Source: Paenarthrobacter sp. JL.01a (GTDB lineage: Bacteria; Actinomycetota; Actinomycetes; Actinomycetales; Micrococcaceae). From it: a DNA stretch of 64,000 nt. The position numbers were made by a program, and so were the translations under genes. Positions 1-64,000 of the stretch are shown here, piece by piece. How positions within the stretch are numbered: the first letter of the stretch is position 1; each line of letters begins with the position of its first letter. A model generated the notes under the pieces. That model was given only the letters and a program-made list of their open reading frames with translations, had not been told where the DNA came from and searched no databases. The stretch lies in NCBI RefSeq assembly GCF_025452095.1, contig NZ_CP104877.1:3596001-3660000 (forward strand), read 5' to 3'.

Positions 1-315
1 CGTGTGGCCATCGCCCGGGCGCAGGTCACCGGTGCACGGATGGTGTTTGCCGATGAACCCACCGGGGCCCTGGACTCCGCGACCTCCACCGAAGTCCTCG
101 ACGTGCTTCTTCACTCCGTGGCTGCCAATGGGCGCACGCTCCTGGTGGTCACCCACGACCCCAACGTAGCCGCACGCTGCCAACGTGTCGTGGAGCTCCG
201 GGACGGCAGGATCGTGGCGGACAGCGCGGGATTAGTGGACAACGCCGGAATCGCGCCTGCCGCTGCCAGCCCTGCCCCCGCAACCACCAGTTTCAAAGGT
301 GCCTTCAATGTCTAG
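1..315 (+). CDS. ABC transporter ATP-binding protein, 3' part only
   Basis: The window opens inside this gene. The visible 104 residues hold the end of the ABC signature helix (VAIARA), the Walker B/D-loop segment VFADEPTGALDS and the switch histidine in VVTHD. This is the MacB/LolD-type ATPase layout that energises FtsX-fold permeases at the cytoplasmic membrane. The Ala/Pro-rich C-terminal tail looks like a linker. The stop codon overlaps the start of the permease gene (ATG at 308), so the two are translationally coupled and probably form one transporter. The substrate cannot be read from the sequence; antimicrobial-peptide export and lipid extrusion are both known for the family. Confidence 0.85.
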   Translation, partial: RVAIARAQVTGARMVFADEPTGALDSATSTEVLDVLLHSVAANGRTLLVVTHDPNVAARCQRVVELRDGRIVADSAGLVDNAGIAPAAASPAPATTSFKGAFNV

Positions 316-1678
316 CCTCACCATGGCCCTCCGGCTCGGTCCCTATCTTGCGCGCAACAGCGGGAACAGTTTCCGCGAAACGGGACTCCGTGATGCCGGG
401 CTGCCCATCGTTGCCTTCGGCACAGTGACCGCGCTCCTGCTCACCGTCGCGGGCGGCTCCCAAGTTTTCTGGTCCTGGACCGACGACATCGCAGGCACTT
501 ACCAAGCGCTGGCCGTCGTCGCAATGGTCTTGCTCATCATCCCGCTGTTGACGCTCGGTGCCTCAGCCGCCCGGCTGGCCGCCCGCCGTCGTGATGACCG
601 ACTGGCGTCCCTGCGCCTGTTGGGTGCCAACAGCGCGACCGTGGTCTGGATGACCGTGATCGAATCGACCGTCCTCGCAGCAGTGGGTGCGGTGGCAGGC
701 GCGGGACTGTACGCGTGTGCGGCTCCGTTCCTGGGGTTGATCCAGTTCCGTGGCCAGGCGATCGGCGGACACGCGTGGTTGTCCGTGCCCTCCATCCTGG
801 GCTGCATCCTGGCGGTCTGCGTGCTTGCGGCGGCGAGCGCCGCGCTTGGGCTGCGGAAAGTTGTGGTGACGCCCTTGGGCGTCAGGACCCGGCAAACGGC
901 CGACGGCGCGCATTGGGTTCGCGGGCTGATTGCGGCTGTTGTTGTGGTGATCGGAGTGGTGGCGATGGGAATGCTCAGCAGCTTTGGGGCCTTCATCGTG
1001 ATCATCGCCGTCATGGGTGGCTGCTTTGGCCTGGCGTTGTTGGCGCTGAACCTCATGGGCCCGTGGGTCCTGCGCCTGCGGGCATCGTCGCAGCTCAAGC
1101 GGGCGAAAAGGCCGGAGCAGTTACTCGCGGCACGCACTGTACTGGAGAGTCCCAAAGAATCGTGGCGGCAAGTTGGGGGCGTCGCGATGACCAGTTTTGT
1201 GGGAGTCTTCGTGGGCGTGGGCATGGCCATAGCGGACGCCATGGGCACCGCCGGCGACACCGAAGCTGCATTGCTCGTTCGGGACATCAATACCGGAGTG
1301 ATGATTACGCTGCTGGGTTCGTTTTTGATGGTGGCGTGTTCGGCCGGCGTGAACCAGGCCGCCGCAGTACTGGATCGGGCGTCAACGCTGGTGGCCCTCG
1401 ACCGGGTGGGGATGCCGCGGAAACTCATGGTGGCCGCGCGAGTCAAGGCCGTGATGTCTCCGCTGTTCCTGGTGGCGGGGATATCCGCAGCCGCTGCCGC
1501 CGTCTTGGTCCTGCCGTTGACGGGTGCGGTGCTGCTGACCCAGCCCGTGGTGCTGCTGACCATCGCGGGAGTGTTCGCGGCCGGGTTCCTTCTGGTTCGG
1601 CTTGCTGTTGCCGCCGGGACAGCTCAGATCGCCCAGGTGCTGGCCCGTCCGGAGCGCTACGCGAGCGTGGACTCGTAG
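308..1678 (+). CDS. FtsX-like ABC permease
   Basis: A 456-residue integral membrane protein. There is an early helix around residues 30-50, a helix pair near 70-125, a second cluster near 200-245 and a C-terminal set near 280-450. This is the long FtsX-like layout of the permeases that partner MacB-type ATPases. I chose the ATG at 308, which overlaps the ATPase stop codon; a GTG at 299 in the same frame is less likely. It probably acts with the upstream ATPase as a two-component exporter or sensor pump. No periplasmic domain large enough to suggest lipoprotein handling is obvious. Function beyond the transporter class is unassigned. Confidence 0.8.
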   Translation: MSSLTMALRLGPYLARNSGNSFRETGLRDAGLPIVAFGTVTALLLTVAGGSQVFWSWTDDIAGTYQALAVVAMVLLIIPLLTLGASAARLAARRRDDRLASLRLLGANSATVVWMTVIESTVLAAVGAVAGAGLYACAAPFLGLIQFRGQAIGGHAWLSVPSILGCILAVCVLAAASAALGLRKVVVTPLGVRTRQTADGAHWVRGLIAAVVVVIGVVAMGMLSSFGAFIVIIAVMGGCFGLALLALNLMGPWVLRLRASSQLKRAKRPEQLLAARTVLESPKESWRQVGGVAMTSFVGVFVGVGMAIADAMGTAGDTEAALLVRDINTGVMITLLGSFLMVACSAGVNQAAAVLDRASTLVALDRVGMPRKLMVAARVKAVMSPLFLVAGISAAAAAVLVLPLTGAVLLTQPVVLLTIAGVFAAGFLLVRLAVAAGTAQIAQVLARPERYASVDS

Positions 1679-1693
1679 CAAGCCCCGCCGAGT

Positions 1694-1740
1694 TGGCATT
1701 TGATGACAATGTTGGGACCAAACATTGTCATTAAGTGCCA
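1694..1740. terminator. Inverted repeat between convergent genes
   Basis: Two 20-nt arms (1694-1713 and 1721-1740) pair with two mismatches around a 7-nt loop. The repeat sits between the permease stop and the LacI-type gene, which converge here. It has no long T-run. A bidirectional transcription stop or mRNA-end stabiliser is the likely role. Confidence 0.6.
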
Positions 1741-1753
1741 CTTCGGATGCGCC

Positions 1754-2773
1754 CTAGGCGCAGCCGCAGGATTGCCGGATGATCAACTCCGTGGGCAGGA
1801 CCTGGTGTTGCAGCTCTTCGCCGCGCCCCTTGCCTACCAAGGCCCGAACGGCTGCCTGGGCCATCGCTTTGACGGGCTGCGCGACGGTGGTGAGCGCCGG
1901 CCAGCTGTATTCGGAGTCCAGGGAGCCGTCGAAGGAAACCAGCGCCAGCTCATCGGGAACGCGCACGCCCGCCTCGTGGAGCGCCCTGAGGATGCCGATG
2001 GCCTGCATGTCATTGCTGGCGAAGACAGCGGTGGGCCGGTTGGCCATGGCGAGGAAACGCTTGCCGACCTCATAGCCCCCGGGACGGCTGAACGGGCCAT
2101 GCAGCATGGGGCCTTCGGCCAATCCGGCTTCACGGAGTGCGGCAAGCCAACCGACTTCGCGTCCGTCCAACTGGTTGCCGGTATTGGTCCCAATCGCGAG
2201 GCCTATGTTCGTGTGTCCATGGCCGATCAAGTGCTCCACGGCTGCCCGGGCACCCGCTTCCAGGTCCACGCCCACACTGCTGAACCCCGGCGGTGAGCCG
2301 GCGTTGTTCAGCAGGACAGCCGGGATTTCCGAGGCTTCGAGCTCCGTGACGTCGGGGTCGAACACACAGCTTGCAAGGAACACTCCATCCACCTGCCGGG
2401 CGGCCAGGGTCCGGATGTTCTTCCGTTCCCGCGTCAGGCTTCCATCGGAGTTGGTGAGCACCATGCCGAATCCCAGTTCAGCCGCCGCGTCTTCGACCGC
2501 GTGGGCCAGCTGGGTAAAGAAAGGGTTGGTGTTATCCGGTACAACAACGCCGATGGTTTCGCTGGAGCCCAGCTTCAGCGCCCGGGCCGCCGCGTTGGGT
2601 CGGTACCCAAGGACGCGGATGGCGTCGCGGACCTTGGCTTCGGTTGCCGGGGCCACGTTCTTGGGCCCACCGTTCACTACATAACTCACGACGGCGGTAC
2701 TCACCCCGGCGTACCGGGCCACGTCTTTGCGTGTAACCGGTCCGCGCGGGGTTTGTACTGCTGCTGTTGTCAT
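1754..2773 (-). CDS. LacI-family transcriptional regulator
   Basis: A 339-residue repressor of usual LacI length. The N-terminal helix-turn-helix (VTRKDVARYAGVSTAVVSYV, residues 13-32) is followed by a hinge helix and a periplasmic-binding-protein-like sensor domain (TIGVVVPDNTNPFF and onward). It lies 14 nt downstream of the Gfo/Idh oxidoreductase on the same strand, so it is the distal gene of that unit and opposes the sugar-transport operon. I infer that it controls both directions through the paired operator-like sites at 4064-4156, with an alpha-galactoside or its breakdown product as inducer. The C-terminal QSCGCA tail is cysteine-bearing but common in this family. Confidence 0.88.
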   Translation of the reverse strand: MTTAAVQTPRGPVTRKDVARYAGVSTAVVSYVVNGGPKNVAPATEAKVRDAIRVLGYRPNAAARALKLGSSETIGVVVPDNTNPFFTQLAHAVEDAAAELGFGMVLTNSDGSLTRERKNIRTLAARQVDGVFLASCVFDPDVTELEASEIPAVLLNNAGSPPGFSSVGVDLEAGARAAVEHLIGHGHTNIGLAIGTNTGNQLDGREVGWLAALREAGLAEGPMLHGPFSRPGGYEVGKRFLAMANRPTAVFASNDMQAIGILRALHEAGVRVPDELALVSFDGSLDSEYSWPALTTVAQPVKAMAQAAVRALVGKGRGEELQHQVLPTELIIRQSCGCA

Positions 2774-2787
2774 GGGGTAAATGCTAG

Positions 2788-3987
2788 CTACTCCACGGGG
2801 GCATCACCGAAGTCGCGAATGGGAAGCCGTTCGCCACCGCGGAGGGCAGACTCGTGGGCCACGATGCCTGGAAGGGTGAACCGGGCGGCCACCCAGGCGT
2901 TGACCGGGGGAAGGCTGCGGTTGTTCACGGCAGTCACAAAGTCGTCCACCAGGAACTGGTGGCTGCCCTCGTGTCCGTTGGGCGCTCCGAGGAATTCCTC
3001 GGGGAGCCGGGACTGATCGTGCACTGGAGCCAGTCCTGAGATGAACGCGTCACGGAGCTCAGGTGCCACCTCTGCCAGTGAAGGATCGTCGGCAGACATG
3101 GTGGGCTTGGTTTCCACCTGCTCGGACACGTCCTGCACAGATGACTTGTCCTGCCACACAGTGGTGGTGGCGAGCTGCTCAAAGCTGGCGTCCGTTCCGA
3201 AGAAACGGAAGCGGGATTCGCGGATGTGCGACGGATACCCCACGCGGCGCATCTCATTGGTGCGCATCGCACCGCCGTCGTTCATTTCGAACAGTGCGGT
3301 GGCGTTGGAGAAGTCGTTGGCGAACATGCTGACGTCTTTGTCGAAGACGCCGTCGCCCCGCTCGTCTTTGACTCCGATGCAGCTCACACTGACGGCGTGG
3401 CCCGGTACTGCGCCGAGGACACCGCCGATGGCGTGGGTGGGGTACAACATGGGCGGGTAACTCGCGGTTTCCTTCCAGCGTTCACCGCCGCTGTATTGGT
3501 AGGCCTCGTAGAAGCCCAGGTCCATGTCGTGGACGTAGTCGCCCTCCGTGTAGAAGATCCGGCCGAACTTACCCTCGGCGTGCTGCTTCCGGGCGAAAAC
3601 CGTGGCGGGGTTGTAGTAGCTGGTCTCCCCCATCGCGTAGACCAGCTTTGTTTCCCGCACGGCTTTGATGATCCGCTCGATTTCCTCTTCGGAAATTGCC
3701 ATCGGCACCGCCGAGTACACATGCTTTCCGGCCCGCAGGGCCCGCTCCACCAAGGGGCCGTGGGTCCACCGCTGCGTGAAGATGGCGACAGCATCGATGT
3801 CGGACTCCAGCAGCTCCTCGAAGGAGGCCACGGTGCCGTCCAAACCCCAACGCTCCTGCGCTGCGACGGCGCGCTCGGGCAGCTCGTCCACCGCGTAGAC
3901 CCGGCGGACACCGGGGTGGAGCTTGAAGAGGTGGGCGAACTGGCTGCCGAACTGCCCCACGCCAACAACACCAATCGAAAACGTCAT
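2788..3987 (-). CDS. Gfo/Idh/MocA-family NAD(P)-dependent oxidoreductase
   Basis: A 399-residue protein. The N-terminal Rossmann fold shows GVVGVGQFGSQFA at residues 5-17, and the typical AVPMAISEEE segment of the Gfo/Idh/MocA family follows. The family oxidises or reduces sugars, inositols and sugar acids with NAD(P)(H). The start at 3987 is set by an AGGAAAGG ribosome-binding site just upstream. An upstream in-frame start at 4059 would lie in the promoter region and is unlikely. The gene is divergent from an ABC sugar importer, and the next gene downstream on its strand is the LacI regulator. A role in processing the imported sugar or its galactose moiety is an inference. Confidence 0.85.
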   Translation of the reverse strand: MTFSIGVVGVGQFGSQFAHLFKLHPGVRRVYAVDELPERAVAAQERWGLDGTVASFEELLESDIDAVAIFTQRWTHGPLVERALRAGKHVYSAVPMAISEEEIERIIKAVRETKLVYAMGETSYYNPATVFARKQHAEGKFGRIFYTEGDYVHDMDLGFYEAYQYSGGERWKETASYPPMLYPTHAIGGVLGAVPGHAVSVSCIGVKDERGDGVFDKDVSMFANDFSNATALFEMNDGGAMRTNEMRRVGYPSHIRESRFRFFGTDASFEQLATTTVWQDKSSVQDVSEQVETKPTMSADDPSLAEVAPELRDAFISGLAPVHDQSRLPEEFLGAPNGHEGSHQFLVDDFVTAVNNRSLPPVNAWVAARFTLPGIVAHESALRGGERLPIRDFGDAPVE

Positions 3988-4063
3988 TGTTTGCCTTTCC
4001 TGCGGCCGCGCACAGCAGCCGTTTGTCCGTCGTGTCTTGCGTACGCTCGAGTGTCGCACCCGC

Positions 4064-4156
4064 TATCTACACGAGTCAACAGAAACAACATTTCCGAACA
4101 TTTTTCATCAAAACTTCGCGACTCGTCTTGCCAAGGCAAAATCTACTCGTGTAGAT
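4064..4156. promoter_or_regulatory. Divergent promoter with two LacI-type operator candidates
   Basis: A clear palindrome lies at 4139-4156, with 7-nt arms AATCTAC and GTAGATT around TCGT. A second site at 4064-4075 reads ATCTACACGAGT, identical to one strand of the first palindrome over 12 nt. The sites flank the region between the oxidoreductase start (3987) and the permease start (4202). That is where a local LacI-family repressor would loop or block both promoters. Binding is inferred from position and symmetry. Confidence 0.65.
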
Positions 4157-4201
4157 TCGCCTCCAGCTGTTACCCGCATCACTCCCGAGAAAGGGTCAAC
4201 G

Positions 4202-5161
4202 ATGACCACGCTAACCAAGCAAGCGGATCCTGGGCTCTCCGCCAAGGCGCCGCGGAAGTCGCGCAAGCCGGGAAGACCATCCGACAGATTCCGCGGTATC
4301 GGAGACTTGAAGATCGCGCTCTTCTTCATCGCCCCGGCGATGGTCGGACTGATCCTCTTCTACCTCGTCCCGACAATCCGGGGCATCTACCTCAGCTTTA
4401 CCGAGTACAGCATCCTGGGCGATCCGGAATGGATTGAGACAAAGAACTACGAACGCATAGCCAAGGATCCGCTGTTCTGGAACGCCCTGGGCGTCACGGG
4501 GGAATACGTGGTGATCAACATCGTCCTGCAGACGGCGTTGGCCCTGGGCCTTGCAATCCTGATGCACCGTGTTGCCAGGTCCACACTCATTCGCGGCGCG
4601 CTCCTGATGCCCTACCTGATGGCGAACGTCATCGCGGCTCTGCTGTGGTTCTGGATGCTTGATTACCAGATCGGCATCATCAACCAGATCATCGAATGGA
4701 CCGGGTTGCCCCGGGTAGCGTTCTTCGGCAGCGAGCAATGGGCCATCCCCACACAAGCGCTCATCAACACGTGGCGGCATATGGGCTACACGGCGCTCCT
4801 GATCTTCGCCGGGCTCCAAGCCATCCCGAGCAGTGTCTATGAGGCCGCCAGCATCGACGGTTCCAAGGCCATGACCACTTTCTGGCGGATCACCCTGCCA
4901 CTGCTGCGACCGGTCCTTGTGCTGGTCCTCGTCGTGACTGTCATCGGTTCCTTCCAGGTCTTTGACACCGTTGCAGTCACCACGGCCGGCGGTCCTGTCA
5001 ATGCGACCCGCGTGCTGCAGTTCTACATCTACCAGCGCGCCTTCAACGAACAGGACTTCGGCTACGGATCTGCTTTGGCTGTCATCCTCTTCCTCATCCT
5101 TGCCATCGTCGCTTTCATCCAGATGAAGTTTCTCCGCGGCAACCAGTCGGACCTGGACTAA
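4202..5161 (+). CDS. ABC sugar transporter permease (MalF/UgpA type)
   Basis: A 319-residue inner-membrane protein with about six helices. The first starts near residue 40 (IALFFIAPAMVGLILFYLVP), after a basic cytoplasmic N-terminus. The EAA loop contacting the ATPase is visible as YEAASIDGSKAMTTFWRITLP near residue 217. The start at 4202 follows an AGAAAGG ribosome-binding site. The second permease begins 10 nt after the stop and the binding protein follows, giving the usual CUT1 importer set. No ATPase gene is present in this locus, so a shared MsiK-type ATPase encoded elsewhere probably powers it, as is common in actinobacteria. Confidence 0.88.
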   Translation: MTTLTKQADPGLSAKAPRKSRKPGRPSDRFRGIGDLKIALFFIAPAMVGLILFYLVPTIRGIYLSFTEYSILGDPEWIETKNYERIAKDPLFWNALGVTGEYVVINIVLQTALALGLAILMHRVARSTLIRGALLMPYLMANVIAALLWFWMLDYQIGIINQIIEWTGLPRVAFFGSEQWAIPTQALINTWRHMGYTALLIFAGLQAIPSSVYEAASIDGSKAMTTFWRITLPLLRPVLVLVLVVTVIGSFQVFDTVAVTTAGGPVNATRVLQFYIYQRAFNEQDFGYGSALAVILFLILAIVAFIQMKFLRGNQSDLD

Positions 5162-5170
5162 GGACACGCC

Positions 5171-6097
5171 ATGACCACTTTTACCTCACGCACAAGCGCC
5201 GGCCGTCGCCGCCCGTTTAGCCGCCCCTTCAGCTGGCGCCGCGCCATCGCCCTGACCCTCCTCGGCCTGGCCATCGCCGTGAGCATCCTGCCCTTCTACT
5301 GGGTGCTGCGCACAGCCCTGTCCACCAACGGCTCGCTCGCCGCGAACTCCGCCAACCTGCTGCCGGCCGACTTCAACCTGGGCGCGTTCAAGCGGGTCTT
5401 CGGCCTCCAGAGTGCCTCCGAAGCCATCGCAGAAGGCGGCTCGGGCGCGTCGATCAATTTCTGGCAGTACCTCTGGAACTCGCTGCTCTTCTCGGGCATC
5501 ACAACAGCCTGCGCTGTGTTCTTCAGCTCAATGGCTGCCTATGCTTTCTCCCGGCTGCGGTGGAAGGGGCGCGACGCGGTCTTCTCCCTGTTCCTTGCCA
5601 CCATGCTTGTCCCGCCGATCTTCACCGCCCTGCCCAACTTCCTGCTCATCAAGAACCTGGGCCTGCTCAATTCCATGCTCGGACTCGTGCTGCCGTACCT
5701 GTTCATGACCCCGTTCGCCATCTTCTTCATGCGCCAGTTCTTCCTGAATATGTCCCGGGAAGTTGAAGAGGCCGCAATGCTGGACGGCGCCAAGCACTGG
5801 CGGATCTTCTTCCAGATCATCATGCCCAACGCCGCTGCTCCGATCGCGACCTTGGCCCTGCTGACGTTCATGGGCCAGTGGAACGAATACTTCTGGCCTC
5901 TGTTGGTAGGCACCTCCGAAGAGTCCCGGGTGCTCACCGTGGGACTCGGGGTCTTCAAATCCCAGTCCCCGCAAGGTGCTCCGGACTGGTCAGGGCTCAT
6001 GGCCGCAACACTCGTGTCCGCCACGCCGGTGCTGATCCTCTTCGCCATATTCGGCAAACGGATCGTCAACTCCATCGGCTTCAACGGCACCAAATAG
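5171..6097 (+). CDS. ABC sugar transporter permease (MalG/UgpE type)
   Basis: A 308-residue permease, partner of the preceding gene. A basic N-terminus is followed by a helix near residues 20-40 and five more helices. The EAA motif reads EEAAMLDGAKHWRIFFQIIMP near residue 200. Length and layout are typical of the second CUT1 permease. The genes are 10 nt apart, indicating one transcript. The segment near residues 70-95 carries a Gly/Ser-rich insert (EGGSGASI) before the first EAA-proximal helices; it is short and probably a periplasmic loop. Confidence 0.88.
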   Translation: MTTFTSRTSAGRRRPFSRPFSWRRAIALTLLGLAIAVSILPFYWVLRTALSTNGSLAANSANLLPADFNLGAFKRVFGLQSASEAIAEGGSGASINFWQYLWNSLLFSGITTACAVFFSSMAAYAFSRLRWKGRDAVFSLFLATMLVPPIFTALPNFLLIKNLGLLNSMLGLVLPYLFMTPFAIFFMRQFFLNMSREVEEAAMLDGAKHWRIFFQIIMPNAAAPIATLALLTFMGQWNEYFWPLLVGTSEESRVLTVGLGVFKSQSPQGAPDWSGLMAATLVSATPVLILFAIFGKRIVNSIGFNGTK

Positions 6098-6169
6098 CCC
6101 GATCCACCTCCCACACGCGGAAACCGGCCTGCGCCGGCACGCACCCATCCCGTCCTGAAAGGACCAACC

Positions 6170-7525
6170 ATGATAAAAAAGAAGGCAATCGGCGTCGTCG
6201 CCGCAGCCGCCGTCCTCGCACTGTCCGCCTGCTCGGGCGGAAACTCCGGAGGCAGCTCCGGCGGTGACTCCGCCAAGGGCGAGATCAACTACTGGCTCTG
6301 GGACGCCAACCAGCTCCCGGCATACCAGCAGTGCGCCACTGACTTCAGCAAAGCCAACCCGGACATCACCGTCAAGATCACCCAAACCGGCTGGGACGAC
6401 TACTGGTCCAAGCTCACCAACGGCATGGCCTCCGGCACTGCGCCGGACGTCTTCACGGACCACCTTTCCAAGTATCCGGACTTCATCAAGACCAAACAGT
6501 TGGTGGCCCTTGATGACGCCCTTGCGCAGGACAAGGTAGACCTCTCCCAGTACAACGAGGGCCTTGCCGACCTCTGGGTGGGCCAGGATGGCAAGCGCTA
6601 CGGCCTGCCCAAAGACTGGGACACGATCGCGCTCTTCTACAACCAGAAGATGGCCGCCGACGCCGGCATCACCCCGGAACAGATGGGCTCCCTGACCTGG
6701 AATGCGCAGGACGGCGGCACCTACGAAAAGGCCATTGCCCGGCTCACAGTCGATAAGAACGGAAAGCGCGGCGACGAAGCCGGCTTCGACAAGAACAACG
6801 TTGCCGTCTACGGATTGGGCCTGCCGGGCTCCGACGCCGAGAACGCCGGCCAGACGCAGTGGAGCTACCTCTCTGCCACCACTGGCTGGACCACCACGGA
6901 CAAGAACCCTTGGGGCACCCACTTCAACTACGACGACAAGAAGGTCCAGGACACCATCGCCTGGTGGGCCTCGCTGACCGAGAAGGGCTACATGCCCAAG
7001 CTTGAAACCACCGTCGGTGCCAATGCCGCCGACAACTTCGGCGCAGGCAAGGCCGCCATCAACAGCAACGGCTCCTGGATGATCGGCCAGTACACCGGCT
7101 ACAAGGGCATCGACGTCGGCATCGCTCCCACGCCGAAGGGTCCCGAAGGCAAACGTGCCTCCATGTTCAACGGCCTGGCCGATTCCGTGTGGGCCGGCAC
7201 CAAGAAGAAGGACGCAGCCATCAAGTGGGTGGAGTACCTCGGTTCCGCCGCCTGCCAGGACGTCGTAGCTTCAAAGGCCGTCGTGTTCCCGGCCATCACC
7301 ACCTCCTCCGAGAAGGCCGCAGATGCCTTCAAAGCCAAGAACGTGGACGTCAGCGCCTTTACCCAGCATGTGAAGGACAAAACCACCTTCATGCTCCCGA
7401 TCACGGACAACGCCGCCAAGGTTTCCGGAATCATGAAGCCGGCCATGGACGCGGTTGTCTCGGGTAAGTCCCCTGCCAGTTCGCTGACAGCCGCCAACGA
7501 GCAAGTCAACGCACTCTTCAAGTAG
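6170..7525 (+). CDS. Extracellular sugar-binding lipoprotein of the ABC importer
   Basis: A 451-residue solute-binding protein. The signal peptide ends in the lipobox LSACSGG, so the cysteine near residue 21 would be lipid-anchored. A Gly/Ser-rich linker leads into a family-1 binding fold (INYWLWDANQLPAYQQC). It captures the substrate outside the membrane for the two permeases upstream. It lies 72 nt after the second permease, with an AAAGGA ribosome-binding site. The downstream alpha-galactosidase gene makes raffinose, melibiose or related alpha-galactosides the most likely ligands; that specificity is inferred from context only. Confidence 0.88.
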   Translation: MIKKKAIGVVAAAAVLALSACSGGNSGGSSGGDSAKGEINYWLWDANQLPAYQQCATDFSKANPDITVKITQTGWDDYWSKLTNGMASGTAPDVFTDHLSKYPDFIKTKQLVALDDALAQDKVDLSQYNEGLADLWVGQDGKRYGLPKDWDTIALFYNQKMAADAGITPEQMGSLTWNAQDGGTYEKAIARLTVDKNGKRGDEAGFDKNNVAVYGLGLPGSDAENAGQTQWSYLSATTGWTTTDKNPWGTHFNYDDKKVQDTIAWWASLTEKGYMPKLETTVGANAADNFGAGKAAINSNGSWMIGQYTGYKGIDVGIAPTPKGPEGKRASMFNGLADSVWAGTKKKDAAIKWVEYLGSAACQDVVASKAVVFPAITTSSEKAADAFKAKNVDVSAFTQHVKDKTTFMLPITDNAAKVSGIMKPAMDAVVSGKSPASSLTAANEQVNALFK

Positions 7526-7541
7526 AACCCTCCCGTTGTGA

Positions 7542-7588
7542 GGCCTGCTCTGCGTCCCATTACCCCCGCAAAGCACGCAGAGCAGGCC
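7542..7588 (+). terminator. Perfect intra-operon hairpin after the binding-protein gene
   Basis: Arms of 14 nt (7542-7555 and 7575-7588) pair perfectly around a 19-nt loop, with no T-run. Such hairpins between a binding-protein gene and the next gene often protect the upstream mRNA and allow it higher abundance. A leaky terminator is the alternative. Confidence 0.6.
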
Positions 7589-7627
7589 CCGCAACACCCA
7601 ACTCCAGCTCCTGAAAGCGACTCATAC

Positions 7628-9799
7628 ATGCAACCGCTCCATCTCCGTTCCGCAGGTACCAGCCTGGTGATCAGCACCCACCGAGGAGAGGCTGAGATAA
7701 CCCACTGGGGAGCAGACCTGGGCGATTCCCTGCCCGACCTCGCCATCCTCAACGAGCCCATCCCGCCGTCCTCGATCGACGCCAACGTTCCTGCCGGGCT
7801 CCTCCCCCAGGCCTCGTCGTCGTGGCAGGGCCGGCCTGGGCTGCGTGGTCACCGCATCGCAGACGGCGTACCCGGCTTCGACTTCTCGGTGCGCCTGCGC
7901 GTGGTGAGTGCGACGATGGACGGCAGTACCGCCGTCGTGCTTCAGTCGGATCCCGACGCCGGTATCACGGTGACCAGCAATGTCACCTTGCATCCGGGCG
8001 GGCTTCTGGAACTGAAGCACACCGTGACCAACGACGGCTCTTCGCCTTTCCAGGTGGATGAGCTGGCCACCATGCTTCCGGTGGCGCCGGACGCCGTCGA
8101 GCTTTTGGACCTGACCGGGCGCTGGTGCCGTGAGCGGCACCCGCAGCGACGGGCAATCCAGCAAGGTACGTGGGTGCGCACCGGCCGCCACGGCCGCACC
8201 GGGCATGATTCGTCGGTGCTGCTGGCCGCCGGGACCGCCGGTTTTGGAAACCGCCATGGCAAGGTGTGGGCCACGCATCTGGCATGGAGCGGCAACCATG
8301 AGCAATTCGCGGACAGCGTGGCCGATGGCCGCACCATGGTGGGCGGTTCGGAGCTCCTGGGCGCGGCTGAAGTGGTGCTGCAACCAGGTGACAGCTATAC
8401 GACTCCGGCACTGTTCGCCGCGTACTCAGACCGTGGACTCGACGGCATCAGCGAGGCGTTTTACAGCTGGTTCCGCTCACGTCCCCACCATGTGGACAAG
8501 CCACGCCCAGTAGTCCTCAACACCTGGGAAGCGGTGTACTTCGACCACAATTTGGACACCTTGATCGCGCTGGCGGAGTCGGCTGCCGACCTTGGCGTTG
8601 AGCGTTTCGTGCTCGACGACGGGTGGTTCCGCGGGCGCCGCGACGACCACGCCGGGCTGGGCGATTGGTACGTGGACGAGACTCTCTGGCCTTCGGGCCT
8701 CACTCCCCTGATCGACGCCGTGACCTCCCGCGGCATGGAGTTCGGGCTGTGGGTGGAGCCGGAAATGGTCAACTTGGATTCGGACGTTGCCCGGGAGCAT
8801 CCGGAGTGGATCGTTGGCCCTGCTGCCGTGTCCCACAAGGAAGGCGGGCGGCTCCCCTTGGAGTGGCGGCAGCAGCACGTGGTTGACCTCGTGAACCCGG
8901 AAGCGTGGCAGTACATCTTTGACCGCATCGATGCCCTGCTGAGGGAGAACAACATCAGCTACCTCAAGTGGGACCAGAACCGGGACCTGTTGGAACACGG
9001 TCACGCAGGCAGGGCGTCAGTGCACGAGCAAACATTGGCCGCCTACCGGCTGTTCGATGCCTTGCGGGCGTCCCACCCGGGTGTGGAGATTGAGAGCTGC
9101 TCCTCCGGTGGCGCCCGCGTGGACCTGGGGATCCTGGAACGGACGGACCGGATCTGGGCTTCGGACTGCAACGATGCACTGGAGCGGCAGACCATCCAGC
9201 GCTGGACCGGCGTCGTGGTTCCGCCCGAACTGGTCGGCGGGCACGTCGGCCCCACCACCTCCCACACCACCGGCCGCACGCACGACCTCTCCTTCCGCGC
9301 CATCACGGCCTTGTTCGGGCACTTCGGCATGGAGTGGGACGTCCGGTCCGCTGCGGGCGCCGAGCGCGAGGAACTCAAGCGCTTCATCGCGTTGTACAAG
9401 GAGCACCGGGCTCTCATCCACAGTGGACGGATGGTCCGCGCGGATGTCCCTGACGAGTCGCTGATGGTGCATGGCGTGGTTGCTTCAGAGCACGACGGCG
9501 GCACTCCCGCAGGTGCCACAGCGGCCCTGTTCGCCGTGGTCAAGACCCGGACGGGCTTGAGCGAACTCCCGGGCCGGGTGGCGATTCCGGGGCTCGATCC
9601 GCTGCGTTCCTACCGCGTGGAGCTCCTCTTCCCGACCCCCGCCGACGCGGACTGCGGGCACACGTTTACCGAGGCCAAGCCAGCTCCTTGGTTGGCCTCA
9701 GGGGCGGAGGCCAGCGGGCGTTTCCTGGACGAAGTCGGGCTCCCGATGCCCGTGCTGAACCCGGAGCACGCCATCGTGCTGCGGCTCACCGCCCTGTAA
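7628..9799 (+). CDS. Alpha-galactosidase, GH36
   Basis: A 723-residue enzyme of normal GH36 length. The N-terminal beta-supersandwich domain runs to about residue 290. The catalytic barrel shows FVLDDGWFRGRRDD, the nucleophile in LKWDQNRDL (near residue 445) and the acid/base aspartate in WASDCNDALERQ (near residue 513). It hydrolyses terminal alpha-1,6-galactose from raffinose-type sugars. There is no signal peptide, so it acts in the cytoplasm on imported substrate. I chose the ATG at 7628, where MQPLHLRS begins the conserved domain; the longer upstream frame would run through the hairpin. It closes the import operon. Confidence 0.9.
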   Translation: MQPLHLRSAGTSLVISTHRGEAEITHWGADLGDSLPDLAILNEPIPPSSIDANVPAGLLPQASSSWQGRPGLRGHRIADGVPGFDFSVRLRVVSATMDGSTAVVLQSDPDAGITVTSNVTLHPGGLLELKHTVTNDGSSPFQVDELATMLPVAPDAVELLDLTGRWCRERHPQRRAIQQGTWVRTGRHGRTGHDSSVLLAAGTAGFGNRHGKVWATHLAWSGNHEQFADSVADGRTMVGGSELLGAAEVVLQPGDSYTTPALFAAYSDRGLDGISEAFYSWFRSRPHHVDKPRPVVLNTWEAVYFDHNLDTLIALAESAADLGVERFVLDDGWFRGRRDDHAGLGDWYVDETLWPSGLTPLIDAVTSRGMEFGLWVEPEMVNLDSDVAREHPEWIVGPAAVSHKEGGRLPLEWRQQHVVDLVNPEAWQYIFDRIDALLRENNISYLKWDQNRDLLEHGHAGRASVHEQTLAAYRLFDALRASHPGVEIESCSSGGARVDLGILERTDRIWASDCNDALERQTIQRWTGVVVPPELVGGHVGPTTSHTTGRTHDLSFRAITALFGHFGMEWDVRSAAGAEREELKRFIALYKEHRALIHSGRMVRADVPDESLMVHGVVASEHDGGTPAGATAALFAVVKTRTGLSELPGRVAIPGLDPLRSYRVELLFPTPADADCGHTFTEAKPAPWLASGAEASGRFLDEVGLPMPVLNPEHAIVLRLTAL

Positions 9800-9808
9800 C
9801 GCTCCATC

Positions 9809-9936
9809 ACATCCCACAGGCTTCCCGGGAACCCTCGCTCACATACCAACAGGTTCCCGGGAACCCTCGCTCACATACCAACAGGTTCCCGGGAACCCTC
9901 ACTCACATCCCACAGGCTTCCCGGGACCCCTCACTC
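9809..9936. repeat. Four tandem copies of a 32-nt intergenic repeat
   Basis: Four exact-length units start at 9809, 9841, 9873 and 9905. Read on the minus strand, each begins GTGAGNGAGGG and carries a palindromic core (GGTTCCCGGGAACC in the two middle units). The array fills the gap between the convergent alpha-galactosidase and aroQ genes. It belongs to the same 32-nt family as the arrays near 10435 and 12702. Confidence 0.85.
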
Positions 9937-9951
9937 ACCGGCGCCGGAGCG

Positions 9952-10416
9952 CTAGACGGCGTCAGCCAGGTAATCGATCGCCAGCTTGTACCCGAGCACG
10001 CCTGCGCCAACGACGATCGCGTTGCAAACTCCGGAGAGGTACGAGTGGTGCCGGAACTCTTCGCGCTGGTGGACGTTGGTGATGTGGACCTCGACGGCGG
10101 GCAACTGCACGGCCGCGATGGCATCCCGTAGTGCCACGGACGTGTGCGTGTAAGCACCCGCGTTGATGACGATGCCGACGGCGGTACCGCGGGCTGCATG
10201 GATGGCGTCCACCAGGTCACCTTCGTGGTTGGACTGCACACAATCCACCGTGAAGCCATGCGTGGTGGCCGCCGTCATGGCGAGGTGCTCGACGTCGGCC
10301 AACGTGGAGGTTCCGTACTTCTCGGGCTCGCGTGTGCCCAGAAGGTTGAGGTTGGGTCCATTGATCACAAGGATGGTGCCGCGACCGGCTTCGGTGGCGG
10401 GGGTGGCTTCAGTCAT
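9952..10416 (-). CDS. aroQ: Type II 3-dehydroquinate dehydratase
   Basis: A 154-residue protein of usual type II length. It dehydrates 3-dehydroquinate to 3-dehydroshikimate in the shikimate pathway, as a cytoplasmic dodecamer. Visible motifs are the N-terminal [16 protein letters not shown], whose tyrosine is catalytic, the central [17 protein letters not shown] and [20 protein letters not shown] with the catalytic histidine. I chose ATG 10416, preceded by GGGAG; a TTG at 10425 is possible. The upstream 32-nt repeat array sits directly in its 5' region, and marP lies further upstream on the same strand. Confidence 0.93.
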
Positions 10417-10434
10417 GGCTCCCAATCTATCGCC

Positions 10435-10542
10435 GCGAGAGAGCGTCCGGGAATTGCGCTCATTAGGTGAGAGAGCGTGCCCTAAAAACAGTCACTATGT
10501 GAGAGAGGGCCGCCCAAATGCCCGGGTGATGTGAGAGAGGGC
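10435..10542. repeat. Three tandem 32-nt units plus a partial unit, divergent cores
   Basis: Units start at 10435, 10467 and 10499, each exactly 32 nt, with a partial copy from 10531. On the plus strand each starts G(T/C)GAGAGAG(C/G)G, but the following ~21 nt differ completely between units. The array lies between the marP stop (10546) and the aroQ start (10416), so it may overlap aroQ expression signals. Confidence 0.75.
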
Positions 10543-10545
10543 TGG

Positions 10546-11730
10546 TTACTTGCGGGTGCACTGCCCGGCGGAGACCTGCTCACTGAGGCCTGGGGCCTGC
10601 GCCGCCACGGGCTCCACGTCGGTCATGGTCAAGGCGAAGCCCAAGGCCGCATCCGTGGTGGTCTTGGCGAAGATCAGGCCGGCTACCTGGCCGTCCATCG
10701 TCAACAGGGGTCCGCCCGAGTTTCCGGGCTGGACATCCCCGGCCAGCTTGTACACCAGCTCCGGCGAAGGATTGTTGCCATAAATATCCGGAACCAGGAT
10801 CGGTGAAATCCCCTGCACTGTAGCGGGCTTCGACTGGAAGGGACCGCCATGCGGGTAGCCGGCAAACGCTGCCGGGCTTCCACCCGGCAGGTCCGCGCTC
10901 AGCGGCAACGGACTGGACTTCAGGCCATCCACGGCCAGCACTGCGATGTCCCGCTGTGGGTCGAAGTAGACCACGCGACCTGGCAACGCACCGCCGTCGG
11001 GAATTTCCACAACGGGCTGCGACACGCCCGCCACGACGTGCGCGTTGGTGACGACGCGCCCGGGCGAAACGACGAATCCGGAACCGGTCTGGTTCTGACC
11101 GCACTCGAAGGCCGTTCCGGCGATCTTCAGCACGGATTCGGCGGCCCGGTTCAAGGCCGGAGTATCGGTGGACTCGTTGGGAACCGGCACCGGCGTCCCT
11201 GGCCCGATGCCCTCAATCAGCTTAGGAATGCCGTCGCCGATCACCGTGGACCGCAGCTGCGCCATGGTGCTCTTGACGGGCGTGGGAGTCATGTTGTCGA
11301 TGTAGCGGATCACCCGGGACTCGGCCAATTGCTGCGACACAAACGGCACGCCAAGGGAACTGATGCTGAACGCCAGCATGGACATCACCAGCGCGGCCAC
11401 CACCACGCTCACCACGCCACCGATCAGGCGGTCCGCCGCATGCAACGGCTTGATCCGCACGGCGTGGCGGACTTTGCGGCCAATCATGGTCCCAAGCCCA
11501 TGCCCCAAAGCGATGAGTACGACGGCGGCGCCCACCGTGGCGGCCAGCCTCCAGCCGCTGTCGGTCACCCAGTTGCTGACGAGCGGCACTGCCACGAATG
11601 CGGCGATGGCGCCGACGATGAATCCGGCAATACCGCCCAATGTGACCATGAAGCCGTTGCGCAGGCCATAGATCAAGTAGGACAGGAGCATCAAAATCAA
11701 TGCCAAATCCAATATCGTCAAGCCAAACAC
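10546..11730 (-). CDS. marP: MarP-type membrane-anchored periplasmic serine protease
   Basis: A 394-residue protein. The N-terminal CvpA/colicin-V-like domain has four helices (about residues 5-125) and is followed by a trypsin-like protease. The triad is His231 (TNAHVV), Asp261 (RDIAVL) and Ser338 (GNSGGP). Cysteines near residues 210 and 391 match the spacing of the disulfide known in mycobacterial MarP. The family protects cells from acid and oxidative stress by processing cell-wall hydrolases. The GTG start at 11730 is preceded by AGGAG at 5 nt; a TTG one codon earlier is the alternative. A 235-nt divergent gap separates it from the crp-type gene. Confidence 0.88.
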   Translation of the reverse strand: MFGLTILDLALILMLLSYLIYGLRNGFMVTLGGIAGFIVGAIAAFVAVPLVSNWVTDSGWRLAATVGAAVVLIALGHGLGTMIGRKVRHAVRIKPLHAADRLIGGVVSVVVAALVMSMLAFSISSLGVPFVSQQLAESRVIRYIDNMTPTPVKSTMAQLRSTVIGDGIPKLIEGIGPGTPVPVPNESTDTPALNRAAESVLKIAGTAFECGQNQTGSGFVVSPGRVVTNAHVVAGVSQPVVEIPDGGALPGRVVYFDPQRDIAVLAVDGLKSSPLPLSADLPGGSPAAFAGYPHGGPFQSKPATVQGISPILVPDIYGNNPSPELVYKLAGDVQPGNSGGPLLTMDGQVAGLIFAKTTTDAALGFALTMTDVEPVAAQAPGLSEQVSAGQCTRK

Positions 11731-11965
11731 CAATGCTCCTCATAGCCGGGTAGCGCCAATTGTAGTTGTGGACCCTGACAGCCAACCGTTAGTCACATCA
11801 CCATGGGGTCACGGTCAAAGGTTGTTTTAAGGCGGTCCTTCGGGCCTTGAACGCCGCCAACCCGCGCCATTTCAGCGTTTCACGTGCCAAGTACGTCACA
11901 GAAGCTCAAAAATTCTGAAACAATGGCTGGAGCGCCACGACCGAAACTTATATTCAGGAGATTTC

Positions 11966-12643
11966 ATGGACATCGAGGTATTGCGCCGCGCACCCCTCTT
12001 CGCCACCCTTGACGACGACGCATTCCGCCTGCTGACGGACGAACTCACCGAGGTGGACCTTTCACGTGGAGCTTCCGTGTTCCGCGAAGGCGACCAGGGT
12101 GACCAGCTCTACTTCATCGTTTCCGGCAAGGTGAAGCTCGGCCGTACCTCCCCCGACGGCCGTGAGTCCCTGCTGGCCATCCTCGGCCCGGGCGAACTCT
12201 TCGGCGAAATGGCGTTGTTCGACCCCAGCCCGCGTACCGCCACGGCCACCGCCGTTTCCGAAACGCGCCTTGCGGGCCTGAAGAACGAGAGCCTCAACGC
12301 CCTGCTCCGCACGCGTCCCGAGGTTTCCGCCCAGCTGCTGCAGGCACTGGCCCGCCGCCTGCGCCGGACCAACGATTCCTTGTCCGACCTCGTCTTCTCC
12401 GACGTGCCGGGCCGCGTTGCCAAGGCGCTCCTGGACCTCGCCGACCGCTTCGGCCGTCCGGCCACCGACGGCGTCTTGGTCGCCCACGAGCTCACCCAGG
12501 AAGAACTGGCCCAGCTGGTGGGCGCTTCCCGCGAAACCGTCAACAAGGCACTGGCCGAGTTCGTTCAGCGCGGCTGGCTGCGGTTGGAAGCCCGCGCCGT
12601 CGTCATCCTGGACATGCAGCGACTCCGCCAGCGTTCGCGCTAA
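11966..12643 (+). CDS. glxR: Crp/Fnr-family global regulator (GlxR/Rv3676 type)
   Basis: A 225-residue cAMP-receptor-protein homologue. The N-terminal cyclic-nucleotide-binding domain shows GELFGEMALFDPSPRTATA, the phosphate-binding cassette. The C-terminal winged helix carries HELTQEELAQLVGASRETVN. The stretch RRLRRTNDSLSDLVFSDVPG resembles the dimer helix of mycobacterial Crp and corynebacterial GlxR closely. That makes a global carbon and respiration regulator likely. It follows a divergent promoter region with marP and ends in a strong terminator, so it is monocistronic. An imperfect Crp-like site (GTG...GTCAC, about 11887-11902) upstream would permit autoregulation; this is weak evidence. 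Confidence 0.88.
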   Translation: MDIEVLRRAPLFATLDDDAFRLLTDELTEVDLSRGASVFREGDQGDQLYFIVSGKVKLGRTSPDGRESLLAILGPGELFGEMALFDPSPRTATATAVSETRLAGLKNESLNALLRTRPEVSAQLLQALARRLRRTNDSLSDLVFSDVPGRVAKALLDLADRFGRPATDGVLVAHELTQEELAQLVGASRETVNKALAEFVQRGWLRLEARAVVILDMQRLRQRSR

Positions 12644-12656
12644 AGAGCTTCACGAA

Positions 12657-12692
12657 AAAGCCGCCCCGGTTCGACGCCGGGGCGGCTTTTTT
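12657..12692 (+). terminator. Rho-independent terminator of the crp-type gene
   Basis: The stem AAGCCGCCCCGG / CCGGGGCGGCTT closes on a 7-nt loop and is followed by TTTTTT, starting 14 nt after the stop codon. This is the clearest classical terminator in the left host region. Confidence 0.92.
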
Positions 12693-12701
12693 GGTGTCTT
12701 G

Positions 12702-12776
12702 GTGAGCGAGCGTTCGGCTCAAGCCGGTGGGATGTGAGCGAGCGTTCGGCTCAAGCCGGTGGGATGTGAGCGAGGG
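12702..12776. repeat. Two identical 32-nt units plus a partial unit
   Basis: Units begin at 12702 and 12734, identical over 32 nt, and a third start (GTGAGCGAGGG) appears at 12766. The edges match the arrays at 9809 and 10435, but the core is a different palindrome (CGGCTCAAGCCG). The array lies between the crp terminator and the stop codon of the convergent NUDIX gene. Confidence 0.8.
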
Positions 12777-13688
12777 TCAGCGTTCGCGCTGGGGCTCGCC
12801 GGCGACGGTGCGTGCGGCTTCGACTTCGAGCATGAGCTGCCCGCCTTCGTCCACCAGCTTGGGCTGATACACGTGCGCTTTGCGCTTGTAGCTCAGGTAC
12901 GCGATGCATCCATTGGCGTGGGCCATCTTCTCGAGCATGATCTCCGAGCCCGGCACCAAAAGCTGGCCCAAGTTCAGGCCGACGGTGTTTGGCTGGCCGA
13001 TCTCATCGCCCAAGGCGGGAGTATCGCGCAGGGCAATGGCCTCGGACGCCGACACCCAACGGCCCCACACACCCTTGCTGCCAAGGATGCTGGGCTGCTG
13101 GTTCACCGGAACCGTGGCCGCGAAGTACCGGGTGTTGAACCGCGTGTGGGCGAAGTCCGGGCTGAGCCAGTTGACCAGCGGTTTCAGCAGATCGGTCCGC
13201 AGGGCAAGCCCACGCTTGGTGAGCACCTCCGTGAAGGACTTCTCCTGGGCGGCTACGGCTTCGCGGGCCCGCATCCACTCCACGGTGGAGTTGGCCTCCA
13301 CAGTGGAGGAGGCATCCGGACCTGCCAGCAGGACACCGGTCTCTTCGAAGAGCTCACGGATGGCGCCTACCACGTGACGGCGGGCGAGCCCGACGTCGTC
13401 CGTCCCCATCTGCTCAGCCCACTGCTGGGGTGAGGGACCCACCCAAGCGATGGGGTCGTCGTCGGACGGGTCCAGGGACCCGCCGGGAAACGCCACGACT
13501 CCCAACGGCGAGGAACCAGGCCGGTATCCAAGCCAGGTCTCCAAGCCGGAGGGTGAATCGCGCAAAAGGACAACAGATGAGGCATAGCGGGCGGCCCTGG
13601 GGGTCCGCTCGCCGAGCTCAAGCCAGTTTTGTGCTGCCCCTTCGAGTGCGGGGGGCAGTACAAACAGGCGACGGGCAAGCTGCGGCAC
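12777..13688 (-). CDS. NUDIX hydrolase family protein
   Basis: A 303-residue protein with a NUDIX box near residues 76-125: GVVAFPGGSLDPSDDD, a ~25-residue insertion, then AIRELFEETGVLL, which carries the REXXEE metal ligands. The family hydrolyses nucleoside-diphosphate-linked compounds such as damaged nucleotides, NAD(P)H or CoA. The protein is longer than minimal NUDIX enzymes and contains the insertion typical of coenzyme A or NUDT-like actinobacterial members. Substrate is unassigned. It starts with GTG and lies 17 nt downstream of the RidA gene, so the three minus-strand genes form one transcript. Confidence 0.82.
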   Translation of the reverse strand: MPQLARRLFVLPPALEGAAQNWLELGERTPRAARYASSVVLLRDSPSGLETWLGYRPGSSPLGVVAFPGGSLDPSDDDPIAWVGPSPQQWAEQMGTDDVGLARRHVVGAIRELFEETGVLLAGPDASSTVEANSTVEWMRAREAVAAQEKSFTEVLTKRGLALRTDLLKPLVNWLSPDFAHTRFNTRYFAATVPVNQQPSILGSKGVWGRWVSASEAIALRDTPALGDEIGQPNTVGLNLGQLLVPGSEIMLEKMAHANGCIAYLSYKRKAHVYQPKLVDEGGQLMLEVEAARTVAGEPQRER

Positions 13689-13705
13689 TTCGGTGAACCG
13701 GTTCC

Positions 13706-14242
13706 TTAGCTGAATTCAGCGATGAGCTCGACCTCTACGGGAGAGTCGAGGGGCAGGACAGAAACGCCGACGGCGGAACGGGCGTGAATGCCGGCGTCGC
13801 CGAATACCTGTCCCAGAAGTTCGGAAGCACCGTTGATGACGCCGGGCTGGCCGGTGAAGGTGGGCTCGGAGGCAACGAAGCCGACCACCTTGACGATGCG
13901 GGTGACGCGGTCGAGGTCGCCGATGACACTCTTGACGGCGGCCAGGGCGTTAATTGCGCATACGGCGGCGTAGCGCTTGGCTTCCTCGGGATCGACGGTT
14001 GCTTCGTCCGACGCGCCCAACTCGCCCAGCGAGACCTTGCCCGTAGCTTCGAGTTTGCCGTTAATAAAGGGCAGCTGTCCGGAGGTGTAAACGTAGTTGC
14101 CGGAGACGACGGCGGGCACGTAGGCAGCCACGGGGGCAGCGACCTCGGGAAGGGTCAGTCCGAGCTCGGCCAGACGCTGCTCGACGGCCGACGTCGGGGC
14201 GCCGGATTCCGCGGGAGAGGTGGTTTCTGCGGGGGTGGTCAT
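13706..14242 (-). CDS. RidA-family protein (enamine/imine deaminase-like)
   Basis: A 178-residue protein. The YjgF/YER057c fold follows an N-terminal extension of ~35 residues. Motifs include VVSGNYVYTSGQLPFINGKL near the N-terminal part and AAVCAINALAAVKSVIGDLDRV in the central helix. RidA proteins hydrolyse reactive 2-aminoacrylate or related imines made by PLP enzymes. The canonical arginine near the C-terminal ARSAVGV is present (HARSAVGVSVLP). The start at 14242 lies 2 nt after the stop of the DUF4177 gene, so translation is coupled. Confidence 0.85.
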   Translation of the reverse strand: MTTPAETTSPAESGAPTSAVEQRLAELGLTLPEVAAPVAAYVPAVVSGNYVYTSGQLPFINGKLEATGKVSLGELGASDEATVDPEEAKRYAAVCAINALAAVKSVIGDLDRVTRIVKVVGFVASEPTFTGQPGVINGASELLGQVFGDAGIHARSAVGVSVLPLDSPVEVELIAEFS

Positions 14243-14244
14243 GG

Positions 14245-14400
14245 TTACTGCTTCTCCCTCTTCAGGTATGCGACAAGGCCTTTGCCATCGGGGCCGCCGA
14301 CAACCTGGACAAGCTCCCAGCCGTCTTCGCCCCACTGGTCCAGGATCTGCTTGGTGGCGTGAATAATAAGCGGAATCGTGGCGTACTCCCATTTGGTCAT
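14245..14400 (-). CDS. DUF4177 small protein
   Basis: A 51-residue protein beginning MTKWEYATIPL and containing WGEDGWELVQVV, the hallmark of DUF4177. Its function is unknown. It is the first gene of the DUF4177-RidA-NUDIX unit and is divergent from the penicillin-binding protein gene, whose start is 38 nt away. The longer reading frame upstream would overlap that gene and is not used. Confidence 0.85.
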   Translation of the reverse strand: MTKWEYATIPLIIHATKQILDQWGEDGWELVQVVGGPDGKGLVAYLKREKQ

Positions 14401-14437
14401 GACAGAAAGCCTAGCCCGTGCCGGTAAACTGGAAAAC

Positions 14438-16753
14438 ATGGTGACTCGCAAGAACCCCATATTCGACACTGCCACCACCCTCGGAAAGATATTAGGTTTC
14501 CTTGGCGTGAGTGCGATCTGTGGCGTCCTGGTGGCTGGACTTCTTGTCCCGGCCGCAGCCGTCTCGGGCAGTGCCGCAAGTGGTTCCATCCAGTTCTTTG
14601 ACACTCTGCCGGCGGAGCTGCAGGTGGATCCGCCCAGCCAGAACACCACGATCCTGGCGAAGGACGGTACGCCGATCGCCTCGATCTACGCGGAGAACCG
14701 GACCAAGGTTCCGCTGGACGCGATGAGCCCGTTTATCAAGGACGCTGTCATCTCCATTGAGGACAGCCGTTTTTATGAGCACGGCGGCATCGACACTACG
14801 GGCATCATGCGAGCACTGGTGAGCACCGCCCGAGGCAACAAGCAGGGTGCGTCCACCATCACCCAGCAGTACGTGAACAACGTCATCAACGAGTCATTGG
14901 TGGCCTCCGGCAAGGGCGACGACGTCCTGCTCAACGGTGTCAACAAGGGCGTGGGTGACAAGCTCCGCGAAATGAAGCTCGCGATCGCCCTGGAGAAGAA
15001 GTTCTCCAAGGAGCAGATCCTTGAGGGCTACCTCAACATCGTCTTCTTCAACCGCGACGCCTACGGCATTGAAGCGGCATCGAAGTTCTTCTTCAGCACC
15101 ACCGCCAAAGACCTGACTCTTCCCCAAGCCGCCCTGCTGGCTGGCCTGGTGAACAGCCCGTCGGCCTTTGATCCGATCACCAACCCGGACAATTCAAAGG
15201 TGCGCCGCGACCTGGTCCTCAACGCCATGTTGGCCCAGAAGAAGATCACGCAGGCCCAGCACGATGAAGCCGTGGCCACGCCGGTCACCACCAAGGTGAC
15301 CCCGGCCCGCCAGGGTTGTGCCTACGCCTCGATGGCTCCGTACTTCTGCGACTACGTTCTCCACCTCCTGCTGAACAACCCGGCTTACGGTGACACGCAG
15401 GAAGACCGCGAAAAGCGCGTCATGCGCGGCGGCCTGACCATTCAGACCACCCTTGACCCGACCGCCCAGAACGTGGCGCAGCAGCAGGTCGACGCCACGG
15501 CAGGTGCCAACCCGGACAAGTGGGGTGCCTCGATCGTCTCTGTCCAGCCGGGCACGGGCCAGATCGTCAGCATGGCCCAGAACACCGTTTGGCTGCCTCA
15601 AGAGGGCAAGTTCGATCAGACACAGAACTTCAACGTTGATGTGCTCGACGCCAACGGCAACGACCTCAACGGCATTGGCGGGTTCCAGCCCGGTTCCACG
15701 ATGAAACCCTTCACGTTCGCCCAGTGGCTGAACGAGGGCAAGTCGATGGAAACCACCATCAATGCTTCCAGACGAAACTATCCGCAGAACTTCCCGTGGA
15801 AGAACACCTGTCCGACGCCAGTCGACGGCTTCTACGACAGAAACGTGCCTGGCAGTTTCGACCTTCAGAACTCTGACGAGGGTTACTACAGGAACATGAC
15901 GGTGCTGTACGGCCTCATGAACTCGATCAACACTGCAACGTTCGCCTCTGCGTCACAGGTTGATCTCTGTGGCATTCAAGGGATCGTAGACGCCACCGGC
16001 ATTCACGGAGGGCTTCCGACCCGAGACGGCACCGGCAAGGTCACGGATCCAAACCCACAGGTGCCTATGACTCGACTGTCTAACCTGATCGGTGCAACCC
16101 AGACCGCCCCCCTGACCATGGCCGCGGCTTTTGCAACCTTCGCAGCAGATGGGAAGTACTGTGCACCGATTGCCATTACTTCGGTGAAGGACCAATCGGG
16201 CGCTGATCTTCCGGCCCAGTCGTCCAGTTGCAAGGACGCCGTGAAACCTGAGGTAGCCCGGGGCGTGGCCTACGCCATGGGCAAGGTGCTGGATCAAGGT
16301 TCCGGCTCGCTGATCCGCCCTGCCTTGAACTCCAAGAACTTCCCTGTTGCCGCCAAGACCGGCACCAACGACACCAACGGCTCCACGTGGGTTGTCGGCT
16401 ACACCACTGGTCTCGCCACAGCGTCCTGGTTCGGAGACCCGTTGGGTAACCAGTCGCGCTACGGACGCAATCTCACGGTCAACGGCAAGTTCTACGATTT
16501 CGTTGACGGTTACATGATCGCCGGCCCGCAGTTCACCAATTACATGTTGGCTGTCGCTCCCGCCTACGGCACAAACCCGTTCCAGCAGCCGCCGTCCAAC
16601 CTCACGGGCGCACCGACACCGCAACGCAACAACACGCCGTCGAACACGACGCCGTCTACGCCGAAGCAGGCGCCGAACCCGGCGCCGTCCACCGGAACCG
16701 GCAACAACGGTAACGGCAATGGAAACAGCGGCGACGCCCCGGGCAAGGACTAA
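14438..16753 (+). CDS. ponA: Class A penicillin-binding protein (glycosyltransferase/transpeptidase)
   Basis: A 771-residue peptidoglycan synthase. There is a single N-terminal membrane anchor (about residues 14-40). The GT51 domain carries EDSRFYEHGGID (catalytic glutamate) and RKLREMKLAIALEK-like helices. The transpeptidase domain carries the serine in PGSTMKPFT (near residue 420) and the KTGTND box near residue 640. The tail is a Pro/Asn/Gly-rich low-complexity segment. It polymerises and crosslinks peptidoglycan outside the membrane. I chose ATG 14438 over an upstream in-frame start because MVTRKN directly precedes the anchor. It is followed 3 nt later by a phosphoesterase gene. Confidence 0.92.
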   Translation: MVTRKNPIFDTATTLGKILGFLGVSAICGVLVAGLLVPAAAVSGSAASGSIQFFDTLPAELQVDPPSQNTTILAKDGTPIASIYAENRTKVPLDAMSPFIKDAVISIEDSRFYEHGGIDTTGIMRALVSTARGNKQGASTITQQYVNNVINESLVASGKGDDVLLNGVNKGVGDKLREMKLAIALEKKFSKEQILEGYLNIVFFNRDAYGIEAASKFFFSTTAKDLTLPQAALLAGLVNSPSAFDPITNPDNSKVRRDLVLNAMLAQKKITQAQHDEAVATPVTTKVTPARQGCAYASMAPYFCDYVLHLLLNNPAYGDTQEDREKRVMRGGLTIQTTLDPTAQNVAQQQVDATAGANPDKWGASIVSVQPGTGQIVSMAQNTVWLPQEGKFDQTQNFNVDVLDANGNDLNGIGGFQPGSTMKPFTFAQWLNEGKSMETTINASRRNYPQNFPWKNTCPTPVDGFYDRNVPGSFDLQNSDEGYYRNMTVLYGLMNSINTATFASASQVDLCGIQGIVDATGIHGGLPTRDGTGKVTDPNPQVPMTRLSNLIGATQTAPLTMAAAFATFAADGKYCAPIAITSVKDQSGADLPAQSSSCKDAVKPEVARGVAYAMGKVLDQGSGSLIRPALNSKNFPVAAKTGTNDTNGSTWVVGYTTGLATASWFGDPLGNQSRYGRNLTVNGKFYDFVDGYMIAGPQFTNYMLAVAPAYGTNPFQQPPSNLTGAPTPQRNNTPSNTTPSTPKQAPNPAPSTGTGNNGNGNGNSGDAPGKD

Positions 16754-16756
16754 CGG

Positions 16757-17704
16757 GTGACGTTCCGGGATTCGCTGGCAGACCGCGTCCGTTCATTCGG
16801 GCGCGGTTTTGCCGTCACTGCTGCCGTGGGCGCAACGGCAGGCACTGCGGCTGCCGCCTACGGCTGGTGGGAGAAGGACCAGTTCGAGGTCCGCCACGAA
16901 ACGTTGCCGATTCTCCCCGAGGGCTCGGCACCCCTTCGTGTCCTGCACCTGAGCGACATTCACTTTGTCCCGGGACAGGCCAAGAAGACCCAGTGGTTGC
17001 AGTCCCTGGCAGACCTCAAGCCGGATCTCGTGGTGAACACGGGCGACAACTTGAGCCACACCAAGGCCATCGACCCCCTCATCCAGGCCTTGAAGCCCCT
17101 GATGGAGTTCCCCGGCGTCTTCGTTCCCGGCTCGAACGACTACTACGCGCCGCGGATCAAGAACCCGGCGGGCTACTTCCGTGGTCCGTCGAAACCCAAG
17201 AAGGAACCCCTCCAGCTCGACTGGCCCAAGCTCCGCTCCGCCTTCGGCATGAGTGGCTGGATCGACCTCACCAACCGCGCCCAGTCGGTGGTGTTCAACG
17301 GTCTGCGGTTCGATTTCTCCGGCGTAGACGATCCCCACTTGGGGCGCGAACGCTACGCCGGCTGGCCCCGCGGCACCGTGAACCAGGATGCCCGGCCGCA
17401 CCTCAAAGTCGCCGTGATCCACGCTCCGTACCAACGCGTGTTGGACCACTTCACCGAGGCGGGCGCCGACCTGATCATCGCCGGTCACACCCACGGTGGC
17501 CAGATCTGCGTCCCCGGCTTCGGCGCCTTGGTCTCCAATTGCGACCTCCCCACGTGGCGCGCCAAGGGCCTCCACGATTGGGAAAGCAACGGATTCACGA
17601 CGCCGGTGAACGTCTCGGGCGGGATCGGCACCTCCCGCTTCGCCCCGGTCCGCATCGCCTGCCGCCCGGAGGCTGTACTGCTGACGCTGACGCCGCGCAA
17701 CTAA
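16757..17704 (+). CDS. Calcineurin-like metallophosphoesterase
   Basis: A 315-residue protein. It has an N-terminal hydrophobic segment (residues 12-35) and then the metallophosphoesterase metal ligands in order: HLSDIHFVPG, NTGDNLSH, GSNDYY and AGHTHGGQI. Pairing with ponA with a 3-nt gap is common in actinobacteria, which suggests a cell-envelope role, but no substrate is known. It starts with GTG. The C-terminal part keeps the usual GIGTSRFAPVRIACRPE segment. An anchored, outward-facing location is inferred from the N-terminus. Confidence 0.87.
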   Translation: MTFRDSLADRVRSFGRGFAVTAAVGATAGTAAAAYGWWEKDQFEVRHETLPILPEGSAPLRVLHLSDIHFVPGQAKKTQWLQSLADLKPDLVVNTGDNLSHTKAIDPLIQALKPLMEFPGVFVPGSNDYYAPRIKNPAGYFRGPSKPKKEPLQLDWPKLRSAFGMSGWIDLTNRAQSVVFNGLRFDFSGVDDPHLGRERYAGWPRGTVNQDARPHLKVAVIHAPYQRVLDHFTEAGADLIIAGHTHGGQICVPGFGALVSNCDLPTWRAKGLHDWESNGFTTPVNVSGGIGTSRFAPVRIACRPEAVLLTLTPRN

Positions 17705-17871
17705 ACCAGCCCGCAACTAAACCCGGGGCAGCATTACGAACCTCAATAACTGGGTCAAACATTTCACCGGAGCTGCGTGGTCCTGTGAAACGAATCACGC
17801 CATGGCATAGGGTAGTTGCTACGGGAAACCACCTCCGCACCATCTGAAGATCCAGCTGTTGAGAAGCGGGC

Positions 17872-19671
17872 ATGTCCAAGCAAACGTCATTTTTCACCTC
17901 CGTCGGCCGCCTGTATCCCCATGTGCGGCCCATCCTCCCCCGCCTTGTCATGGGCCTCATTTGCGCCCTGCTCGCCAGCATCGTCGCACTCACCATCCCG
18001 CAGGTTCTGCGGGTCCTGGTCAACAACTCGTTACAACCCGGCGGTTCCCCGGAAGCAGTCTGGATTGCCGCCGTCGTGATTCTTGGCCTCGGCGTGGCCG
18101 AAGCCGGACTGGTGGCCTTGCGCCGCCAGTTCGTGATCAATCCGGCCACCACGGTTGAGACCCGGATGCGTGTGACCCTTTACGGGCACCTGCAGCAGCT
18201 CTCGGTGGCGTTCCACGACCGCTGGGGCTCGGGCCAGTTGCTCTCGCGGGCCATGACGGATCTTAGCTTCCTGCGCCGGTGGATGGCGTTCGGCGCGATC
18301 ATGCTGGTGGTGACGACGCTGACGGTGATCATCGGCGTCGGCGTCATGTTTTCCATGAGCTGGCAGCTGGCGCTCATCTTCCTGGCCGCGGCCGTGCCGA
18401 TCATGATCAATTCCTTCCGGTTCCGCCGCCGCTTCAGCCTTGTCACTCGACTCAGCCAGGACCAGGCCGGCGACCTCGCCACCACCGTCGAAGAATCGGT
18501 CCACGGCATCCGCGTCCTGAAGGCGTTCGGACGGAGCCGTGAGGCGCTGGAAAACTTCAATGGCCAGGCCGAGGAGCTGCGCCAGACCGAGATCGCCAAA
18601 GCCAAACAGCAGGCCGGTTTCACGCTGGTGGTCACCCTGCTGCCTGAGCTCGCGCTGGGCGTCGGACTGGTGGTGGGCATCATGCTGGCCGCCAGCGGTC
18701 AGCTCAGCATCGGCGCGCTCGTTGCCTTCTTCGCTACCGCGGCGGTTGTGGCTACCCCCGTTGAATTTTCCGGCATGCTTCTGGCGATGGCACTGACGGC
18801 AAAGACCGCTCTGGACCGCCACTTCGAGGTCATGGACACCGAAAACACCATCACGTCTCCGGACGTGCCGGTGGTCCCGGTAACCGTCAAAGGCGCCTTG
18901 CGTTTTGAGCACGCAAGTTTCGGGTTCGACGACGGCGGCACCCTCCTGCACGACATCACCCTGGACATCCGTCCCGGCGAAACCATGGCCCTCGTGGGCA
19001 TCACGGGAAGCGGAAAGAGCGCGCTGCTTCAACTGGTCCCCCGCCTCTACGACGTGACGGCCGGCGCAGTGACCATCGACGGCGTGGACGTCCGCAATTA
19101 CGACATCGCGGAACTGCGCAGGATCGTGGCCGTAGCCTTCGAGGACACCACGCTCTTCTCCAGTTCGGTCCGGGACAACGTGCTCCTGGGCGCGCCGGAT
19201 CCCAGCGATGCTGCCCTGGACGAGGCGTTGGACGTCGCGCAGGCCCAGTTTGCGTACTCCCTGCCCGAGGGCGTTGACACGCTGATCGGCGAGGAAGGCC
19301 TGAGTTTGTCCGGCGGCCAGCGGCAACGCATTGCCCTGGCCCGCGCCATCGCCGCAGCGCCGAAAGTCCTGGTCCTCGATGATCCCCTGTCCGCCCTGGA
19401 CGTAAACACCGAGGAACGCGTGGAAGCCCGCTTGCGCGAGGTCCTCCGTGAGACCACCACGTTAATCGTCGCGCACCGTCCTTCCACTGTGGCATTGGCG
19501 GACCGGGTGGCGTTGCTCCAAAACGGGACCATCACCGCCGTCGGAACCCATACGGAACTGTTGGCCGAAAACGACCACTACCGCTACGTCATCGCCAGCC
19601 TGGACGCGGGCCCGAAAGACCTCGATACCGAACTGGACGAGCTCGAAGAAGCTGAGGAGGCCCGCCGGTGA
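17872..19671 (+). CDS. ABC exporter subunit with degenerate ATPase site
   Basis: A 599-residue half-transporter: six helices (about residues 20-310), then an ATPase domain with Walker [10 protein letters not shown] (near 376), LSGGQRQR (near 480) and IVAHRPST. The residue after Walker B is aspartate ([11 protein letters not shown]) instead of the catalytic glutamate. The adjacent partner has the normal glutamate. One degenerate and one consensus site is the hallmark of heterodimeric exporters such as TM287/288 and LmrCD. The stop codon overlaps the partner's GTG start. Substrates of the family are drugs, lipids or peptides. Confidence 0.88.
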
Positions 19672-21467
19672 GCGCCACCACCTTTGGTACCGCCAATGAG
19701 GACAACACCCTCCTCAGCAAAGCAGACAGCAAAGCCGTACGACGCCGGTCGCTCGCCTTGCTTGCCTCGCTCATCCGACCGGTGCGGTTGCGTTTCTGGC
19801 TGACGATCGTGATGGTGGTGGTTTCACAGCTCACCCGGGTTGCGGGGCCGGCGCTGATCGCGTTCGGCATCGACCACGCACTCCCGGCACTTCAGTCCGG
19901 CGACAACGGTCCGTTGGTGTTGGCTGGCTCGCTCTACTTGGCCGCCGCAGTTGCGACAGCCGGAATGACCGCGCTCTACGTGACCTCCACGGCCCGGCTG
20001 AGCCAGGCGATGCTCCTGGACCTCCGGCTCCGCGTTTTCCGGCACACGCAGCGCCTGAGCCTGGAATTCCACGAGAAATACACCTCGGGACGCATTATTG
20101 CCCGGCAGACTTCTGACCTGGAAGCGCTGCGGGAGCTTCTGGATTCCGGCGTCAGTTCCTTGGCTTCGGGCATGCTGTTCATGGTGTTCACCGCTTTCAC
20201 GGTGTTCGCGTTGGATTGGCGCAGTGGCTTGATCATGCTTGCGGCCGGCGTCCCGATGTTCTTCCTGGCCCGCTGGTACCAGAAGCACTCGCAGATCGCG
20301 TTCCGGGAGTCCCGCGTAGTCTCGGCGCGACTGATCGTGCACTTCGTGGAGACCATGACCGGCATCCGTGCAGTGAAGGCCTTCCGCAAGGAGCCCGAGA
20401 ACGCAGCCCGCTATGGCGAGTTGGCCGAGGACTACCGCAAGAACACTGTCCGCTCGATCAACCTGAACGGCATCTTCCAGCCAGGGTTGGTGTTGATCGG
20501 CAACGTCTGCGTAGCCGTGGTCCTGCTGTTCGGAGGCTTCCGGGTGCTCAGCGGCGAGCTCGCGGTGGGTGTCCTGCTGGCACTTATCCTCTCCACCAAG
20601 CGCTTCTTCCAGCCCGTTGACCAGATGGCGATGTTCTACAACTCGTTCCAGAGTGCCCAGGCCGCATTGGAGAAGGTCTCGGGGCTGCTTGAGGAAGTGC
20701 CCACGGTGCGTCCGCCGAAGAACCCGGTGCCGCTGAAGAGTTCACGGGGTGAGATCGACTTCAAGGGCGTGGAGTTCGGCTACAGCGACGGCCAACTGGT
20801 TGTTCCTGCCCTGGACCTGCACATCCCCGCAGGGCAAACCGTGGCCCTGGTGGGACAGACAGGTGCCGGCAAATCCACACTGGCGAAACTCATCGCCCGC
20901 TTCTACGACGTCACGTCCGGCTCCATCACCCTGGACGGGGTAGATCTGCGCGACTTGGCTACCACGGACCTGCGCCGCGCCGTGGTGATGGTGACCCAGG
21001 AGGCCTTCCTCTTCAGCGGTTCGGTTGCCGACAACATCGCCCTGGGTCGCCCGGAAGCTTCACGCGCCGAGATTGAGGCGGCTGCTGCGGCAGTGGGTGC
21101 CCACGACTTCATCATGAGCCTTCCCGAAGGCTACGACACCGACGTCAACAAGCGCGGTGGCCGGGTGTCCTCCGGGCAGCGGCAGCTCATCGGCTTCGCA
21201 CGGGCATTCCTCGCCGCGCCTGCGGTATTGATCCTGGATGAGGCGACGTCGTCCCTGGACATTCCTTCCGAGCGCATGGTCCAGCAGGGACTGGCCCAGC
21301 TGCTGGAGGGTGTCGCCGGCGGGAACGATGCCCGCACTGCCATCATCATCGCCCACCGGCTCTCAACCGTTGAGACGGCGGACAGGGTGCTGGTGGTCCA
21401 CGACGGACGCATTGTTGAAGATGGCTCGCCGGCCGAGCTGATCAGCGGGGGTGGCCGGTTTGCCCGG

Positions 21468-23432
<1,965 letters not shown>

Positions 23433-23434
23433 CG

Positions 23435-24082
23435 TCAAACTCCTTGTATTTGGGTGCGGCGATTCATGCGGTACTGCCATGAACGGGAGAATGGGGTGCT
23501 TTGCGGCGTGCATCGCGGCGCAGGTTCGACGATGCCCGTCTGGCGCAGGCGTACGGTCATCGCGGTTTCGGAAACCTGGAAGTAGTCGGCGAGATCAGCC
23601 GTACGCTGCATACCGCCGTAGTACGCGCGCTTCAGTAGCTTTTTGGGAACCAGCAGGCAGCCGGCGAAGTAATCGGCAGCCTGCTCAGCCTGTTCGGCTG
23701 GGGTGGCATCACGGCTGCCGATGTATAGAGCGTCGGCGCGGTTGTGGTCGATGATGTGCTTGTACTCGTGGGCCAAGGTGAACCGCTGGCGGCAGTAGGG
23801 TTCGTGCTTGTTGAGCTGAATGATCCAGTTAGTGCCGTTCCAGAAGCTGGCGCCTGAGACCGGAGCGTCTACGATCTCGATTTCAATCTTTGGCAGATCG
23901 GCGATGAATTCAACCGGCACTGGACCAGTCTCGATCCGATGGAGCTCCAGCAGTCGGGTGGCTTGGTGTTCGGCGACACGCTTGGCCTCTTCCTGGGAAC
24001 GAACTTCCCTGTTAGGAATAAGGCCTCGGAGAGTAGCCAGGACGCTCCGTTCGATATATGTAGAAATATGTTCGTTGGTCAT
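23435..24082 (-). CDS. ImmA/IrrE-type metallopeptidase
   Basis: A 215-residue protein with the zinc-protease motif HEYKHIIDH near residue 115 and the downstream EQAADYFAGCLLVPKKLL helix typical of ImmA/IrrE. In ICEBs1-type elements such a protease cleaves the element's XRE repressor and releases excision genes. Here it lies directly between an XRE gene (upstream) and the integrase (3 nt downstream), which fits that role. The C-terminal part continues with RTADLADYFQVSETAMTVRL, a helix-turn-helix-like segment common in the family. The start at 24082 has AAGGAG at 6 nt. Confidence 0.88.
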   Translation of the reverse strand: MTNEHISTYIERSVLATLRGLIPNREVRSQEEAKRVAEHQATRLLELHRIETGPVPVEFIADLPKIEIEIVDAPVSGASFWNGTNWIIQLNKHEPYCRQRFTLAHEYKHIIDHNRADALYIGSRDATPAEQAEQAADYFAGCLLVPKKLLKRAYYGGMQRTADLADYFQVSETAMTVRLRQTGIVEPAPRCTPQSTPFSRSWQYRMNRRTQIQGV

Positions 24083-24111
24083 GGCTTTCTCCTTTCTGAG
24101 AAGTCGTTGCG

Positions 24112-24495
24112 TTATTCGTCCTCGCCTGGGGCTGGACCGGTATTTATATCGATGCCATGCCGGGCGGCGACATCACGGAAATGGTCTTCAATTTCACGGA
24201 CTGCGCTGTCGGGCATATCTTTGAACTTCGTCCGGAGATACGGACTGAGTGTCGGGAGGTCGGAGCCGCGCAGCAGACTCGACTCCGCCAGGATGTCGGT
24301 GAGCGGAAGCTGGAGAACGTCAGCGATGGCACGCAGGTTATCCATGCGAGGATTGGCGATTTGCCCCAACTCCAGCCGCGTAATGGTGCCTTTGGCCACG
24401 CCTGCCTGTCGGGCAACCTCACTGGCTGAAAGGCCAAGCTTCTGACGCTGAGTTCTGATGGTTTCAGCCAAGCCTTGTATATCTTTTTCCTGCAT
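24112..24495 (-). CDS. XRE-family repressor of element A
   Basis: A 127-residue protein. The helix-turn-helix near residues 15-65 reads LGLSASEVARQAGVAKGTIT, followed by an acidic C-terminal segment without a recognised domain. With the downstream ImmA protease it forms a repressor/antirepressor pair that probably keeps integrase and transfer genes off. The start at 24495 has GGAG 9 nt upstream; a TTG five codons earlier is possible. A near-palindrome at 24536-24551 in its promoter resembles two palindromes at 29491-29543 before the transfer genes, a plausible shared operator. Confidence 0.88.
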   Translation of the reverse strand: MQEKDIQGLAETIRTQRQKLGLSASEVARQAGVAKGTITRLELGQIANPRMDNLRAIADVLQLPLTDILAESSLLRGSDLPTLSPYLRTKFKDMPDSAVREIEDHFRDVAARHGIDINTGPAPGEDE

Positions 24496-24535
24496 TTCTT
24501 CTGTCTCCAATTTCTGTTTGTATTATGAATCGCCC

Positions 24536-24551
24536 GTTCAATCCATTCAAC
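24536..24551. promoter_or_regulatory. Operator candidate upstream of the XRE gene
   Basis: The site GTTCAATCCATTCAAC differs by one base from the palindromic form GTTCAA-N4-TTGAAC found twice at 29491-29543. It lies 41 nt upstream of the chosen XRE start, where autoregulation would act. Binding is inferred. Confidence 0.45.
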
Positions 24552-24697
24552 GATTTAAGCGAATTCCACAACAGAAATTCCGTCAAGAAAGGAAGGACTT
24601 CCTTAACCGTTCCAAGGGGTCAATAAGGGTGTCCGGCAAGGACAGCGGAGGCGCTCTGACGAGTGCGGCTCACGCTGTCCCTGCCGATGGTCTCGAA

Positions 24698-25012
24698 CTA
24701 CCGTCCGCGAGCGGGGCGAGTTTTAGTCGCTTCCGAATCGCCACCGAACAACTGCGCGATCGCCTCACGGCGAGCAGCAGCTTCGCGCTCGATCTCCGCC
24801 ATGGCGGATTCTGCCTGCGAGGCGAGATCCGTGCTGCCCTTGATGCCGTCAATGTGTGCCATCAGGGCCTTTCTGATCTCGTCGGTGATCGTGCTGTTCC
24901 GCAGCTGAGCAATCAGCGTCAGTTGGGTGTGGACGTCCGGTTCGAGCCGGATGGCAAGAGTTTTGATTCCTGCCGGATTCTGGCGATCGCCGCCAGTGAT
25001 GGGTGTCGTCAT
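24698..25012 (-). CDS. Ribbon-helix-helix-type DNA-binding protein
   Basis: A 104-residue protein. Residues ~18-60 (LAIRLEPDVHTQLTLIAQLR then TITDEIRKALMAHID) fit a ribbon-helix-helix fold: a short strand followed by two helices. A charged C-terminal helix follows. Such proteins serve as relaxosome accessory factors or autoregulators on mobile elements. The start at 25012 is set by GAGGAG at 5 nt. It lies just downstream of the methyltransferase on the same strand. It could be the MobC-like partner of a relaxase supplied elsewhere, but that is inference. Confidence 0.65.
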   Translation of the reverse strand: MTTPITGGDRQNPAGIKTLAIRLEPDVHTQLTLIAQLRNSTITDEIRKALMAHIDGIKGSTDLASQAESAMAEIEREAAARREAIAQLFGGDSEATKTRPARGR

Positions 25013-25099
25013 GACAACTCCTCGGTGTGTGCGACCGGCGAGACTCCCCGGTGGAGTCTTCGTCACCAGCCGCGGTGCACCGATGAGGCTTCGACCGAA

Positions 25100-26104
25100 C
25101 TACACGCCAGGCGGCGATCGCGGGCGCGCTGCGGCAATGCGGGCCCGAGCTTCTTCGGCAAACGTTGGATTGAGCTCGATCCCCACCCAGTGCCGCCCCA
25201 GGGCTTCGGCGACGACCGCTGTCGAGCCACTCCCCATGAAGGGGTCAAGGACGATACCTGGCTCAGAATCGCCAGCATGCCCACATGTTGCCTGAAGAGC
25301 TAGGCGCGTGGCTGTTGCGCCAAGCCGGCGAACCGGACGCCGCCAAGGGGCACGGCAGATTGCGCAGCGAGCCTCAGGAGTGCCGGCTTGGATGCACTGC
25401 CTAACGAGAGGCTCTGGGAACGTAGCGTGATGGCTTCCCTTGCCTGCAGACGTGGCGATCGTCCACACGTCGCCGGGATTCTTACCTAGCGGATGCCCGA
25501 CGCTGCCCAGCGCTTTCATAGCTGCGAGGCCGGTTGTCGAGTCAGCGTTCGGCCCGCGCCACCGCTCCTTAGCCGGGCGACGAGTTCCAGGGCGGGGTGG
25601 CTTACCGGAACGTGAACGGTGCGGCCTCCGAATGGCGTCCAGATCGAAGTGGTAGCGGCCTTGCTTTGCAAACAAGTAGATGACCTCATGAGTGGCAGTC
25701 AGTCGGTCTCCCACACTGCTCGGCATCGGGTTGGGCTTGGCCCAGATGATCTTATTCCGCACTATCCAGCCGTCCTCCTGCAACAGCTGGGCGACGCGCT
25801 CGGGAGCCAGTAGCAAACTTTTCGACGGCGCACCTTGGCGAGGGTGGTTGGCGTAGGTATCACCGAGGTTGAGCCAGAACGTACCCGTCGGCACCAGCAC
25901 ACGGCGAACCTCGCCAGCCATCACCCGGATGGCCTCGGCCCAGGAATCGACGTTCGCCTCCAGTCCAAGTTGTCCGTTCGCGCCGTAATCACGCAGCCGG
26001 AAGTACGGCGGACTCGTCAGACACATATCAACCGAGTCCGACGGAAGCTTGCGCAGTTCATCCAGGGCATCGCCGACATACAGAACATTGACCGGCTCAC
26101 CCAT
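25100..26104 (-). CDS. DNA methyltransferase (beta-class, TSPPYF motif)
   Basis: A 334-residue site-specific methyltransferase. Motif IV (TSPPYF) comes first, near residue 30. The cofactor-binding motif (VLDPFMGSGSTAVVAEA) comes last, near residue 288. That is the beta-class order of N6-adenine or N4-cytosine enzymes. An inserted segment near residues 245-275 holds CAIC and CGH, a possible zinc site. No partner endonuclease is adjacent. It overlaps the replication-relaxation gene by 8 nt, inside the mobilization operon, so it may protect transferred DNA from host restriction or mark the element. Recognition sequence unknown. Confidence 0.87.
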   Translation of the reverse strand: MGEPVNVLYVGDALDELRKLPSDSVDMCLTSPPYFRLRDYGANGQLGLEANVDSWAEAIRVMAGEVRRVLVPTGTFWLNLGDTYANHPRQGAPSKSLLLAPERVAQLLQEDGWIVRNKIIWAKPNPMPSSVGDRLTATHEVIYLFAKQGRYHFDLDAIRRPHRSRSGKPPRPGTRRPAKERWRGPNADSTTGLAAMKALGSVGHPLGKNPGDVWTIATSAGKGSHHATFPEPLVRQCIQAGTPEARCAICRAPWRRPVRRLGATATRLALQATCGHAGDSEPGIVLDPFMGSGSTAVVAEALGRHWVGIELNPTFAEEARARIAAARPRSPPGV

Positions 26105-27071
26105 GACGAACCTCCTGGACCAGCTGCGCCGCCACCTCCTCAGCTGCCGTCACGCGGTAAAGCTCCGGCGTGAGCCTGACGCCTCGCGTCAGTGAGGCCT
26201 GCAAGGTTTGCCGACGTCGCTCGGCGATGTCGGGACGATAGGCGCCCATCACCCAGACCACGCGGGGAAAGCCGCCGAAATCACGCTGCTCGATACCGGT
26301 TTGGTAGTACGCCTCGTACTGCTGACACTTCCGCAACACCGTCGGTAGGCTTTCGTGGCCAAGGTCGATTTCCACGAAGAAAGCTTTGACATCCTCATCT
26401 CCGGGGCGGGCAGCGAGCTCAACGTACAGGTCAGGGCGCAGCACCTGAGTGCCGCCGAGACGGTCGATAAATGGGCGGCGAGCCTCCTTCTCCGGCGCCA
26501 CCTGTACCACCTCTGCACCTAAGGCACCTGCCGCAGCTTTGATGCCGACTGCCACGTAAGCAATTGCCAGCGTGTGATCCAAGAAGCGCGCCGATGGTTC
26601 CGGGAAGCGTCGGCCCCGACGGCTGGAACCCCCTTGCTGCTGCAGACGTTGCCCGGCCGTGTCGACGAAGTACACCAGCCCCTGGGAGCCAGCCCGAACG
26701 CCACCCACTCGACGAGTGAGGACACCCAAAACACGCTCCCGGCGCAATCGGACCAGAACACGGCGACACGTTCGCCCACCTGATTCTGCCGAGGCATGGT
26801 CGTTGAAGTGCAGCGCCTCTATGTGTTCGGCAGTCAGGAACCGGAAGCGCTCGACAGACGCCAGAACGGCAAGGTCGCGGTCACTGAGTCGAGCTTCGAC
26901 GGCACGCAGACGACGCTGGGTGGCACGCGGGGCTGCATGCGACTTGATGCTAGCGGAAGCACCATTATTCGGCGCCACTAATGGCAGGGATTCGCCGTCG
27001 AGCTGCGACGATGCCCCTTCTGGATCCGACGCGAACGGGTAGCCGACCGGTAGTGCATCTTTTGACGTCAT
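26097..27071 (-). CDS. Replication-relaxation family protein
   Basis: A 324-residue protein with a winged-helix-like N-terminal half (LSDRDLAVLASVERFRFLTA), then a nuclease-like half containing LDHTLAIAYVAV, RPDLYVEL and AFFVEIDLGHES. This matches the Replic_Relax family found on actinobacterial plasmids and integrative elements, where it sits beside a coupling ATPase. Its biochemical role is unsettled: initiation of transfer replication and relaxase-like nicking have both been proposed for the family. It overlaps the coupling ATPase gene by 4 nt (ATGA). Confidence 0.82.
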   Translation of the reverse strand: MTSKDALPVGYPFASDPEGASSQLDGESLPLVAPNNGASASIKSHAAPRATQRRLRAVEARLSDRDLAVLASVERFRFLTAEHIEALHFNDHASAESGGRTCRRVLVRLRRERVLGVLTRRVGGVRAGSQGLVYFVDTAGQRLQQQGGSSRRGRRFPEPSARFLDHTLAIAYVAVGIKAAAGALGAEVVQVAPEKEARRPFIDRLGGTQVLRPDLYVELAARPGDEDVKAFFVEIDLGHESLPTVLRKCQQYEAYYQTGIEQRDFGGFPRVVWVMGAYRPDIAERRRQTLQASLTRGVRLTPELYRVTAAEEVAAQLVQEVRHG

Positions 27072-29239
27072 GGCTGGCTCCTTCTGCGTCGCCCACTGGT
27101 CGCCTCGTCCTCTGCTGATGGGCGAAGGACACTCCGAAGCCCCTGCTCGATAGCCTCCGTGGACTGACCGAATTGTTTACGACTGCGCGTCCGGATCGTG
27201 CCAGGAGACGACGTTGGCTTCGGCACGGTGAGCGTGGCTCCTGATGCCCAGTCAGTGACCGCACCACTACGGACAAGCTGCGCGTAAATGTGACGTGCCG
27301 GCAACGCCATGAAGTCTTCCGGTTCAAGTCCGGGAGCCATTGCAGCGGCAGCCTTGGCGTCACGTGCGGCAAGTTGGAAGAAAACGCGAGAGCGGCAATT
27401 GGCTTCAAATGCGGTGCGCATGCTTGAGGGCAGCTGATCTAAATACTGATGCGCCACGTGAAAGGCAGCGCCCAGACCCCGGGAGGTCGCCAGTGCATCA
27501 CCGATGTCAGTCGGCAGACGAAGGTACTCCTGGACCTCGTCGAGGTAGACCATGATCGGATGGCGATTGCTCGTCGGAAGGCTGGCACGTTCCTGTATGG
27601 CCTGCCAGAGTTCAGCAACCACCATAGCTCCAAGTATCTGGGCAGCTTCGGGCCCTAACACTCCCTTCTGAAGCGGCACGAGCAGAATCTTCCGCTCGGT
27701 CAGTACCTGACGGACGTTAAAGCGGGGCGTCGGCTGTGCAAGGACATGGCGCAGATGCGGGTCTAAGAGCGGGCGCAGCTTGTTCATGAGCGGAGCGGTG
27801 ACCTGGCCACTTGCCTCAGGCGACAGCTGCTCATACCAGTGCCAAAATGGCCCTGCCGAGAACGGGTCGCCGCCAGCGATGTGCTGCGTAACTGACTGCC
27901 GGAACTTTTTGTTGTTGAGCAAAATCGGCAGCATAGCCAAGCTCGCATCCTTGCGCTGAGCCAGCACCAGCAGTGAGTGCCGCAGGATGTCAGAGCTGCG
28001 CGGACCGAGCTGATCACCGTAGAGCGCGTGGAAGGTGCCGAACAGTTGATCCGCGACAAGCGCGGGGCTGCGGCCGTGGCCGTCAAGCGGGTTGATGCCG
28101 ACCGGTTCACTGTCGAGTGGGTCGAGCACAACAACGTCGTCTTGACGGTCGGCAGGTACATGCTTGAGGACGTCGCGAATGAGATCCTTTGGTTCGATCA
28201 CAACGCAGCTCCGCCCTGCGGCCATGTCATCGATGATCAGCGATAAGAGCATGGAGCTCTTACCCACCCCAGTCGGCCCCATAGCCCAAACATGGTGGCA
28301 GCTATCGGCGGGCGATAAACCTAGCCGGACACCTGTGGATCCCGGCGCCGTCGCCGAGGCGATGATGCGATCCGTGGATGACGCCGCGAATGAGGGTCGG
28401 ATCTGCCTCGGATGAGCTGGTGACTGGCCAGGGTAAGCCACAGGTCCCTCACCAATTGGCCATGCGCTAAGCATGCCGACTTCAATGGCAGATAGGCGCT
28501 GCCCAAAGGCGAAGCGCGGCCACTCAGAACTCGGGTGATTGAGCTTCTGGGTATGGTCAAAATCCACTTGAAAACGAAGTCCTGGCGCCACCATGGAGCG
28601 AAACGCGCTGACGACGCCACCAATAAGCGTTCGGCGACGGTCCTCCTCTCTGGCCCTGACGCCTATGCGGACATAGCTCGCAAAGCCATGCTCACCTTGC
28701 TTGTTTTCAACGCCACGGGAAACGCCACGACGCTGCTCCGGCTGGATGCCCCGAAGCACCATGGAAGCGATGCCCTGGTCGACCTGCGGTATGGTCCGGG
28801 GCGTCAGCTGCGGCGCAAACCTCGGCCCGAGGACAATCTGGATCACCAATCTCTCGTCGCCTTGGACGGCCGCCAGACTCGCTAGGAGAGAGCGTGTCGA
28901 GCCCTCCGCAGATCGAGGCTCTAGTGATTGGACAGGCGTGTTGACGCGCACTCGACGAACAGCTTGCGCCGGTAGCCGTTCGCCATCATCAGCAACCACG
29001 ATGGTTCCAGCGACAAGGCGTTCGATGTCGCGGCGGATAGGCGAGGCATGCCGACGCTGAGAACCAACAAGGTAACGGATGCCAAGGCGGGTAGCCCGGG
29101 CTTCCAAGATAATTTGCGGTGCGTGGCTTTGCGCGCTCCATAGACGCAGCAGGTTGATAGCTTGCTCATCCTCAAGCGGACGCGGCCAGTGGATCTCCTG
29201 CCACACCAGCTGCCGAAGGACGGATTCAGGACTACTCAT
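27068..29239 (-). CDS. VirD4/TraD-like coupling ATPase
   Basis: A 723-residue protein. Walker A is MGPTGVGKSSMLLSLI near residue 316, Walker B is IMVYLDEVQEYLRLP near residue 545, and a TraM/TraG-type segment lies beyond. The first ~300 residues have no clear helix bundle, so membrane attachment may come from a partner. Coupling ATPases bring processed DNA to a secretion channel. It is the largest gene of the mobilization block, overlapped by the small gene upstream and by the Replic_Relax gene downstream. Lack of nearby channel genes suggests it uses a helper's apparatus. Confidence 0.83.
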   Translation of the reverse strand: MSSPESVLRQLVWQEIHWPRPLEDEQAINLLRLWSAQSHAPQIILEARATRLGIRYLVGSQRRHASPIRRDIERLVAGTIVVADDGERLPAQAVRRVRVNTPVQSLEPRSAEGSTRSLLASLAAVQGDERLVIQIVLGPRFAPQLTPRTIPQVDQGIASMVLRGIQPEQRRGVSRGVENKQGEHGFASYVRIGVRAREEDRRRTLIGGVVSAFRSMVAPGLRFQVDFDHTQKLNHPSSEWPRFAFGQRLSAIEVGMLSAWPIGEGPVAYPGQSPAHPRQIRPSFAASSTDRIIASATAPGSTGVRLGLSPADSCHHVWAMGPTGVGKSSMLLSLIIDDMAAGRSCVVIEPKDLIRDVLKHVPADRQDDVVVLDPLDSEPVGINPLDGHGRSPALVADQLFGTFHALYGDQLGPRSSDILRHSLLVLAQRKDASLAMLPILLNNKKFRQSVTQHIAGGDPFSAGPFWHWYEQLSPEASGQVTAPLMNKLRPLLDPHLRHVLAQPTPRFNVRQVLTERKILLVPLQKGVLGPEAAQILGAMVVAELWQAIQERASLPTSNRHPIMVYLDEVQEYLRLPTDIGDALATSRGLGAAFHVAHQYLDQLPSSMRTAFEANCRSRVFFQLAARDAKAAAAMAPGLEPEDFMALPARHIYAQLVRSGAVTDWASGATLTVPKPTSSPGTIRTRSRKQFGQSTEAIEQGLRSVLRPSAEDEATSGRRRRSQP

Positions 29240-29447
29240 CAGCAGCGTCCTCCGGGCGACGCTCGGCGCTTTTCTGCTCGTGTTGGATCTGCGCTTCCCG
29301 CTCGGCTTCGGCCTGAGTCATGGCAATAACAGCGCGGCTCAGTTTCCGAAGATCAGGACGATCACGTTGCACGCCTCGAACAATGATCTTGCCGTCACGA
29401 TGTGACGTAGTAGTGCGCCTCCGGCTTGGCTTTCGTTTCATGGACAT
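29232..29447 (-). CDS. Small basic protein preceding the coupling ATPase
   Basis: A 71-residue protein, strongly basic at the N-terminus (MKRKPSRRRTTTSH) and charged throughout, with the helix TQAEAEREAQIQHEQ. I recognise no named family. Its stop overlaps the coupling ATPase start by 8 nt, and it begins after a GAAGGAGGG ribosome-binding site, so it is the first gene of the transfer transcript. A DNA- or RNA-binding accessory role would fit its charge. Confidence 0.7.
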   Translation of the reverse strand: MSMKRKPSRRRTTTSHRDGKIIVRGVQRDRPDLRKLSRAVIAMTQAEAEREAQIQHEQKSAERRPEDAADE

Positions 29448-29490
29448 AGTTGTTTCCCTCCTTCCTGCGGTGTTGTGGTTTGCCGCCAGC

Positions 29491-29543
29491 GTTCAACAAA
29501 TTGAACGATGTCTGAGGTTTAGTATGCGTTCAATAAGTTGAAC
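29491..29543. promoter_or_regulatory. Twin palindromic operators before the transfer operon
   Basis: Two 16-nt palindromes, GTTCAA-CAAA-TTGAAC at 29491-29506 and GTTCAA-TAAG-TTGAAC at 29528-29543, are followed by a further GTTCAAC half at 29544. They lie 44-96 nt upstream of the small basic gene in AT-richer DNA. A related site lies before the XRE gene, so the element repressor is the natural ligand (inferred). Confidence 0.65.
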
Positions 29544-29612
29544 GTTCAACGGTTTTAGCGCAAACCACAACACCGATTGGAAGAGCTCTGATAGAGATTA
29601 GTGGCGACGGAA

Positions 29613-29813
29613 TTAATACCGATTGCGCCGGTACTGAACGACTGCCCAGACCGCCCAAATGATCGATGCCACACCCACGCAGACAACCAGAAACGGCAGA
29701 ATCGACTGCAGCACCTGCGTGGCGCAGTACAGGGCAATCACCGCCAACAGCACGGACATGCAGGCTCCTATCGCCCGGTCAAACCAGGACCGAGGGGTCG
29801 GATCGACGCTCAC
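29613..29813 (-). CDS. Small two-helix membrane protein
   Basis: A 66-residue protein with two hydrophobic segments (IGACMSVLLAVIALYCAT and ILPFLVVCVGVASIIWAVWA) and a basic C-terminus (QYRRNRY). No family recognised. The GTG start overlaps the stop of the preceding gene by 4 nt, so it is made together with it. Small membrane proteins at this position in mobile elements often assist transfer or exclusion; nothing here decides. Confidence 0.65.
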   Translation of the reverse strand: MSVDPTPRSWFDRAIGACMSVLLAVIALYCATQVLQSILPFLVVCVGVASIIWAVWAVVQYRRNRY

Positions 29814-30337
29814 TGCTGACGCTCCATTTCTAGGTAAATGCCGGTGTTCAGACCATGGCGCACACAGTCCAGCGCGAACTGCAGCTGGTCCCCCACGTAC
29901 TGCTTGGTGACGGCGTAGAACACAACCTGGCCGACCGCATCTGCCTCAAAAAGGTGCCATTCCAGATCGTCACGACTAAACCCGGCGCGCGCAAAGCGCC
30001 GCATCAGCCAGCGAGCCAGCGTGAACTCATCCGGCGATGAGAAGCTCAGCTCCTGCTCAACATGGGCGACGTCATGGACGTAGCGGTACGCCATGTTAAC
30101 GTCCGGTAATCCTAAAACGACGCTGCTGCTGTTCTCGTTGGAAACGGGCAGCGGACGTCCTTCCCTATGCGAAACGGCGAACGCCTCACGGAGTTCCCTG
30201 TACTTCTCGGGAGCGTCAGCAGCCGGCTCCCACCCGAAAAATAGGCGCTGCTCAATCTGGTCGGCCTGATCAAGAACGTAGTCGCTCAGGCGGCGCTGGG
30301 CGTCCACGAGTTCAGACGGCGTAAAGGTTTCGGGCAT
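29810..30337 (-). CDS. Hypothetical protein, 175 aa
   Basis: A soluble, acidic 175-residue protein. It starts MPETFTPSELVDAQRRLSDYV and includes WHLFEADAVGQVVFYAV and QFALDCVRHGLNTGIYLE. No family is recognised. The start at 30337 is supported by an AGAAAGGGG ribosome-binding site. It overlaps the downstream membrane protein gene, and both belong to the small-gene block upstream of the transfer operon. Its conserved, evenly folded look argues for a real protein and not a shadow frame. Confidence 0.65.
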   Translation of the reverse strand: MPETFTPSELVDAQRRLSDYVLDQADQIEQRLFFGWEPAADAPEKYRELREAFAVSHREGRPLPVSNENSSSVVLGLPDVNMAYRYVHDVAHVEQELSFSSPDEFTLARWLMRRFARAGFSRDDLEWHLFEADAVGQVVFYAVTKQYVGDQLQFALDCVRHGLNTGIYLEMERQQ

Positions 30338-30399
30338 GACAAATAACCCCTTTCTCGAGGCATATTCAAAGTGACTGAGACTAGGACGAGCCGCCCGCT

Positions 30400-30603
30400 C
30401 TAGCGGCGGCGTATGTCCCTGAGCGCTTGGTGATACAGCGCCGTAAGTCGCTCAGCGGCATCGTGGGCATCCCTGGCGATGCTGGCGGCGCGCTCCCGCG
30501 AGGATGGGGACTGGTCGCGCCAGAAGTCAGCTGCGACGAGATAGGCGACGCCAATTGAGGCGGCGCAGGTGATCAGGATGGCAATCCAAAAAATCGCAGT
30601 CAT
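30400..30603 (-). CDS. Small single-helix membrane protein
   Basis: A 67-residue protein: an N-terminal helix (AIFWIAILITCAASIGVAYL) and then a charged, helical cytoplasmic part rich in Arg and Ala. The start at 30603 overlaps the stop of the upstream gene (ATGA), which favours it over a start eight codons earlier. No family recognised. Confidence 0.6.
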   Translation of the reverse strand: MTAIFWIAILITCAASIGVAYLVAADFWRDQSPSSRERAASIARDAHDAAERLTALYHQALRDIRRR

Positions 30604-30851
30604 GGCCGTTGTGGCTGCTTCGGCCATGTCTCAAGCGCGGTCAGCGCCAGAGCGGACATCTGCTGCGACACCAGCCGCAAATGCCGCGCTGTTGCTGGTG
30701 CGTATGCGGCCGCCCCTCTCGCCGCGCCGTCCAGTTCGTCGACTAGGGCCGCGACCCGTCCTATGAACAGCCGGACAGCGGCTTCATGCTGGAGAACCTG
30801 CGGCTCTTCGCCCCCAATCGGCTTCAGCAGGCTTACAAATTCGTGCTTCAC
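30600..30851 (-). CDS. Hypothetical protein, 83 aa
   Basis: An 83-residue, mostly helical soluble protein (LFIGRVAALVDELDGAARG then RHLRLVSQQMSALALTALE). It starts with GTG, preceded by a weak TAGGGG site. Its stop overlaps the next gene's start by 4 nt. No family recognised. Placement and codon use match the neighbouring transfer-block genes. Confidence 0.6.
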   Translation of the reverse strand: MKHEFVSLLKPIGGEEPQVLQHEAAVRLFIGRVAALVDELDGAARGAAAYAPATARHLRLVSQQMSALALTALETWPKQPQRP

Positions 30852-30860
30852 GTCGCACCC

Positions 30861-31166
30861 CTACCGCTGGAACCGGCGCACTTCCCACGCCGCATACTCG
30901 GCGAAGGAATCCGCAATGTAGTTCAGTCGCTCGGCCGCCCGCGGGTCGCCATTCGCCTGAAACTCGGATTCACGGCTGAGCATGCTGGTCAGGTGCATAC
31001 CCGTAGCGGCGACAAAGCCGGCAGCCTGAACGCGCGCCGCCGTGACGAGCCCGTTGGCCACCTCGGCATTCTGACGCCGTGCCAGCCCCTTGGCTTCACT
31101 TCGTGAGAACGATTCCGGTGCTGCTAATGATCGCCCCTGCTGCGAACTCGGAATGAGGTTACTCAT
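30861..31166 (-). CDS. Hypothetical protein of actinobacterial mobile elements, 101 aa
   Basis: A soluble helical protein with ESFSRSEAKGLARRQNAEVA and SFAEYAAWEVRRF at the end. It resembles a recurrent small protein of actinobacterial plasmids and integrative elements, but I know no function. The chosen start (31166) has an AGG-rich site; a start five codons upstream is possible. It is the first gene of the minus-strand small-gene block; the next gene upstream is divergent. Confidence 0.65.
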   Translation of the reverse strand: MSNLIPSSQQGRSLAAPESFSRSEAKGLARRQNAEVANGLVTAARVQAAGFVAATGMHLTSMLSRESEFQANGDPRAAERLNYIADSFAEYAAWEVRRFQR

Positions 31167-31304
31167 GTCCCTGCCTTTCATTTACTGATTTGTGCGATCA
31201 GCAAGTGCTGATCTTGTACCAGCTTCAGCGGCGGGAGCGGGCGTCCGATAGGACAGATGATGGGCAACGAGTGGGTACATTTGGATGCGAGAGAAAGGCC
31301 GCTA

Positions 31305-32087
31305 ATGGAGACGCAGCTTGTACCTCCGTCTCTGGAGGACATCACCAAGGCACTGCGCCCCATCGTCGCGGCGGGCCTCCCAGTTCGCCCCAATTTCAGC
31401 GACGAAACACTCCTAGCCTTGCGTGGGGTGGTTGCCCGCAGCATAGATCCGGACGATCGACTCAACCGCGTAAAGGCCCTTCAAGATCTATTAGCCCGTC
31501 TTCTTCTGCACTTCCCCAATGACCAGCTAGGCGAGTCGGCGCGAACTCTATTCGGCCTCACGCCGGGCACTCGCGGCAAAAACCTCACTGCTCGTCGCCA
31601 ACAGGCCGCGGACGAAGCCGGCTACGAATCAGAGCATTTTCGAAAGCGCGTCGAGCCGCAACTTCTTCAACAGGTCGCGTGGCAACTACATCAGGATTCG
31701 CAAAACTACATCCCCCGATCCAGGGCAACACCTCCGCCGCTGGAGAACAGTGGTGATACGCCGACACTTAGGTGGGGAGACGTATCCAGCAAGGACGCAT
31801 CAGAGCATCAGGAGCAAATCTCACGGTTATGGGCTCATGTGTATGCTCTCCGCGCGAACATTCTCCGGGTAGAGCGGTTGAAAGTCTGGCCATTTGACCC
31901 CTCTGAGCCAGCGACAAGTGAAGAAAAGCTCCAACAGGCCGTGGCCGCACGGAACCGAGAGGTTCAGGTAGTGAAAATCCTCATCCAGCGCTACATACAG
32001 ACTTACGGCCAACGTATAGAGCACGGCGACGCGGAGTTCAACGCGGCAGCGTTGCTGCGCCTTGCAGGGTGGTCCCAGGATCTATAA
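31305..32087 (+). CDS. Hypothetical protein upstream of the restriction operon
   Basis: A 260-residue protein. It has a central conserved-looking segment (FGLTPGTRGKNLTARRQQAA followed by FRKRVEPQLLQQVAWQLHQD) of a kind I have seen in actinobacterial signalling or conflict proteins without an assigned function. There are no membrane helices. The start at 31305 fits a GAGAAAGG ribosome-binding site; starts at 31257 or 31260 are also in frame. It is the first plus-strand gene before hsdM, with a promoter-like gap between. A regulatory or effector-adaptor role in the defense cluster is possible but unproven. Confidence 0.6.
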   Translation: METQLVPPSLEDITKALRPIVAAGLPVRPNFSDETLLALRGVVARSIDPDDRLNRVKALQDLLARLLLHFPNDQLGESARTLFGLTPGTRGKNLTARRQQAADEAGYESEHFRKRVEPQLLQQVAWQLHQDSQNYIPRSRATPPPLENSGDTPTLRWGDVSSKDASEHQEQISRLWAHVYALRANILRVERLKVWPFDPSEPATSEEKLQQAVAARNREVQVVKILIQRYIQTYGQRIEHGDAEFNAAALLRLAGWSQDL

Positions 32088-32254
32088 GATATATGCCCCT
32101 TGTGGTATACTATAGGCCAGTTAGCGGGGCTGGTTGAGACTCCTCCCACCCGCAAACCTACCTGTACGGTCGGGCCTCATCTGGTTGGCCCCCACTCCCC
32201 GGTAGATTGAGATCAACACTAAGTAGCTACCGTCGTGTGGCTGGAGATTGCCAC
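32088..32254 (+). promoter_or_regulatory. Leader of the hsdM-S-R operon
   Basis: A 167-nt gap with a TATACT -10-like hexamer at 32106-32111 and a GGGCC / GGCCC hairpin near 32172-32191. This leaves a ~140-nt leader before the chosen hsdM start. The hairpin could affect translation. No operator is recognised. Confidence 0.4.
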
Positions 32255-34735
32255 ATGACAAGTTCAACTGACTCAGGATCAACACAAGGGGTACGGGCCG
32301 TGGCGCTCAAAAAATCGGACCTTTACAGCTCGCTCTGGAAGAGCTGTGACGAGCTACGTGGCGGCATGGATGCAAGTCAGTACAAGGACTACATCCTGAC
32401 CATGCTGTTCGTGAAGTACGTGTCGGACAAGTCCAAATCAGATCAGAGCTCCCTGATCGATGTACCTATTGGCGGATCCTTCGACGACATGGTCGCGGTC
32501 AAGGGCGATAAGGAGATCGGCGACAAAGTCAACAAGATCATAGCTAAACTCGCCGAAGCAAACGACCTACAGAAAGTCATCGATCTAGCCGACTTCAATG
32601 ATGAAGAAAAGCTCGGCAAGGGCAAAGAGATGCAAGACCGGCTTTCAAAGCTTGTCACCATTTTTCAAGAACTAGACTTCCGAGGCTCTCGTGCTGAAGG
32701 AGACGACCTTCTCGGCGATGCATACGAGTATCTGATGCGGCACTTCGCCACCGAATCGGGCAAGTCAAAAGGGCAATTTTATACTCCCGCCGAAGTGTCC
32801 CGAGTGCTAGCCAAGTTGATCGGCGTTACTCCACAAACTCCACGATCAGCCACCGTGTATGACCCCACCTGCGGGTCCGGGTCGTTACTACTTAAGGTTG
32901 CTGCAGAATCCCGTCTCGGCCTCACTATATATGGGCAGGAGAAGGACAATGCGACCTGGGCACTATCAAAGATGAACATGATCCTGCATGGTAACGAAAT
33001 TGCCGACATCCGTAAGGGTGATACGATAACTAGCCCCCAGTTCACCAGCAACGATTCACTCGACACCTTCGATTTTATTGTTGCAAACCCGCCATTCTCT
33101 ATTAAGTCTTGGAGCAACGGCCTAGAAAATGATTTCGGCCGATTCGAGTACGGCATGCCGCCGGAGAAGAATGGGGACTATGCCTTCTTGCTCCACATTT
33201 TGAAGTCCATGAAGAGCACGGGTAAAGCAGCCGTGATTCTTCCTCACGGCGTTCTATTCAGAGGCGGCGCCGAAGGCAACATACGTAAGCAGCTTCTAAA
33301 GCGCGGCCTCATTAAGGGCATTATCGGCTTGCCCGCTAACCTGTTCTACGGCACAGGCATCCCAGCGTGTGTCATTGTTCTTGACAAACAAAATGCCCAG
33401 GCGAGATCCGGAGTATTCATGATCGACGCCTCGAAGGGGTACTTGAAAGACGGTAACAAGAACCGTCTGCGGTCACAGGACATGCACAAAATTGTTGATG
33501 TCTTCACCAACCAACAAGAGGTCGACCGCTACTCGCGCATGGTCCCCCTTGATGAGATTGGTAGCACTACAAACGACTACAACCTCAACATACCCCGCTA
33601 CATTGACTCTTCAGAGCCTGAGGATATTCAGGATCTGCATGCCCATCTGCACGGCGGCATCCCTAACCGCGACATCGATGCACTCAGCGCCAGTTGGGAT
33701 GCTTTCCCCCAGCTTCGGAAGGTCCTTTTTCAGGAAACCGACTTGTCAGGCTACAGCCAGCTCAAAATTGATATCGATGAGGTACAGCAGTCGATTTTGG
33801 ACTCTCAGGAATTCGCCGATTTTTCCACAGCGGCCCAGAGCCAGGTCATTGACTGGTATGCCGCGCATCGACCTTCGATGGAGAGCATTAGCCCCAGCAC
33901 GAGTCCCAACGACTTAATCGCATCGATGGCCGACGACCTACTTGAACGCTTCAAGAGTACAGCCCTGTTGGATGAGTATGACGTGTACGAGCAACTCATG
34001 AGTTACTGGCACGCGGTCATGCATGATGACGTTTTTTTGATCATGCACGAAGGCTGGCTTACCGCCGCCAAACCTCGGAAGGCTATAGAAGACAAGGATC
34101 GGAAAATTACCGAGGTGCCCGACCTGGTAATTGGATCGGGTCGCGCCGCCGTAAAGTACAAGATGGACCTAATTCCGCCCACGCTTATTGTTGCTAGATA
34201 CTTTGCAGCCGAACAAGAACACTTGGACACTCTGGTTACCCTCGCCGAAGACGCGGCGCGTCAGATCGAGGAGTTTACGGACCTGCACGCAACCGAAGAA
34301 GGATTGCTATCGGCAGCACTTGACGACGGCAAGATAAGCAAGGCTCTGGCTACAAGCCGACTACGTGATGCTAATCGTGAGCAGGGAGACCCCGAAGAAA
34401 TTGAAGCACTAAAAACCCTCATCGAACTCTATAACCGGGAAGCTTCAGCCAAGAGGTTGGTCAAGGATGAGATCGCCACACTGGACAGCTTGACGCTCAG
34501 TCAATATGGAAAGCTCACTGAGAACGACGTCAAAACCTTGGTACTCGAGGATAAGTGGCACGCTTCAATCGCCGCTGCCATTTCTGGAGAGATCACGCAG
34601 TTGACTCACAACCTCGTTGCCCGAATCAAAGAACTGGGTGGCCGATACGACCAAACTGTAGGAGACCTCGACGCAGATCTCAAACAACTCCAACTCAAAG
34701 TGTCACAGCACCTTATGGAGATGGGGATCAGATGA
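32255..34735 (+). CDS. hsdM: Type I restriction-modification methyltransferase subunit
   Basis: An 826-residue protein. The N-terminal helical HsdM domain (QYKDYILTMLFVKYVSDK) precedes a methyltransferase core with DPTCGSGSLLLKVA (SAM binding, near residue 208) and NPPFS (motif IV, near residue 280). It is longer than the usual ~500-residue HsdM. The extra C-terminal ~330 residues are mostly helical and may replace part of the specificity scaffold. It adds N6-methyladenine within the HsdMSR complex. The start at 32255 has GGAG at 8 nt; a GTG at 32300 is possible. It overlaps hsdS by 4 nt. Confidence 0.9.
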   Translation: MTSSTDSGSTQGVRAVALKKSDLYSSLWKSCDELRGGMDASQYKDYILTMLFVKYVSDKSKSDQSSLIDVPIGGSFDDMVAVKGDKEIGDKVNKIIAKLAEANDLQKVIDLADFNDEEKLGKGKEMQDRLSKLVTIFQELDFRGSRAEGDDLLGDAYEYLMRHFATESGKSKGQFYTPAEVSRVLAKLIGVTPQTPRSATVYDPTCGSGSLLLKVAAESRLGLTIYGQEKDNATWALSKMNMILHGNEIADIRKGDTITSPQFTSNDSLDTFDFIVANPPFSIKSWSNGLENDFGRFEYGMPPEKNGDYAFLLHILKSMKSTGKAAVILPHGVLFRGGAEGNIRKQLLKRGLIKGIIGLPANLFYGTGIPACVIVLDKQNAQARSGVFMIDASKGYLKDGNKNRLRSQDMHKIVDVFTNQQEVDRYSRMVPLDEIGSTTNDYNLNIPRYIDSSEPEDIQDLHAHLHGGIPNRDIDALSASWDAFPQLRKVLFQETDLSGYSQLKIDIDEVQQSILDSQEFADFSTAAQSQVIDWYAAHRPSMESISPSTSPNDLIASMADDLLERFKSTALLDEYDVYEQLMSYWHAVMHDDVFLIMHEGWLTAAKPRKAIEDKDRKITEVPDLVIGSGRAAVKYKMDLIPPTLIVARYFAAEQEHLDTLVTLAEDAARQIEEFTDLHATEEGLLSAALDDGKISKALATSRLRDANREQGDPEEIEALKTLIELYNREASAKRLVKDEIATLDSLTLSQYGKLTENDVKTLVLEDKWHASIAAAISGEITQLTHNLVARIKELGGRYDQTVGDLDADLKQLQLKVSQHLMEMGIR

Positions 34736-35985
34736 GTCACGACGCCACACTTCTGAAAGACAAGTCAACGGAGATTGGCACGATTCCTTCTGACTGGGAC
34801 GTTAAACCAATTAGCGAGCTGTTTGAAGTGACCGCTGGTGGCGACTGGGACAGAATGAATTCGTCCCGTTATGAGCAAGGGCCTTACAGGTATCCCATAT
34901 ATGCTAATGCTCTGAGGAACGACGGAGTTCAAGGGTACTGTAAATATTGGAAAATCCCCGGCGAGTCTCTGACAATTACAGGGCGCGGAGATGTTGGAAA
35001 AGCTGTATATCGTCCACGTCCTTTCGTCCCTATCGTCCGACTCCTGGCACTCGTCCCCAGGAATAGCTCTGCAAAGTTCTACGCTGAATACATAAACAGC
35101 AAGGTGTCGTTCGCACTCGAATCAACCGGAGTACCCCAACTCACTGCACCTCAGGTGAAACCGTTATTAGTTCCTGTTCCACCGGTTGAAGAGCAATATG
35201 CAATAGCGAATGCCTTAACGCAAGTCGACTCCTTGGTCACCGCCCTCGAGCGGCTGATTGTGAAGAAGGAAGCAATCAGAGACGGCATGATGCAACAACT
35301 CCTCACTGGAAAAACTCGCCTAGAGGGCTTCTCCGGCGAGTGGCTATCGCTCCATGTCGCATCAAAATCGACTCTGCGAGCACGTATTGGCTGGCAGGGC
35401 CTGACCACCAGCGAATACAAGACGACCGGACACTTTCGATTAGTGGGAGGAACGGAGTTCTTTGACGGATCGGTCGACTGGGGACGAACGCCATTTGTAG
35501 ATCAGTGGCGTTATGAGCAAGATGCGGGCATCCAGGTACGTGAAGGTGATGTCCTGCTAACCAAGGATGGAACAATCGGAAAGACGGCCTACGTAGATCA
35601 TCTTCCTGGTCCCGCGACACTAAACAGCGGTGTTTTTGTAATACGTCCAACTCGCAATGCTTACGACTCACGCTTCCTGTACTACGTACTGCGCTCTCGC
35701 GCTTTTGAAGAGTTCCTTTCACGGCTCACGGCCGGATCAACAATTTCGCACCTGTACCAGCGTGACCTTGTAGGTCTAGTTATTAACGCCCCCGCTACTT
35801 TAGAAGAGCAGGCCGCCATAGCGAGCGCTCTCGGAGACGCGGACTCGGAAATCCGCGCGTTGCGTTTACAACTCTCAAAGACTAAGTCTCTCAAACGAGG
35901 TATGACGCAGGAACTACTCTCCGGACGTACGCGTCTTGCGAACCAAGATGGATCTCCTGATCGCCAGAAGGAGCATCAATCGTGA
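34732..35985 (+). CDS. hsdS: Type I restriction-modification specificity subunit
   Basis: A 417-residue protein with two target-recognition halves, each ending in the conserved coiled-coil repeat: MMQQLLTGKTRLEGF near residue 195 and MTQELLSGRTRLA near the C-terminus. Each half fixes one part of the bipartite DNA target. The ATGA overlap with hsdM indicates coupled translation. The two recognition regions are the least conserved part of such genes, so the target cannot be predicted from reading. Confidence 0.9.
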   Translation: MSHDATLLKDKSTEIGTIPSDWDVKPISELFEVTAGGDWDRMNSSRYEQGPYRYPIYANALRNDGVQGYCKYWKIPGESLTITGRGDVGKAVYRPRPFVPIVRLLALVPRNSSAKFYAEYINSKVSFALESTGVPQLTAPQVKPLLVPVPPVEEQYAIANALTQVDSLVTALERLIVKKEAIRDGMMQQLLTGKTRLEGFSGEWLSLHVASKSTLRARIGWQGLTTSEYKTTGHFRLVGGTEFFDGSVDWGRTPFVDQWRYEQDAGIQVREGDVLLTKDGTIGKTAYVDHLPGPATLNSGVFVIRPTRNAYDSRFLYYVLRSRAFEEFLSRLTAGSTISHLYQRDLVGLVINAPATLEEQAAIASALGDADSEIRALRLQLSKTKSLKRGMTQELLSGRTRLANQDGSPDRQKEHQS

Positions 35986-36061
35986 ATGCTCCACACGCAA
36001 GGCAATTGCATCGAAATCGGAAACAAGCATCATCAGATAATTGGAAATTGGGGGAAACATC

Positions 36062-39000
36062 GTGACTACAGTTGGACAGATTGAGCGCAAGACACAAGAA
36101 CGCGTTGTGAACCTCTTCCAGCATGAGCTTGGGTACGAATACTTGGGCAACTGGGAGTATCGCGACAATAACTCCCATATCGAAGTTGGTTTACTTGAGC
36201 AAAATCTGCGAGCTCGTGGCTATGACGCGAATCTTGTCAACAGAGCCATTGAGCAGTTCAAAAAAGCCGCATCCCTGGGCGGTGGCCGCAACCTCTACGA
36301 AGCCAACCACGAGGTCTACAACCTGCTCCGCTACGGGGTAAAGGTAAAGCCAGGCATCGGTGAGAATACCGAGACAGTCTGGTTGATTAACTGGGATAAT
36401 CCTCAGTCCAACCACTTCGTCGTTGCCGAAGAGGTTTCAATTAAGGGCGAGCACAACAAGCGACCGGATGTAGTACTTTACGTCAACGGTATCGCGCTTG
36501 GGGTCATCGAGTTGAAGCGTTCGAAAGTTGCCGTTTCTGAAGGCATCCGGCAGAACATCGGAAACCAGAAGAAGGACTTCATCCGTCCGTTCTTTACCAC
36601 CGTTCAGCTCGTTATGGCTGGCAACGACGTTGAGGGATTGCGTTACGCCGTTATCGATACACCCGAGAAGTACTGGCTGGAGTGGAAAGAGCCATCTGAT
36701 ATTGACGAACCCCTGGACCGAGGCCTGTTGCAGATGTGCTCCAAGGATCGCCTCCTGGAGATCGTGCACGACTTCATGGTCTTCGACGGTGGGGTAAAAA
36801 AGACCTGTCGACACAATCAGTTCTTCGGTGTGAAGGCCGCGCAGGATCGGATTGCCAAACGCGAGGGCGGCATCATCTGGCATACTCAGGGCTCCGGGAA
36901 GTCCCTCACCATGGTGTGGCTGGCCAAGTGGATTCGGGAGCACCAGACACATGGAGAGAATCAGGCGCGCGTCCTCATCATCACCGACCGCACCGAGCTC
37001 GATGATCAAATCAAGCGAGTATTCAACGGTGTCAACGAAGACATCTACCGCACGAAGAGCGGCGCTGACCTTATCGGCTCACTCAATAGCAACGATCCTT
37101 GGCTGATGTGCTCGCTTGTTCATAAGTTCCGTGGCGGCGATGACGAGCAGGCACAGAACGAAGCCAGTGGAGACTTCATTGCCGAACTCAACTCGAAAAT
37201 TCCTGCCGGCTTTAGCGCCAAGGGCAACATCTTTGTTTTCGTCGACGAGGCTCACCGCACGCAGTCCGGCAAGATGCACAAAGCGATGAAGCAATTGCTA
37301 CCCGAAGCCATGTTCATCGGCTTCACTGGTACACCGCTATTGAAGGCCGACAAAGCCACCAGTATTGAAACGTTCGGCAGTTTCATCCACACATACAAGT
37401 TCAATGAAGCCGTCGAAGACGGTGTTGTGCTCGACCTGCGGTACGAAGCCCGCAATATCGACCAAGACCTCATCTCGCCTGCCAAAATCGACCAGTGGTT
37501 CGATGCAAAAACTAAGGGCATGACCGATCTCTCCAAGGCTGAACTGAAGAAGCGCTGGGGCACCATGCAGAAGGTCGTCAGCTCCGAGCCGCGTTCGAAG
37601 CAGATCGTCAACGACATTTTGCTCGATATGGAAACGAAGCCGCGCCTCATGGACAACCAGGGCAATGCTATGCTCGTTGGCTCCAGTATCTATCAAGCTT
37701 GCAAGTTCTACGAAATGTTCTGCCAAGCAGGATTCAAGGGTAAGTGCGCCATCGTCACAAGCTATGTCCCGCAGGCCAGCGATATCTCCAAGGAGGACTC
37801 GGGACATGGCGCGACGGAGAAACTGCGCCAGTACGACATCTATCGGCAAATGCTGGCGGACCATTTCGATGAACCAGCCGACCAAGCCGTCACCAAGATT
37901 GAGCAGTTCGAGAAGGAAGTCAAAGACCGGTTCATTAACGAACCTGGTCAGATGCGCCTACTTATCGTCGTTGACAAGCTCCTGACCGGCTTTGATGCGC
38001 CATCGGCGACGTATCTATACATCGATAAGAAGATGCGCGACCACGGTCTTTTCCAAGCCATTTGCCGCGTCAACCGTCTCGACGGCGACGATAAAGATTA
38101 CGGCTATATCGTCGACTACCAGGACTTGTTCAACTCCCTTGAAGATGCCATCACGGACTACACTTCCGGCGCCTTGGATGGGTACGAAAAAACTGACATC
38201 GAAGGGCTGCTCAAGGACCGAGTACAGCAAGCTCGCGAAGACTTAGATGAAGCGCTGGAACGGGTTCGTGCCCTCTGCGAAGCTGTCGAACCGCCCCGCG
38301 GAACGCTGCAGTATCAGCACTATTTCTGCGCCCAGGAACAAGGCAATGCGCAGCAAATCAAAAGCAACGAAGCTAAGCGTGTCGAGCTCTATAAGTCCGT
38401 TGCTGGGCTAGTGCGTACGTATGGCGCGGTCGCGAATGACATGATCGAAGCCGGGTACAGTCAGGGCGAAGCTGCGGCGATCGCAAAGGACGTCGCCCAT
38501 TACGTAGCTGTCCGTGACGAGGTAAAGCTGGGTGCCGGTGAGAACGTCGATTTCAAGCAGTACGAAGCCGGCATGCGATTCTTGCTCGACACATACATCC
38601 GGGCTGATGCTTCGGAAGTAGTTGCCGACTTCCAGGATGTGGGACTAGTTCAGCTCATCGTTGAACAAGGGGCCGCAGCCATCGACAAGCTACCTAGCGG
38701 TATCAAGAAAAACCCGGAAGCCGTAGCTGAGACCATCGCCAATAACATCCGCAAAGTCATCATCGATGAAAATGCGATGAACCCCAAGTACTACGAGAAC
38801 ATGTCCAGCCTGCTTGATGCGATCATCGAGCAACGCCGACAGGGCGCTCTCGATTACAAGCAGTACCTGGAGCAGCTGATTGCCCATGCCAAAAAGGTTG
38901 GCTCGAAGGAATCGGATACCGTTTACCCCACGTGGGCTGTTAACGGCGCGCAGCGGGCCATTGTCGACTTCGGATGGTCAGATCCTGCGACGCCGATTCA

Positions 39001-39160
39001 GGTCGACACTGCGATCATGACGAGCAAACCTCACGGCTGGGTTGGAAACACGTTCAAGGAAAAGGAAGTCGCCCGAGCGATTCGTCGCGTTCTGCCAGCG
39101 GGCTTCGATCGCTTCGACGAGCTGTTCGACCTGATAAAGGCCCGCAATGAGTACCGCTAG
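36062..39160 (+). CDS. hsdR: Type I restriction endonuclease subunit
   Basis: A 1032-residue motor-nuclease. The PD-(D/E)XK nuclease lies early (RPDVVLYVNG then GVIELKRS, near residue 145). The helicase motor follows with TQGSGKSLTM (motif I), VFVDEAHRT (motif II) and FTGTPLL (motif III). It cuts unmodified DNA after ATP-driven translocation. The GTG start at 36062 is chosen for its GGGGGAA site; a TTG seven codons earlier is weaker. A 76-nt gap separates it from hsdS, and its stop overlaps the peptidase gene. Confidence 0.9.
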   Translation: MTTVGQIERKTQERVVNLFQHELGYEYLGNWEYRDNNSHIEVGLLEQNLRARGYDANLVNRAIEQFKKAASLGGGRNLYEANHEVYNLLRYGVKVKPGIGENTETVWLINWDNPQSNHFVVAEEVSIKGEHNKRPDVVLYVNGIALGVIELKRSKVAVSEGIRQNIGNQKKDFIRPFFTTVQLVMAGNDVEGLRYAVIDTPEKYWLEWKEPSDIDEPLDRGLLQMCSKDRLLEIVHDFMVFDGGVKKTCRHNQFFGVKAAQDRIAKREGGIIWHTQGSGKSLTMVWLAKWIREHQTHGENQARVLIITDRTELDDQIKRVFNGVNEDIYRTKSGADLIGSLNSNDPWLMCSLVHKFRGGDDEQAQNEASGDFIAELNSKIPAGFSAKGNIFVFVDEAHRTQSGKMHKAMKQLLPEAMFIGFTGTPLLKADKATSIETFGSFIHTYKFNEAVEDGVVLDLRYEARNIDQDLISPAKIDQWFDAKTKGMTDLSKAELKKRWGTMQKVVSSEPRSKQIVNDILLDMETKPRLMDNQGNAMLVGSSIYQACKFYEMFCQAGFKGKCAIVTSYVPQASDISKEDSGHGATEKLRQYDIYRQMLADHFDEPADQAVTKIEQFEKEVKDRFINEPGQMRLLIVVDKLLTGFDAPSATYLYIDKKMRDHGLFQAICRVNRLDGDDKDYGYIVDYQDLFNSLEDAITDYTSGALDGYEKTDIEGLLKDRVQQAREDLDEALERVRALCEAVEPPRGTLQYQHYFCAQEQGNAQQIKSNEAKRVELYKSVAGLVRTYGAVANDMIEAGYSQGEAAAIAKDVAHYVAVRDEVKLGAGENVDFKQYEAGMRFLLDTYIRADASEVVADFQDVGLVQLIVEQGAAAIDKLPSGIKKNPEAVAETIANNIRKVIIDENAMNPKYYENMSSLLDAIIEQRRQGALDYKQYLEQLIAHAKKVGSKESDTVYPTWAVNGAQRAIVDFGWSDPATPIQVDTAIMTSKPHGWVGNTFKEKEVARAIRRVLPAGFDRFDELFDLIKARNEYR

Positions 39161-39875
39161 CGCCTACCTCAAAGTCTCTGGCATCGATGTCGATGTCATC
39201 TACAAGAACATCAAGAACTTACATATCGCCGTGTACCCTCCCCTGGGTCGTGTCCGAGTTGCGGCTCCCCAGCGGCTGGACGATGACGCTGTTAGGCTCG
39301 CCGTTGTCCAGCGATTGCCTTGGATAAAGAGACAGCGGGAGCAGCTTCGTAGTGCTGCACGCCAGTCGGAGCGCGAAATGGTCACCGGTGAATCCCACTA
39401 CGTTTGGGGACAGCGATACCGGCTTAAAGTAATCAACGAGCACGGCCGAATCAGATTCGACGTCGCAGGAAAGCGACTGACCGTACACGCACCCGCCGAA
39501 AGCACTCCGGCCGCTCGTCGTGAGGCGCTCGAGGAATGGTATCGCGCTGCCCTAAAGCGTGAGATACCCGAACTAATAGCAAAATGGCAGCCCATCATCG
39601 GACGGGATGTTGCTAAATGGACAGTACGCCGCATGAAGACAAAATGGGGCAGCTGCAACCGCCAGTCAGCACATGTCTGGTTCAATCTGGAACTAGCCAA
39701 GAAGCACCCCCACTGTTTGGAATACATTGTCGTCCACGAAATGACCCATCTTTTAGAGCGGAATCACACCGATCGCTTCACTGAGTTGATGGACGAGTTC
39801 TTGCCTGACTGGCGAGCGCGACGCGAGGACCTCAATCAAGCTCCGCTTCGTAATGAACATTGGGGTGCGGAATGA
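39147..39875 (+). CDS. YgjP/SprT-type zinc metallopeptidase
   Basis: A 242-residue protein with the YgjP-family signature RRMKTKWGSCNRQSAHVWFN followed by the zinc site VVHEMTHLLERNH near residue 195. The family (DUF45/M48-like) is commonly encoded next to type I restriction genes, where it has no settled role. Here it overlaps hsdR by 14 nt and the membrane-protein gene by 4 nt, so it is cotranslated with both. That ties the restriction genes to the nucleotidyltransferase module downstream. Confidence 0.87.
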   Translation: MSTASAYLKVSGIDVDVIYKNIKNLHIAVYPPLGRVRVAAPQRLDDDAVRLAVVQRLPWIKRQREQLRSAARQSEREMVTGESHYVWGQRYRLKVINEHGRIRFDVAGKRLTVHAPAESTPAARREALEEWYRAALKREIPELIAKWQPIIGRDVAKWTVRRMKTKWGSCNRQSAHVWFNLELAKKHPHCLEYIVVHEMTHLLERNHTDRFTELMDEFLPDWRARREDLNQAPLRNEHWGAE

Positions 39876-40450
39876 AGCTGATGATTCATTACATAGCTGC
39901 CACGCCCTCGCCATCGGCCTCTGCCACTGGCCCGGAGGACTTCTCCACCAAGCTGGCCATTGCTGTCGTAGGCATACTCGGCACGCTTGTCGTTGCGCTA
40001 CTTTCGGCCTTTGTTGGACGGACGCTTGCGGTTCGCGACAGACGCCGCGAACAGTACGGCGAGGCATACAAAACAGCTGTCGAGTGGCGGGAAATGCTAC
40101 ACCGTGTTCGGCGTCGTAAAACAAATGGTGACGGCGACGCTGACCTCGCCCAGAAGTTCCACGACCTGCATGAGCGCATTGCCTTTCACGAAGGCTGGAT
40201 CGGCAGCGAATCAGAAGCCATGAGACGCGCCTTTCGCACGCTCCAAACAGCAGTTCGCGACGAAACCCGCGAAGACATTCAGAAGGCGTGGAAGGCAGAT
40301 GCTACGAAATCGACTGAGGCTCTGGAACCACAACCGACCACAGTCAATCGTGCAGCGGATGACGCATTCCTCAAGGCAGTACGCAGGCACTTATCGTGGC
40401 AACCATGGCGACGCGTTGCGCTGCTGTGGTCCCAAAGGGAGAAGAATTGA
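39872..40450 (+). CDS. Single-pass membrane protein, possible effector of the CD-NTase
   Basis: A 192-residue protein with one hydrophobic segment at about residues 27-50 (LAIAVVGILGTLVVALLSAF), followed by a long charged helical region (QYGEAYKTAVEWREMLHRV). The start overlaps the peptidase stop (ATGA), and its own stop overlaps the nucleotidyltransferase start (TGATG). Small membrane proteins beside CD-NTases act as membrane-damaging effectors in several CBASS systems, so an effector role is a fair inference. It lacks the second helix of classical SLATT domains, so I do not name a family. Confidence 0.65.
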   Translation: MKLMIHYIAATPSPSASATGPEDFSTKLAIAVVGILGTLVVALLSAFVGRTLAVRDRRREQYGEAYKTAVEWREMLHRVRRRKTNGDGDADLAQKFHDLHERIAFHEGWIGSESEAMRRAFRTLQTAVRDETREDIQKAWKADATKSTEALEPQPTTVNRAADDAFLKAVRRHLSWQPWRRVALLWSQREKN

Positions 40451-41802
40451 TGGGCACTGATGTATCAAACGAGTTCGAGAAGTTCCGTGCGGCTATATGT
40501 CTGACCCAAACCCAAGTTGATCGCATCGAGTCTGCACGGTCAGCTCTTGAGACATACCTGCTGAACAACGTGGACCATCTAAAGTCGGGAGACATCACGC
40601 TGCAAGGCTCCTACGCAAACGGGACAGCCGTGAAGCCTGTAGCCGGTGGCGAATACGACGTCGATATCATCGTCCGGTCGGCAGACTCAGGTGACACCGC
40701 CGATGACGCCCTGGAAGACCTCGCCGAGGTGCTGCTGCAGCATGGAACTTACAAAGGCAAGATCAAGGAAAAGACGCCCTGCGTCCGCGTTGAGTACGCC
40801 GATGACTACATCGGGGGCTTCCACGTTGACCTAGTACCAGTACGTGAAAGCACAGACTCTGACGCCCCACTCGACGCCCCTCGGCGTGGCAAAGGATGGC
40901 ACCCAACGGCGCCGGATGAATACACAACATGGTGCGCCGACCAAGGTGACGAGTTCCGCCGCACCGTCCGCATGCTGAAAAGGTGGCGAGATGAGCAGCA
41001 AGACGTTCGTCATGGGATCAAATCCATCGTTCTTCAAGTCCTTGTCGCGCAACACTTGGCTACCGCCGACAACGATGCAGAAAGGCTGCGCGACACCTTT
41101 GAAGCGCTGCACACTTACTTAAGCGGGTTCACCGCACCGCCCGTAGTCAGCAACCCTGTTCTCATCGATGAGAATCTAACAGCCAGGTGGGATCAAGAGT
41201 CCTTCGACGACTTCAAGAAGGCACTTGCGGCAGCCGTGGAAGTATCCCGAGCAGCTGTCGACGCCGAAGACAAAACCGAAGCATGTGAGTCCTGGCGGAC
41301 TCTACTCGGGGACGCGTTCCCGGAGTATGTCGCCAAGGGCCTAAGTGCGATGACCGTCGCCGACGTATCGCATGCCCAGTCCATCAATGCGAGAGGATGG
41401 TATGAACTTCCTGACCCTCGCTTTGAACTTGCCGTCACCTGTTTTGAAGGCCGCAACACCAAAAAGATGTCGCACTATCCGAGTGACTCGAGGTTACTCT
41501 TTGCAGGGAAAAAGCTTCGGTTTCGAGCCACGCTAGCAGGACCCACACAGGCCAACGTGTGGTGGCGGGTCACCAATACCGGCAAGCATGCCCGTGACCT
41601 AGATGGGCTGCGCGGAGAATTCCAGCGCGCGCAAGATCTTCGGAAGAAGCCATCAGCAGATCCACTCACCCACTGGGAGTCCACCGCATACACGGGGTCT
41701 CATGTCGTGGAAGCTTTCGCCGTCGTAGGTGACCGCGTTGTTGCCAAAAGCACCCCCTTCGTAGTCCGAATCCACCGTGCCGGTGTGTCGTGGGCATGGT
41801 AG
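40450..41802 (+). CDS. CD-NTase-like nucleotidyltransferase with C-terminal AGS-C sensor domain
   Basis: A 450-residue protein. The nucleotidyltransferase core shows GSYANGTAV (Gly53-Ser54), the metal pair Asp70-X-Asp72 in GEYDVDIIV and a third aspartate at 127 (FHVDLVPV): all catalytic residues are present. The last ~130 residues match the AGS-C sensor domain: LRFRATL, VWWRVTNTG, LRGEF, ESTAYTGSHVVEAF and a final VRI strand. Such enzymes make cyclic or linear oligonucleotide signals during phage attack. The start overlaps the membrane-protein stop, with GGGAGAAG upstream. Nucleotide product unknown. Confidence 0.85.
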   Translation: MGTDVSNEFEKFRAAICLTQTQVDRIESARSALETYLLNNVDHLKSGDITLQGSYANGTAVKPVAGGEYDVDIIVRSADSGDTADDALEDLAEVLLQHGTYKGKIKEKTPCVRVEYADDYIGGFHVDLVPVRESTDSDAPLDAPRRGKGWHPTAPDEYTTWCADQGDEFRRTVRMLKRWRDEQQDVRHGIKSIVLQVLVAQHLATADNDAERLRDTFEALHTYLSGFTAPPVVSNPVLIDENLTARWDQESFDDFKKALAAAVEVSRAAVDAEDKTEACESWRTLLGDAFPEYVAKGLSAMTVADVSHAQSINARGWYELPDPRFELAVTCFEGRNTKKMSHYPSDSRLLFAGKKLRFRATLAGPTQANVWWRVTNTGKHARDLDGLRGEFQRAQDLRKKPSADPLTHWESTAYTGSHVVEAFAVVGDRVVAKSTPFVVRIHRAGVSWAW

Positions 41803-41831
41803 TGATCGACTTGGACATTCGAGAAGAGCAC

Positions 41832-42281
41832 TTAGGTGTTGACACCTAATAGAAAGATGCGTGCCGTGTCGTAGCTGCAGCCGACCCGCTTGGCAATCTC
41901 GCGAATGATCATTCCCTGTTTGCGCAGCCGCAAGATCTCCTTCTCCTTGGCTGGCGTCAAGCCGCGAGGCCGCGAGGCGACACCATGCTCGGCGAGCAAT
42001 CGCAGGAAGGTTGACTTTGCAACCCCCTTCTCACGAGCGAGTGCCGTACTCATCTCGCCGGCTTGATAGCGAGCGACAAGCTGGGCCAGCTCCTCAGGCG
42101 TGAAGCGATCCGACAGGCGGTAGCGCTGAGTCTTACGTGGCGGCCGCACCGGGCGCGGCTTGATCTGGCCCCCATCGATGCGCTTGAGCGCAGCTGCGAT
42201 GGTCGTCATCTGGTCGATTTTGAAGCTGGCGCGGTTCGAGTAACATCCTAGGATCTCGACCAATTTTAGAATGATTCTCAA
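41832..42281 (-). CDS. Recombinase C-terminal helix-turn-helix tail, element A
   Basis: A 149-residue frame from a TTG. It has a basic linker (KPRPVRPPRKTQRYRL) and two helix-turn-helix units: ELAQLVARYQAGEMSTALAR with KGVAKSTFLRLL, and ILRLRKQGMIIREIAKRVGC. This is Hin/resolvase-like DNA binding without a catalytic domain. The segment LVEILGCYSNRASF at its start is read across the CGACCA att core. If element A is circular, its frame continues directly from the serine recombinase. A near copy ends element B (45821-46255). In the integrated state it may be expressed alone as a small regulator or be silent. Confidence 0.75.
   Translation of the reverse strand: MRIILKLVEILGCYSNRASFKIDQMTTIAAALKRIDGGQIKPRPVRPPRKTQRYRLSDRFTPEELAQLVARYQAGEMSTALAREKGVAKSTFLRLLAEHGVASRPRGLTPAKEKEILRLRKQGMIIREIAKRVGCSYDTARIFLLGVNT
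42257..42262. other. Internal att core between elements A and B
   Basis: The CGACCA hexamer follows CATCCTAGGATCT, as at the far-right site (CATCCTAGGACCT). Plus-strand sequence is shared with the 46-kb site up to this hexamer and diverges directly after it. That is what a junction of two elements at one att site would look like. Confidence 0.6.
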
Positions 42282-42302
42282 TAAGACCTATTGACAAACA
42301 GG

Positions 42303-42332
42303 GGTCGCTGAAGCAATTCGGCGACCTTTTTT
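42303..42332 (+). terminator. Terminator at the left end of element B
   Basis: The 10-bp stem GGTCGCTGAA / TTCGGCGACC has one G-U pair at position 7 and the tetraloop GCAA, followed by TTTTTT. It copies the architecture of the tRNA-Pro terminators at 21734 and 46264: 10-bp stem, GNRA loop and a wobble at the same place. It probably once terminated the tRNA when element B was the first insert. The rest of the gap up to 42556 holds two GGTACGGTTTT copies (42341, 42429) and no convincing gene. Confidence 0.75.
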
Positions 42333-42556
42333 GTAGTTACGGTACGGTTTTATGGCATCCAAGCTTGCTGTCATGAAGTTCTACTACCCCAGTGGAGGGG
42401 TTTGAATACCATGCCTAAGGTGTCCTCCGGTACGGTTTTCATTACAACAGCTACGACAGCGCTACCTCTGTTATTCCATTTTCAGATGTACCGCAGGTGT
42501 TGTATGCATCTCTACGTTTTCTCAGCTCACTAACAGTAGTCGAGCAATGGCATCGG

Positions 42557-42585
42557 TTGACCCTATTGCCCTTATGGTTCATACT
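42557..42585 (+). promoter_or_regulatory. Promoter of the first pilin operon
   Basis: A -35 TTGACC at 42557-42562 and a -10 CATACT at 42580-42585 are spaced by exactly 17 nt, with the ATG 12 nt after the -10. The resulting leader would be only a few nucleotides. The same design recurs at 44731-44759. Confidence 0.7.
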
Positions 42586-42596
42586 TTTATCCAGCA

Positions 42597-43112
42597 ATGT
42601 GGGCTAGCAAAAATAAACATACTACTATTCCCAAACAGGCCAATGGTTTCACCATTGTAGAACTTTTGATCGTAATCGTGGTGATCGCAATCTTGGCCGC
42701 GATTACGATTGTGGCGTATAACGGGATTCAAGATAGGGCTAAAAACTCGACCGCACAAAGTGACCTCGCGAACTTTGCCAAGAAGATTGAGGTTGTTAAA
42801 GTAGATGCCAGTGATGGACTGTATCCCGCATCACTCACCAGCTCGATGGATATCCGGGGCAGTAAAAGTGTCTACGCAGTCACACGCAATAACTGGTACT
42901 ACTGTGTCAGCACTGATCGGACACAGTATGCGTTGGGTGTAGCCCTCACTAATGCTGGCGCCGGCTATTTCATGTCATCTGTCAATGGGCTGCAGGCAAG
43001 CACAAACGTCGCTGACGCCACGACCTGCCCAATTGTCGGTAAAGCAAGCGGCTCGCAGATGGGACATGTCTGGAACGGCACTTCAGGAAGTTGGTCGTCA
43101 TGGGTCAATTAG
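42597..43112 (+). CDS. Type IV prepilin-like protein 1
   Basis: A 171-residue protein. A short leader ends in glycine before FTIVELLIVIVVIAIL, with the class III cleavage site G|F and Glu at position +5, then AAITIVAYNGIQDRAKN. The C-terminal part is a compact Ser/Thr/Gly-rich domain with two cysteines that could form a loop. Prepilin peptidase and an assembly ATPase are not encoded nearby, so it would depend on other machinery. The leader MWASKN is shared with pilin 5. Its stop overlaps the start of the next pilin gene. Confidence 0.85.
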   Translation: MWASKNKHTTIPKQANGFTIVELLIVIVVIAILAAITIVAYNGIQDRAKNSTAQSDLANFAKKIEVVKVDASDGLYPASLTSSMDIRGSKSVYAVTRNNWYYCVSTDRTQYALGVALTNAGAGYFMSSVNGLQASTNVADATTCPIVGKASGSQMGHVWNGTSGSWSSWVN

Positions 43113-43645
43113 CGATGCCACATAGATCATGCAGACAACCTAGAAGACCTCTTGGGTTTACCGTTGTCGAGCTACTCATTGTGATTGTCGTGATTGCAAT
43201 CTTAGCAGCGATCACGATCGTCGCTTACAACGGAATCCAAAACCGCGCAAACGATTCGGCGGTTCAATCTGACCTCACGGCGATGGCTAAAAAAATATCT
43301 CTATTCCACATCGATAATGGACGCTACCCCAACACAACAGCCGAGCTAAACACATTAGGTATCAAAGCCAGCTTCTCCGCCTACGGCACAACACAGACCT
43401 ATAATCTTCCTTATTGTATTGCTGCCGATTCCAGCTACTATGCGATCTCCGCACTGAGTAAGTCTGGTAACAAGTTCTACTTCAGTTCAAAAGTAGGAAG
43501 CGTAAAATCATACCCTTCAGCCTCTACTAATGACGGGATGCAAACTACCAGTAGCTGCTCGGACATTGAAGCCGGCACGACGCGGTCATTCATTGCCGGA
43601 TACGGCGGTAATGCATGGCGAATCTGGGTCGGAGGAACGGCGTAA
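43100..43645 (+). CDS. Type IV prepilin-like protein 2
   Basis: A 181-residue protein with a basic leader (SCRQPRRPLG) before FTVVELLIVIVVIAIL and AAITIVAYNGIQNRANDSAV. The mature domain includes DNGRYPNTTAELNTLG, a segment typical of type II pseudopilins and minor pilins, and two cysteine-bearing loops. The start at 43100 overlaps the pilin 1 stop and has AGGAAG upstream; 43115 is an alternative. Its stop and the next start share a base (TAATG). It is part of a four-gene overlapping pilin operon. Confidence 0.83.
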   Translation: MGQLAMPHRSCRQPRRPLGFTVVELLIVIVVIAILAAITIVAYNGIQNRANDSAVQSDLTAMAKKISLFHIDNGRYPNTTAELNTLGIKASFSAYGTTQTYNLPYCIAADSSYYAISALSKSGNKFYFSSKVGSVKSYPSASTNDGMQTTSSCSDIEAGTTRSFIAGYGGNAWRIWVGGTA

Positions 43646-44115
43646 TGGCCATACTAGCTACCAGTGAGCCGCGCCGCCAGGGCTTCACGATCGTGGAGCT
43701 GCTTATCGTGATTGTGGTGATCGCAATCTTGGCATCGATCACCGTCGTGGCATATAACGGCATCCAGGAGCGTGCCCGCACAACAACCGTCAATTCTGAT
43801 CTAGCGGCCATCCAAAAGGCTATGCTGATGTACCGGGCCGACCACGGCACACTACCGCTCTCAGCCGATTGGTATAGCGGCACGGCAATGCCACCAACAT
43901 CTCGCTGGTCGACAGAAATTATCGCGGGACTCAAGAACGAGAAGTTTATTCAAACATCAGGCCTCGACAAGGACCCGTGGGGTCAGTACTACTGGTACGA
44001 CAATAACGACTGCTCCTTTGGCAGCTCTGGCAACTCACCCGTCAAAAGTGTCGGCCCGGATAGCCTTCTCAATACAGCTGATGATATTGGCATAATGATA
44101 AAGACTAATTGCTAA
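43645..44115 (+). CDS. Type IV prepilin-like protein 3 (GspG-like C-terminus)
   Basis: A 156-residue protein. The leader SEPRRQG precedes FTIVELLIVIVVIAIL and ASITVVAYNGIQERART. The mature domain ends with LDKDPWGQYYWYDNND and DSLLNTADDIG, the calcium-site-like end seen in major pseudopilins (GspG) and some major pilins. That makes it the best candidate for the main filament subunit of the set. It starts at 43645 with GGAGG at 9 nt. It overlaps pilin 2 by one base. Confidence 0.83.
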   Translation: MAILATSEPRRQGFTIVELLIVIVVIAILASITVVAYNGIQERARTTTVNSDLAAIQKAMLMYRADHGTLPLSADWYSGTAMPPTSRWSTEIIAGLKNEKFIQTSGLDKDPWGQYYWYDNNDCSFGSSGNSPVKSVGPDSLLNTADDIGIMIKTNC

Positions 44116-44120
44116 CAACT

Positions 44121-44708
44121 ATGATACGTAAACATCTCAACTCAGACATTTCTTTCAAGAATAGGCACTTAGGCTTTACCATTGTGGAGCTGCTCATTGT
44201 AATTGTAGTAATTGCTATTTTGGCGTCAATTACCGTCGTTGCCTATAACGGGATCCAGGGACGTGCACGTGACAACGGGCGAATTGCAAAGATCCAAGGC
44301 ATAGCGAAAGCAATCGAGCTGTACAAGGTAGACAATGGCCGGTATCCACCAATTCTAGACGGCAACGGACGTGAGTCTACTTGTGGCTCACAAACCGAAA
44401 ACTGGGGCCACTGCGATCGGAACAAAACATTGGCAGATATGCTAGCTCCGTACACGACCATCGACCCAACCTCACTCTCAGATGCAACCCAGGGCAGTAA
44501 CTATTACCACTACACAAGCCAGGCAACCGATAATTACCAGACTTATGGGATGATGGTCTACCTAGAGGGCGCTGGCGGCCAAGGCGACGGTGGGTACTAC
44601 AGCAATGCCTACGAAGTTGGCCCAAAGCCGAAGTACTGCGCTTCGACATACACAGGCACTGGTGCAAACTGGACTAGTTATAACAGCATTTGTAGCGGCG
44701 GCAATTAG
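44121..44708 (+). CDS. Type IV prepilin-like protein 4
   Basis: A 195-residue protein, the largest of the set. The leader ends in NRHLG before FTIVELLIVIVVIAIL and ASITVVAYNGIQGRARDNGR. The mature part contains VDNGRYPPILDGNG and four cysteines (ESTCGS, WGHCDR, KYCAS, NSICSG), enough for two disulfides. No ribosome-binding site is evident for ATG 44121; a TTG at 44109 overlaps the pilin 3 stop. It is the last gene of the first pilin operon. A promoter for the fifth pilin follows. Confidence 0.82.
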   Translation: MIRKHLNSDISFKNRHLGFTIVELLIVIVVIAILASITVVAYNGIQGRARDNGRIAKIQGIAKAIELYKVDNGRYPPILDGNGRESTCGSQTENWGHCDRNKTLADMLAPYTTIDPTSLSDATQGSNYYHYTSQATDNYQTYGMMVYLEGAGGQGDGGYYSNAYEVGPKPKYCASTYTGTGANWTSYNSICSGGN

Positions 44709-44730
44709 TTAGCGACCGGTGCTCACTAAG

Positions 44731-44759
44731 TTGACCGGGTATAGCTTATGCTTCATAAT
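44731..44759 (+). promoter_or_regulatory. Separate promoter of pilin 5
   Basis: TTGACC (44731-44736) and CATAAT (44754-44759) are 17 nt apart, with the ATG 12 nt after the -10. Spacing to the start codon is identical to the promoter at 42557-42585, and the first 19 coding bases of the two genes are identical. The -10 is a better match to consensus than the first promoter. Confidence 0.72.
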
Positions 44760-44770
44760 CTCTACTAGTA

Positions 44771-45316
44771 ATGTGGGCTAGCAAAAATACACGAACTAAC
44801 ACAGCAAAAGATCCTAGCGGCTTCACGATCGTAGAGCTTTTGATCGTCATTGTAGTGATCGCTATCTTGGCGGCCATCACCACTATAGCGTATAACGGCA
44901 TTCAGAGCCGCGCGCAAACATCGAAGATTAATGCCGATTTCAACATGCTATCCAAAGCCATTGCAGCCGCCCAGGTACAAACAAACGGACCAATGAAAGA
45001 TGTTGTGCTTGATTCTAACATCAATAGTAGTTGCCAGACGAAGCCTGCCGGCACGGATCTCTCAGCCCTGCCACGGAGCGATGCCTGCTGGGTGAAGTAT
45101 GATGCCGCTCTCGACAAGCTGAGTATTGCCTCAAATATGAATGTTCGCGGGGTTGTAGATCCGTGGGGACGACCCTACTGGATTGACTCAAATGAAGCAG
45201 AAGCATCAGCGACCGATTGCCGAAAAGATGAGCTCGCCGTATACGTAAGACCCCTTAGTGGCACTAGTCGCACAAACAACGTCTTGCTTCCGTTCGTTAC
45301 CCCAGCGTGCCTTTAG
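44771..45316 (+). CDS. Type IV prepilin-like protein 5
   Basis: A 181-residue protein with the same leader start (MWASKN) as pilin 1, then SGFTIVELLIVIVVIAIL and AAITTIAYNGIQSRAQTS. The mature domain contains VVDPWGRPYWIDSN, a pseudopilin-like segment, and cysteines (SSCQT, DACWV, TDCRK, PACL). It has its own promoter, so its dose may be set apart from pilins 1-4, as expected for a major or regulatory pilin. The five mature domains differ strongly beyond the shared N-terminal helix. Confidence 0.83.
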   Translation: MWASKNTRTNTAKDPSGFTIVELLIVIVVIAILAAITTIAYNGIQSRAQTSKINADFNMLSKAIAAAQVQTNGPMKDVVLDSNINSSCQTKPAGTDLSALPRSDACWVKYDAALDKLSIASNMNVRGVVDPWGRPYWIDSNEAEASATDCRKDELAVYVRPLSGTSRTNNVLLPFVTPACL

Positions 45317-45351
45317 GGTAGTCTCGCAGATACTCATGCATCTGCCGTCTT

Positions 45352-45375
45352 TTCTGTCCGCACAAATGGACAGAA
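45352..45375. repeat. Short inverted repeat after pilin 5
   Basis: TTCTGTCC / GGACAGAA arms of 8 nt around an 8-nt loop lie 36 nt after the pilin 5 stop. There is no T-run. It may mark the mRNA end or regulate the small frame that follows. Confidence 0.45.
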
Positions 45376-45386
45376 AGTGAGGCACC

Positions 45387-45656
45387 ATACCACGAGTCGC
45401 CCAACGAGACCAATACAAACGTCATCTTTTCTTACGAACAGTCTGGACTGACCCAAGTAAACAGGCCTATTTCGCAGACCTATCAGCCAACGAACAGTGG
45501 AAGCTCTACAGCTTCTACCGGCCAAGCGAAGTGATGACACTCAAGCAATTCCGCGATCACCTACGAGCCGTCCGGTATCAGCATCCGCAGCTTTGCCACA
45601 TCAGCGGCAAGCTGTATCGACGAGTCGAACATGCCGTCACTCAGGACGGACAATGA
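45387..45656 (+). CDS. Small reading frame without a standard start codon, 89 codons
   Basis: The frame encodes a protein-like sequence: PRVAQRDQYKRHLFLRTVW, ADLSANEQWKLYSFYRPSE and KQFRDHLRAVRYQHPQL. It is open from 45381 but begins at ATA (45387) where an ATG would be expected, 4 nt after GTGAGG. The next upstream in-frame ATG (45366) is separated from it by a TGA. Either ATA is used, the start has decayed by one base, or a mutation made the gene silent. The composition is clearly coding-like. No family recognised. Confidence 0.5.
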   Translation: MPRVAQRDQYKRHLFLRTVWTDPSKQAYFADLSANEQWKLYSFYRPSEVMTLKQFRDHLRAVRYQHPQLCHISGKLYRRVEHAVTQDGQ

Positions 45657-45689
45657 CCAGCAAGACTAGAGAGGCAAGCACGACATAGG

Positions 45690-45824
45690 GTGTCAACTCG
45701 ACGCGGCGGCACGATCGTTGCCTATGGCGTCGTCCGGCCGAAGCTAGATCTGAACAAGCTATTCAAAGCCCTGATCCAAATGGCCCGCGAAGGGCAAGAC
45801 GAAGACGAGAAGCCAAAACACTAG
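45690..45824 (+). CDS. Small protein, 44 aa
   Basis: A GTG-started frame encoding STRRGGTIVAYGVVRPKLDL followed by KLFKALIQMAREGQDEDE. It is in the same frame as the previous small gene after its TGA. The stop codon overlaps the stop of the convergent tail gene by 2 nt. No ribosome-binding site is evident. It is short, so support rests on its protein-like composition and compact placement. Confidence 0.4.
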   Translation: MSTRRGGTIVAYGVVRPKLDLNKLFKALIQMAREGQDEDEKPKH

Positions 45825-46255
45825 TCCGAGGCACTACCCAAGAGAAACAGTCGGGCGGTGTCATAACTACAGCCAACCCGCTTCGCAATCTCACGAATGA
45901 CCATCCCCTGCTTGCGGAGCCGAAGGATCTCTTCCTCCTTCCCTGGGGTAAGGCCGCGCGGTCTGGTGCCAACGCCACGCTCAGCCAGGAGGCGCAGGAA
46001 GGTTGACTTAGCGATACCGCTCTCACGAGCCAGTGCTGTGCTCGTTTCGCCCGCTTTATAGCGAGTAATGAGTTGGTCAAGTTCTTCTGGTGTGAAGCGA
46101 TCCGCCAGACGGTAGCGCTGCGCGGGGCGAGGGCGCTTGGCCGGCGGACGGCGGAGCTCAGCGGCATCGATCTGATCGAGGGCATCGCGGATGATGTTGA
46201 GCTTGTCTATTTTGAAGCTGGCCCGGTACGAGTAACATCCTAGGACCTCGACCAA
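45821..46255 (-). CDS. Recombinase C-terminal helix-turn-helix tail, element B
   Basis: A 144-residue frame from a TTG, closely similar to the tail of element A over its whole length: VEVLGCYSYRASFKID, TPEELDQLITRYKAGETSTA, ESGIAKSTFLRLL and ILRLRKQGMVIREIAKRVGC. The frame is open upstream through CGACCA and the host terminator. Its matching recombinase is gone. It marks the right edge of element B. If A and B leave together, the recombinase of A would fuse in frame to this tail. Confidence 0.75.
   Translation of the reverse strand: MVEVLGCYSYRASFKIDKLNIIRDALDQIDAAELRRPPAKRPRPAQRYRLADRFTPEELDQLITRYKAGETSTALARESGIAKSTFLRLLAERGVGTRPRGLTPGKEEEILRLRKQGMVIREIAKRVGCSYDTARLFLLGSASD
46249..46254. 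other. attR core at the right end of the integrated DNA
   Basis: Third CGACCA copy. Joining the tRNA 3' end directly to the sequence after it would restore tRNA-Pro followed by ATAACGAAA and a hairpin terminator 9 nt later, a normal tRNA locus. Confidence 0.65.
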
Positions 46256-46263
46256 TAACGAAA

Positions 46264-46290
46264 ATGGCGTCGAGAAATCGGCGCCTTTTT
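46264..46290 (+). terminator. Presumed original host terminator of tRNA-Pro
   Basis: The stem GGCGTCGA / TCGGCGCC with the GAAA loop is followed by TTTTT. Twenty-two nucleotides are identical to 21734-21755. In the empty site it would lie 9 nt after the tRNA CCA, the normal distance for a tRNA terminator. Confidence 0.75.
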
Positions 46291-46439
46291 CGTTTAACGC
46301 CCAAGCCCAAAGAATATCAACCGGCGGAGGTTATCCACAGGCGCGTGGCCGGCCGTTGCACGGCGGCTCCCCTGGCCTCTAGGCTCGCGCCTGATGACTG
46401 AATGCAGTCGAAGCAACGTATTTTGGGGGCGGTTGCCAG

Positions 46440-46817
46440 ATGTCCAGCGATCAGATTGGCCTTGTCACAGGATTGGGCGTGCTCGGCGCGGTGCTGCTGG
46501 CAGGCGGCGTTCTTGGCCTCGGCGGCTGGCTGCCGATGAACCCGGTGATTGGAATCCGCATCCCATCGGTCATGATGTCCGATGTCGCATGGAGGGCTGG
46601 ACACAGGAGTGCCGGCCCCTTCCTCATCCTCGGCGGCGCGTCGGCTGGAGCCGCCGCAGCGGTGACCACGTTGGTGCCCACGGCGAATCCTGTGACGGTT
46701 TCGCTGGCAGGTGGAGGAAGTGCAGTGCTGTTCCTGGTTATCGGAGCCGTCGTCGCCTCCAAGAGTGCGCTTCGGGCGGAAAGCCGCCAACCGGCGTCGA
46801 CTCCTGGTGCGCCATGA
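46440..46817 (+). CDS. SdpI-like membrane protein
   Basis: A 125-residue protein with three hydrophobic segments. The conserved loop GGWLPMNPVIGIRIPSVM then SDVAWRAGHR is the mark of the SdpI C-terminal family. In Bacillus SdpI gives immunity to a secreted toxin and signals to its regulator. Actinobacterial members are mostly unstudied. It is the first host gene after the integrated DNA. It converges on the secreted-peptide gene, with a shared bidirectional hairpin between. The presence of a possible immunity protein next to a secreted peptide is worth noting. Confidence 0.8.
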   Translation: MSSDQIGLVTGLGVLGAVLLAGGVLGLGGWLPMNPVIGIRIPSVMMSDVAWRAGHRSAGPFLILGGASAGAAAAVTTLVPTANPVTVSLAGGGSAVLFLVIGAVVASKSALRAESRQPASTPGAP

Positions 46818-46845
46818 GTTTTCCAGCGGCAGGGGGCAAAAGAAA

Positions 46846-46877
46846 ACCCCGGGGCATCGCTCGTCACGCCCCGGGGT
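46846..46877. terminator. Hairpin terminator shared by the SdpI-like and peptide genes
   Basis: Arms ACCCCGGGGC and GCCCCGGGGT (10 nt, perfect) around a 12-nt loop. On the minus strand they are followed by TTTTCTTTT, so the peptide gene has a strong terminator. The plus-strand gene has only the stem. Confidence 0.85.
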
Positions 46878-46894
46878 ATCTTCGGATGTCTTGC

Positions 46895-47113
46895 TTACAT
46901 CGGATCCGGCCAGTTGCCGATGGACATCGGCGTGGCGGTGGTGTCCGTTGTCTTGGTCGGCGCCGAAACGCGCATAGGATCAGGCCAGTTGCCAATGGCA
47001 CTGACCGATGAGTTGGAATCTACAGCTGACGCTGCAGAGACGACTGCGGGAGCCGCAACCGACAAAGTCAGTGCGCCTGCCAAGGCCACTGACGCGGCGA
47101 TTTTCTTGAACAT
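46895..47113 (-). CDS. Secreted peptide precursor with two IGNWPDPM repeats
   Basis: A 72-residue precursor. The signal peptide runs MFKKIAASVALAGALTLSVA to a likely cut after VSAASA (near residue 30). The mature part holds SAIGNWPDPM (residues 38-47) and, at the very C-terminus, SIGNWPDPM (64-72), joined by a Thr/Ala-rich linker. The two 24-nt repeat segments differ at three positions, all silent. This suggests selection on the peptide sequence. It is divergent from a helix-turn-helix/TPR regulator and has its own terminator. A processed signalling peptide is the most economical reading. A short structural or toxin-like secreted peptide is the alternative. Confidence 0.72.
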   Translation of the reverse strand: MFKKIAASVALAGALTLSVAAPAVVSAASAVDSNSSVSAIGNWPDPMRVSAPTKTTDTTATPMSIGNWPDPM

Positions 47114-47163
47114 GTTGTACCCCAATGCGAGTCGGATTCGTTACGGAAATTGCGCGGTCCCTG

Positions 47164-47204
47164 TTGACATACATTGTAAAATGTTTTCCACAGAGACTGT
47201 CAAG
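47164..47204. promoter_or_regulatory. Divergent promoter with TTGACA/TGTCAA inverted repeat
   Basis: TTGACA (47164-47169) and TGTCAA (47199-47204) form an outer inverted repeat, and ACATT-GTAA-AATGT (47171-47184) an inner one. On the minus strand TTGACA is followed 17 nt later by TTTACA (or 19 nt later by TACAAT), a good promoter for the peptide gene. The symmetry suggests binding by the adjacent regulator. Confidence 0.6.
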
Positions 47205-47237
47205 GTTTTGGTCAAAAGACACCTGTAGGAGGAACCC

Positions 47238-48503
47238 GTGGGAAACGGATTCGGCGAGAAGCTACGTGCCGAACGGCTCGAACGCGGGTTAACGCAGGCC
47301 GAGCTCGGCAAAAACCTGTACTCACCCAGCTACATCTCCCTGCTTGAAACGGGCCGTCGCGAGCCGACGGCCGAGGTCATCGAGGAACTTGCCCGTCGCT
47401 TGGAACTCGCGCCGAAGGCCCTGGAAGCGTGGAGCCAACCCGTTACCGTAAGCGACGCTGAATACGTCCTTGCCGGCTTGTACGCCCGCCAAGCATGGGA
47501 CTTGCGCGATTACCAGCTCGCTGCCAGCCACGCCGCCACTGCCGCGCAGATTGCCCTTGAGGCCAAGAACAACAGCGCCTGGTGGAACATGACGTACATG
47601 CAGGCCGAATGCGTCATGAAGCAGGGCCAGCTGAAGGAATGCCAGCAGATTGTTGAGCACCTGTTGGAACATCCCATGGCCACCGAGTCCGCCGGCCTGG
47701 GAGTGCGCGCCTGGCAGATGCTTGCCGCTGTGTGTCACGGACAAGGGCAGCTGGCCACCGCCGTCGAGCATGCAAAACAAGCCGTCAAGCTCAGCGAGCA
47801 ACTGCCCAAGGGCTCCACGCTCATCATTGGCGCGCACCGCGCGCTGATCGGCGCGCTGGCTGAGAGCGGCAAGCTCGACGAGGCCTGGGAGTACTGCCTG
47901 GCGATGATCGAGCATATGGACGAACACTCGATGTCGCAACTGGCAGGCGAGGTTGCATGGGTGGTTGGCAACGTAGCGTTCATGCGCCACGACTACACAG
48001 AGGGCATCAAGCACCACGAACGCGCCGCCAAGCTGCTTTCGCCCGCCAATGACATTGAACTGTGGGCCCGCTTCAACAAGGCCTCCGCGGCAGTCCGGCT
48101 GTCCTCAGGAATTGTGGAACCGGAAACTCTGTCCGCCATTGAACGCGCCGAGCTCGCGCTGTCCATTGTGGGCGGAAACAAGACGGACCAGCTGGAAGTC
48201 GCCTTCATCCGCGCCCGGTGGCTGTACCTGACCGGAGACATTCCGGCCGCCGTCGAGAAGCTGCGCGAAATCCATGCCGACCGCAAGGTTCTGGCCCGCC
48301 ACACGGCTGGTGAGGTGTCGTTGCTGCTCGGCAAGTCCTTGAAGGCCGCCGGTGAAGCTGCAGAAGCTCTGACCTTCCTGGAAGAAGCACAACACGACTT
48401 CAGCGCTGCAGGCGCCTCGGACCGCGTTCAACAGGCCATGGACGCCGTACTGGAGATCCGCCTGGCCGAGCGTCGGGCCGCGAAGGAACACTCCGAAGCC
48501 TGA
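47238..48503 (+). CDS. Helix-turn-helix regulator with C-terminal TPR domain (RRNPP-like layout)
   Basis: A 421-residue protein. An XRE-type helix-turn-helix at residues 5-60 (LTQAELGKNLYSPSYISLLE) is followed by about eight TPR-like helix pairs to the end (AWWNMTYMQAECVMKQGQLK, WEYCLAMIEHMDEH, WLYLTGDIPAAVEKL). This is the layout of PlcR, Rgg and related receptors that bind short imported peptides. The GTG start has GGAGG at 7 nt. It is divergent from the secreted peptide gene 125 nt away. No peptide-import permease is seen in the window, but Opp systems are general. Regulation of the peptide gene is inferred. Confidence 0.78.
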   Translation: MGNGFGEKLRAERLERGLTQAELGKNLYSPSYISLLETGRREPTAEVIEELARRLELAPKALEAWSQPVTVSDAEYVLAGLYARQAWDLRDYQLAASHAATAAQIALEAKNNSAWWNMTYMQAECVMKQGQLKECQQIVEHLLEHPMATESAGLGVRAWQMLAAVCHGQGQLATAVEHAKQAVKLSEQLPKGSTLIIGAHRALIGALAESGKLDEAWEYCLAMIEHMDEHSMSQLAGEVAWVVGNVAFMRHDYTEGIKHHERAAKLLSPANDIELWARFNKASAAVRLSSGIVEPETLSAIERAELALSIVGGNKTDQLEVAFIRARWLYLTGDIPAAVEKLREIHADRKVLARHTAGEVSLLLGKSLKAAGEAAEALTFLEEAQHDFSAAGASDRVQQAMDAVLEIRLAERRAAKEHSEA

Positions 48504-48510
48504 TTAACCA

Positions 48511-48570
48511 AACTGGGGGACAGCACTTGTTCCACTGAGCGCTCAGTAGAACATGTGCTGTCCCCCAGTT
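48511..48570. terminator. 60-bp near-perfect inverted repeat between convergent genes
   Basis: Arms start AACTGGGGGACAGCAC (48511) and end GTGCTGTCCCCCAGTT (48570), with only two mismatched pairs over 30. It lies between the regulator stop and the purC stop. The outer arm resembles the inverted repeat at 62010-62075, so this looks like a dispersed terminator family. Confidence 0.8.
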
Positions 48571-48579
48571 GGGTGCGGG

Positions 48580-49518
48580 CTACGCGAAGGTGCGGCCCGT
48601 GAGCTTCTCGTACGCCTCGACATAGCGGGCACGGGTGCGCTCCACGACGTCGGCGGGAAGAGCCGGCGGCGGAGCATCCGAGGACTTGTCCCAGCCGGAC
48701 TCCGCGGAGGTCAGCCAGTCGCGGACGTACTGCTTGTCGTAGGACGGCTGCGACTTGCCCGGCTCATACGTGGACGCGTCCCAGAACCGTGAAGAGTCCG
48801 GGGTGAGGACCTCATCGCCCAGCGTGATCACACCGGTTGCGGTATCGCTGCCGAACTCCACCTTGGTGTCGGCGAGGATGATGCCGCGTTCACGGGCGAT
48901 CTCCTCGGCGCGGGTGTAGATCTTCAGCGTGAGCTCGCTCAGGCGGGCTGCGATGTCGTCGCCAACCATTGCCACGACGTCGTCGTAGGTGATGTTGACG
49001 TCGTGCTCGCCAACTTCGGCCTTGGCCGACGGCGTGAAGATGGCGTGGTCCAAACGGGAACCGTCCACCAGGCCCTCAGGCAGCGGAATCTCACAGACAG
49101 TACCGGATTGCTTGTACTCCGCCAGGCCCGAACCCGTCAGGTAACCACGGGCGATGCATTCCACCGGGAACATCTCCAGCTTCTTGCAGATCATCGCGCG
49201 GCCCTCAACTTCGGCCGGGACACCGCCCTCAACCGTTGAGGCCAGCACGTGGTGCTCAACCTCCAGCTGCTCGAACCACCACAGGCTGAGCTGCGTCAGA
49301 ACGCGGCCCTTGTCCGGAATCTCGCTGCTCAAGACGTGGTCGTAGGCGCTGATACGGTCACTGGCGACCACCAGCACGCAGTCCTGGCCGAACTTGTCCG
49401 TGATGGCTTCATCGGCGGGGACATAGAGGTCGCGGACCTTGCCCGAGTAGACGTGCGTCCAGCCCGGAAGGTCCAGGGTCTCGGTCTCAAAGCCTCCGGT
49501 GGGAAGGAAGTCAGTCAT
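48580..49518 (-). CDS. purC: SAICAR synthetase
   Basis: A 312-residue enzyme that joins CAIR with aspartate in purine synthesis, using ATP. Motifs: VYSGKVRDLY at the N-terminus, SDRISAYDHVLSSEIPDKG, RGYLTGSGLAEYK and DTKVEFG near the C-terminal part. Length is that of the long (about 300-residue) form common in actinobacteria. It lies 2 nt downstream of purD on the same strand, so both are made from one transcript. Confidence 0.95.
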   Translation of the reverse strand: MTDFLPTGGFETETLDLPGWTHVYSGKVRDLYVPADEAITDKFGQDCVLVVASDRISAYDHVLSSEIPDKGRVLTQLSLWWFEQLEVEHHVLASTVEGGVPAEVEGRAMICKKLEMFPVECIARGYLTGSGLAEYKQSGTVCEIPLPEGLVDGSRLDHAIFTPSAKAEVGEHDVNITYDDVVAMVGDDIAARLSELTLKIYTRAEEIARERGIILADTKVEFGSDTATGVITLGDEVLTPDSSRFWDASTYEPGKSQPSYDKQYVRDWLTSAESGWDKSSDAPPPALPADVVERTRARYVEAYEKLTGRTFA

Positions 49519-49520
49519 GC

Positions 49521-50831
49521 TCAGGCCTGCACTTTCGGGATGGTGCCGGTAGCCGCGTACGGCACCCGGATTTCGCCGCGGGCGGCCTTGCCTGCGATAT
49601 CCGTACGGAACTGCGAACCTTCAAGCTGAACCAGCTCCACGCCGTCGTACGCCTTTTCGCGCGCCTCAACCAGATCGGAACCAAGCGCCACCACCGCGAG
49701 GACGCGGCCACCGGCGGAGACCACCTTGCCTTCGTCGTCCAGCTTGGTGCCGGCGTGGACAACGTGGACGCCGTCCAGCTCGTCGACCCTCTTCAGGCCG
49801 CGGATGCGGTCGCCCGTGCGGGGCGCGTCCGGGTAGTTTTCGGCGGCAACGACGACGGCGACTGCCGTGTCCTTGGACCAGCGCAGCTCTTCTGCCGTGT
49901 CCAGTTCGCCCTTGGCAGCTGCCAGCAGCAGCGCACCGAGCGGCGTCTTGAGCCGGGCCAGGACAGCCTGGGTCTCGGGATCGCCGAAGCGGACGTTGAA
50001 TTCGATGACGCGCGTGCCGCGGGAGGTGAGGGCCAGGCCGCAGTAGAGGACGCCAATGAAGGGTGTGCCGCGGCGGGCCATCTCATCGACGGTCGGCTGG
50101 GCTACGCGGTCGATGACTTCCTGGACCAGGCCTTCGGGTGCCCACTCCAGCGGGGTGTAAGCCCCCATGCCGCCGGTGTTGGGGCCTTCGTCGTTGTCGA
50201 AGATGCGCTTGAAGTCCTGCGCCGGGGACAGCGGAACGGTGGTGTGGCCGTCGCAGAGGACGAACAGGGAAACCTCGGGGCCGTCCAGGAATTCCTCGAT
50301 CACCACGGTTCCACCCGCGTCGAAGCAGGTCTGGGCGTGTGCCAGGGCTTCGTCGCGATCCTTGGTGACCACGACGCCCTTGCCGGCAGCGAGTCCGTCA
50401 TCCTTCACGACATAGGGTGCGCCGAAGGCATCCAGCGCGTCTGCGGCTTCTTCGGCGTTTTCGGCTACGCGCGCCATGGCCGTGGGGACGCCCGCTTCAG
50501 CCATGATCTGCTTGGCGAAGGCCTTGGAAGCCTCCAGCTGCGCGGCTTCCTTGCTGGGGCCGAACACAGGGATACCGGCTTCCCGGACGGCGTCGGATAC
50601 ACCCGCGGCCAGCGGTGCTTCCGGGCCGACGACAACCAGGTCCACGCCCAGCTTGGTGGCGAGGGCGGACACGGCTTCCGGGTTGTTCCCGTCAATCGCG
50701 TGGGTGGGAACGAGTTTGCTGATGCCCGCGTTGCCCGGGGCCGCGTGGACCTCCGAGACGTTGGGGTCTTCAAGCAGAGAGCGGACAATGGCGTGTTCGC
50801 GGCCGCCTGGGCCAATGACGAGTACCTTCAC
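49521..50831 (-). CDS. purD: Phosphoribosylamine-glycine ligase
   Basis: A 436-residue ATP-grasp enzyme that makes glycinamide ribonucleotide from phosphoribosylamine and glycine. It starts MKVLVIGPGGREHAI, the purD signature. The ATP-grasp core carries PYVVKDDGLAAGKGV, and FNVRFGDPETQ holds the metal ligands. Length is typical. It is the upstream gene of the purD-purC pair and is divergent from the asparaginase gene across a 149-nt gap containing two GCACCCTGGCACGC copies. Confidence 0.95.
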   Translation of the reverse strand: MKVLVIGPGGREHAIVRSLLEDPNVSEVHAAPGNAGISKLVPTHAIDGNNPEAVSALATKLGVDLVVVGPEAPLAAGVSDAVREAGIPVFGPSKEAAQLEASKAFAKQIMAEAGVPTAMARVAENAEEAADALDAFGAPYVVKDDGLAAGKGVVVTKDRDEALAHAQTCFDAGGTVVIEEFLDGPEVSLFVLCDGHTTVPLSPAQDFKRIFDNDEGPNTGGMGAYTPLEWAPEGLVQEVIDRVAQPTVDEMARRGTPFIGVLYCGLALTSRGTRVIEFNVRFGDPETQAVLARLKTPLGALLLAAAKGELDTAEELRWSKDTAVAVVVAAENYPDAPRTGDRIRGLKRVDELDGVHVVHAGTKLDDEGKVVSAGGRVLAVVALGSDLVEAREKAYDGVELVQLEGSQFRTDIAGKAARGEIRVPYAATGTIPKVQA

Positions 50832-50980
50832 GGCTTAAAGGGTACTTTGTGCAGCGCGCTCGGCCTAAGCTGTGTCACGCAGCGGACCGGGTACGCACCC
50901 TGGCACGCACCGCGCACCCTGGCACGCGCGCGCAGCCGGGCATGACCGGAGAAACGCGCCACCACGCCTAGACTTGCTAC

Positions 50981-51997
50981 ATGCCCATGAGTTCGCATGA
51001 AACGTTCAACGTTGAGTCCGCCGTCGAACTGGCAGTGATCGAACGCAGTGGCTTTATTGAGTCCCGGCACGTTGGTGCGGCCGTGGTCCTCGCCGGTGAC
51101 GGTTCGGTAGTCACACGACTCGGCGACATCGACGCTCCCGTCTTCGCCCGCTCCACCCTCAAGCCCTTCCAGGCCCTCGCTTCCATGCAGTCCGGCGTTC
51201 CGTTGCGCGGCGCCCAAGTGGCTGTTGCGTGCGGAAGCCACACCGGTTCCCTGGACCACATGGACGTTGTTGAAGGCATGCTCAAGGCAGCCGGGGTGCG
51301 GGAAGAACACCTCCAATGCCCCACGGCTTGGCCCGAGGACGAGACCGCCCGCAACTGGATGGTTCGCTCTGAGCGGGGAAAGTCGAAACTCGCCTTCAAC
51401 TGTTCCGGCAAGCACGCGGCGTTCCTCTGGGCTTGCACGGAGAACGGCTGGGACCTCCGGAGCTACCTCGAACCCAACCACCCGCTCCAGCAGCGCGTGC
51501 GTTCGGTCATTGAGGAATACAGCGGCGAGCACATTTCCCATCTGGGCATTGACGGCTGTGGTGCTCCCGTGGCTGCGCTCTCCCTGACCGGACTGGCCCG
51601 CGCCTACTCCCGCTTGGCCAAGTCGCCGGGCGACAGCTCGTCCAACGCCCGAGCGGCCACGATTGCCACGTCCATGCTCGATTACCCGTGGGCCGTCCAG
51701 GGCAAGGGCGAATCGAACACCGTAGTGATGGAAGAGTTGGATGTCCTGGCCAAGATCGGCGCCGAGGGTGTCCTCGTCTTGGCCACCCCCACCGGAGCCA
51801 CCGTGGCAGTGAAGGTGCTGGACGGCAACCTCCGCGCCACCTCGCTGGTGGGACTGACCCTGCTTGCCGTGAGCGGGGCCGTGGACATCCCGGCAGTCTC
51901 CAGCGTCCTGGAAAGAGTCGTGGAACCCGTATTGGGTGGAGGCCACGAAGTGGGCAGGATCCGCCTGGGCCACGCCGTCTCCGCCCTGCTCGATTAG
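50981..51997 (+). CDS. Asparaginase, Rhizobium-type family
   Basis: A 338-residue protein of the asparaginase family first known from Rhizobium (Pfam Asparaginase_II), not the EcAI/EcAII fold. Motifs include RSTLKPFQALASM (serine and lysine of the active site), ACGSHTG, FNCSGKHAAFL and GIDGCGAPV. It hydrolyses asparagine to aspartate and ammonia in the cytoplasm. It is followed 20 nt downstream by the SCP-like gene, and both end at a strong hairpin, so they form a transcript. Confidence 0.88.
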   Translation: MPMSSHETFNVESAVELAVIERSGFIESRHVGAAVVLAGDGSVVTRLGDIDAPVFARSTLKPFQALASMQSGVPLRGAQVAVACGSHTGSLDHMDVVEGMLKAAGVREEHLQCPTAWPEDETARNWMVRSERGKSKLAFNCSGKHAAFLWACTENGWDLRSYLEPNHPLQQRVRSVIEEYSGEHISHLGIDGCGAPVAALSLTGLARAYSRLAKSPGDSSSNARAATIATSMLDYPWAVQGKGESNTVVMEELDVLAKIGAEGVLVLATPTGATVAVKVLDGNLRATSLVGLTLLAVSGAVDIPAVSSVLERVVEPVLGGGHEVGRIRLGHAVSALLD

Positions 51998-52017
51998 TAG
52001 TTAAGAAGGAAACACCC

Positions 52018-52428
52018 ATGGCCGTTGCACGTCGCCGCGTCGACATCTCCGAGGGCAAAGCCGCGCTGGCAGCCTGGCGGGCTGCCGTCGAACCTTCCGG
52101 CACCGACACCGCAGGCGGACCTGCCGCCGCTGCCGGGACTACGCCGTCGCGCGCTTTGATTGCGACGGCGGTGCGCTACTCCCTGGAGGAAGTCACCGCA
52201 CGCGCGCCCGGCAATTCGGTGGAGGTCCGCGTCCCACCGTTCGGTGTGACGCAGTGCGTGGAGGGTCCGCGGCACACGCGCGGCACTCCCCCGAACGTCA
52301 TCGAGACCGACGCCGATACCTGGCTGAGGCTGGCGACCGGGCGGATTACGTGGGGTGAGGCCGTGCAGTCCCACAAAGTGACCGCCTCAGGTTTGCGGGC
52401 CGACCTCTCTGCGCTCCTCCCCCTCTAA
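52018..52428 (+). CDS. Sterol-carrier-like (SCP2-type) small protein
   Basis: A 136-residue protein. The core AVRYSLEEVTARAPGNSVEV followed by VPPFGVTQCVEGPRHTRG and DADTWLRLATGRITWGEAV matches the actinobacterial sterol-carrier family. This family probably binds a lipid or hydrophobic ligand; its role is unknown. The start is fixed by AAGAAGGA upstream. It follows the asparaginase gene closely, but no functional link is evident. Confidence 0.82.
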   Translation: MAVARRRVDISEGKAALAAWRAAVEPSGTDTAGGPAAAAGTTPSRALIATAVRYSLEEVTARAPGNSVEVRVPPFGVTQCVEGPRHTRGTPPNVIETDADTWLRLATGRITWGEAVQSHKVTASGLRADLSALLPL

Positions 52429-52433
52429 ACGAG

Positions 52434-52490
52434 TTTTTGTACAGCTAATGCCCCTAAGACGGCGTCTTAGGGGCATTAGCTGTACAAAAA
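52434..52490. terminator. Perfect 27-bp inverted repeat, bidirectional terminator
   Basis: Arms 52434-52460 and 52464-52490 pair over all 27 bases around a GGC loop. The arms begin TTTTTGTAC and end GTACAAAAA, so T-runs flank the stem on both strands. It ends both the SCP-like gene and the convergent dctA gene. Confidence 0.93.
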
Positions 52491-52501
52491 ACCCGCGCAG
52501 G

Positions 52502-53989
52502 TTAGTCGGGGCAGACCGGTGTTGTCGGCTGGCCGGGCTTGCTCATCTCGAACTGCGGAATCTCATCCGCTGCCGGGCCGCCACGGAATTTCGGGGAGGG
52601 TTCCTGGCCGTCGCTGAGGCGCTTGAGCTCCTGCTGGGCGTAGACGTCTTCCTTGCCGAGCATGATGGCTGTGTCCTCGTTGGTGATTTCGCCGTTGAAG
52701 GCGCGGACCATAACGCTGCGGTCGAACTGGCCTTCCCACTTGGCCACCACGAACGTTGCTACGCAGTTGCCGAGCAGGTTGACCACTACACGCATCGAGT
52801 CCATGAGGCGGTCGGCGCCAAGGAGAAGCGCGACGCCGGCCACCGGGAAGATGCCCAGCGCGGCGGCAGTGGCTGAGAGGGCCAGGAAGGACGACCCCGG
52901 AACGCCTGCCATGCCCTTTGAGGTCAGGAGCAGGACGCCGAGTGCAGCCAACTGCTGGCCGAGATCCAGGTTGTGGCCGAAAGCCTGCGCCAGGAAGAGC
53001 AGCGAGATGGAGAGGTAGATCGCGGCGCCATCCAGGTTGAAGGAGTAGCCGGTCGGCACTACCAAGCCCGTGGTGGCCCTTGAACAGCCGGCGTTGGTCA
53101 GCTTGGTCATGATGCGCGGCATGACCGCTTCAGTGGAGGCCGTACCGAGAGCCAGCAGGAATTCCTCGCGGGTGTACTTCAGGAACTGCCACAGCGGAAC
53201 ACGGGCGAAGCCCCAGGCCACCAGGAACAGCAGGCCGATGAAGACGATTGCCGCGCCGTAGCAGGAGGCAATCAGCAGGGCATAGGTTCCCAGTGTGCCC
53301 ACCCCGTACTGGCCGATGATGAACGCCATCGCGCCGAAAGCACCGATGGGGGCCACTCTCATGATCCAGGACATGATCTTGAAGATCAGTTCCAGCACGG
53401 TTTCCATGAGGCTGATGACCGGCAAGCACCTTTCGCGGCCGATGACCACGATTGCCGCACCGAAGAAGACGGAGAAGAAGAGCACCTGAAGCAGGCTGTT
53501 GCTGGCGAAAGCGCCGATCACGCTGGACGGAATGACATCCAGGATGAAGGCCGCTGCGTCCTTGGGGACTGCGTGGCCGGTTTTAGCGTCGAGCGCTTCC
53601 TGGGAAAGGGTAGCGGGATCGATGTTGAGGCCAGCACCAGGCTGGACAATGTTTGCGACTACCAGGCCGAAAACCAGGGCGAAGAGAGTGGCGCCGGTGA
53701 AGTACAGGAGTGCTTTGACCCCGACCCGTCCGACCGCCTTGACGTCGCCCACTGCCGAGATGCCCGTGACGATCACGAGGAAAATCAGCGGGGCGATGAT
53801 CATCTTGATGAGTTGAATGAATCCATCACCCAGTGGCCGGAGGGCGGACCCGATGTTCGGCCAGAAATGACCGATGAGCACACCTGCGACGACGGCGATC
53901 AGGATTTGAAAAAAGAGCGACTGGTACAGCCGCTTTTTCTTCTGCGGGGCCGAACTCGCCTTCAGCGCCGCGGGGTCTGGGATCTTCAT
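52502..53989 (-). CDS. dctA: C4-dicarboxylate:cation symporter
   Basis: A 495-residue DAACS-family transporter. A basic N-terminus is followed by about eight helices, two re-entrant loops and the family signature regions: IPSSVIGAF, ALGTASTEAVMPRI (the serine-rich loop), PTGYSFNLDGAAIY and LLTSKGMAGVPGSSFL. It imports succinate, fumarate and malate with protons or sodium. The C-terminal ~45 residues are soluble and Pro-rich, as in actinobacterial members. A palindrome TTCCATATTGCGGAA lies ~95 nt upstream (54085-54099), a likely regulator site. Confidence 0.92.
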   Translation of the reverse strand: MKIPDPAALKASSAPQKKKRLYQSLFFQILIAVVAGVLIGHFWPNIGSALRPLGDGFIQLIKMIIAPLIFLVIVTGISAVGDVKAVGRVGVKALLYFTGATLFALVFGLVVANIVQPGAGLNIDPATLSQEALDAKTGHAVPKDAAAFILDVIPSSVIGAFASNSLLQVLFFSVFFGAAIVVIGRERCLPVISLMETVLELIFKIMSWIMRVAPIGAFGAMAFIIGQYGVGTLGTYALLIASCYGAAIVFIGLLFLVAWGFARVPLWQFLKYTREEFLLALGTASTEAVMPRIMTKLTNAGCSRATTGLVVPTGYSFNLDGAAIYLSISLLFLAQAFGHNLDLGQQLAALGVLLLTSKGMAGVPGSSFLALSATAAALGIFPVAGVALLLGADRLMDSMRVVVNLLGNCVATFVVAKWEGQFDRSVMVRAFNGEITNEDTAIMLGKEDVYAQQELKRLSDGQEPSPKFRGGPAADEIPQFEMSKPGQPTTPVCPD

Positions 53990-54084
53990 TGATCTGAACC
54001 AATCAGTTTGGGAACAGCCCCTCGTTTTGGGGGGATGTCTTCAATGTAAGCCGGGTCACATCATTCCGCAAGGGGAGATTCGAT

Positions 54085-54099
54085 TTCCATATTGCGGAA
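54085..54099. promoter_or_regulatory. Operator candidate upstream of dctA
   Basis: TTCCATATTGCGGAA is close to the site before the NCS1 permease (TTCCACATTATGGAA, 57451-57465), giving the consensus TTCCAYATTRYGGAA. Two unlinked transporter promoters sharing it suggests one regulator. The regulator gene is not in view. Confidence 0.55.
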
Positions 54100-54128
54100 G
54101 TCACAATGCGTTTGGTATGCCACTTTTC

Positions 54129-54227
54129 GTGCCACTACGACCAACATGGCAGGGGAAAGCCCCCAGAACGCCGGAAAATTCGGCGTTTTGGGGGCTTGGC
54201 GGCCTCAATGTTGGTCGTGGCGGCACG
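54129..54227. terminator. Nested inverted repeats between dctA and the SDR gene
   Basis: The outer arms (54129-54148 and 54208-54227) pair nearly perfectly. An inner stem AAGCCCCCAGAACGCC / GGCGTTTTGGGGGCTT (54157-54197) lies inside. It follows the SDR stop codon (54253) on the minus strand and precedes the dctA promoter. It probably terminates the SDR transcript. Confidence 0.75.
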
Positions 54228-54252
54228 GGGGCGCGCCGGGGCAGCCGGGAGT

Positions 54253-55020
54253 TTAGCCGCGGCCTACGAAGGGCATGCCTGCCGCCGTCACCACCAGCGA
54301 ACCGACACTGGCCGACGCGGGCATATTGGCCATCAGCAGCACAGCACGGGCGGCGTCATCCACGGGGAACATGGGCTCCACCTTGCGTGACCCGTCGGCT
54401 TGCAGCGCCCCCGAGCCAACGCCGATGGTGTCCATGATTTCGGTGCGGGTATTGCCGATGTCGATCTGCCCGCACGTGATCCCGAATTCCCGCCCGTCGA
54501 GCTCAATACTCTTGGTCAGCCCGGTCATGGCGTGCTTGGTCACCGTGTACGCCACCGACCGGGGCCTGGGCGAGTGCGCGGAGATGGAGCCGTTGTTGAT
54601 GATCCGGCCACCCTGCGGCTGCTGGGTTTTCATGGTCCGGACGGCCTCGGAGGCACAGAGCATGGACCCTGTGACGTTCACCCGCAGCGTGGCTTCCCAC
54701 TCCGCGACGTCAAGATTGCCCACGTCGCCGGATGGCCCAAAGATGCCCGCATTATTGAACAGGACATCCACCCGGCCCCAGCGTTGGCGGACTTTCTCAA
54801 AAAGGCGCGCGACGTCGTCGGGCACCGTCACATCGCACGGCACCGCCAGGGCATCCGGGTGACCGTCCGCCGTCTCCAGCAGCTGCGCTTCCCGCCGCCC
54901 AGCAAGCGCCACCCGGTAGCCGTCGTCGAGCATGAGCCTGGCCACCGCCCGCCCGATTCCGGACCCCGCACCGGTTACGACGGCGACCTTTGGGTCCGCG
55001 GGCAGGCTGGAGTCAGTCAT
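54253..55020 (-). CDS. SDR-family oxidoreductase
   Basis: A 255-residue short-chain dehydrogenase. The cofactor site is [14 protein letters not shown] (near residue 14), NNAGIFG follows, and the catalytic set is [17 protein letters not shown](T)VTK with Ser, Tyr and Lys in place. The early residues after GAGSGIGRA include AGRREAQ, compatible with NADP(H). It is the last gene of a minus-strand unit with the racemase. The substrate is unknown; a link to hydantoin or allantoin breakdown rests only on position. Start at 55020 fits an AAAGG site. Confidence 0.88.
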
Positions 55021-55042
55021 GTGGTTGCCTTTCAGGTGGTTT

Positions 55043-55786
55043 TTAGAGCGCACTGGACTGGGCGACGGACGTTATCGGCCAGCCTATGACAGTCTTCGGG
55101 CGCGGCGTCGCGTAGGTTCGGACCTTGGACGTGGAGAGGCCAAGCCGGACGAGGGATTCTGCAATGGTGACGGCCGAGGCCACACCATCAACCACCGGGA
55201 CTCCAGTGCGCTGGCGGATCTGCTCATCAAGCCCTGCCATTCCGCCGCAGCCCAGGACAATCACTTCCGCGTGGTCCTTGCTGACAGCCTCTTCAGCCTG
55301 GCCAACGATCGCCTCGACAGCACGTTCCGGGTACTCCTCCAGCTCCAGTACAGCCATCCCGCTGGCTCGCACGGAAGCGCAGCGGGCATCCAGGCCGGCC
55401 AGCTTGAGACGGTCCTCAATCAGCGGCACAGCGCGGTCCAAGGTGGTGACGACAGAGTACTTGTGACCCAGGAACATCGCTGTGCTGGCAGCGGCCTCCG
55501 TGATGTCCACGACCGGAACCTCCAGCAGTTCCTGCAGGCCCTCCCTGCCGTGCTCGCCGTAACCGGCCTGGATGACGGCGTCGAACGGTTCCGGATAGTT
55601 GACCACGGCATCCATGACCGCGATCGCGGCCAGGTAGCTTTCGAAGTTGCCCTCACAGGAGTCGGCGCCAAAACGCGGAGTGATGCCGATGATCTCGGTT
55701 CCGGGAGCTGCGGCAGCGCGGGCCTGGGCTGCGATGGAGTCCGTCATGGACTGCGTGGTGTTCACGTTTGCGACAAGAATGCGCAT
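55043..55786 (-). CDS. Hydantoin/allantoin racemase (Asp/Glu racemase superfamily)
   Basis: A 247-residue racemase. It starts [18 protein letters not shown], as in hydantoin and allantoin racemases. The two catalytic cysteines appear in [10 protein letters not shown] (near residue 49-54 region) and [10 protein letters not shown] (near residue 184). The enzyme interconverts enantiomers of 5-substituted hydantoins or allantoin. The start at 55786 is supported by GAGAGGAAA. It lies 75 nt downstream of an NCS1 permease, so uptake and racemisation of the same cyclic ureide is the likely pathway. Confidence 0.86.
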
Positions 55787-55861
55787 GGTATTTCCTCTCA
55801 ACGGCAGCGCCCGCCCTGCGGCCGGTTGACCGGAAGGGCGGGCGGCGCCTTTTGTCACATG

Positions 55862-57427
55862 TCAGTGGGTGCTTGCGACGGCGATCGGCTCACCGGAGAC
55901 GTCCTGGTGGACCTGCTTCTTGTCCGCAACGGCGAAGTAGGTGAGTGCCGCGACGCCGGCCCCGATGAACCAGGCGAACGGTGCCGCGGCGGCCAGCCCA
56001 GGGATGAACGCGATGGCGATCGCCAAGGCAGCGGCCGGAAGCATCGCAATGATGGCCTTCGGGTTGACGCCCCGCTTGTAGAAGTAGGCGCCTTTGGGGT
56101 CCTCCGTGTAGAGCTCGGGGACATTGACCTTGCCGCGGCGGACCAGCCAATAGTCAGCCATGACAACACCGAACAGCGGGCCAAGCAAAGCACCGAGGCC
56201 GCCCAGGAAGTACACGATCACAATCGGGTTGTTGTAGAGGTTCCACGGCAGGATGATCAGGCCAATGGTTCCGCTGACCCAGGCCGCCTTGCGGAAGTTC
56301 AGGTGCCGCGGGAACAGGTTGGTCAGCGCGTAGACGGGGGCCACGAAGTTGGCCATCAGGTTCACGGCGATGGTCAGGATCAGCAGCGCCAGGCAAGCCA
56401 GGACCAGCAGGAGCGTATTGGGAATGCTCTGGACGATGTCCGACGGGCTTTGGATGACCGTGCCGTTGATCTTGTACTGGCCGCCGGCCATGACGACGAC
56501 GATCGCGCCGAACACGAGCATGTTGATGGGGATGCCCCAGAAGTTGCCCTTGACGATGGATTTCCTGGAGGTGGAGGAGCGAGTGAAGTCGCAGAAGTTC
56601 AGCACGAAGGTTCCGTAGATGGACACCCAGAGTGCACCACCGGCGAAGATGGTCAGCCACATCTCGGTGCCTTCGAGGCCCTTGATACCGGTCCACTGGA
56701 TGGCTCCGCCGGCTTCGATGAAGACCCAGACGGCGATCGCGGCCATGGTGATGAGGATGATGGGGCCGGCGAAGGCTTCGTATTTACGGATCATCTCCAT
56801 GCCGAAGCTGACGATGACCAGCTGCACGATCCAGAGGGCAACAAAGGAGAACCAGCCCAGCGTGGACAAGCCCAGGATGGAGTTGCTGTCCAGGTCCTTC
56901 AGCCCAGGAGCCATCGCCACGAGCATGACGCGCAGGACGACGGACGCCAGGTAGGTCTGGATGCCGAACCAAGCGACAGCGACGGCGCCACGGACAAGGC
57001 TTGCGATCTGGGCTCCCCTGATGCCAAAGCTGATGCGGCTCATAACCGGGAAAGGCACGCCTGTCTTCTGGCCCATGAAACCCGAGAAGTTCAGGAGGGC
57101 GAAAAGAAGCACGGCACCGATTCCCAGGGCTACCAGGATTTGCCAGCCACCCAGGCCAAGCGAGAACAGACCGATGGCAAAGGCATAGTTACCCAGGCTG
57201 TGGACGTCGTTGGCCCAGAGGGTAAAGATGCTGTAGCTGGTCCACTTGCGGCCTTTGGCCTTGGTGGGGGCGAGGTCGATGTTGTAAAGACTTGGACTGA
57301 TGGTTTGGCCTGCGGCTTCGGAAGCAATCGCGCAAAGATCCGTGTTTCCCACGACCGGGTGGTTGGGGGCACCCTTTTCTGCGTCTTCCGGAGTCTCGTT
57401 GACGCCGACTGATGAAGTCGTCTGCAT
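55862..57427 (-). CDS. NCS1-family permease (hydantoin/allantoin type)
   Basis: A 521-residue permease with twelve helices and an NCS1 signature (SPSLYNIDLAPTKAKGRKWT then SIFTLWANDVHSLGNYAFAI). The family imports nucleobases, allantoin and hydantoins with a cation; Mhp1 of Microbacterium liquefaciens is the best-studied hydantoin member. The neighbouring racemase makes hydantoin or allantoin the best guess. A promoter palindrome lies at 57449-57467, ~25 nt before the start, so expression is likely repressed without substrate. Confidence 0.9.
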   Translation of the reverse strand: MQTTSSVGVNETPEDAEKGAPNHPVVGNTDLCAIASEAAGQTISPSLYNIDLAPTKAKGRKWTSYSIFTLWANDVHSLGNYAFAIGLFSLGLGGWQILVALGIGAVLLFALLNFSGFMGQKTGVPFPVMSRISFGIRGAQIASLVRGAVAVAWFGIQTYLASVVLRVMLVAMAPGLKDLDSNSILGLSTLGWFSFVALWIVQLVIVSFGMEMIRKYEAFAGPIILITMAAIAVWVFIEAGGAIQWTGIKGLEGTEMWLTIFAGGALWVSIYGTFVLNFCDFTRSSTSRKSIVKGNFWGIPINMLVFGAIVVVMAGGQYKINGTVIQSPSDIVQSIPNTLLLVLACLALLILTIAVNLMANFVAPVYALTNLFPRHLNFRKAAWVSGTIGLIILPWNLYNNPIVIVYFLGGLGALLGPLFGVVMADYWLVRRGKVNVPELYTEDPKGAYFYKRGVNPKAIIAMLPAAALAIAIAFIPGLAAAAPFAWFIGAGVAALTYFAVADKKQVHQDVSGEPIAVASTH

Positions 57428-57448
57428 CGTGGATCTCCACTTCGTTTT

Positions 57449-57467
57449 GATTCCACATTATGGAATC
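57449..57467. promoter_or_regulatory. Operator candidate overlapping the NCS1 permease promoter
   Basis: GATTCCACATTATGGAATC is a perfect palindrome of 7-nt arms around CATTA, with the core TTCCACATTATGGAA matching the site near dctA (54085-54099). Its position near the transcription start fits repression. The regulator is not in the window. Confidence 0.6.
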
Positions 57468-57597
57468 AAGTTATTGAATAGTGAAAGAACTCTATGACGC
57501 AGGTCACCTCCAGTCAAGGTTGAGACTGTACGCCGGGTCACATTCGGTTGTTTGCCGCGGGGTTTCCCGATTGACTGAGCCGGATACCCAATCCGTG

Positions 57598-57626
57598 TTG
57601 ACGCTGCCCACCAGCGCACGTAATCT
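57598..57626 (+). promoter_or_regulatory. Candidate aceE promoter
   Basis: TTGACG (57598-57603) and TAATCT (57621-57626) lie 17 nt apart and ~90 nt before the aceE start. The leader downstream is AT-rich, with several partly symmetric GAATTnnnnAATTC-like words around 57628-57665. This accounts for most of the 289-nt intergenic gap. Confidence 0.55.
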
Positions 57627-57716
57627 CGAATTGCAGAATTTTATTCTCACAATACGAAATTCCTTGAGCGCCCCCACAGAGCAAGCGCCCATACATTCAA
57701 TGAAGAGAGGTTGGAC

Positions 57717-60467
<2,751 letters not shown>

Positions 60468-60480
60468 TCCCCTTAACGCC

Positions 60481-60517
60481 AGTGGCGGCAGTGTTCTCCA
60501 TGAACACTGCCGCCACT
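60481..60517 (+). terminator. Hairpin after aceE
   Basis: AGTGGCGGCAGTGTTC / GAACACTGCCGCCACT, 16 bp perfect around a TCCAT loop, beginning 13 nt after the aceE stop codon. Followed by TTGTCGTTT, a weak T-rich stretch. Confidence 0.85.
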
Positions 60518-60538
60518 TGTCGTTTGGCACGCGGAGCA

Positions 60539-60730
60539 TCAGGTGCCCAGGTTCCGCCGATCAACCACGAAGCCAGTCGCCGCATTTTCGCGCACTGCGT
60601 TGATTCCAGCCACCACTGCCTTCAGGTTCGGAAATTGCGGCGACACTGCCACCACCGTGCCATCGTCTGCTGTGAGCCGGAAACGGAATGAATTGGTTCC
60701 CGCCTTGAGAATTTCGAAACTGCCCGCCAT
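60539..60730 (-). CDS. DUF1508 (YegP-like) small protein
   Basis: A 63-residue protein: SFEILKAGTNSFRFRLTADD and then FPNLKAVVAGINAVRENA, the single-repeat YegP/DUF1508 pattern. The function is unknown. It is convergent with aceE and divergent from the MobA-like gene. The start is ATG with a plausible upstream GGGAC site. Confidence 0.85.
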   Translation of the reverse strand: MAGSFEILKAGTNSFRFRLTADDGTVVAVSPQFPNLKAVVAGINAVRENAATGFVVDRRNLGT

Positions 60731-60889
60731 GTCCCCTGTTCTTTCACGCGTCGTTGCGTTCTCGAGCTGACTTCATAACTCCTCATCGACCATAACGGCC
60801 ATTTCACGGGGTCAAAACCCCTACTCAGGAGTAGTTTGAAACCGATATCGGTAGATCAAATGGAAAGCCAGCAAGGAGCTAGAGACCCT

Positions 60890-61528
60890 ATGGACCCCCG
60901 CGCGTATGGTGAGCATATGACTCAATCCGGCACGGCGCCCACCACGGGCGTCCTGCTCGCTGCGGGCGCCGGCACACGTTTGGGCCGTGGGCCCAAGGCG
61001 TTGTTGCCCTACCGCGCCCGAACTCTGGTGGAAGTCCTGGCAGACACGCTGTTCGACGGCGGCTGCAGCGAAGTTGTGGTGGTACTCGGCGCGGAGGCCG
61101 ACCGTGTCCGCAGCAGCACGGACCTGGGTGCCTACAAGGTGGTGGAGAACCCGGACTGGGGCAAGGGCATGGCAGGCTCCTTCCGCGCGGGCATCGACGC
61201 CGCAGCGGCGGGCAACAGCATCATGGTCGCTTTGGTGGACCAGCCCGGATTAACCCCGACGGCGGTGAGCAGGTTGCTGGGCAGCCACCGTCCGGGACGG
61301 GTCACCGCAGCCGCGTATCCAGATGAGTCAGGCCGCCTGAAGCGGAGGCACCCGGTGATTTTCGACGTCGAACTCCGCTCCCAAGCGGCGGCAGCGGCCC
61401 ATGGCGATACCGGCGCGCGCTCGTTCCTCAAGGCGCATCCGGGGTTGGTGGATCTGGTGGACTGCAGCGATCTGTGCTCGGGCGAGGACCTGGATACCAA
61501 AGACCAGCTTCATTTGCTGGAAATGTGA
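60890..61528 (+). CDS. MobA/MocA-like nucleotidyltransferase
   Basis: A 212-residue protein whose N-terminal motif VLLAAGAGTRLGRGPKALLP is the nucleotide-binding signature of MobA-like transferases. The later VALVDQPGLTPTAVSRLL and RRHPVIFD segments fit the molybdenum-cofactor cytidylyl/guanylyl transferase type. These enzymes attach CMP or GMP to molybdopterin. A molybdenum hydroxylase subunit lies 0.5 kb away, supporting the cofactor role. ATG 60890 has AAGGAG at 11 nt; ATG 60917 with TATGGT 7 nt upstream (leaderless) is equally possible. Confidence 0.8.
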   Translation: MDPRAYGEHMTQSGTAPTTGVLLAAGAGTRLGRGPKALLPYRARTLVEVLADTLFDGGCSEVVVVLGAEADRVRSSTDLGAYKVVENPDWGKGMAGSFRAGIDAAAAGNSIMVALVDQPGLTPTAVSRLLGSHRPGRVTAAAYPDESGRLKRRHPVIFDVELRSQAAAAAHGDTGARSFLKAHPGLVDLVDCSDLCSGEDLDTKDQLHLLEM

Positions 61529-61547
61529 ACCGGGTAAATTCGGGTTC

Positions 61548-62018
61548 ATGATCCGCATTGAGACCGACGATCCCGCACGTCCCGACGTCCACGCCCTCCT
61601 CAGCGAGCATTTGGCTGACATGTTCGCGACATCGCCCGCGGAGAGCGTGCATGCCTTGGACCACTCGGCGTTGTCCCATGAGTCGATCACGTTCTGGACG
61701 GCCCGGGAGAACGGCATCCTGCTGGGCTGCGGTGCGTTGAAGGTTCTCGGCGCGCCGGGCGAGGCGGAGCTGAAATCGATGCGCACTGCCGCGGAGGCAC
61801 GTGGGCGGGGTGTGGCAACACTCTTGTTGAAGCACATTGTGGCTGAAGCCAGGAACCGGGGCTTTGAACGGTTGGCGCTGGAAACGGGAACCGAGGACTA
61901 CTTCGCTCCGGCCCGGCGTTTGTACGCCAAGCACGGTTTCACGGAGTGCGCTCCTTTCGCCGACTACACCCTGGATCCGAACAGCGTGTTCATGGAGCTC
62001 CCCCTTCAACCCAAGTAG
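61548..62018 (+). CDS. GNAT-family N-acetyltransferase
   Basis: A 156-residue acetyltransferase with the acetyl-CoA binding motif SMRTAAEARGRGVATLLLKH (R-G-R-G-V-A) near residue 75. The tail LETGTEDYFAPARRLYAKHGF matches the YsnE/YjgM subfamily. The acceptor is unknown. It follows the MobA-like gene by 19 nt and may be cotranscribed with it. Its stop codon lies inside the left arm of the 62010-62075 inverted repeat. Confidence 0.88.
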   Translation: MIRIETDDPARPDVHALLSEHLADMFATSPAESVHALDHSALSHESITFWTARENGILLGCGALKVLGAPGEAELKSMRTAAEARGRGVATLLLKHIVAEARNRGFERLALETGTEDYFAPARRLYAKHGFTECAPFADYTLDPNSVFMELPLQPK

Positions 62019-62075
62019 GGGACAGATAACGTCGCTACGGGCGTCCATTGCGACGTTTGCTGTCCCCTAGTTGGG
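62010..62075. terminator. Inverted repeat between convergent GNAT and dehydrogenase genes
   Basis: Arms of 26 nt (62010-62035 and 62050-62075) pair with three mismatches and share the GGGGACAG word with the repeat at 48511-48570. It overlaps the GNAT stop codon and ends one base before the other gene's stop codon. Confidence 0.8.
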
Positions 62076-64000
62076 TCAGTTGGGGATGAGGGTGCGGTCG
62101 CGGAGGGCCAGGTAGATCTTGTCCCTGGCGATCGGCAGCTCACCGAAGCGGATCCCCGTGGCGTTGCGGATCGCGTTGGCCAGTGCGGGAGCCACCGGGT
62201 TGAAGGGGCTCTCACTCATGGACTTGGCACCCAGGGGACCAGTGGAATCGTTGGTCTTGGCGAAATACACCTCGCTCCGGGGTACGTCGGCGAACGACGG
62301 GATGTGGTACTGCCGCAGGATGTCCGTGGTGACCCGGCCGGCGTCGTCCACCTTCACTTCCTCATAGAGTGTGGCGCCAAGGGCCTGTGCAATGCCGCCC
62401 TCGATCTGGCCCCGGCATTGCCGCGGGTTCACCACCACTCCAGCGTCGGCCGCCTGCACGCTCTGCAGGATCCGCAGCTCGCCCGTGCCCTTGTTAACAG
62501 CAACGCGGAAACCGTGCACGTTGAAGGCAACCGAACGCGGGGTGCCTCCCCAGTTGCCGTCGGTGGCGAGCCGGACGCCTTGGAGCCTGGCGGCGTCGAC
62601 GATTTCCTTCAGCGGAACCGAACGGTCCCCGCACTCAACCGCCCCGTCCACCAGACGGCATTCCGTCAGAGGAACGCCGGTCAGCGAAGCGGCGACGGTT
62701 TGGATGCGGGTAGCCAGCTCCAGCGCCGCACCGAGCGTCGCCTTGCCCGCAACCACGGTCCCGGCCGAGCCGAAAGCGCCGGTATCGTGCTCCACCAGGT
62801 CGGTGTCCGATTGCCGCACCAGGATCTCGTAGGCAGTGGTCCCCAACGCAGTGGCGGCCAGCTGCGCGTGCACGGTTGTGGTGCCGTTCCCGAATTCCGC
62901 AGTACCGACGTCGACGGCGAACTTTCCGTCCGCTTCCAGGCTCACCCGGGTGTGGGCGAAGTGGCCGCGGGGCGGGACGGTGTCGATCATGGACAGGGCT
63001 GAGCCCTCCCCCACCACCCACTCCGGGCCGAGGTCCTCCAGGCCAGCGGCACGGTAGCGTTCCTTGCCGCGGTCCAAAGCGTCCCGCACCAGCGCCACGC
63101 ACTGGTCCAGGCCGTAGCTTCCGTAGTGCACGTCTTCTTCGGGCTCGGGAGTGGTGGAGAGCATGTGGTCGCCGGGCCGGACCATGTTCTTGAGCCGGAA
63201 CTCCAGGGGATCCATGCCGATCCCGATGGCCAGCTCATCAATGGCCGACTCGATGGCGAAGATCATCTGGCTCAAGCCATACCCGCGGAAAGCCCCGGCG
63301 GGAACCGTGTTGGTGTACACGGCGTGGGCGTCCACCTTCTTGTTCACGCACTTGTAGACGGCCAACGATTCACCACAACCGTGGAACATCACGCCGGGAG
63401 CGTGGTTTCCGTAGGCCCCGGTGTTCGTAAGGACGTTCAGTTGCAGGGCAGTGAGGTAGCCGTCCCTGGTGGCCCCCGCCTTGAGGTGGATGGTGAACGG
63501 GTGCCGGGTTGTGGTAGCGGTGAATTGCTCGGTCCGGGTGAACTCCAGCTGCACCGGCCTGCGAAGGGCCAATGCAGCCAACGCCGCCAGGTCCTCGGTC
63601 AGCACTTCCTGCTTGCCGCCAAAACCGCCGCCCACACGTCCGGCTACTACCCGGATGGTCTCAGGAGCCAGGTTGAACAAGCGGCTCAGCGTACGCTTCA
63701 CCAGGAACGGCACCTGCGTGGACGAACGGACCATCAGTCGGCCCTCCTCATCCACCCAGGCAATTGAGGCATGCGTTTCCATGGCCACGTGCTGCACGCG
63801 CTGCGTCTGGTACGTGTGCTCATGGATGAAATCGGAAGCTGCGAATCCGTCCTCCACGCTGCCAAGTTCGGCATGGACCTCTGCCACGACGTTCCGCAGC
63901 GGCCGCGAAATGCGGGAGAACACGCCGTCCTTCTCGCCGTGGATTGCAGGCGCTCCGGGAAGGATGGCTTCCTGCGGAGTGAACACGGGTTCCAGGAGTT
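62076..64000 (-). CDS. Xanthine-dehydrogenase-type molybdenum subunit, 5' end outside the window
   Basis: The last ~640 residues of a molybdenum hydroxylase large subunit are present; the gene runs off the window end. Motifs: VGGGFGGKQ (cofactor binding), the AGAFRGYG segment of the molybdopterin site and GRGQIEGGIAQALG-like CRGQIEGGIAQALG near the C-terminus. These subunits hydroxylate purines or related heterocycles, with FAD and iron-sulfur subunits supplied by neighbouring genes. The NCS1 permease, racemase and MobA-like gene nearby fit purine or ureide catabolism. The exact substrate is not decidable here. Confidence 0.9.
   Translation of the reverse strand, partial: LLEPVFTPQEAILPGAPAIHGEKDGVFSRISRPLRNVVAEVHAELGSVEDGFAASDFIHEHTYQTQRVQHVAMETHASIAWVDEEGRLMVRSSTQVPFLVKRTLSRLFNLAPETIRVVAGRVGGGFGGKQEVLTEDLAALAALALRRPVQLEFTRTEQFTATTTRHPFTIHLKAGATRDGYLTALQLNVLTNTGAYGNHAPGVMFHGCGESLAVYKCVNKKVDAHAVYTNTVPAGAFRGYGLSQMIFAIESAIDELAIGIGMDPLEFRLKNMVRPGDHMLSTTPEPEEDVHYGSYGLDQCVALVRDALDRGKERYRAAGLEDLGPEWVVGEGSALSMIDTVPPRGHFAHTRVSLEADGKFAVDVGTAEFGNGTTTVHAQLAATALGTTAYEILVRQSDTDLVEHDTGAFGSAGTVVAGKATLGAALELATRIQTVAASLTGVPLTECRLVDGAVECGDRSVPLKEIVDAARLQGVRLATDGNWGGTPRSVAFNVHGFRVAVNKGTGELRILQSVQAADAGVVVNPRQCRGQIEGGIAQALGATLYEEVKVDDAGRVTTDILRQYHIPSFADVPRSEVYFAKTNDSTGPLGAKSMSESPFNPVAPALANAIRNATGIRFGELPIARDKIYLALRDRTLIPN

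Follow-up and report, generated by a model that had tools for sequence, protein, structure and literature searches.

Five prepilin genes related to Saccharibacteria pilins in a putative integrative cassette at a tRNA-Pro gene of a Micrococcaceae genome

How did five type IV prepilin genes resembling those of Saccharibacteria, tiny bacteria that live on the surface of actinobacteria, come to lie in a Micrococcaceae chromosome, and what might they do there? To our knowledge, gene exchange between Patescibacteria and their larger host bacteria has mostly been inferred from trees. From the analysis of a 64,000-nt stretch of DNA (the window) and its relatives, we consider it very likely that the genes belong to an integrative cassette (unit B), inserted in tandem at tRNA-Pro and obtained either from a Saccharibacterium or through an element in common with such a bacterium.

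The five prepilins and their relatives

The genes pil1 (42597..43112, 171 aa), pil2 (43115..43645), pil3 (43645..44115), pil4 (44121..44708) and pil5 (44771..45316) are all intact ORFs on the plus strand (42597-45316). Each meets the type IVa prepilin motif (Pfam N_methyl, PF07963, with G preceding F, E at +5 and a hydrophobic helix; 26-31 bits vs. a cut-off of 21.2), which bears out a preliminary description of the locus as five type IV prepilin ORFs. The starts, re-read from the sequence, are ATG 43115 for pil2 (TTG 43091 in the ORF list), ATG 43645 for pil3, in a TAATG overlap with pil2, and ATG 44121 for pil4, so that pil1-4 are closely coupled; pil5 has its own leader. Promoter-like sequences on the plus strand precede pil1 (TTGACC-N17-CATACT, 42557..42585, 11 nt before the ATG) and pil5 (TTGACC-N17-CATAAT, 44731..44759, close to the form in Saccharibacteria locus L046). 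The strict promoter pattern was found for 13 of 17 MW-start pilins vs. 0.04 expected, an expectation that is post hoc because the pattern was written after both window promoters and that of locus L124 had been seen.

The alignment shows GFT[IV]VELLIVIVVIAIL in all five pilins, and 27 of the 32 residues at positions 17-48 of pil1 are invariant among them. The N-terminal string that the preliminary description had assigned to all five holds for four (FTIVELLIVIVVIAIL in pil1 and pil3-5), whereas pil2 reads FTVVELL...; over the whole length, the identities of the other four pilins to pil1 are 43, 38, 37 and 36%. The AlphaFold model, made for pil4 only, predicts a long N-terminal helix with low confidence (mean pLDDT 48.8).

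Among the matches listed, the best match of each pilin, mature domain included, is from Saccharibacteria (36-83% identity), and the mature domains differ in their Saccharibacteria counterparts. Matches to the pilins are L014 for pil1 (57% over aa 2-171), L036 for pil2 (51%), L077 for pil3 (61%), L015 for pil4 (82% over 181 aa; L069, 71%) and L028 for pil5 (53%). Native actinobacterial pilins score at most 27 bits against these mature domains, and the best non-self score for the pilins in 396 Actinomycetota genomes was 72.5 bits. In a contig scan seeded on N-terminal patterns, 64 of the 78 loci among the matches listed were titled Saccharibacteria or Saccharimonadia; 12 were unnamed or 'Patescibacteria group' MAGs, and two were Micrococcaceae (Arthrobacter MYb229 and Paenarthrobacter PH39-S1), whose pilins also sit in integrase/RM-type islands. 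The 'Saccharibacteria' group of the tree and of the mature-domain comparison comprises 76 loci, including the 12 whose titles give no more than 'bacterium' or 'Patescibacteria group'; the best matches named above are titled Saccharibacteria or Saccharimonadia. In the 209-row tree, placing pil1-5 requires five changes, four of which are forced by supported branches. These comparisons support a placement of pil1-5 in the Saccharibacteria pilin lineage. The proposal of transfer or mimicry would have been refuted if the nearest relatives were native actinobacterial pilins; those found are from Saccharibacteria, which favours transfer and leaves no need for mimicry. No close donor was found, the best nucleotide-level match being that of pil4 (73.6% over 458 nt).

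Further Saccharibacteria-type pilins occur in Micrococcaceae islands (L027, L047 and L124), with nearly the same pilin in L047 and L124, from two genera. Among the genus matches shown, only L096 (identical to L124) is of this type; L092-L095 and L097-L101 carry GFTLIELLVV or GFSLIE/GFSLVE and were set aside as native Micrococcaceae pilins. The pilins of L121, L122 and L123 (VELMIVIVVIAILAAISIVAYTGVQ and similar, one truncated) form a further group, closest to the mature domain of pil2 at 38.5 bits, which we did not take as proof. A phage or plasmid origin found no support for the proteins tested: tblastn returned no match in phages with pil4 and none in plasmids with pil5, pil1-3 being outside the scope of these searches. 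The A1 profile gave two weak matches in viral contigs.

Composition alone proves nothing. The GC content of the pilins is below that of three core genes (0.48-0.53 vs. 0.63-0.67), as the preliminary description had noted for the region relative to its flanks, but this is distinctive only in part, because the neighbouring restriction-modification genes are also low in GC (0.52-0.54) and HsdS departs from the codon usage of the host no less than the pilins do. An argument on origin from composition or codon usage, by which the pilins look Saccharibacteria-like, was discarded, as HsdS looks so too.

Island A and unit B at tRNA-Pro

The tRNA-Pro(CGG) gene (ARAGORN, 21600..21676, plus strand) ends in CCCGACCA (21669-21676), the insertion point. 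Beyond it lies island A (21677-42262), with a large serine recombinase (681 aa, 21468..23513, minus strand; Pfam Resolvase and Recombinase), homologues of which are found at the same tRNA-Pro in L236, L238 and L240 (89, 77 and 81% nt identity). Pfam further identifies a Replic_Relax protein (26097-27071) and a TrwB-like coupling ATPase (27068-29239), both on the minus strand, a plus-strand type I restriction-modification system (32207..39160; HsdM 32207-34735, HsdS ORF 34555-35985, HsdR 36041-39160) and a plus-strand CD-NTase, a CBASS-type cyclase (40396..41802; SMODS and AGS_C; PADLOC Cyclase, 245 bits). The island is closed by HTHa (41832..42263, minus strand; Pfam HTH_7), a two-HTH protein with nearest kin in Micrococcaceae (L164, L165); its TTG start that aligns with homologues falls inside the att core.

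This internal att-core copy (CTCGACCA, 42255..42262, plus strand) is the left border of unit B (42263-46254; 3,992 bp), which is in tandem with island A and repeats the tRNA-Pro 3' end (CGACCA) at both of its borders, the D2/D4 direct repeats being spaced 3992 nt. Its noncoding left end (42263..42556, plus strand) contains a terminator-like hairpin with a T run (42303-42332), GGTACGGTTTT repeats at 42341 and 42429, and an inverted GTACCG at 42488. By eye, a T-arm-like stretch was noticed between the GGTACGG repeats. Downstream of the pilins lies small1 (45387..45656, plus strand), a companion protein of HTH units (L160 51%, L161 44%, L167 34%, L226 31%), which is possibly decayed since it has ATA where the L160 and L161 homologues have ATG; for small2, three comparisons of loci, including the L160/L161/L167 and L226 sets, returned no homologue but itself. 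HTHb (Pfam; 45821..46255, minus strand) closes the unit; its predicted structure (mean pLDDT 71) best matches the two-HTH DNA-binding proteins 2lvs and 1u78 in the PDB, none at E ≤ 0.001. The right att-core copy (CTCGACCA, 46247..46254, plus strand) borders both unit B and the whole island, and is followed by the resident hairpin 3' of tRNA-Pro (46264..46291, plus strand), a second copy of which lies inside the left edge of the island (21734-21761).

An empty site is observed in the sister genome G097 (L239): tRNA-Pro, 2 nt, and then sequence matching the window from 46258 onward (94.7% over 1043 nt), with the resident hairpin adjoining the tRNA. The direct att repeats, together with this empty site in a relative, define a tandem att-bounded (CIME-like) element at a tRNA gene. 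The 8-nt att core is short, and by our rough estimate chance alone would place about one copy within the island; an extra copy occurs at 22356, inside the integrase.

Units of the same kind in Saccharibacteria and Micrococcaceae

The preliminary description's pilins as cargo of an actinobacterial element hold up, but the pilin-bearing unit itself is of a kind found in Saccharibacteria. In the Saccharibacteria MAG locus L225, pilin units lie in tandem downstream of its own tRNA-Pro, and C[CT]CGACCA, present in the window at tRNA-Pro, HTHa and HTHb, occurs there at the tRNA-Pro and at 7393, 8842 and 10195 around the pilin genes. The left end of unit B is identical to the L225 site at 7393 in 168 of 198 aligned nt (alignment score 124 vs. 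≤27 in 300 resampled controls), and HTHb is sister to HTH2, which closes a pilin unit of L225 (support 98/99). The left ends of the tRNA-Gln units L226 and L228 scored 28 and 29, only just above the control maxima of 27 and 24. The L225 units may be dead, because both HTH genes carry a stop. Mis-binning is conceivable, since the Saccharibacteria units come from MAGs, but the MurT and PilB (with MshEN) genes on the L225 contig speak against it. The placement of G955 rests only on the family of G863 (RYN_401).

In the clade around HTHb, 15 of 18 rows are Micrococcaceae, so that some of the unit may have moved in the opposite direction, from Micrococcaceae to Saccharibacteria. Seven of the 13 Micrococcaceae HTH loci fetched adjoin defence-type cargo matching PADLOC models or NACHT, and Saccharibacteria locus L226 has SIR2-like and HerA-domain genes; in either group, the HTH-closed unit seems to serve as a vehicle for defence genes. 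Our comparisons found no case of one unit at high identity in both epibiont and host, and no description of an HTH-closed unit was found among the CC-licensed PMC papers that our literature searches listed, as judged from titles and the beginnings of abstracts.

The best reading is that of a site-specific cassette that Saccharibacteria have in common with Micrococcaceae and that occupies, in this genome, a slot for defence cargo. The pilin relationships, the direct repeats, an empty site and the homologous units in Saccharibacteria are direct observations. Under this reading, 42263-46254 would be an integrative cassette beside the serine-integrase island (21677-42262) at the tRNA-Pro 3' end, and its pilins, promoters, noncoding left end and HTHb would share ancestry with the Saccharibacteria pilin units. 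The source would be a Saccharibacterium or an element that it shares, the direction of transfer being inferred. The unit would have entered through the att core CGACCA, shared by tRNA-Pro and the HTH genes, in a recombination for which the neighbouring serine integrase is the probable catalyst (recombinase, excision and integration are all inferred), and the HTH protein likely binds the unit ends in an accessory or controlling role, which is also inferred.

Possible roles of the pilins and comparison with known systems

The only PF07963 matches in the complete 4.40 Mb host genome are pil1-5. PF00482 has six matches in the whole genome, on separate ORFs that form three adjacent pairs, with three ATPases next to them (best NCBIfam model TadA), and PF01478 (prepilin peptidase) has two, not typed further. 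The search for pilB, pilC and pilD that the preliminary description had suggested detected no PilB-, PilT- or PilC-type genes in this complete genome, only Tad-type ATPases with single-domain PF00482 pairs. Every whole-genome match to PF00482, PF01478 and PF00437 falls outside the island, so the pilins are indeed unaccompanied by a peptidase, assembly ATPase or platform gene. The suggestion that they diversify host pili is weakened by the lack of any detected type IVa machinery that they could diversify; without it, we infer, the pilins would be membrane-anchored monomers at most in their new genome.

The role of the pilins in the actinobacterium, silent passenger or anti-epibiont interference, is unknown, with no bench evidence. 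The chances seem to us evenly balanced that they came with the cassette and are inert, persisting through slow loss or through retention of the whole island on account of its RM and CBASS-type genes: the lack of detected type IVa assembly machinery, small1 without the ATG of its homologues and the decayed L225 HTHs agree with this, whereas the five intact ORFs with close-set starts and consensus-like promoters, and the recurrence of such pilins in other Micrococcaceae islands (near-same in L047 and L124), do not. Assembly of the new pilins into functional pili by the Tad machinery has three ATPase sets of Tad type and two matches to A24 peptidases in its favour but is very improbable, given that Tad prepilins carry another signal than type IVa prepilins and depend on another machinery. 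Even harder to credit is a chimera in which Saccharibacteria DNA was misjoined into the host assembly, for which there is nothing direct (read coverage was not examined), and against which stand the single-contig genome (100% complete, 0.01 contamination), the att borders with their matching empty site, and the Saccharibacteria-type pilins of other Micrococcaceae genomes.

Rather unlikely, in our view, is that the unit serves the epibiont, diversifying the pilus and so host range in Saccharibacteria, with the actinobacterial island only as reservoir or vehicle; the tandem L225 units 3' of tRNA-Pro with PilB on the same contig favour this, as does, in the part of the source available, TM7x locus three, with five non-essential pilins and no assembly genes (PMC12206443), but our comparisons revealed no epibiont and host with highly identical copies of one unit. 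Less likely again is a defence against epibionts, in which membrane-anchored pilins, displayed outside the membrane, would block the receptor to which the pilus of an incoming Saccharibacterium attaches, or poison that pilus on being taken up into it; the carrier would resist attachment, and the placement next to the RM and CBASS-type genes would not be coincidental. The neighbouring cargo of the 7 of 13 Micrococcaceae HTH loci is compatible with this, as is the finding, within the text accessible, that TM7x T4P-2 aids host binding (PMC12206443). Against it, the TM7x binding defect arose on loss of PilA2, PilX2, PilB2 or PilC2, and loss of pilK, pilW2, pilV2 or pilZ2 had no significant effect (PMC12206443). 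The idea also rests on location only, without expression, topology or attachment data, and our analysis holds no evidence that the host meets Saccharibacteria.

The cassette reading makes a candidate vehicle for epibiont-host exchange visible, both groups having the ends, the closing gene and the tRNA target in common. If true, att-bounded pilin units could serve to pair uncultured Saccharibacteria with the hosts they live on, and knock-in/knock-out work could address whether epibiont pilins shield a host or give it away. That tRNA-targeted HTH-closed cassettes are traded both ways, and that epibiont pilins in defence islands confer immunity against epibiont attachment, is a larger and rather doubtful proposition.

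Cis-mobilizable elements and tandem ICE accretion at tRNA genes involve att repeats and an integrase-free unit beside an integrase-bearing island. Unit B resembles them in its att repeats, lack of an integrase, tRNA 3' end and empty site in a relative, but differs in the two-HTH gene at each att, the similar units in two phyla and the large serine recombinase as the only recombinase seen here. Staphylococcal cassette chromosome (SCC) accretion combines a serine recombinase, stacked cassettes and defence genes as cargo at rlmH; the window locus shares the first three (homology was not tested), whereas its target is tRNA-Pro (or tRNA-Gln) and its small unit lacks a recombinase. HTH-closed units elsewhere in Micrococcaceae carry cargo like that of Gabija, CBASS, PDC-S06 and HerA defence islands, and L226 has SIR2-like and HerA-domain genes, but the cargo of unit B consists of pilins and no known defence system. 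Unlike TM7x locus three, as far as the accessible part of its description goes, unit B is att-bounded and lies in an actinobacterial chromosome without detected type IVa machinery (the proteins were not compared directly), but it resembles such Saccharibacteria type IVa loci in bringing five prepilins together without machinery, and the related Saccharibacteria MAGs in its N-terminal string, mature-domain kinship and promoter form.

Prepilin genes and their nearest relatives

The five prepilin genes pil1-pil5 (42597-45316, + strand) all exceed the Pfam N_methyl cut-off, and 27 of the 32 positions in their N-terminal block are invariant and the rest of the sequence differs, as the preliminary description had it in ascribing to them a common N-terminus and strongly differing mature domains. 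Judged by their spacing (TAGCGATG, TAATG and a 5-nt gap), pil1-pil4 would form one coupled operon, and pil5 has its own leader. Promoter-like elements, TTGACC-N17-CATACT for pil1 and TTGACC-N17-CATAAT for pil5, end 11 nt upstream of the ATG. A strict version of this pattern, drawn up post hoc after inspection of the promoters of the window and of the same-genus locus L124, fits 11 of 14 MW-start pilins in the Saccharibacteria group and 2 of 3 in Micrococcaceae.

A scan of 84,980 species genomes that used N-terminal patterns as seeds yielded 78 retained loci among the matches listed (64 titled Saccharibacteria or Saccharimonadia, 12 from unnamed or Patescibacteria MAGs, and 2 from Micrococcaceae). 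Among these listed matches, the best match of each window pilin was a different Saccharibacteria gene (82% over 181 aa for pil4, in locus L015; 61% for pil3, L077 and L076; 57% for pil1, L014; 53% for pil5, L028; and 51% for pil2, L036), and in L015 the pil4 orthologue directly follows a pil1-like gene. With the conserved N-terminus cut off, we compared the mature domains to 204 other pilins (161 from the Saccharibacteria group, 7 from Micrococcaceae islands and 36 of native type). The best matches were all from Saccharibacteria (231 bits for pil4, 107 for pil3, 101 for pil1, 94 for pil5 and 64 for pil2), compared to at most 27 bits for the native-type pilins and at most 38.5 bits for the seven island pilins. 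The resemblance to Saccharibacteria pilins, which had been proposed from the N-terminal string, thus persists without that string. On a phylogeny of 209 pilins, five changes are needed to place the five window proteins, four of them forced by supported branches, and two to place the native ones; this tree rests on few columns, and 105 of its 206 inner branches are open. A pilin profile search of 396 Actinomycetota genomes gave matches at 1e-6 in 217 (best non-self match, 72.5 bits), and at the family level 9 of 395 Micrococcaceae genomes had a match, including Arthrobacter MYb229 (130 bits) and Paenarthrobacter PH39-S1 (114 bits). At the sequence level, the relatedness of all five pilins to Saccharibacteria pilins is established.

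The host genome is a single contig of 4,404,497 bases with completeness rated 100%, and its only PF07963 matches are pil1-pil5. Its six PF00482 matches (5 of 6 above the cut-off) are three pairs of separate ORFs, adjoined by three above-cut-off PF00437 ATPases, for each of which TadA was the best NCBIfam model (the model's own cut-off was passed by one of the three); there are also two untyped A24 peptidase matches. Searches with PF07963, PF00482 and PF00437 found no type IVa pilus machinery in this genome, and the preliminary description, which reported no assembly ATPase or platform gene beside the pilins, is matched genome-wide by the lack of a detectable type IVa pilB or pilC. An N_methyl match at 0.001 was found in 6 of 101 genomes of the genus, the host included.

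Tandem elements at tRNA-Pro

The two-HTH proteins that precede (HTHa) and follow (HTHb) the pilins are 74% identical and form a direct repeat with a spacing of 3,992 nt. Copies of C[CT]CGACCA mark the tRNA-Pro end (21669) and the starts of HTHa (42255) and HTHb (46247); a further copy within the integrase gene (22356) is taken for chance. Genome G097, from the host's genus, has the counterpart of 21500-21676 (98.3%) followed 2 nt on by that of 46258-47300 (94.7%), and this locus (L239) is the empty site. When the joined flanks were searched against the genus, all 101 genomes matched, mostly to the tRNA part only, and among the six loci compared (L236-L241) the exact empty join was present in L239 only. 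In L241 (genome G090), tRNA-Pro lies ~180 nt from the counterpart of 46896-47299 (71%), and the island therefore seems absent from G090; a related serine integrase occupies this tRNA-Pro position in L236, L238 and L240, and other sequence in L237. Given the att-string copies, the empty site and the HTH direct repeat, two elements stand in tandem: island A (21677-42262), with a serine integrase, Replic_Relax, a TrwB-like ATPase, type I RM, CD-NTase and HTHa, and unit B (42263-46254), with left-end repeats, the five pilins, small1 and HTHb.

The small1 gene (45387-45656) accompanies HTH units in Micrococcaceae and Saccharibacteria alike. It carries ATA at the position of ATG in its L160 and L161 homologues; it may be either decayed or equipped with an unusual start codon. 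By eye, the left ends of units in both phyla (window 42341-42493; L160, L161, L225, L226 and L228) contain repeats of the GGTAC type on either side of a stretch resembling a tRNA T-arm, possibly binding sites of a recombinase or of the HTH protein.

Related units in Micrococcaceae and Saccharibacteria

HTHb relatives were found at 1e-5 in 39 of 295 Micrococcaceae genomes. In 7 of 13 loci fetched from these relatives, the gene adjoining HTH matched a defence model: GajA/GajB (L159), PDC-S06 (L160, L161, L171), Cyclase (L164), HerA (L169) and NACHT (L162). By Pfam, one neighbour each gave no match in L163, AdoHcyase_NAD in L167 and DUF2971 in L168; L165, L166 and L170 were outside the neighbour scans. 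The cargo is oriented towards HTH, convergently, in L159, L160, L161, L164, L167, L169, L170 and L171, sometimes with small1 in between, an order not kept in L162. L164, from a sister species, is the counterpart of the right end of the window, and there cyclase genes take the position of the cargo. Two cargo proteins, L163 4993-5862 (no Pfam match) and L161 5193-5822 (no PADLOC match), are candidates for new defence genes.

Saccharibacteria-type pilins also occur, with neighbours identified by eye from the translations, between two HTH genes in L124 (an HsdR-like gene is ~6.5 kb off), close to a serine-integrase-like gene and tRNA-Ser in L047, and in L027 with a coupling-ATPase-like gene on one side and type I RM-like genes on the other. 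Of the two HTH genes around the L124 pilin, the second is split by a transposase gene (9746-11035, ISL3-like by eye). Other Micrococcaceae genera contain a further pilin group (VELMIVIVVIAILAAISIVAYTGVQ and similar; L121, L122, L123). The protein of L122 8969-9703 resembles, by eye, the C terminus of a large serine recombinase with HTHs after it, and may show the source of the small HTH proteins.

Among 295 genomes of the family of Saccharibacteria MAG G863 (RYN_401), 26 matched HTHb at 1e-5, the best being G955, with a same-strand pair. Its locus L225 comprises tRNA-Pro, the CGACCA-type att core (7393), a pilin, HTH1, a core (8842), a pilin, HTH2, a core (10195) and a pilin, with a PilB with MshEN domain further along; both HTH genes contain a stop codon. 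HTH2 is the sister of HTHb (support 98/99), in a clade in which 15 of 18 rows are Micrococcaceae; rows were selected by their similarity to the window. The noncoding left end of unit B matches the first L225 site at 168 of 198 nt (score 124; 300 resampled controls, at most 27) and L046 at 63 of 72 nt (score 73; controls, at most 28), and its similarity to the HTH-closed units at tRNA-Gln is marginal (28 vs. control 27 for L226, 29 vs. 24 for L228). The L226 HTH start repeats a string found at the tRNA-Gln 3' end of L228. As far as sequence comparison goes, we regard the att-bounded tandem unit, its empty site and homologous units in Saccharibacteria as demonstrated.

L226 1497-10167 (genome G954) holds two stacked HTH-closed units, with a small1 relative and, in one of them, SIR2-like and HerA-domain genes; it forms a small island of defence type within the reduced genome of a Saccharibacteria-family member. 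In the Saccharibacteria-group genome G865 (L208), a small HTH gene lies near a CD-NTase-like gene (the pair at 7701-8573 and 6686-7102; the latter gene 24% to the window CD-NTase), with tRNA-Leu nearby, possibly another HTH unit with defence cargo.

Origin of the unit and known systems

We infer that unit B came by transfer from a Saccharibacterium or from a shared element, the route of the DNA being open. The serine integrase would catalyse its recombination, and the HTH protein would act as an end-binding factor, both likewise inferred. One report describes the Patescibacteria T4SS as a homologue of the conjugation machinery of monoderms and conjugative potential as present in only a minority of genomes (PMC12102498); in another, transferred Patescibacteria genes are enriched in the 'defense mechanisms' category, where ABC transporters are included (PMC12455944).

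As proteins, the window pilins are ordinary; the case is unusual. Epibiont pilin genes lie in a defence island, the carrier belongs to the phylum on which cultured Saccharibacteria live, and the cassette ends and closing gene occur in the epibiont group too. According to a study of TM7x, in which T4P-2 aids host binding, one pilin locus consists of five non-essential pilins without machinery (PMC12206443), and unit B resembles it in carrying five pilins without machinery.
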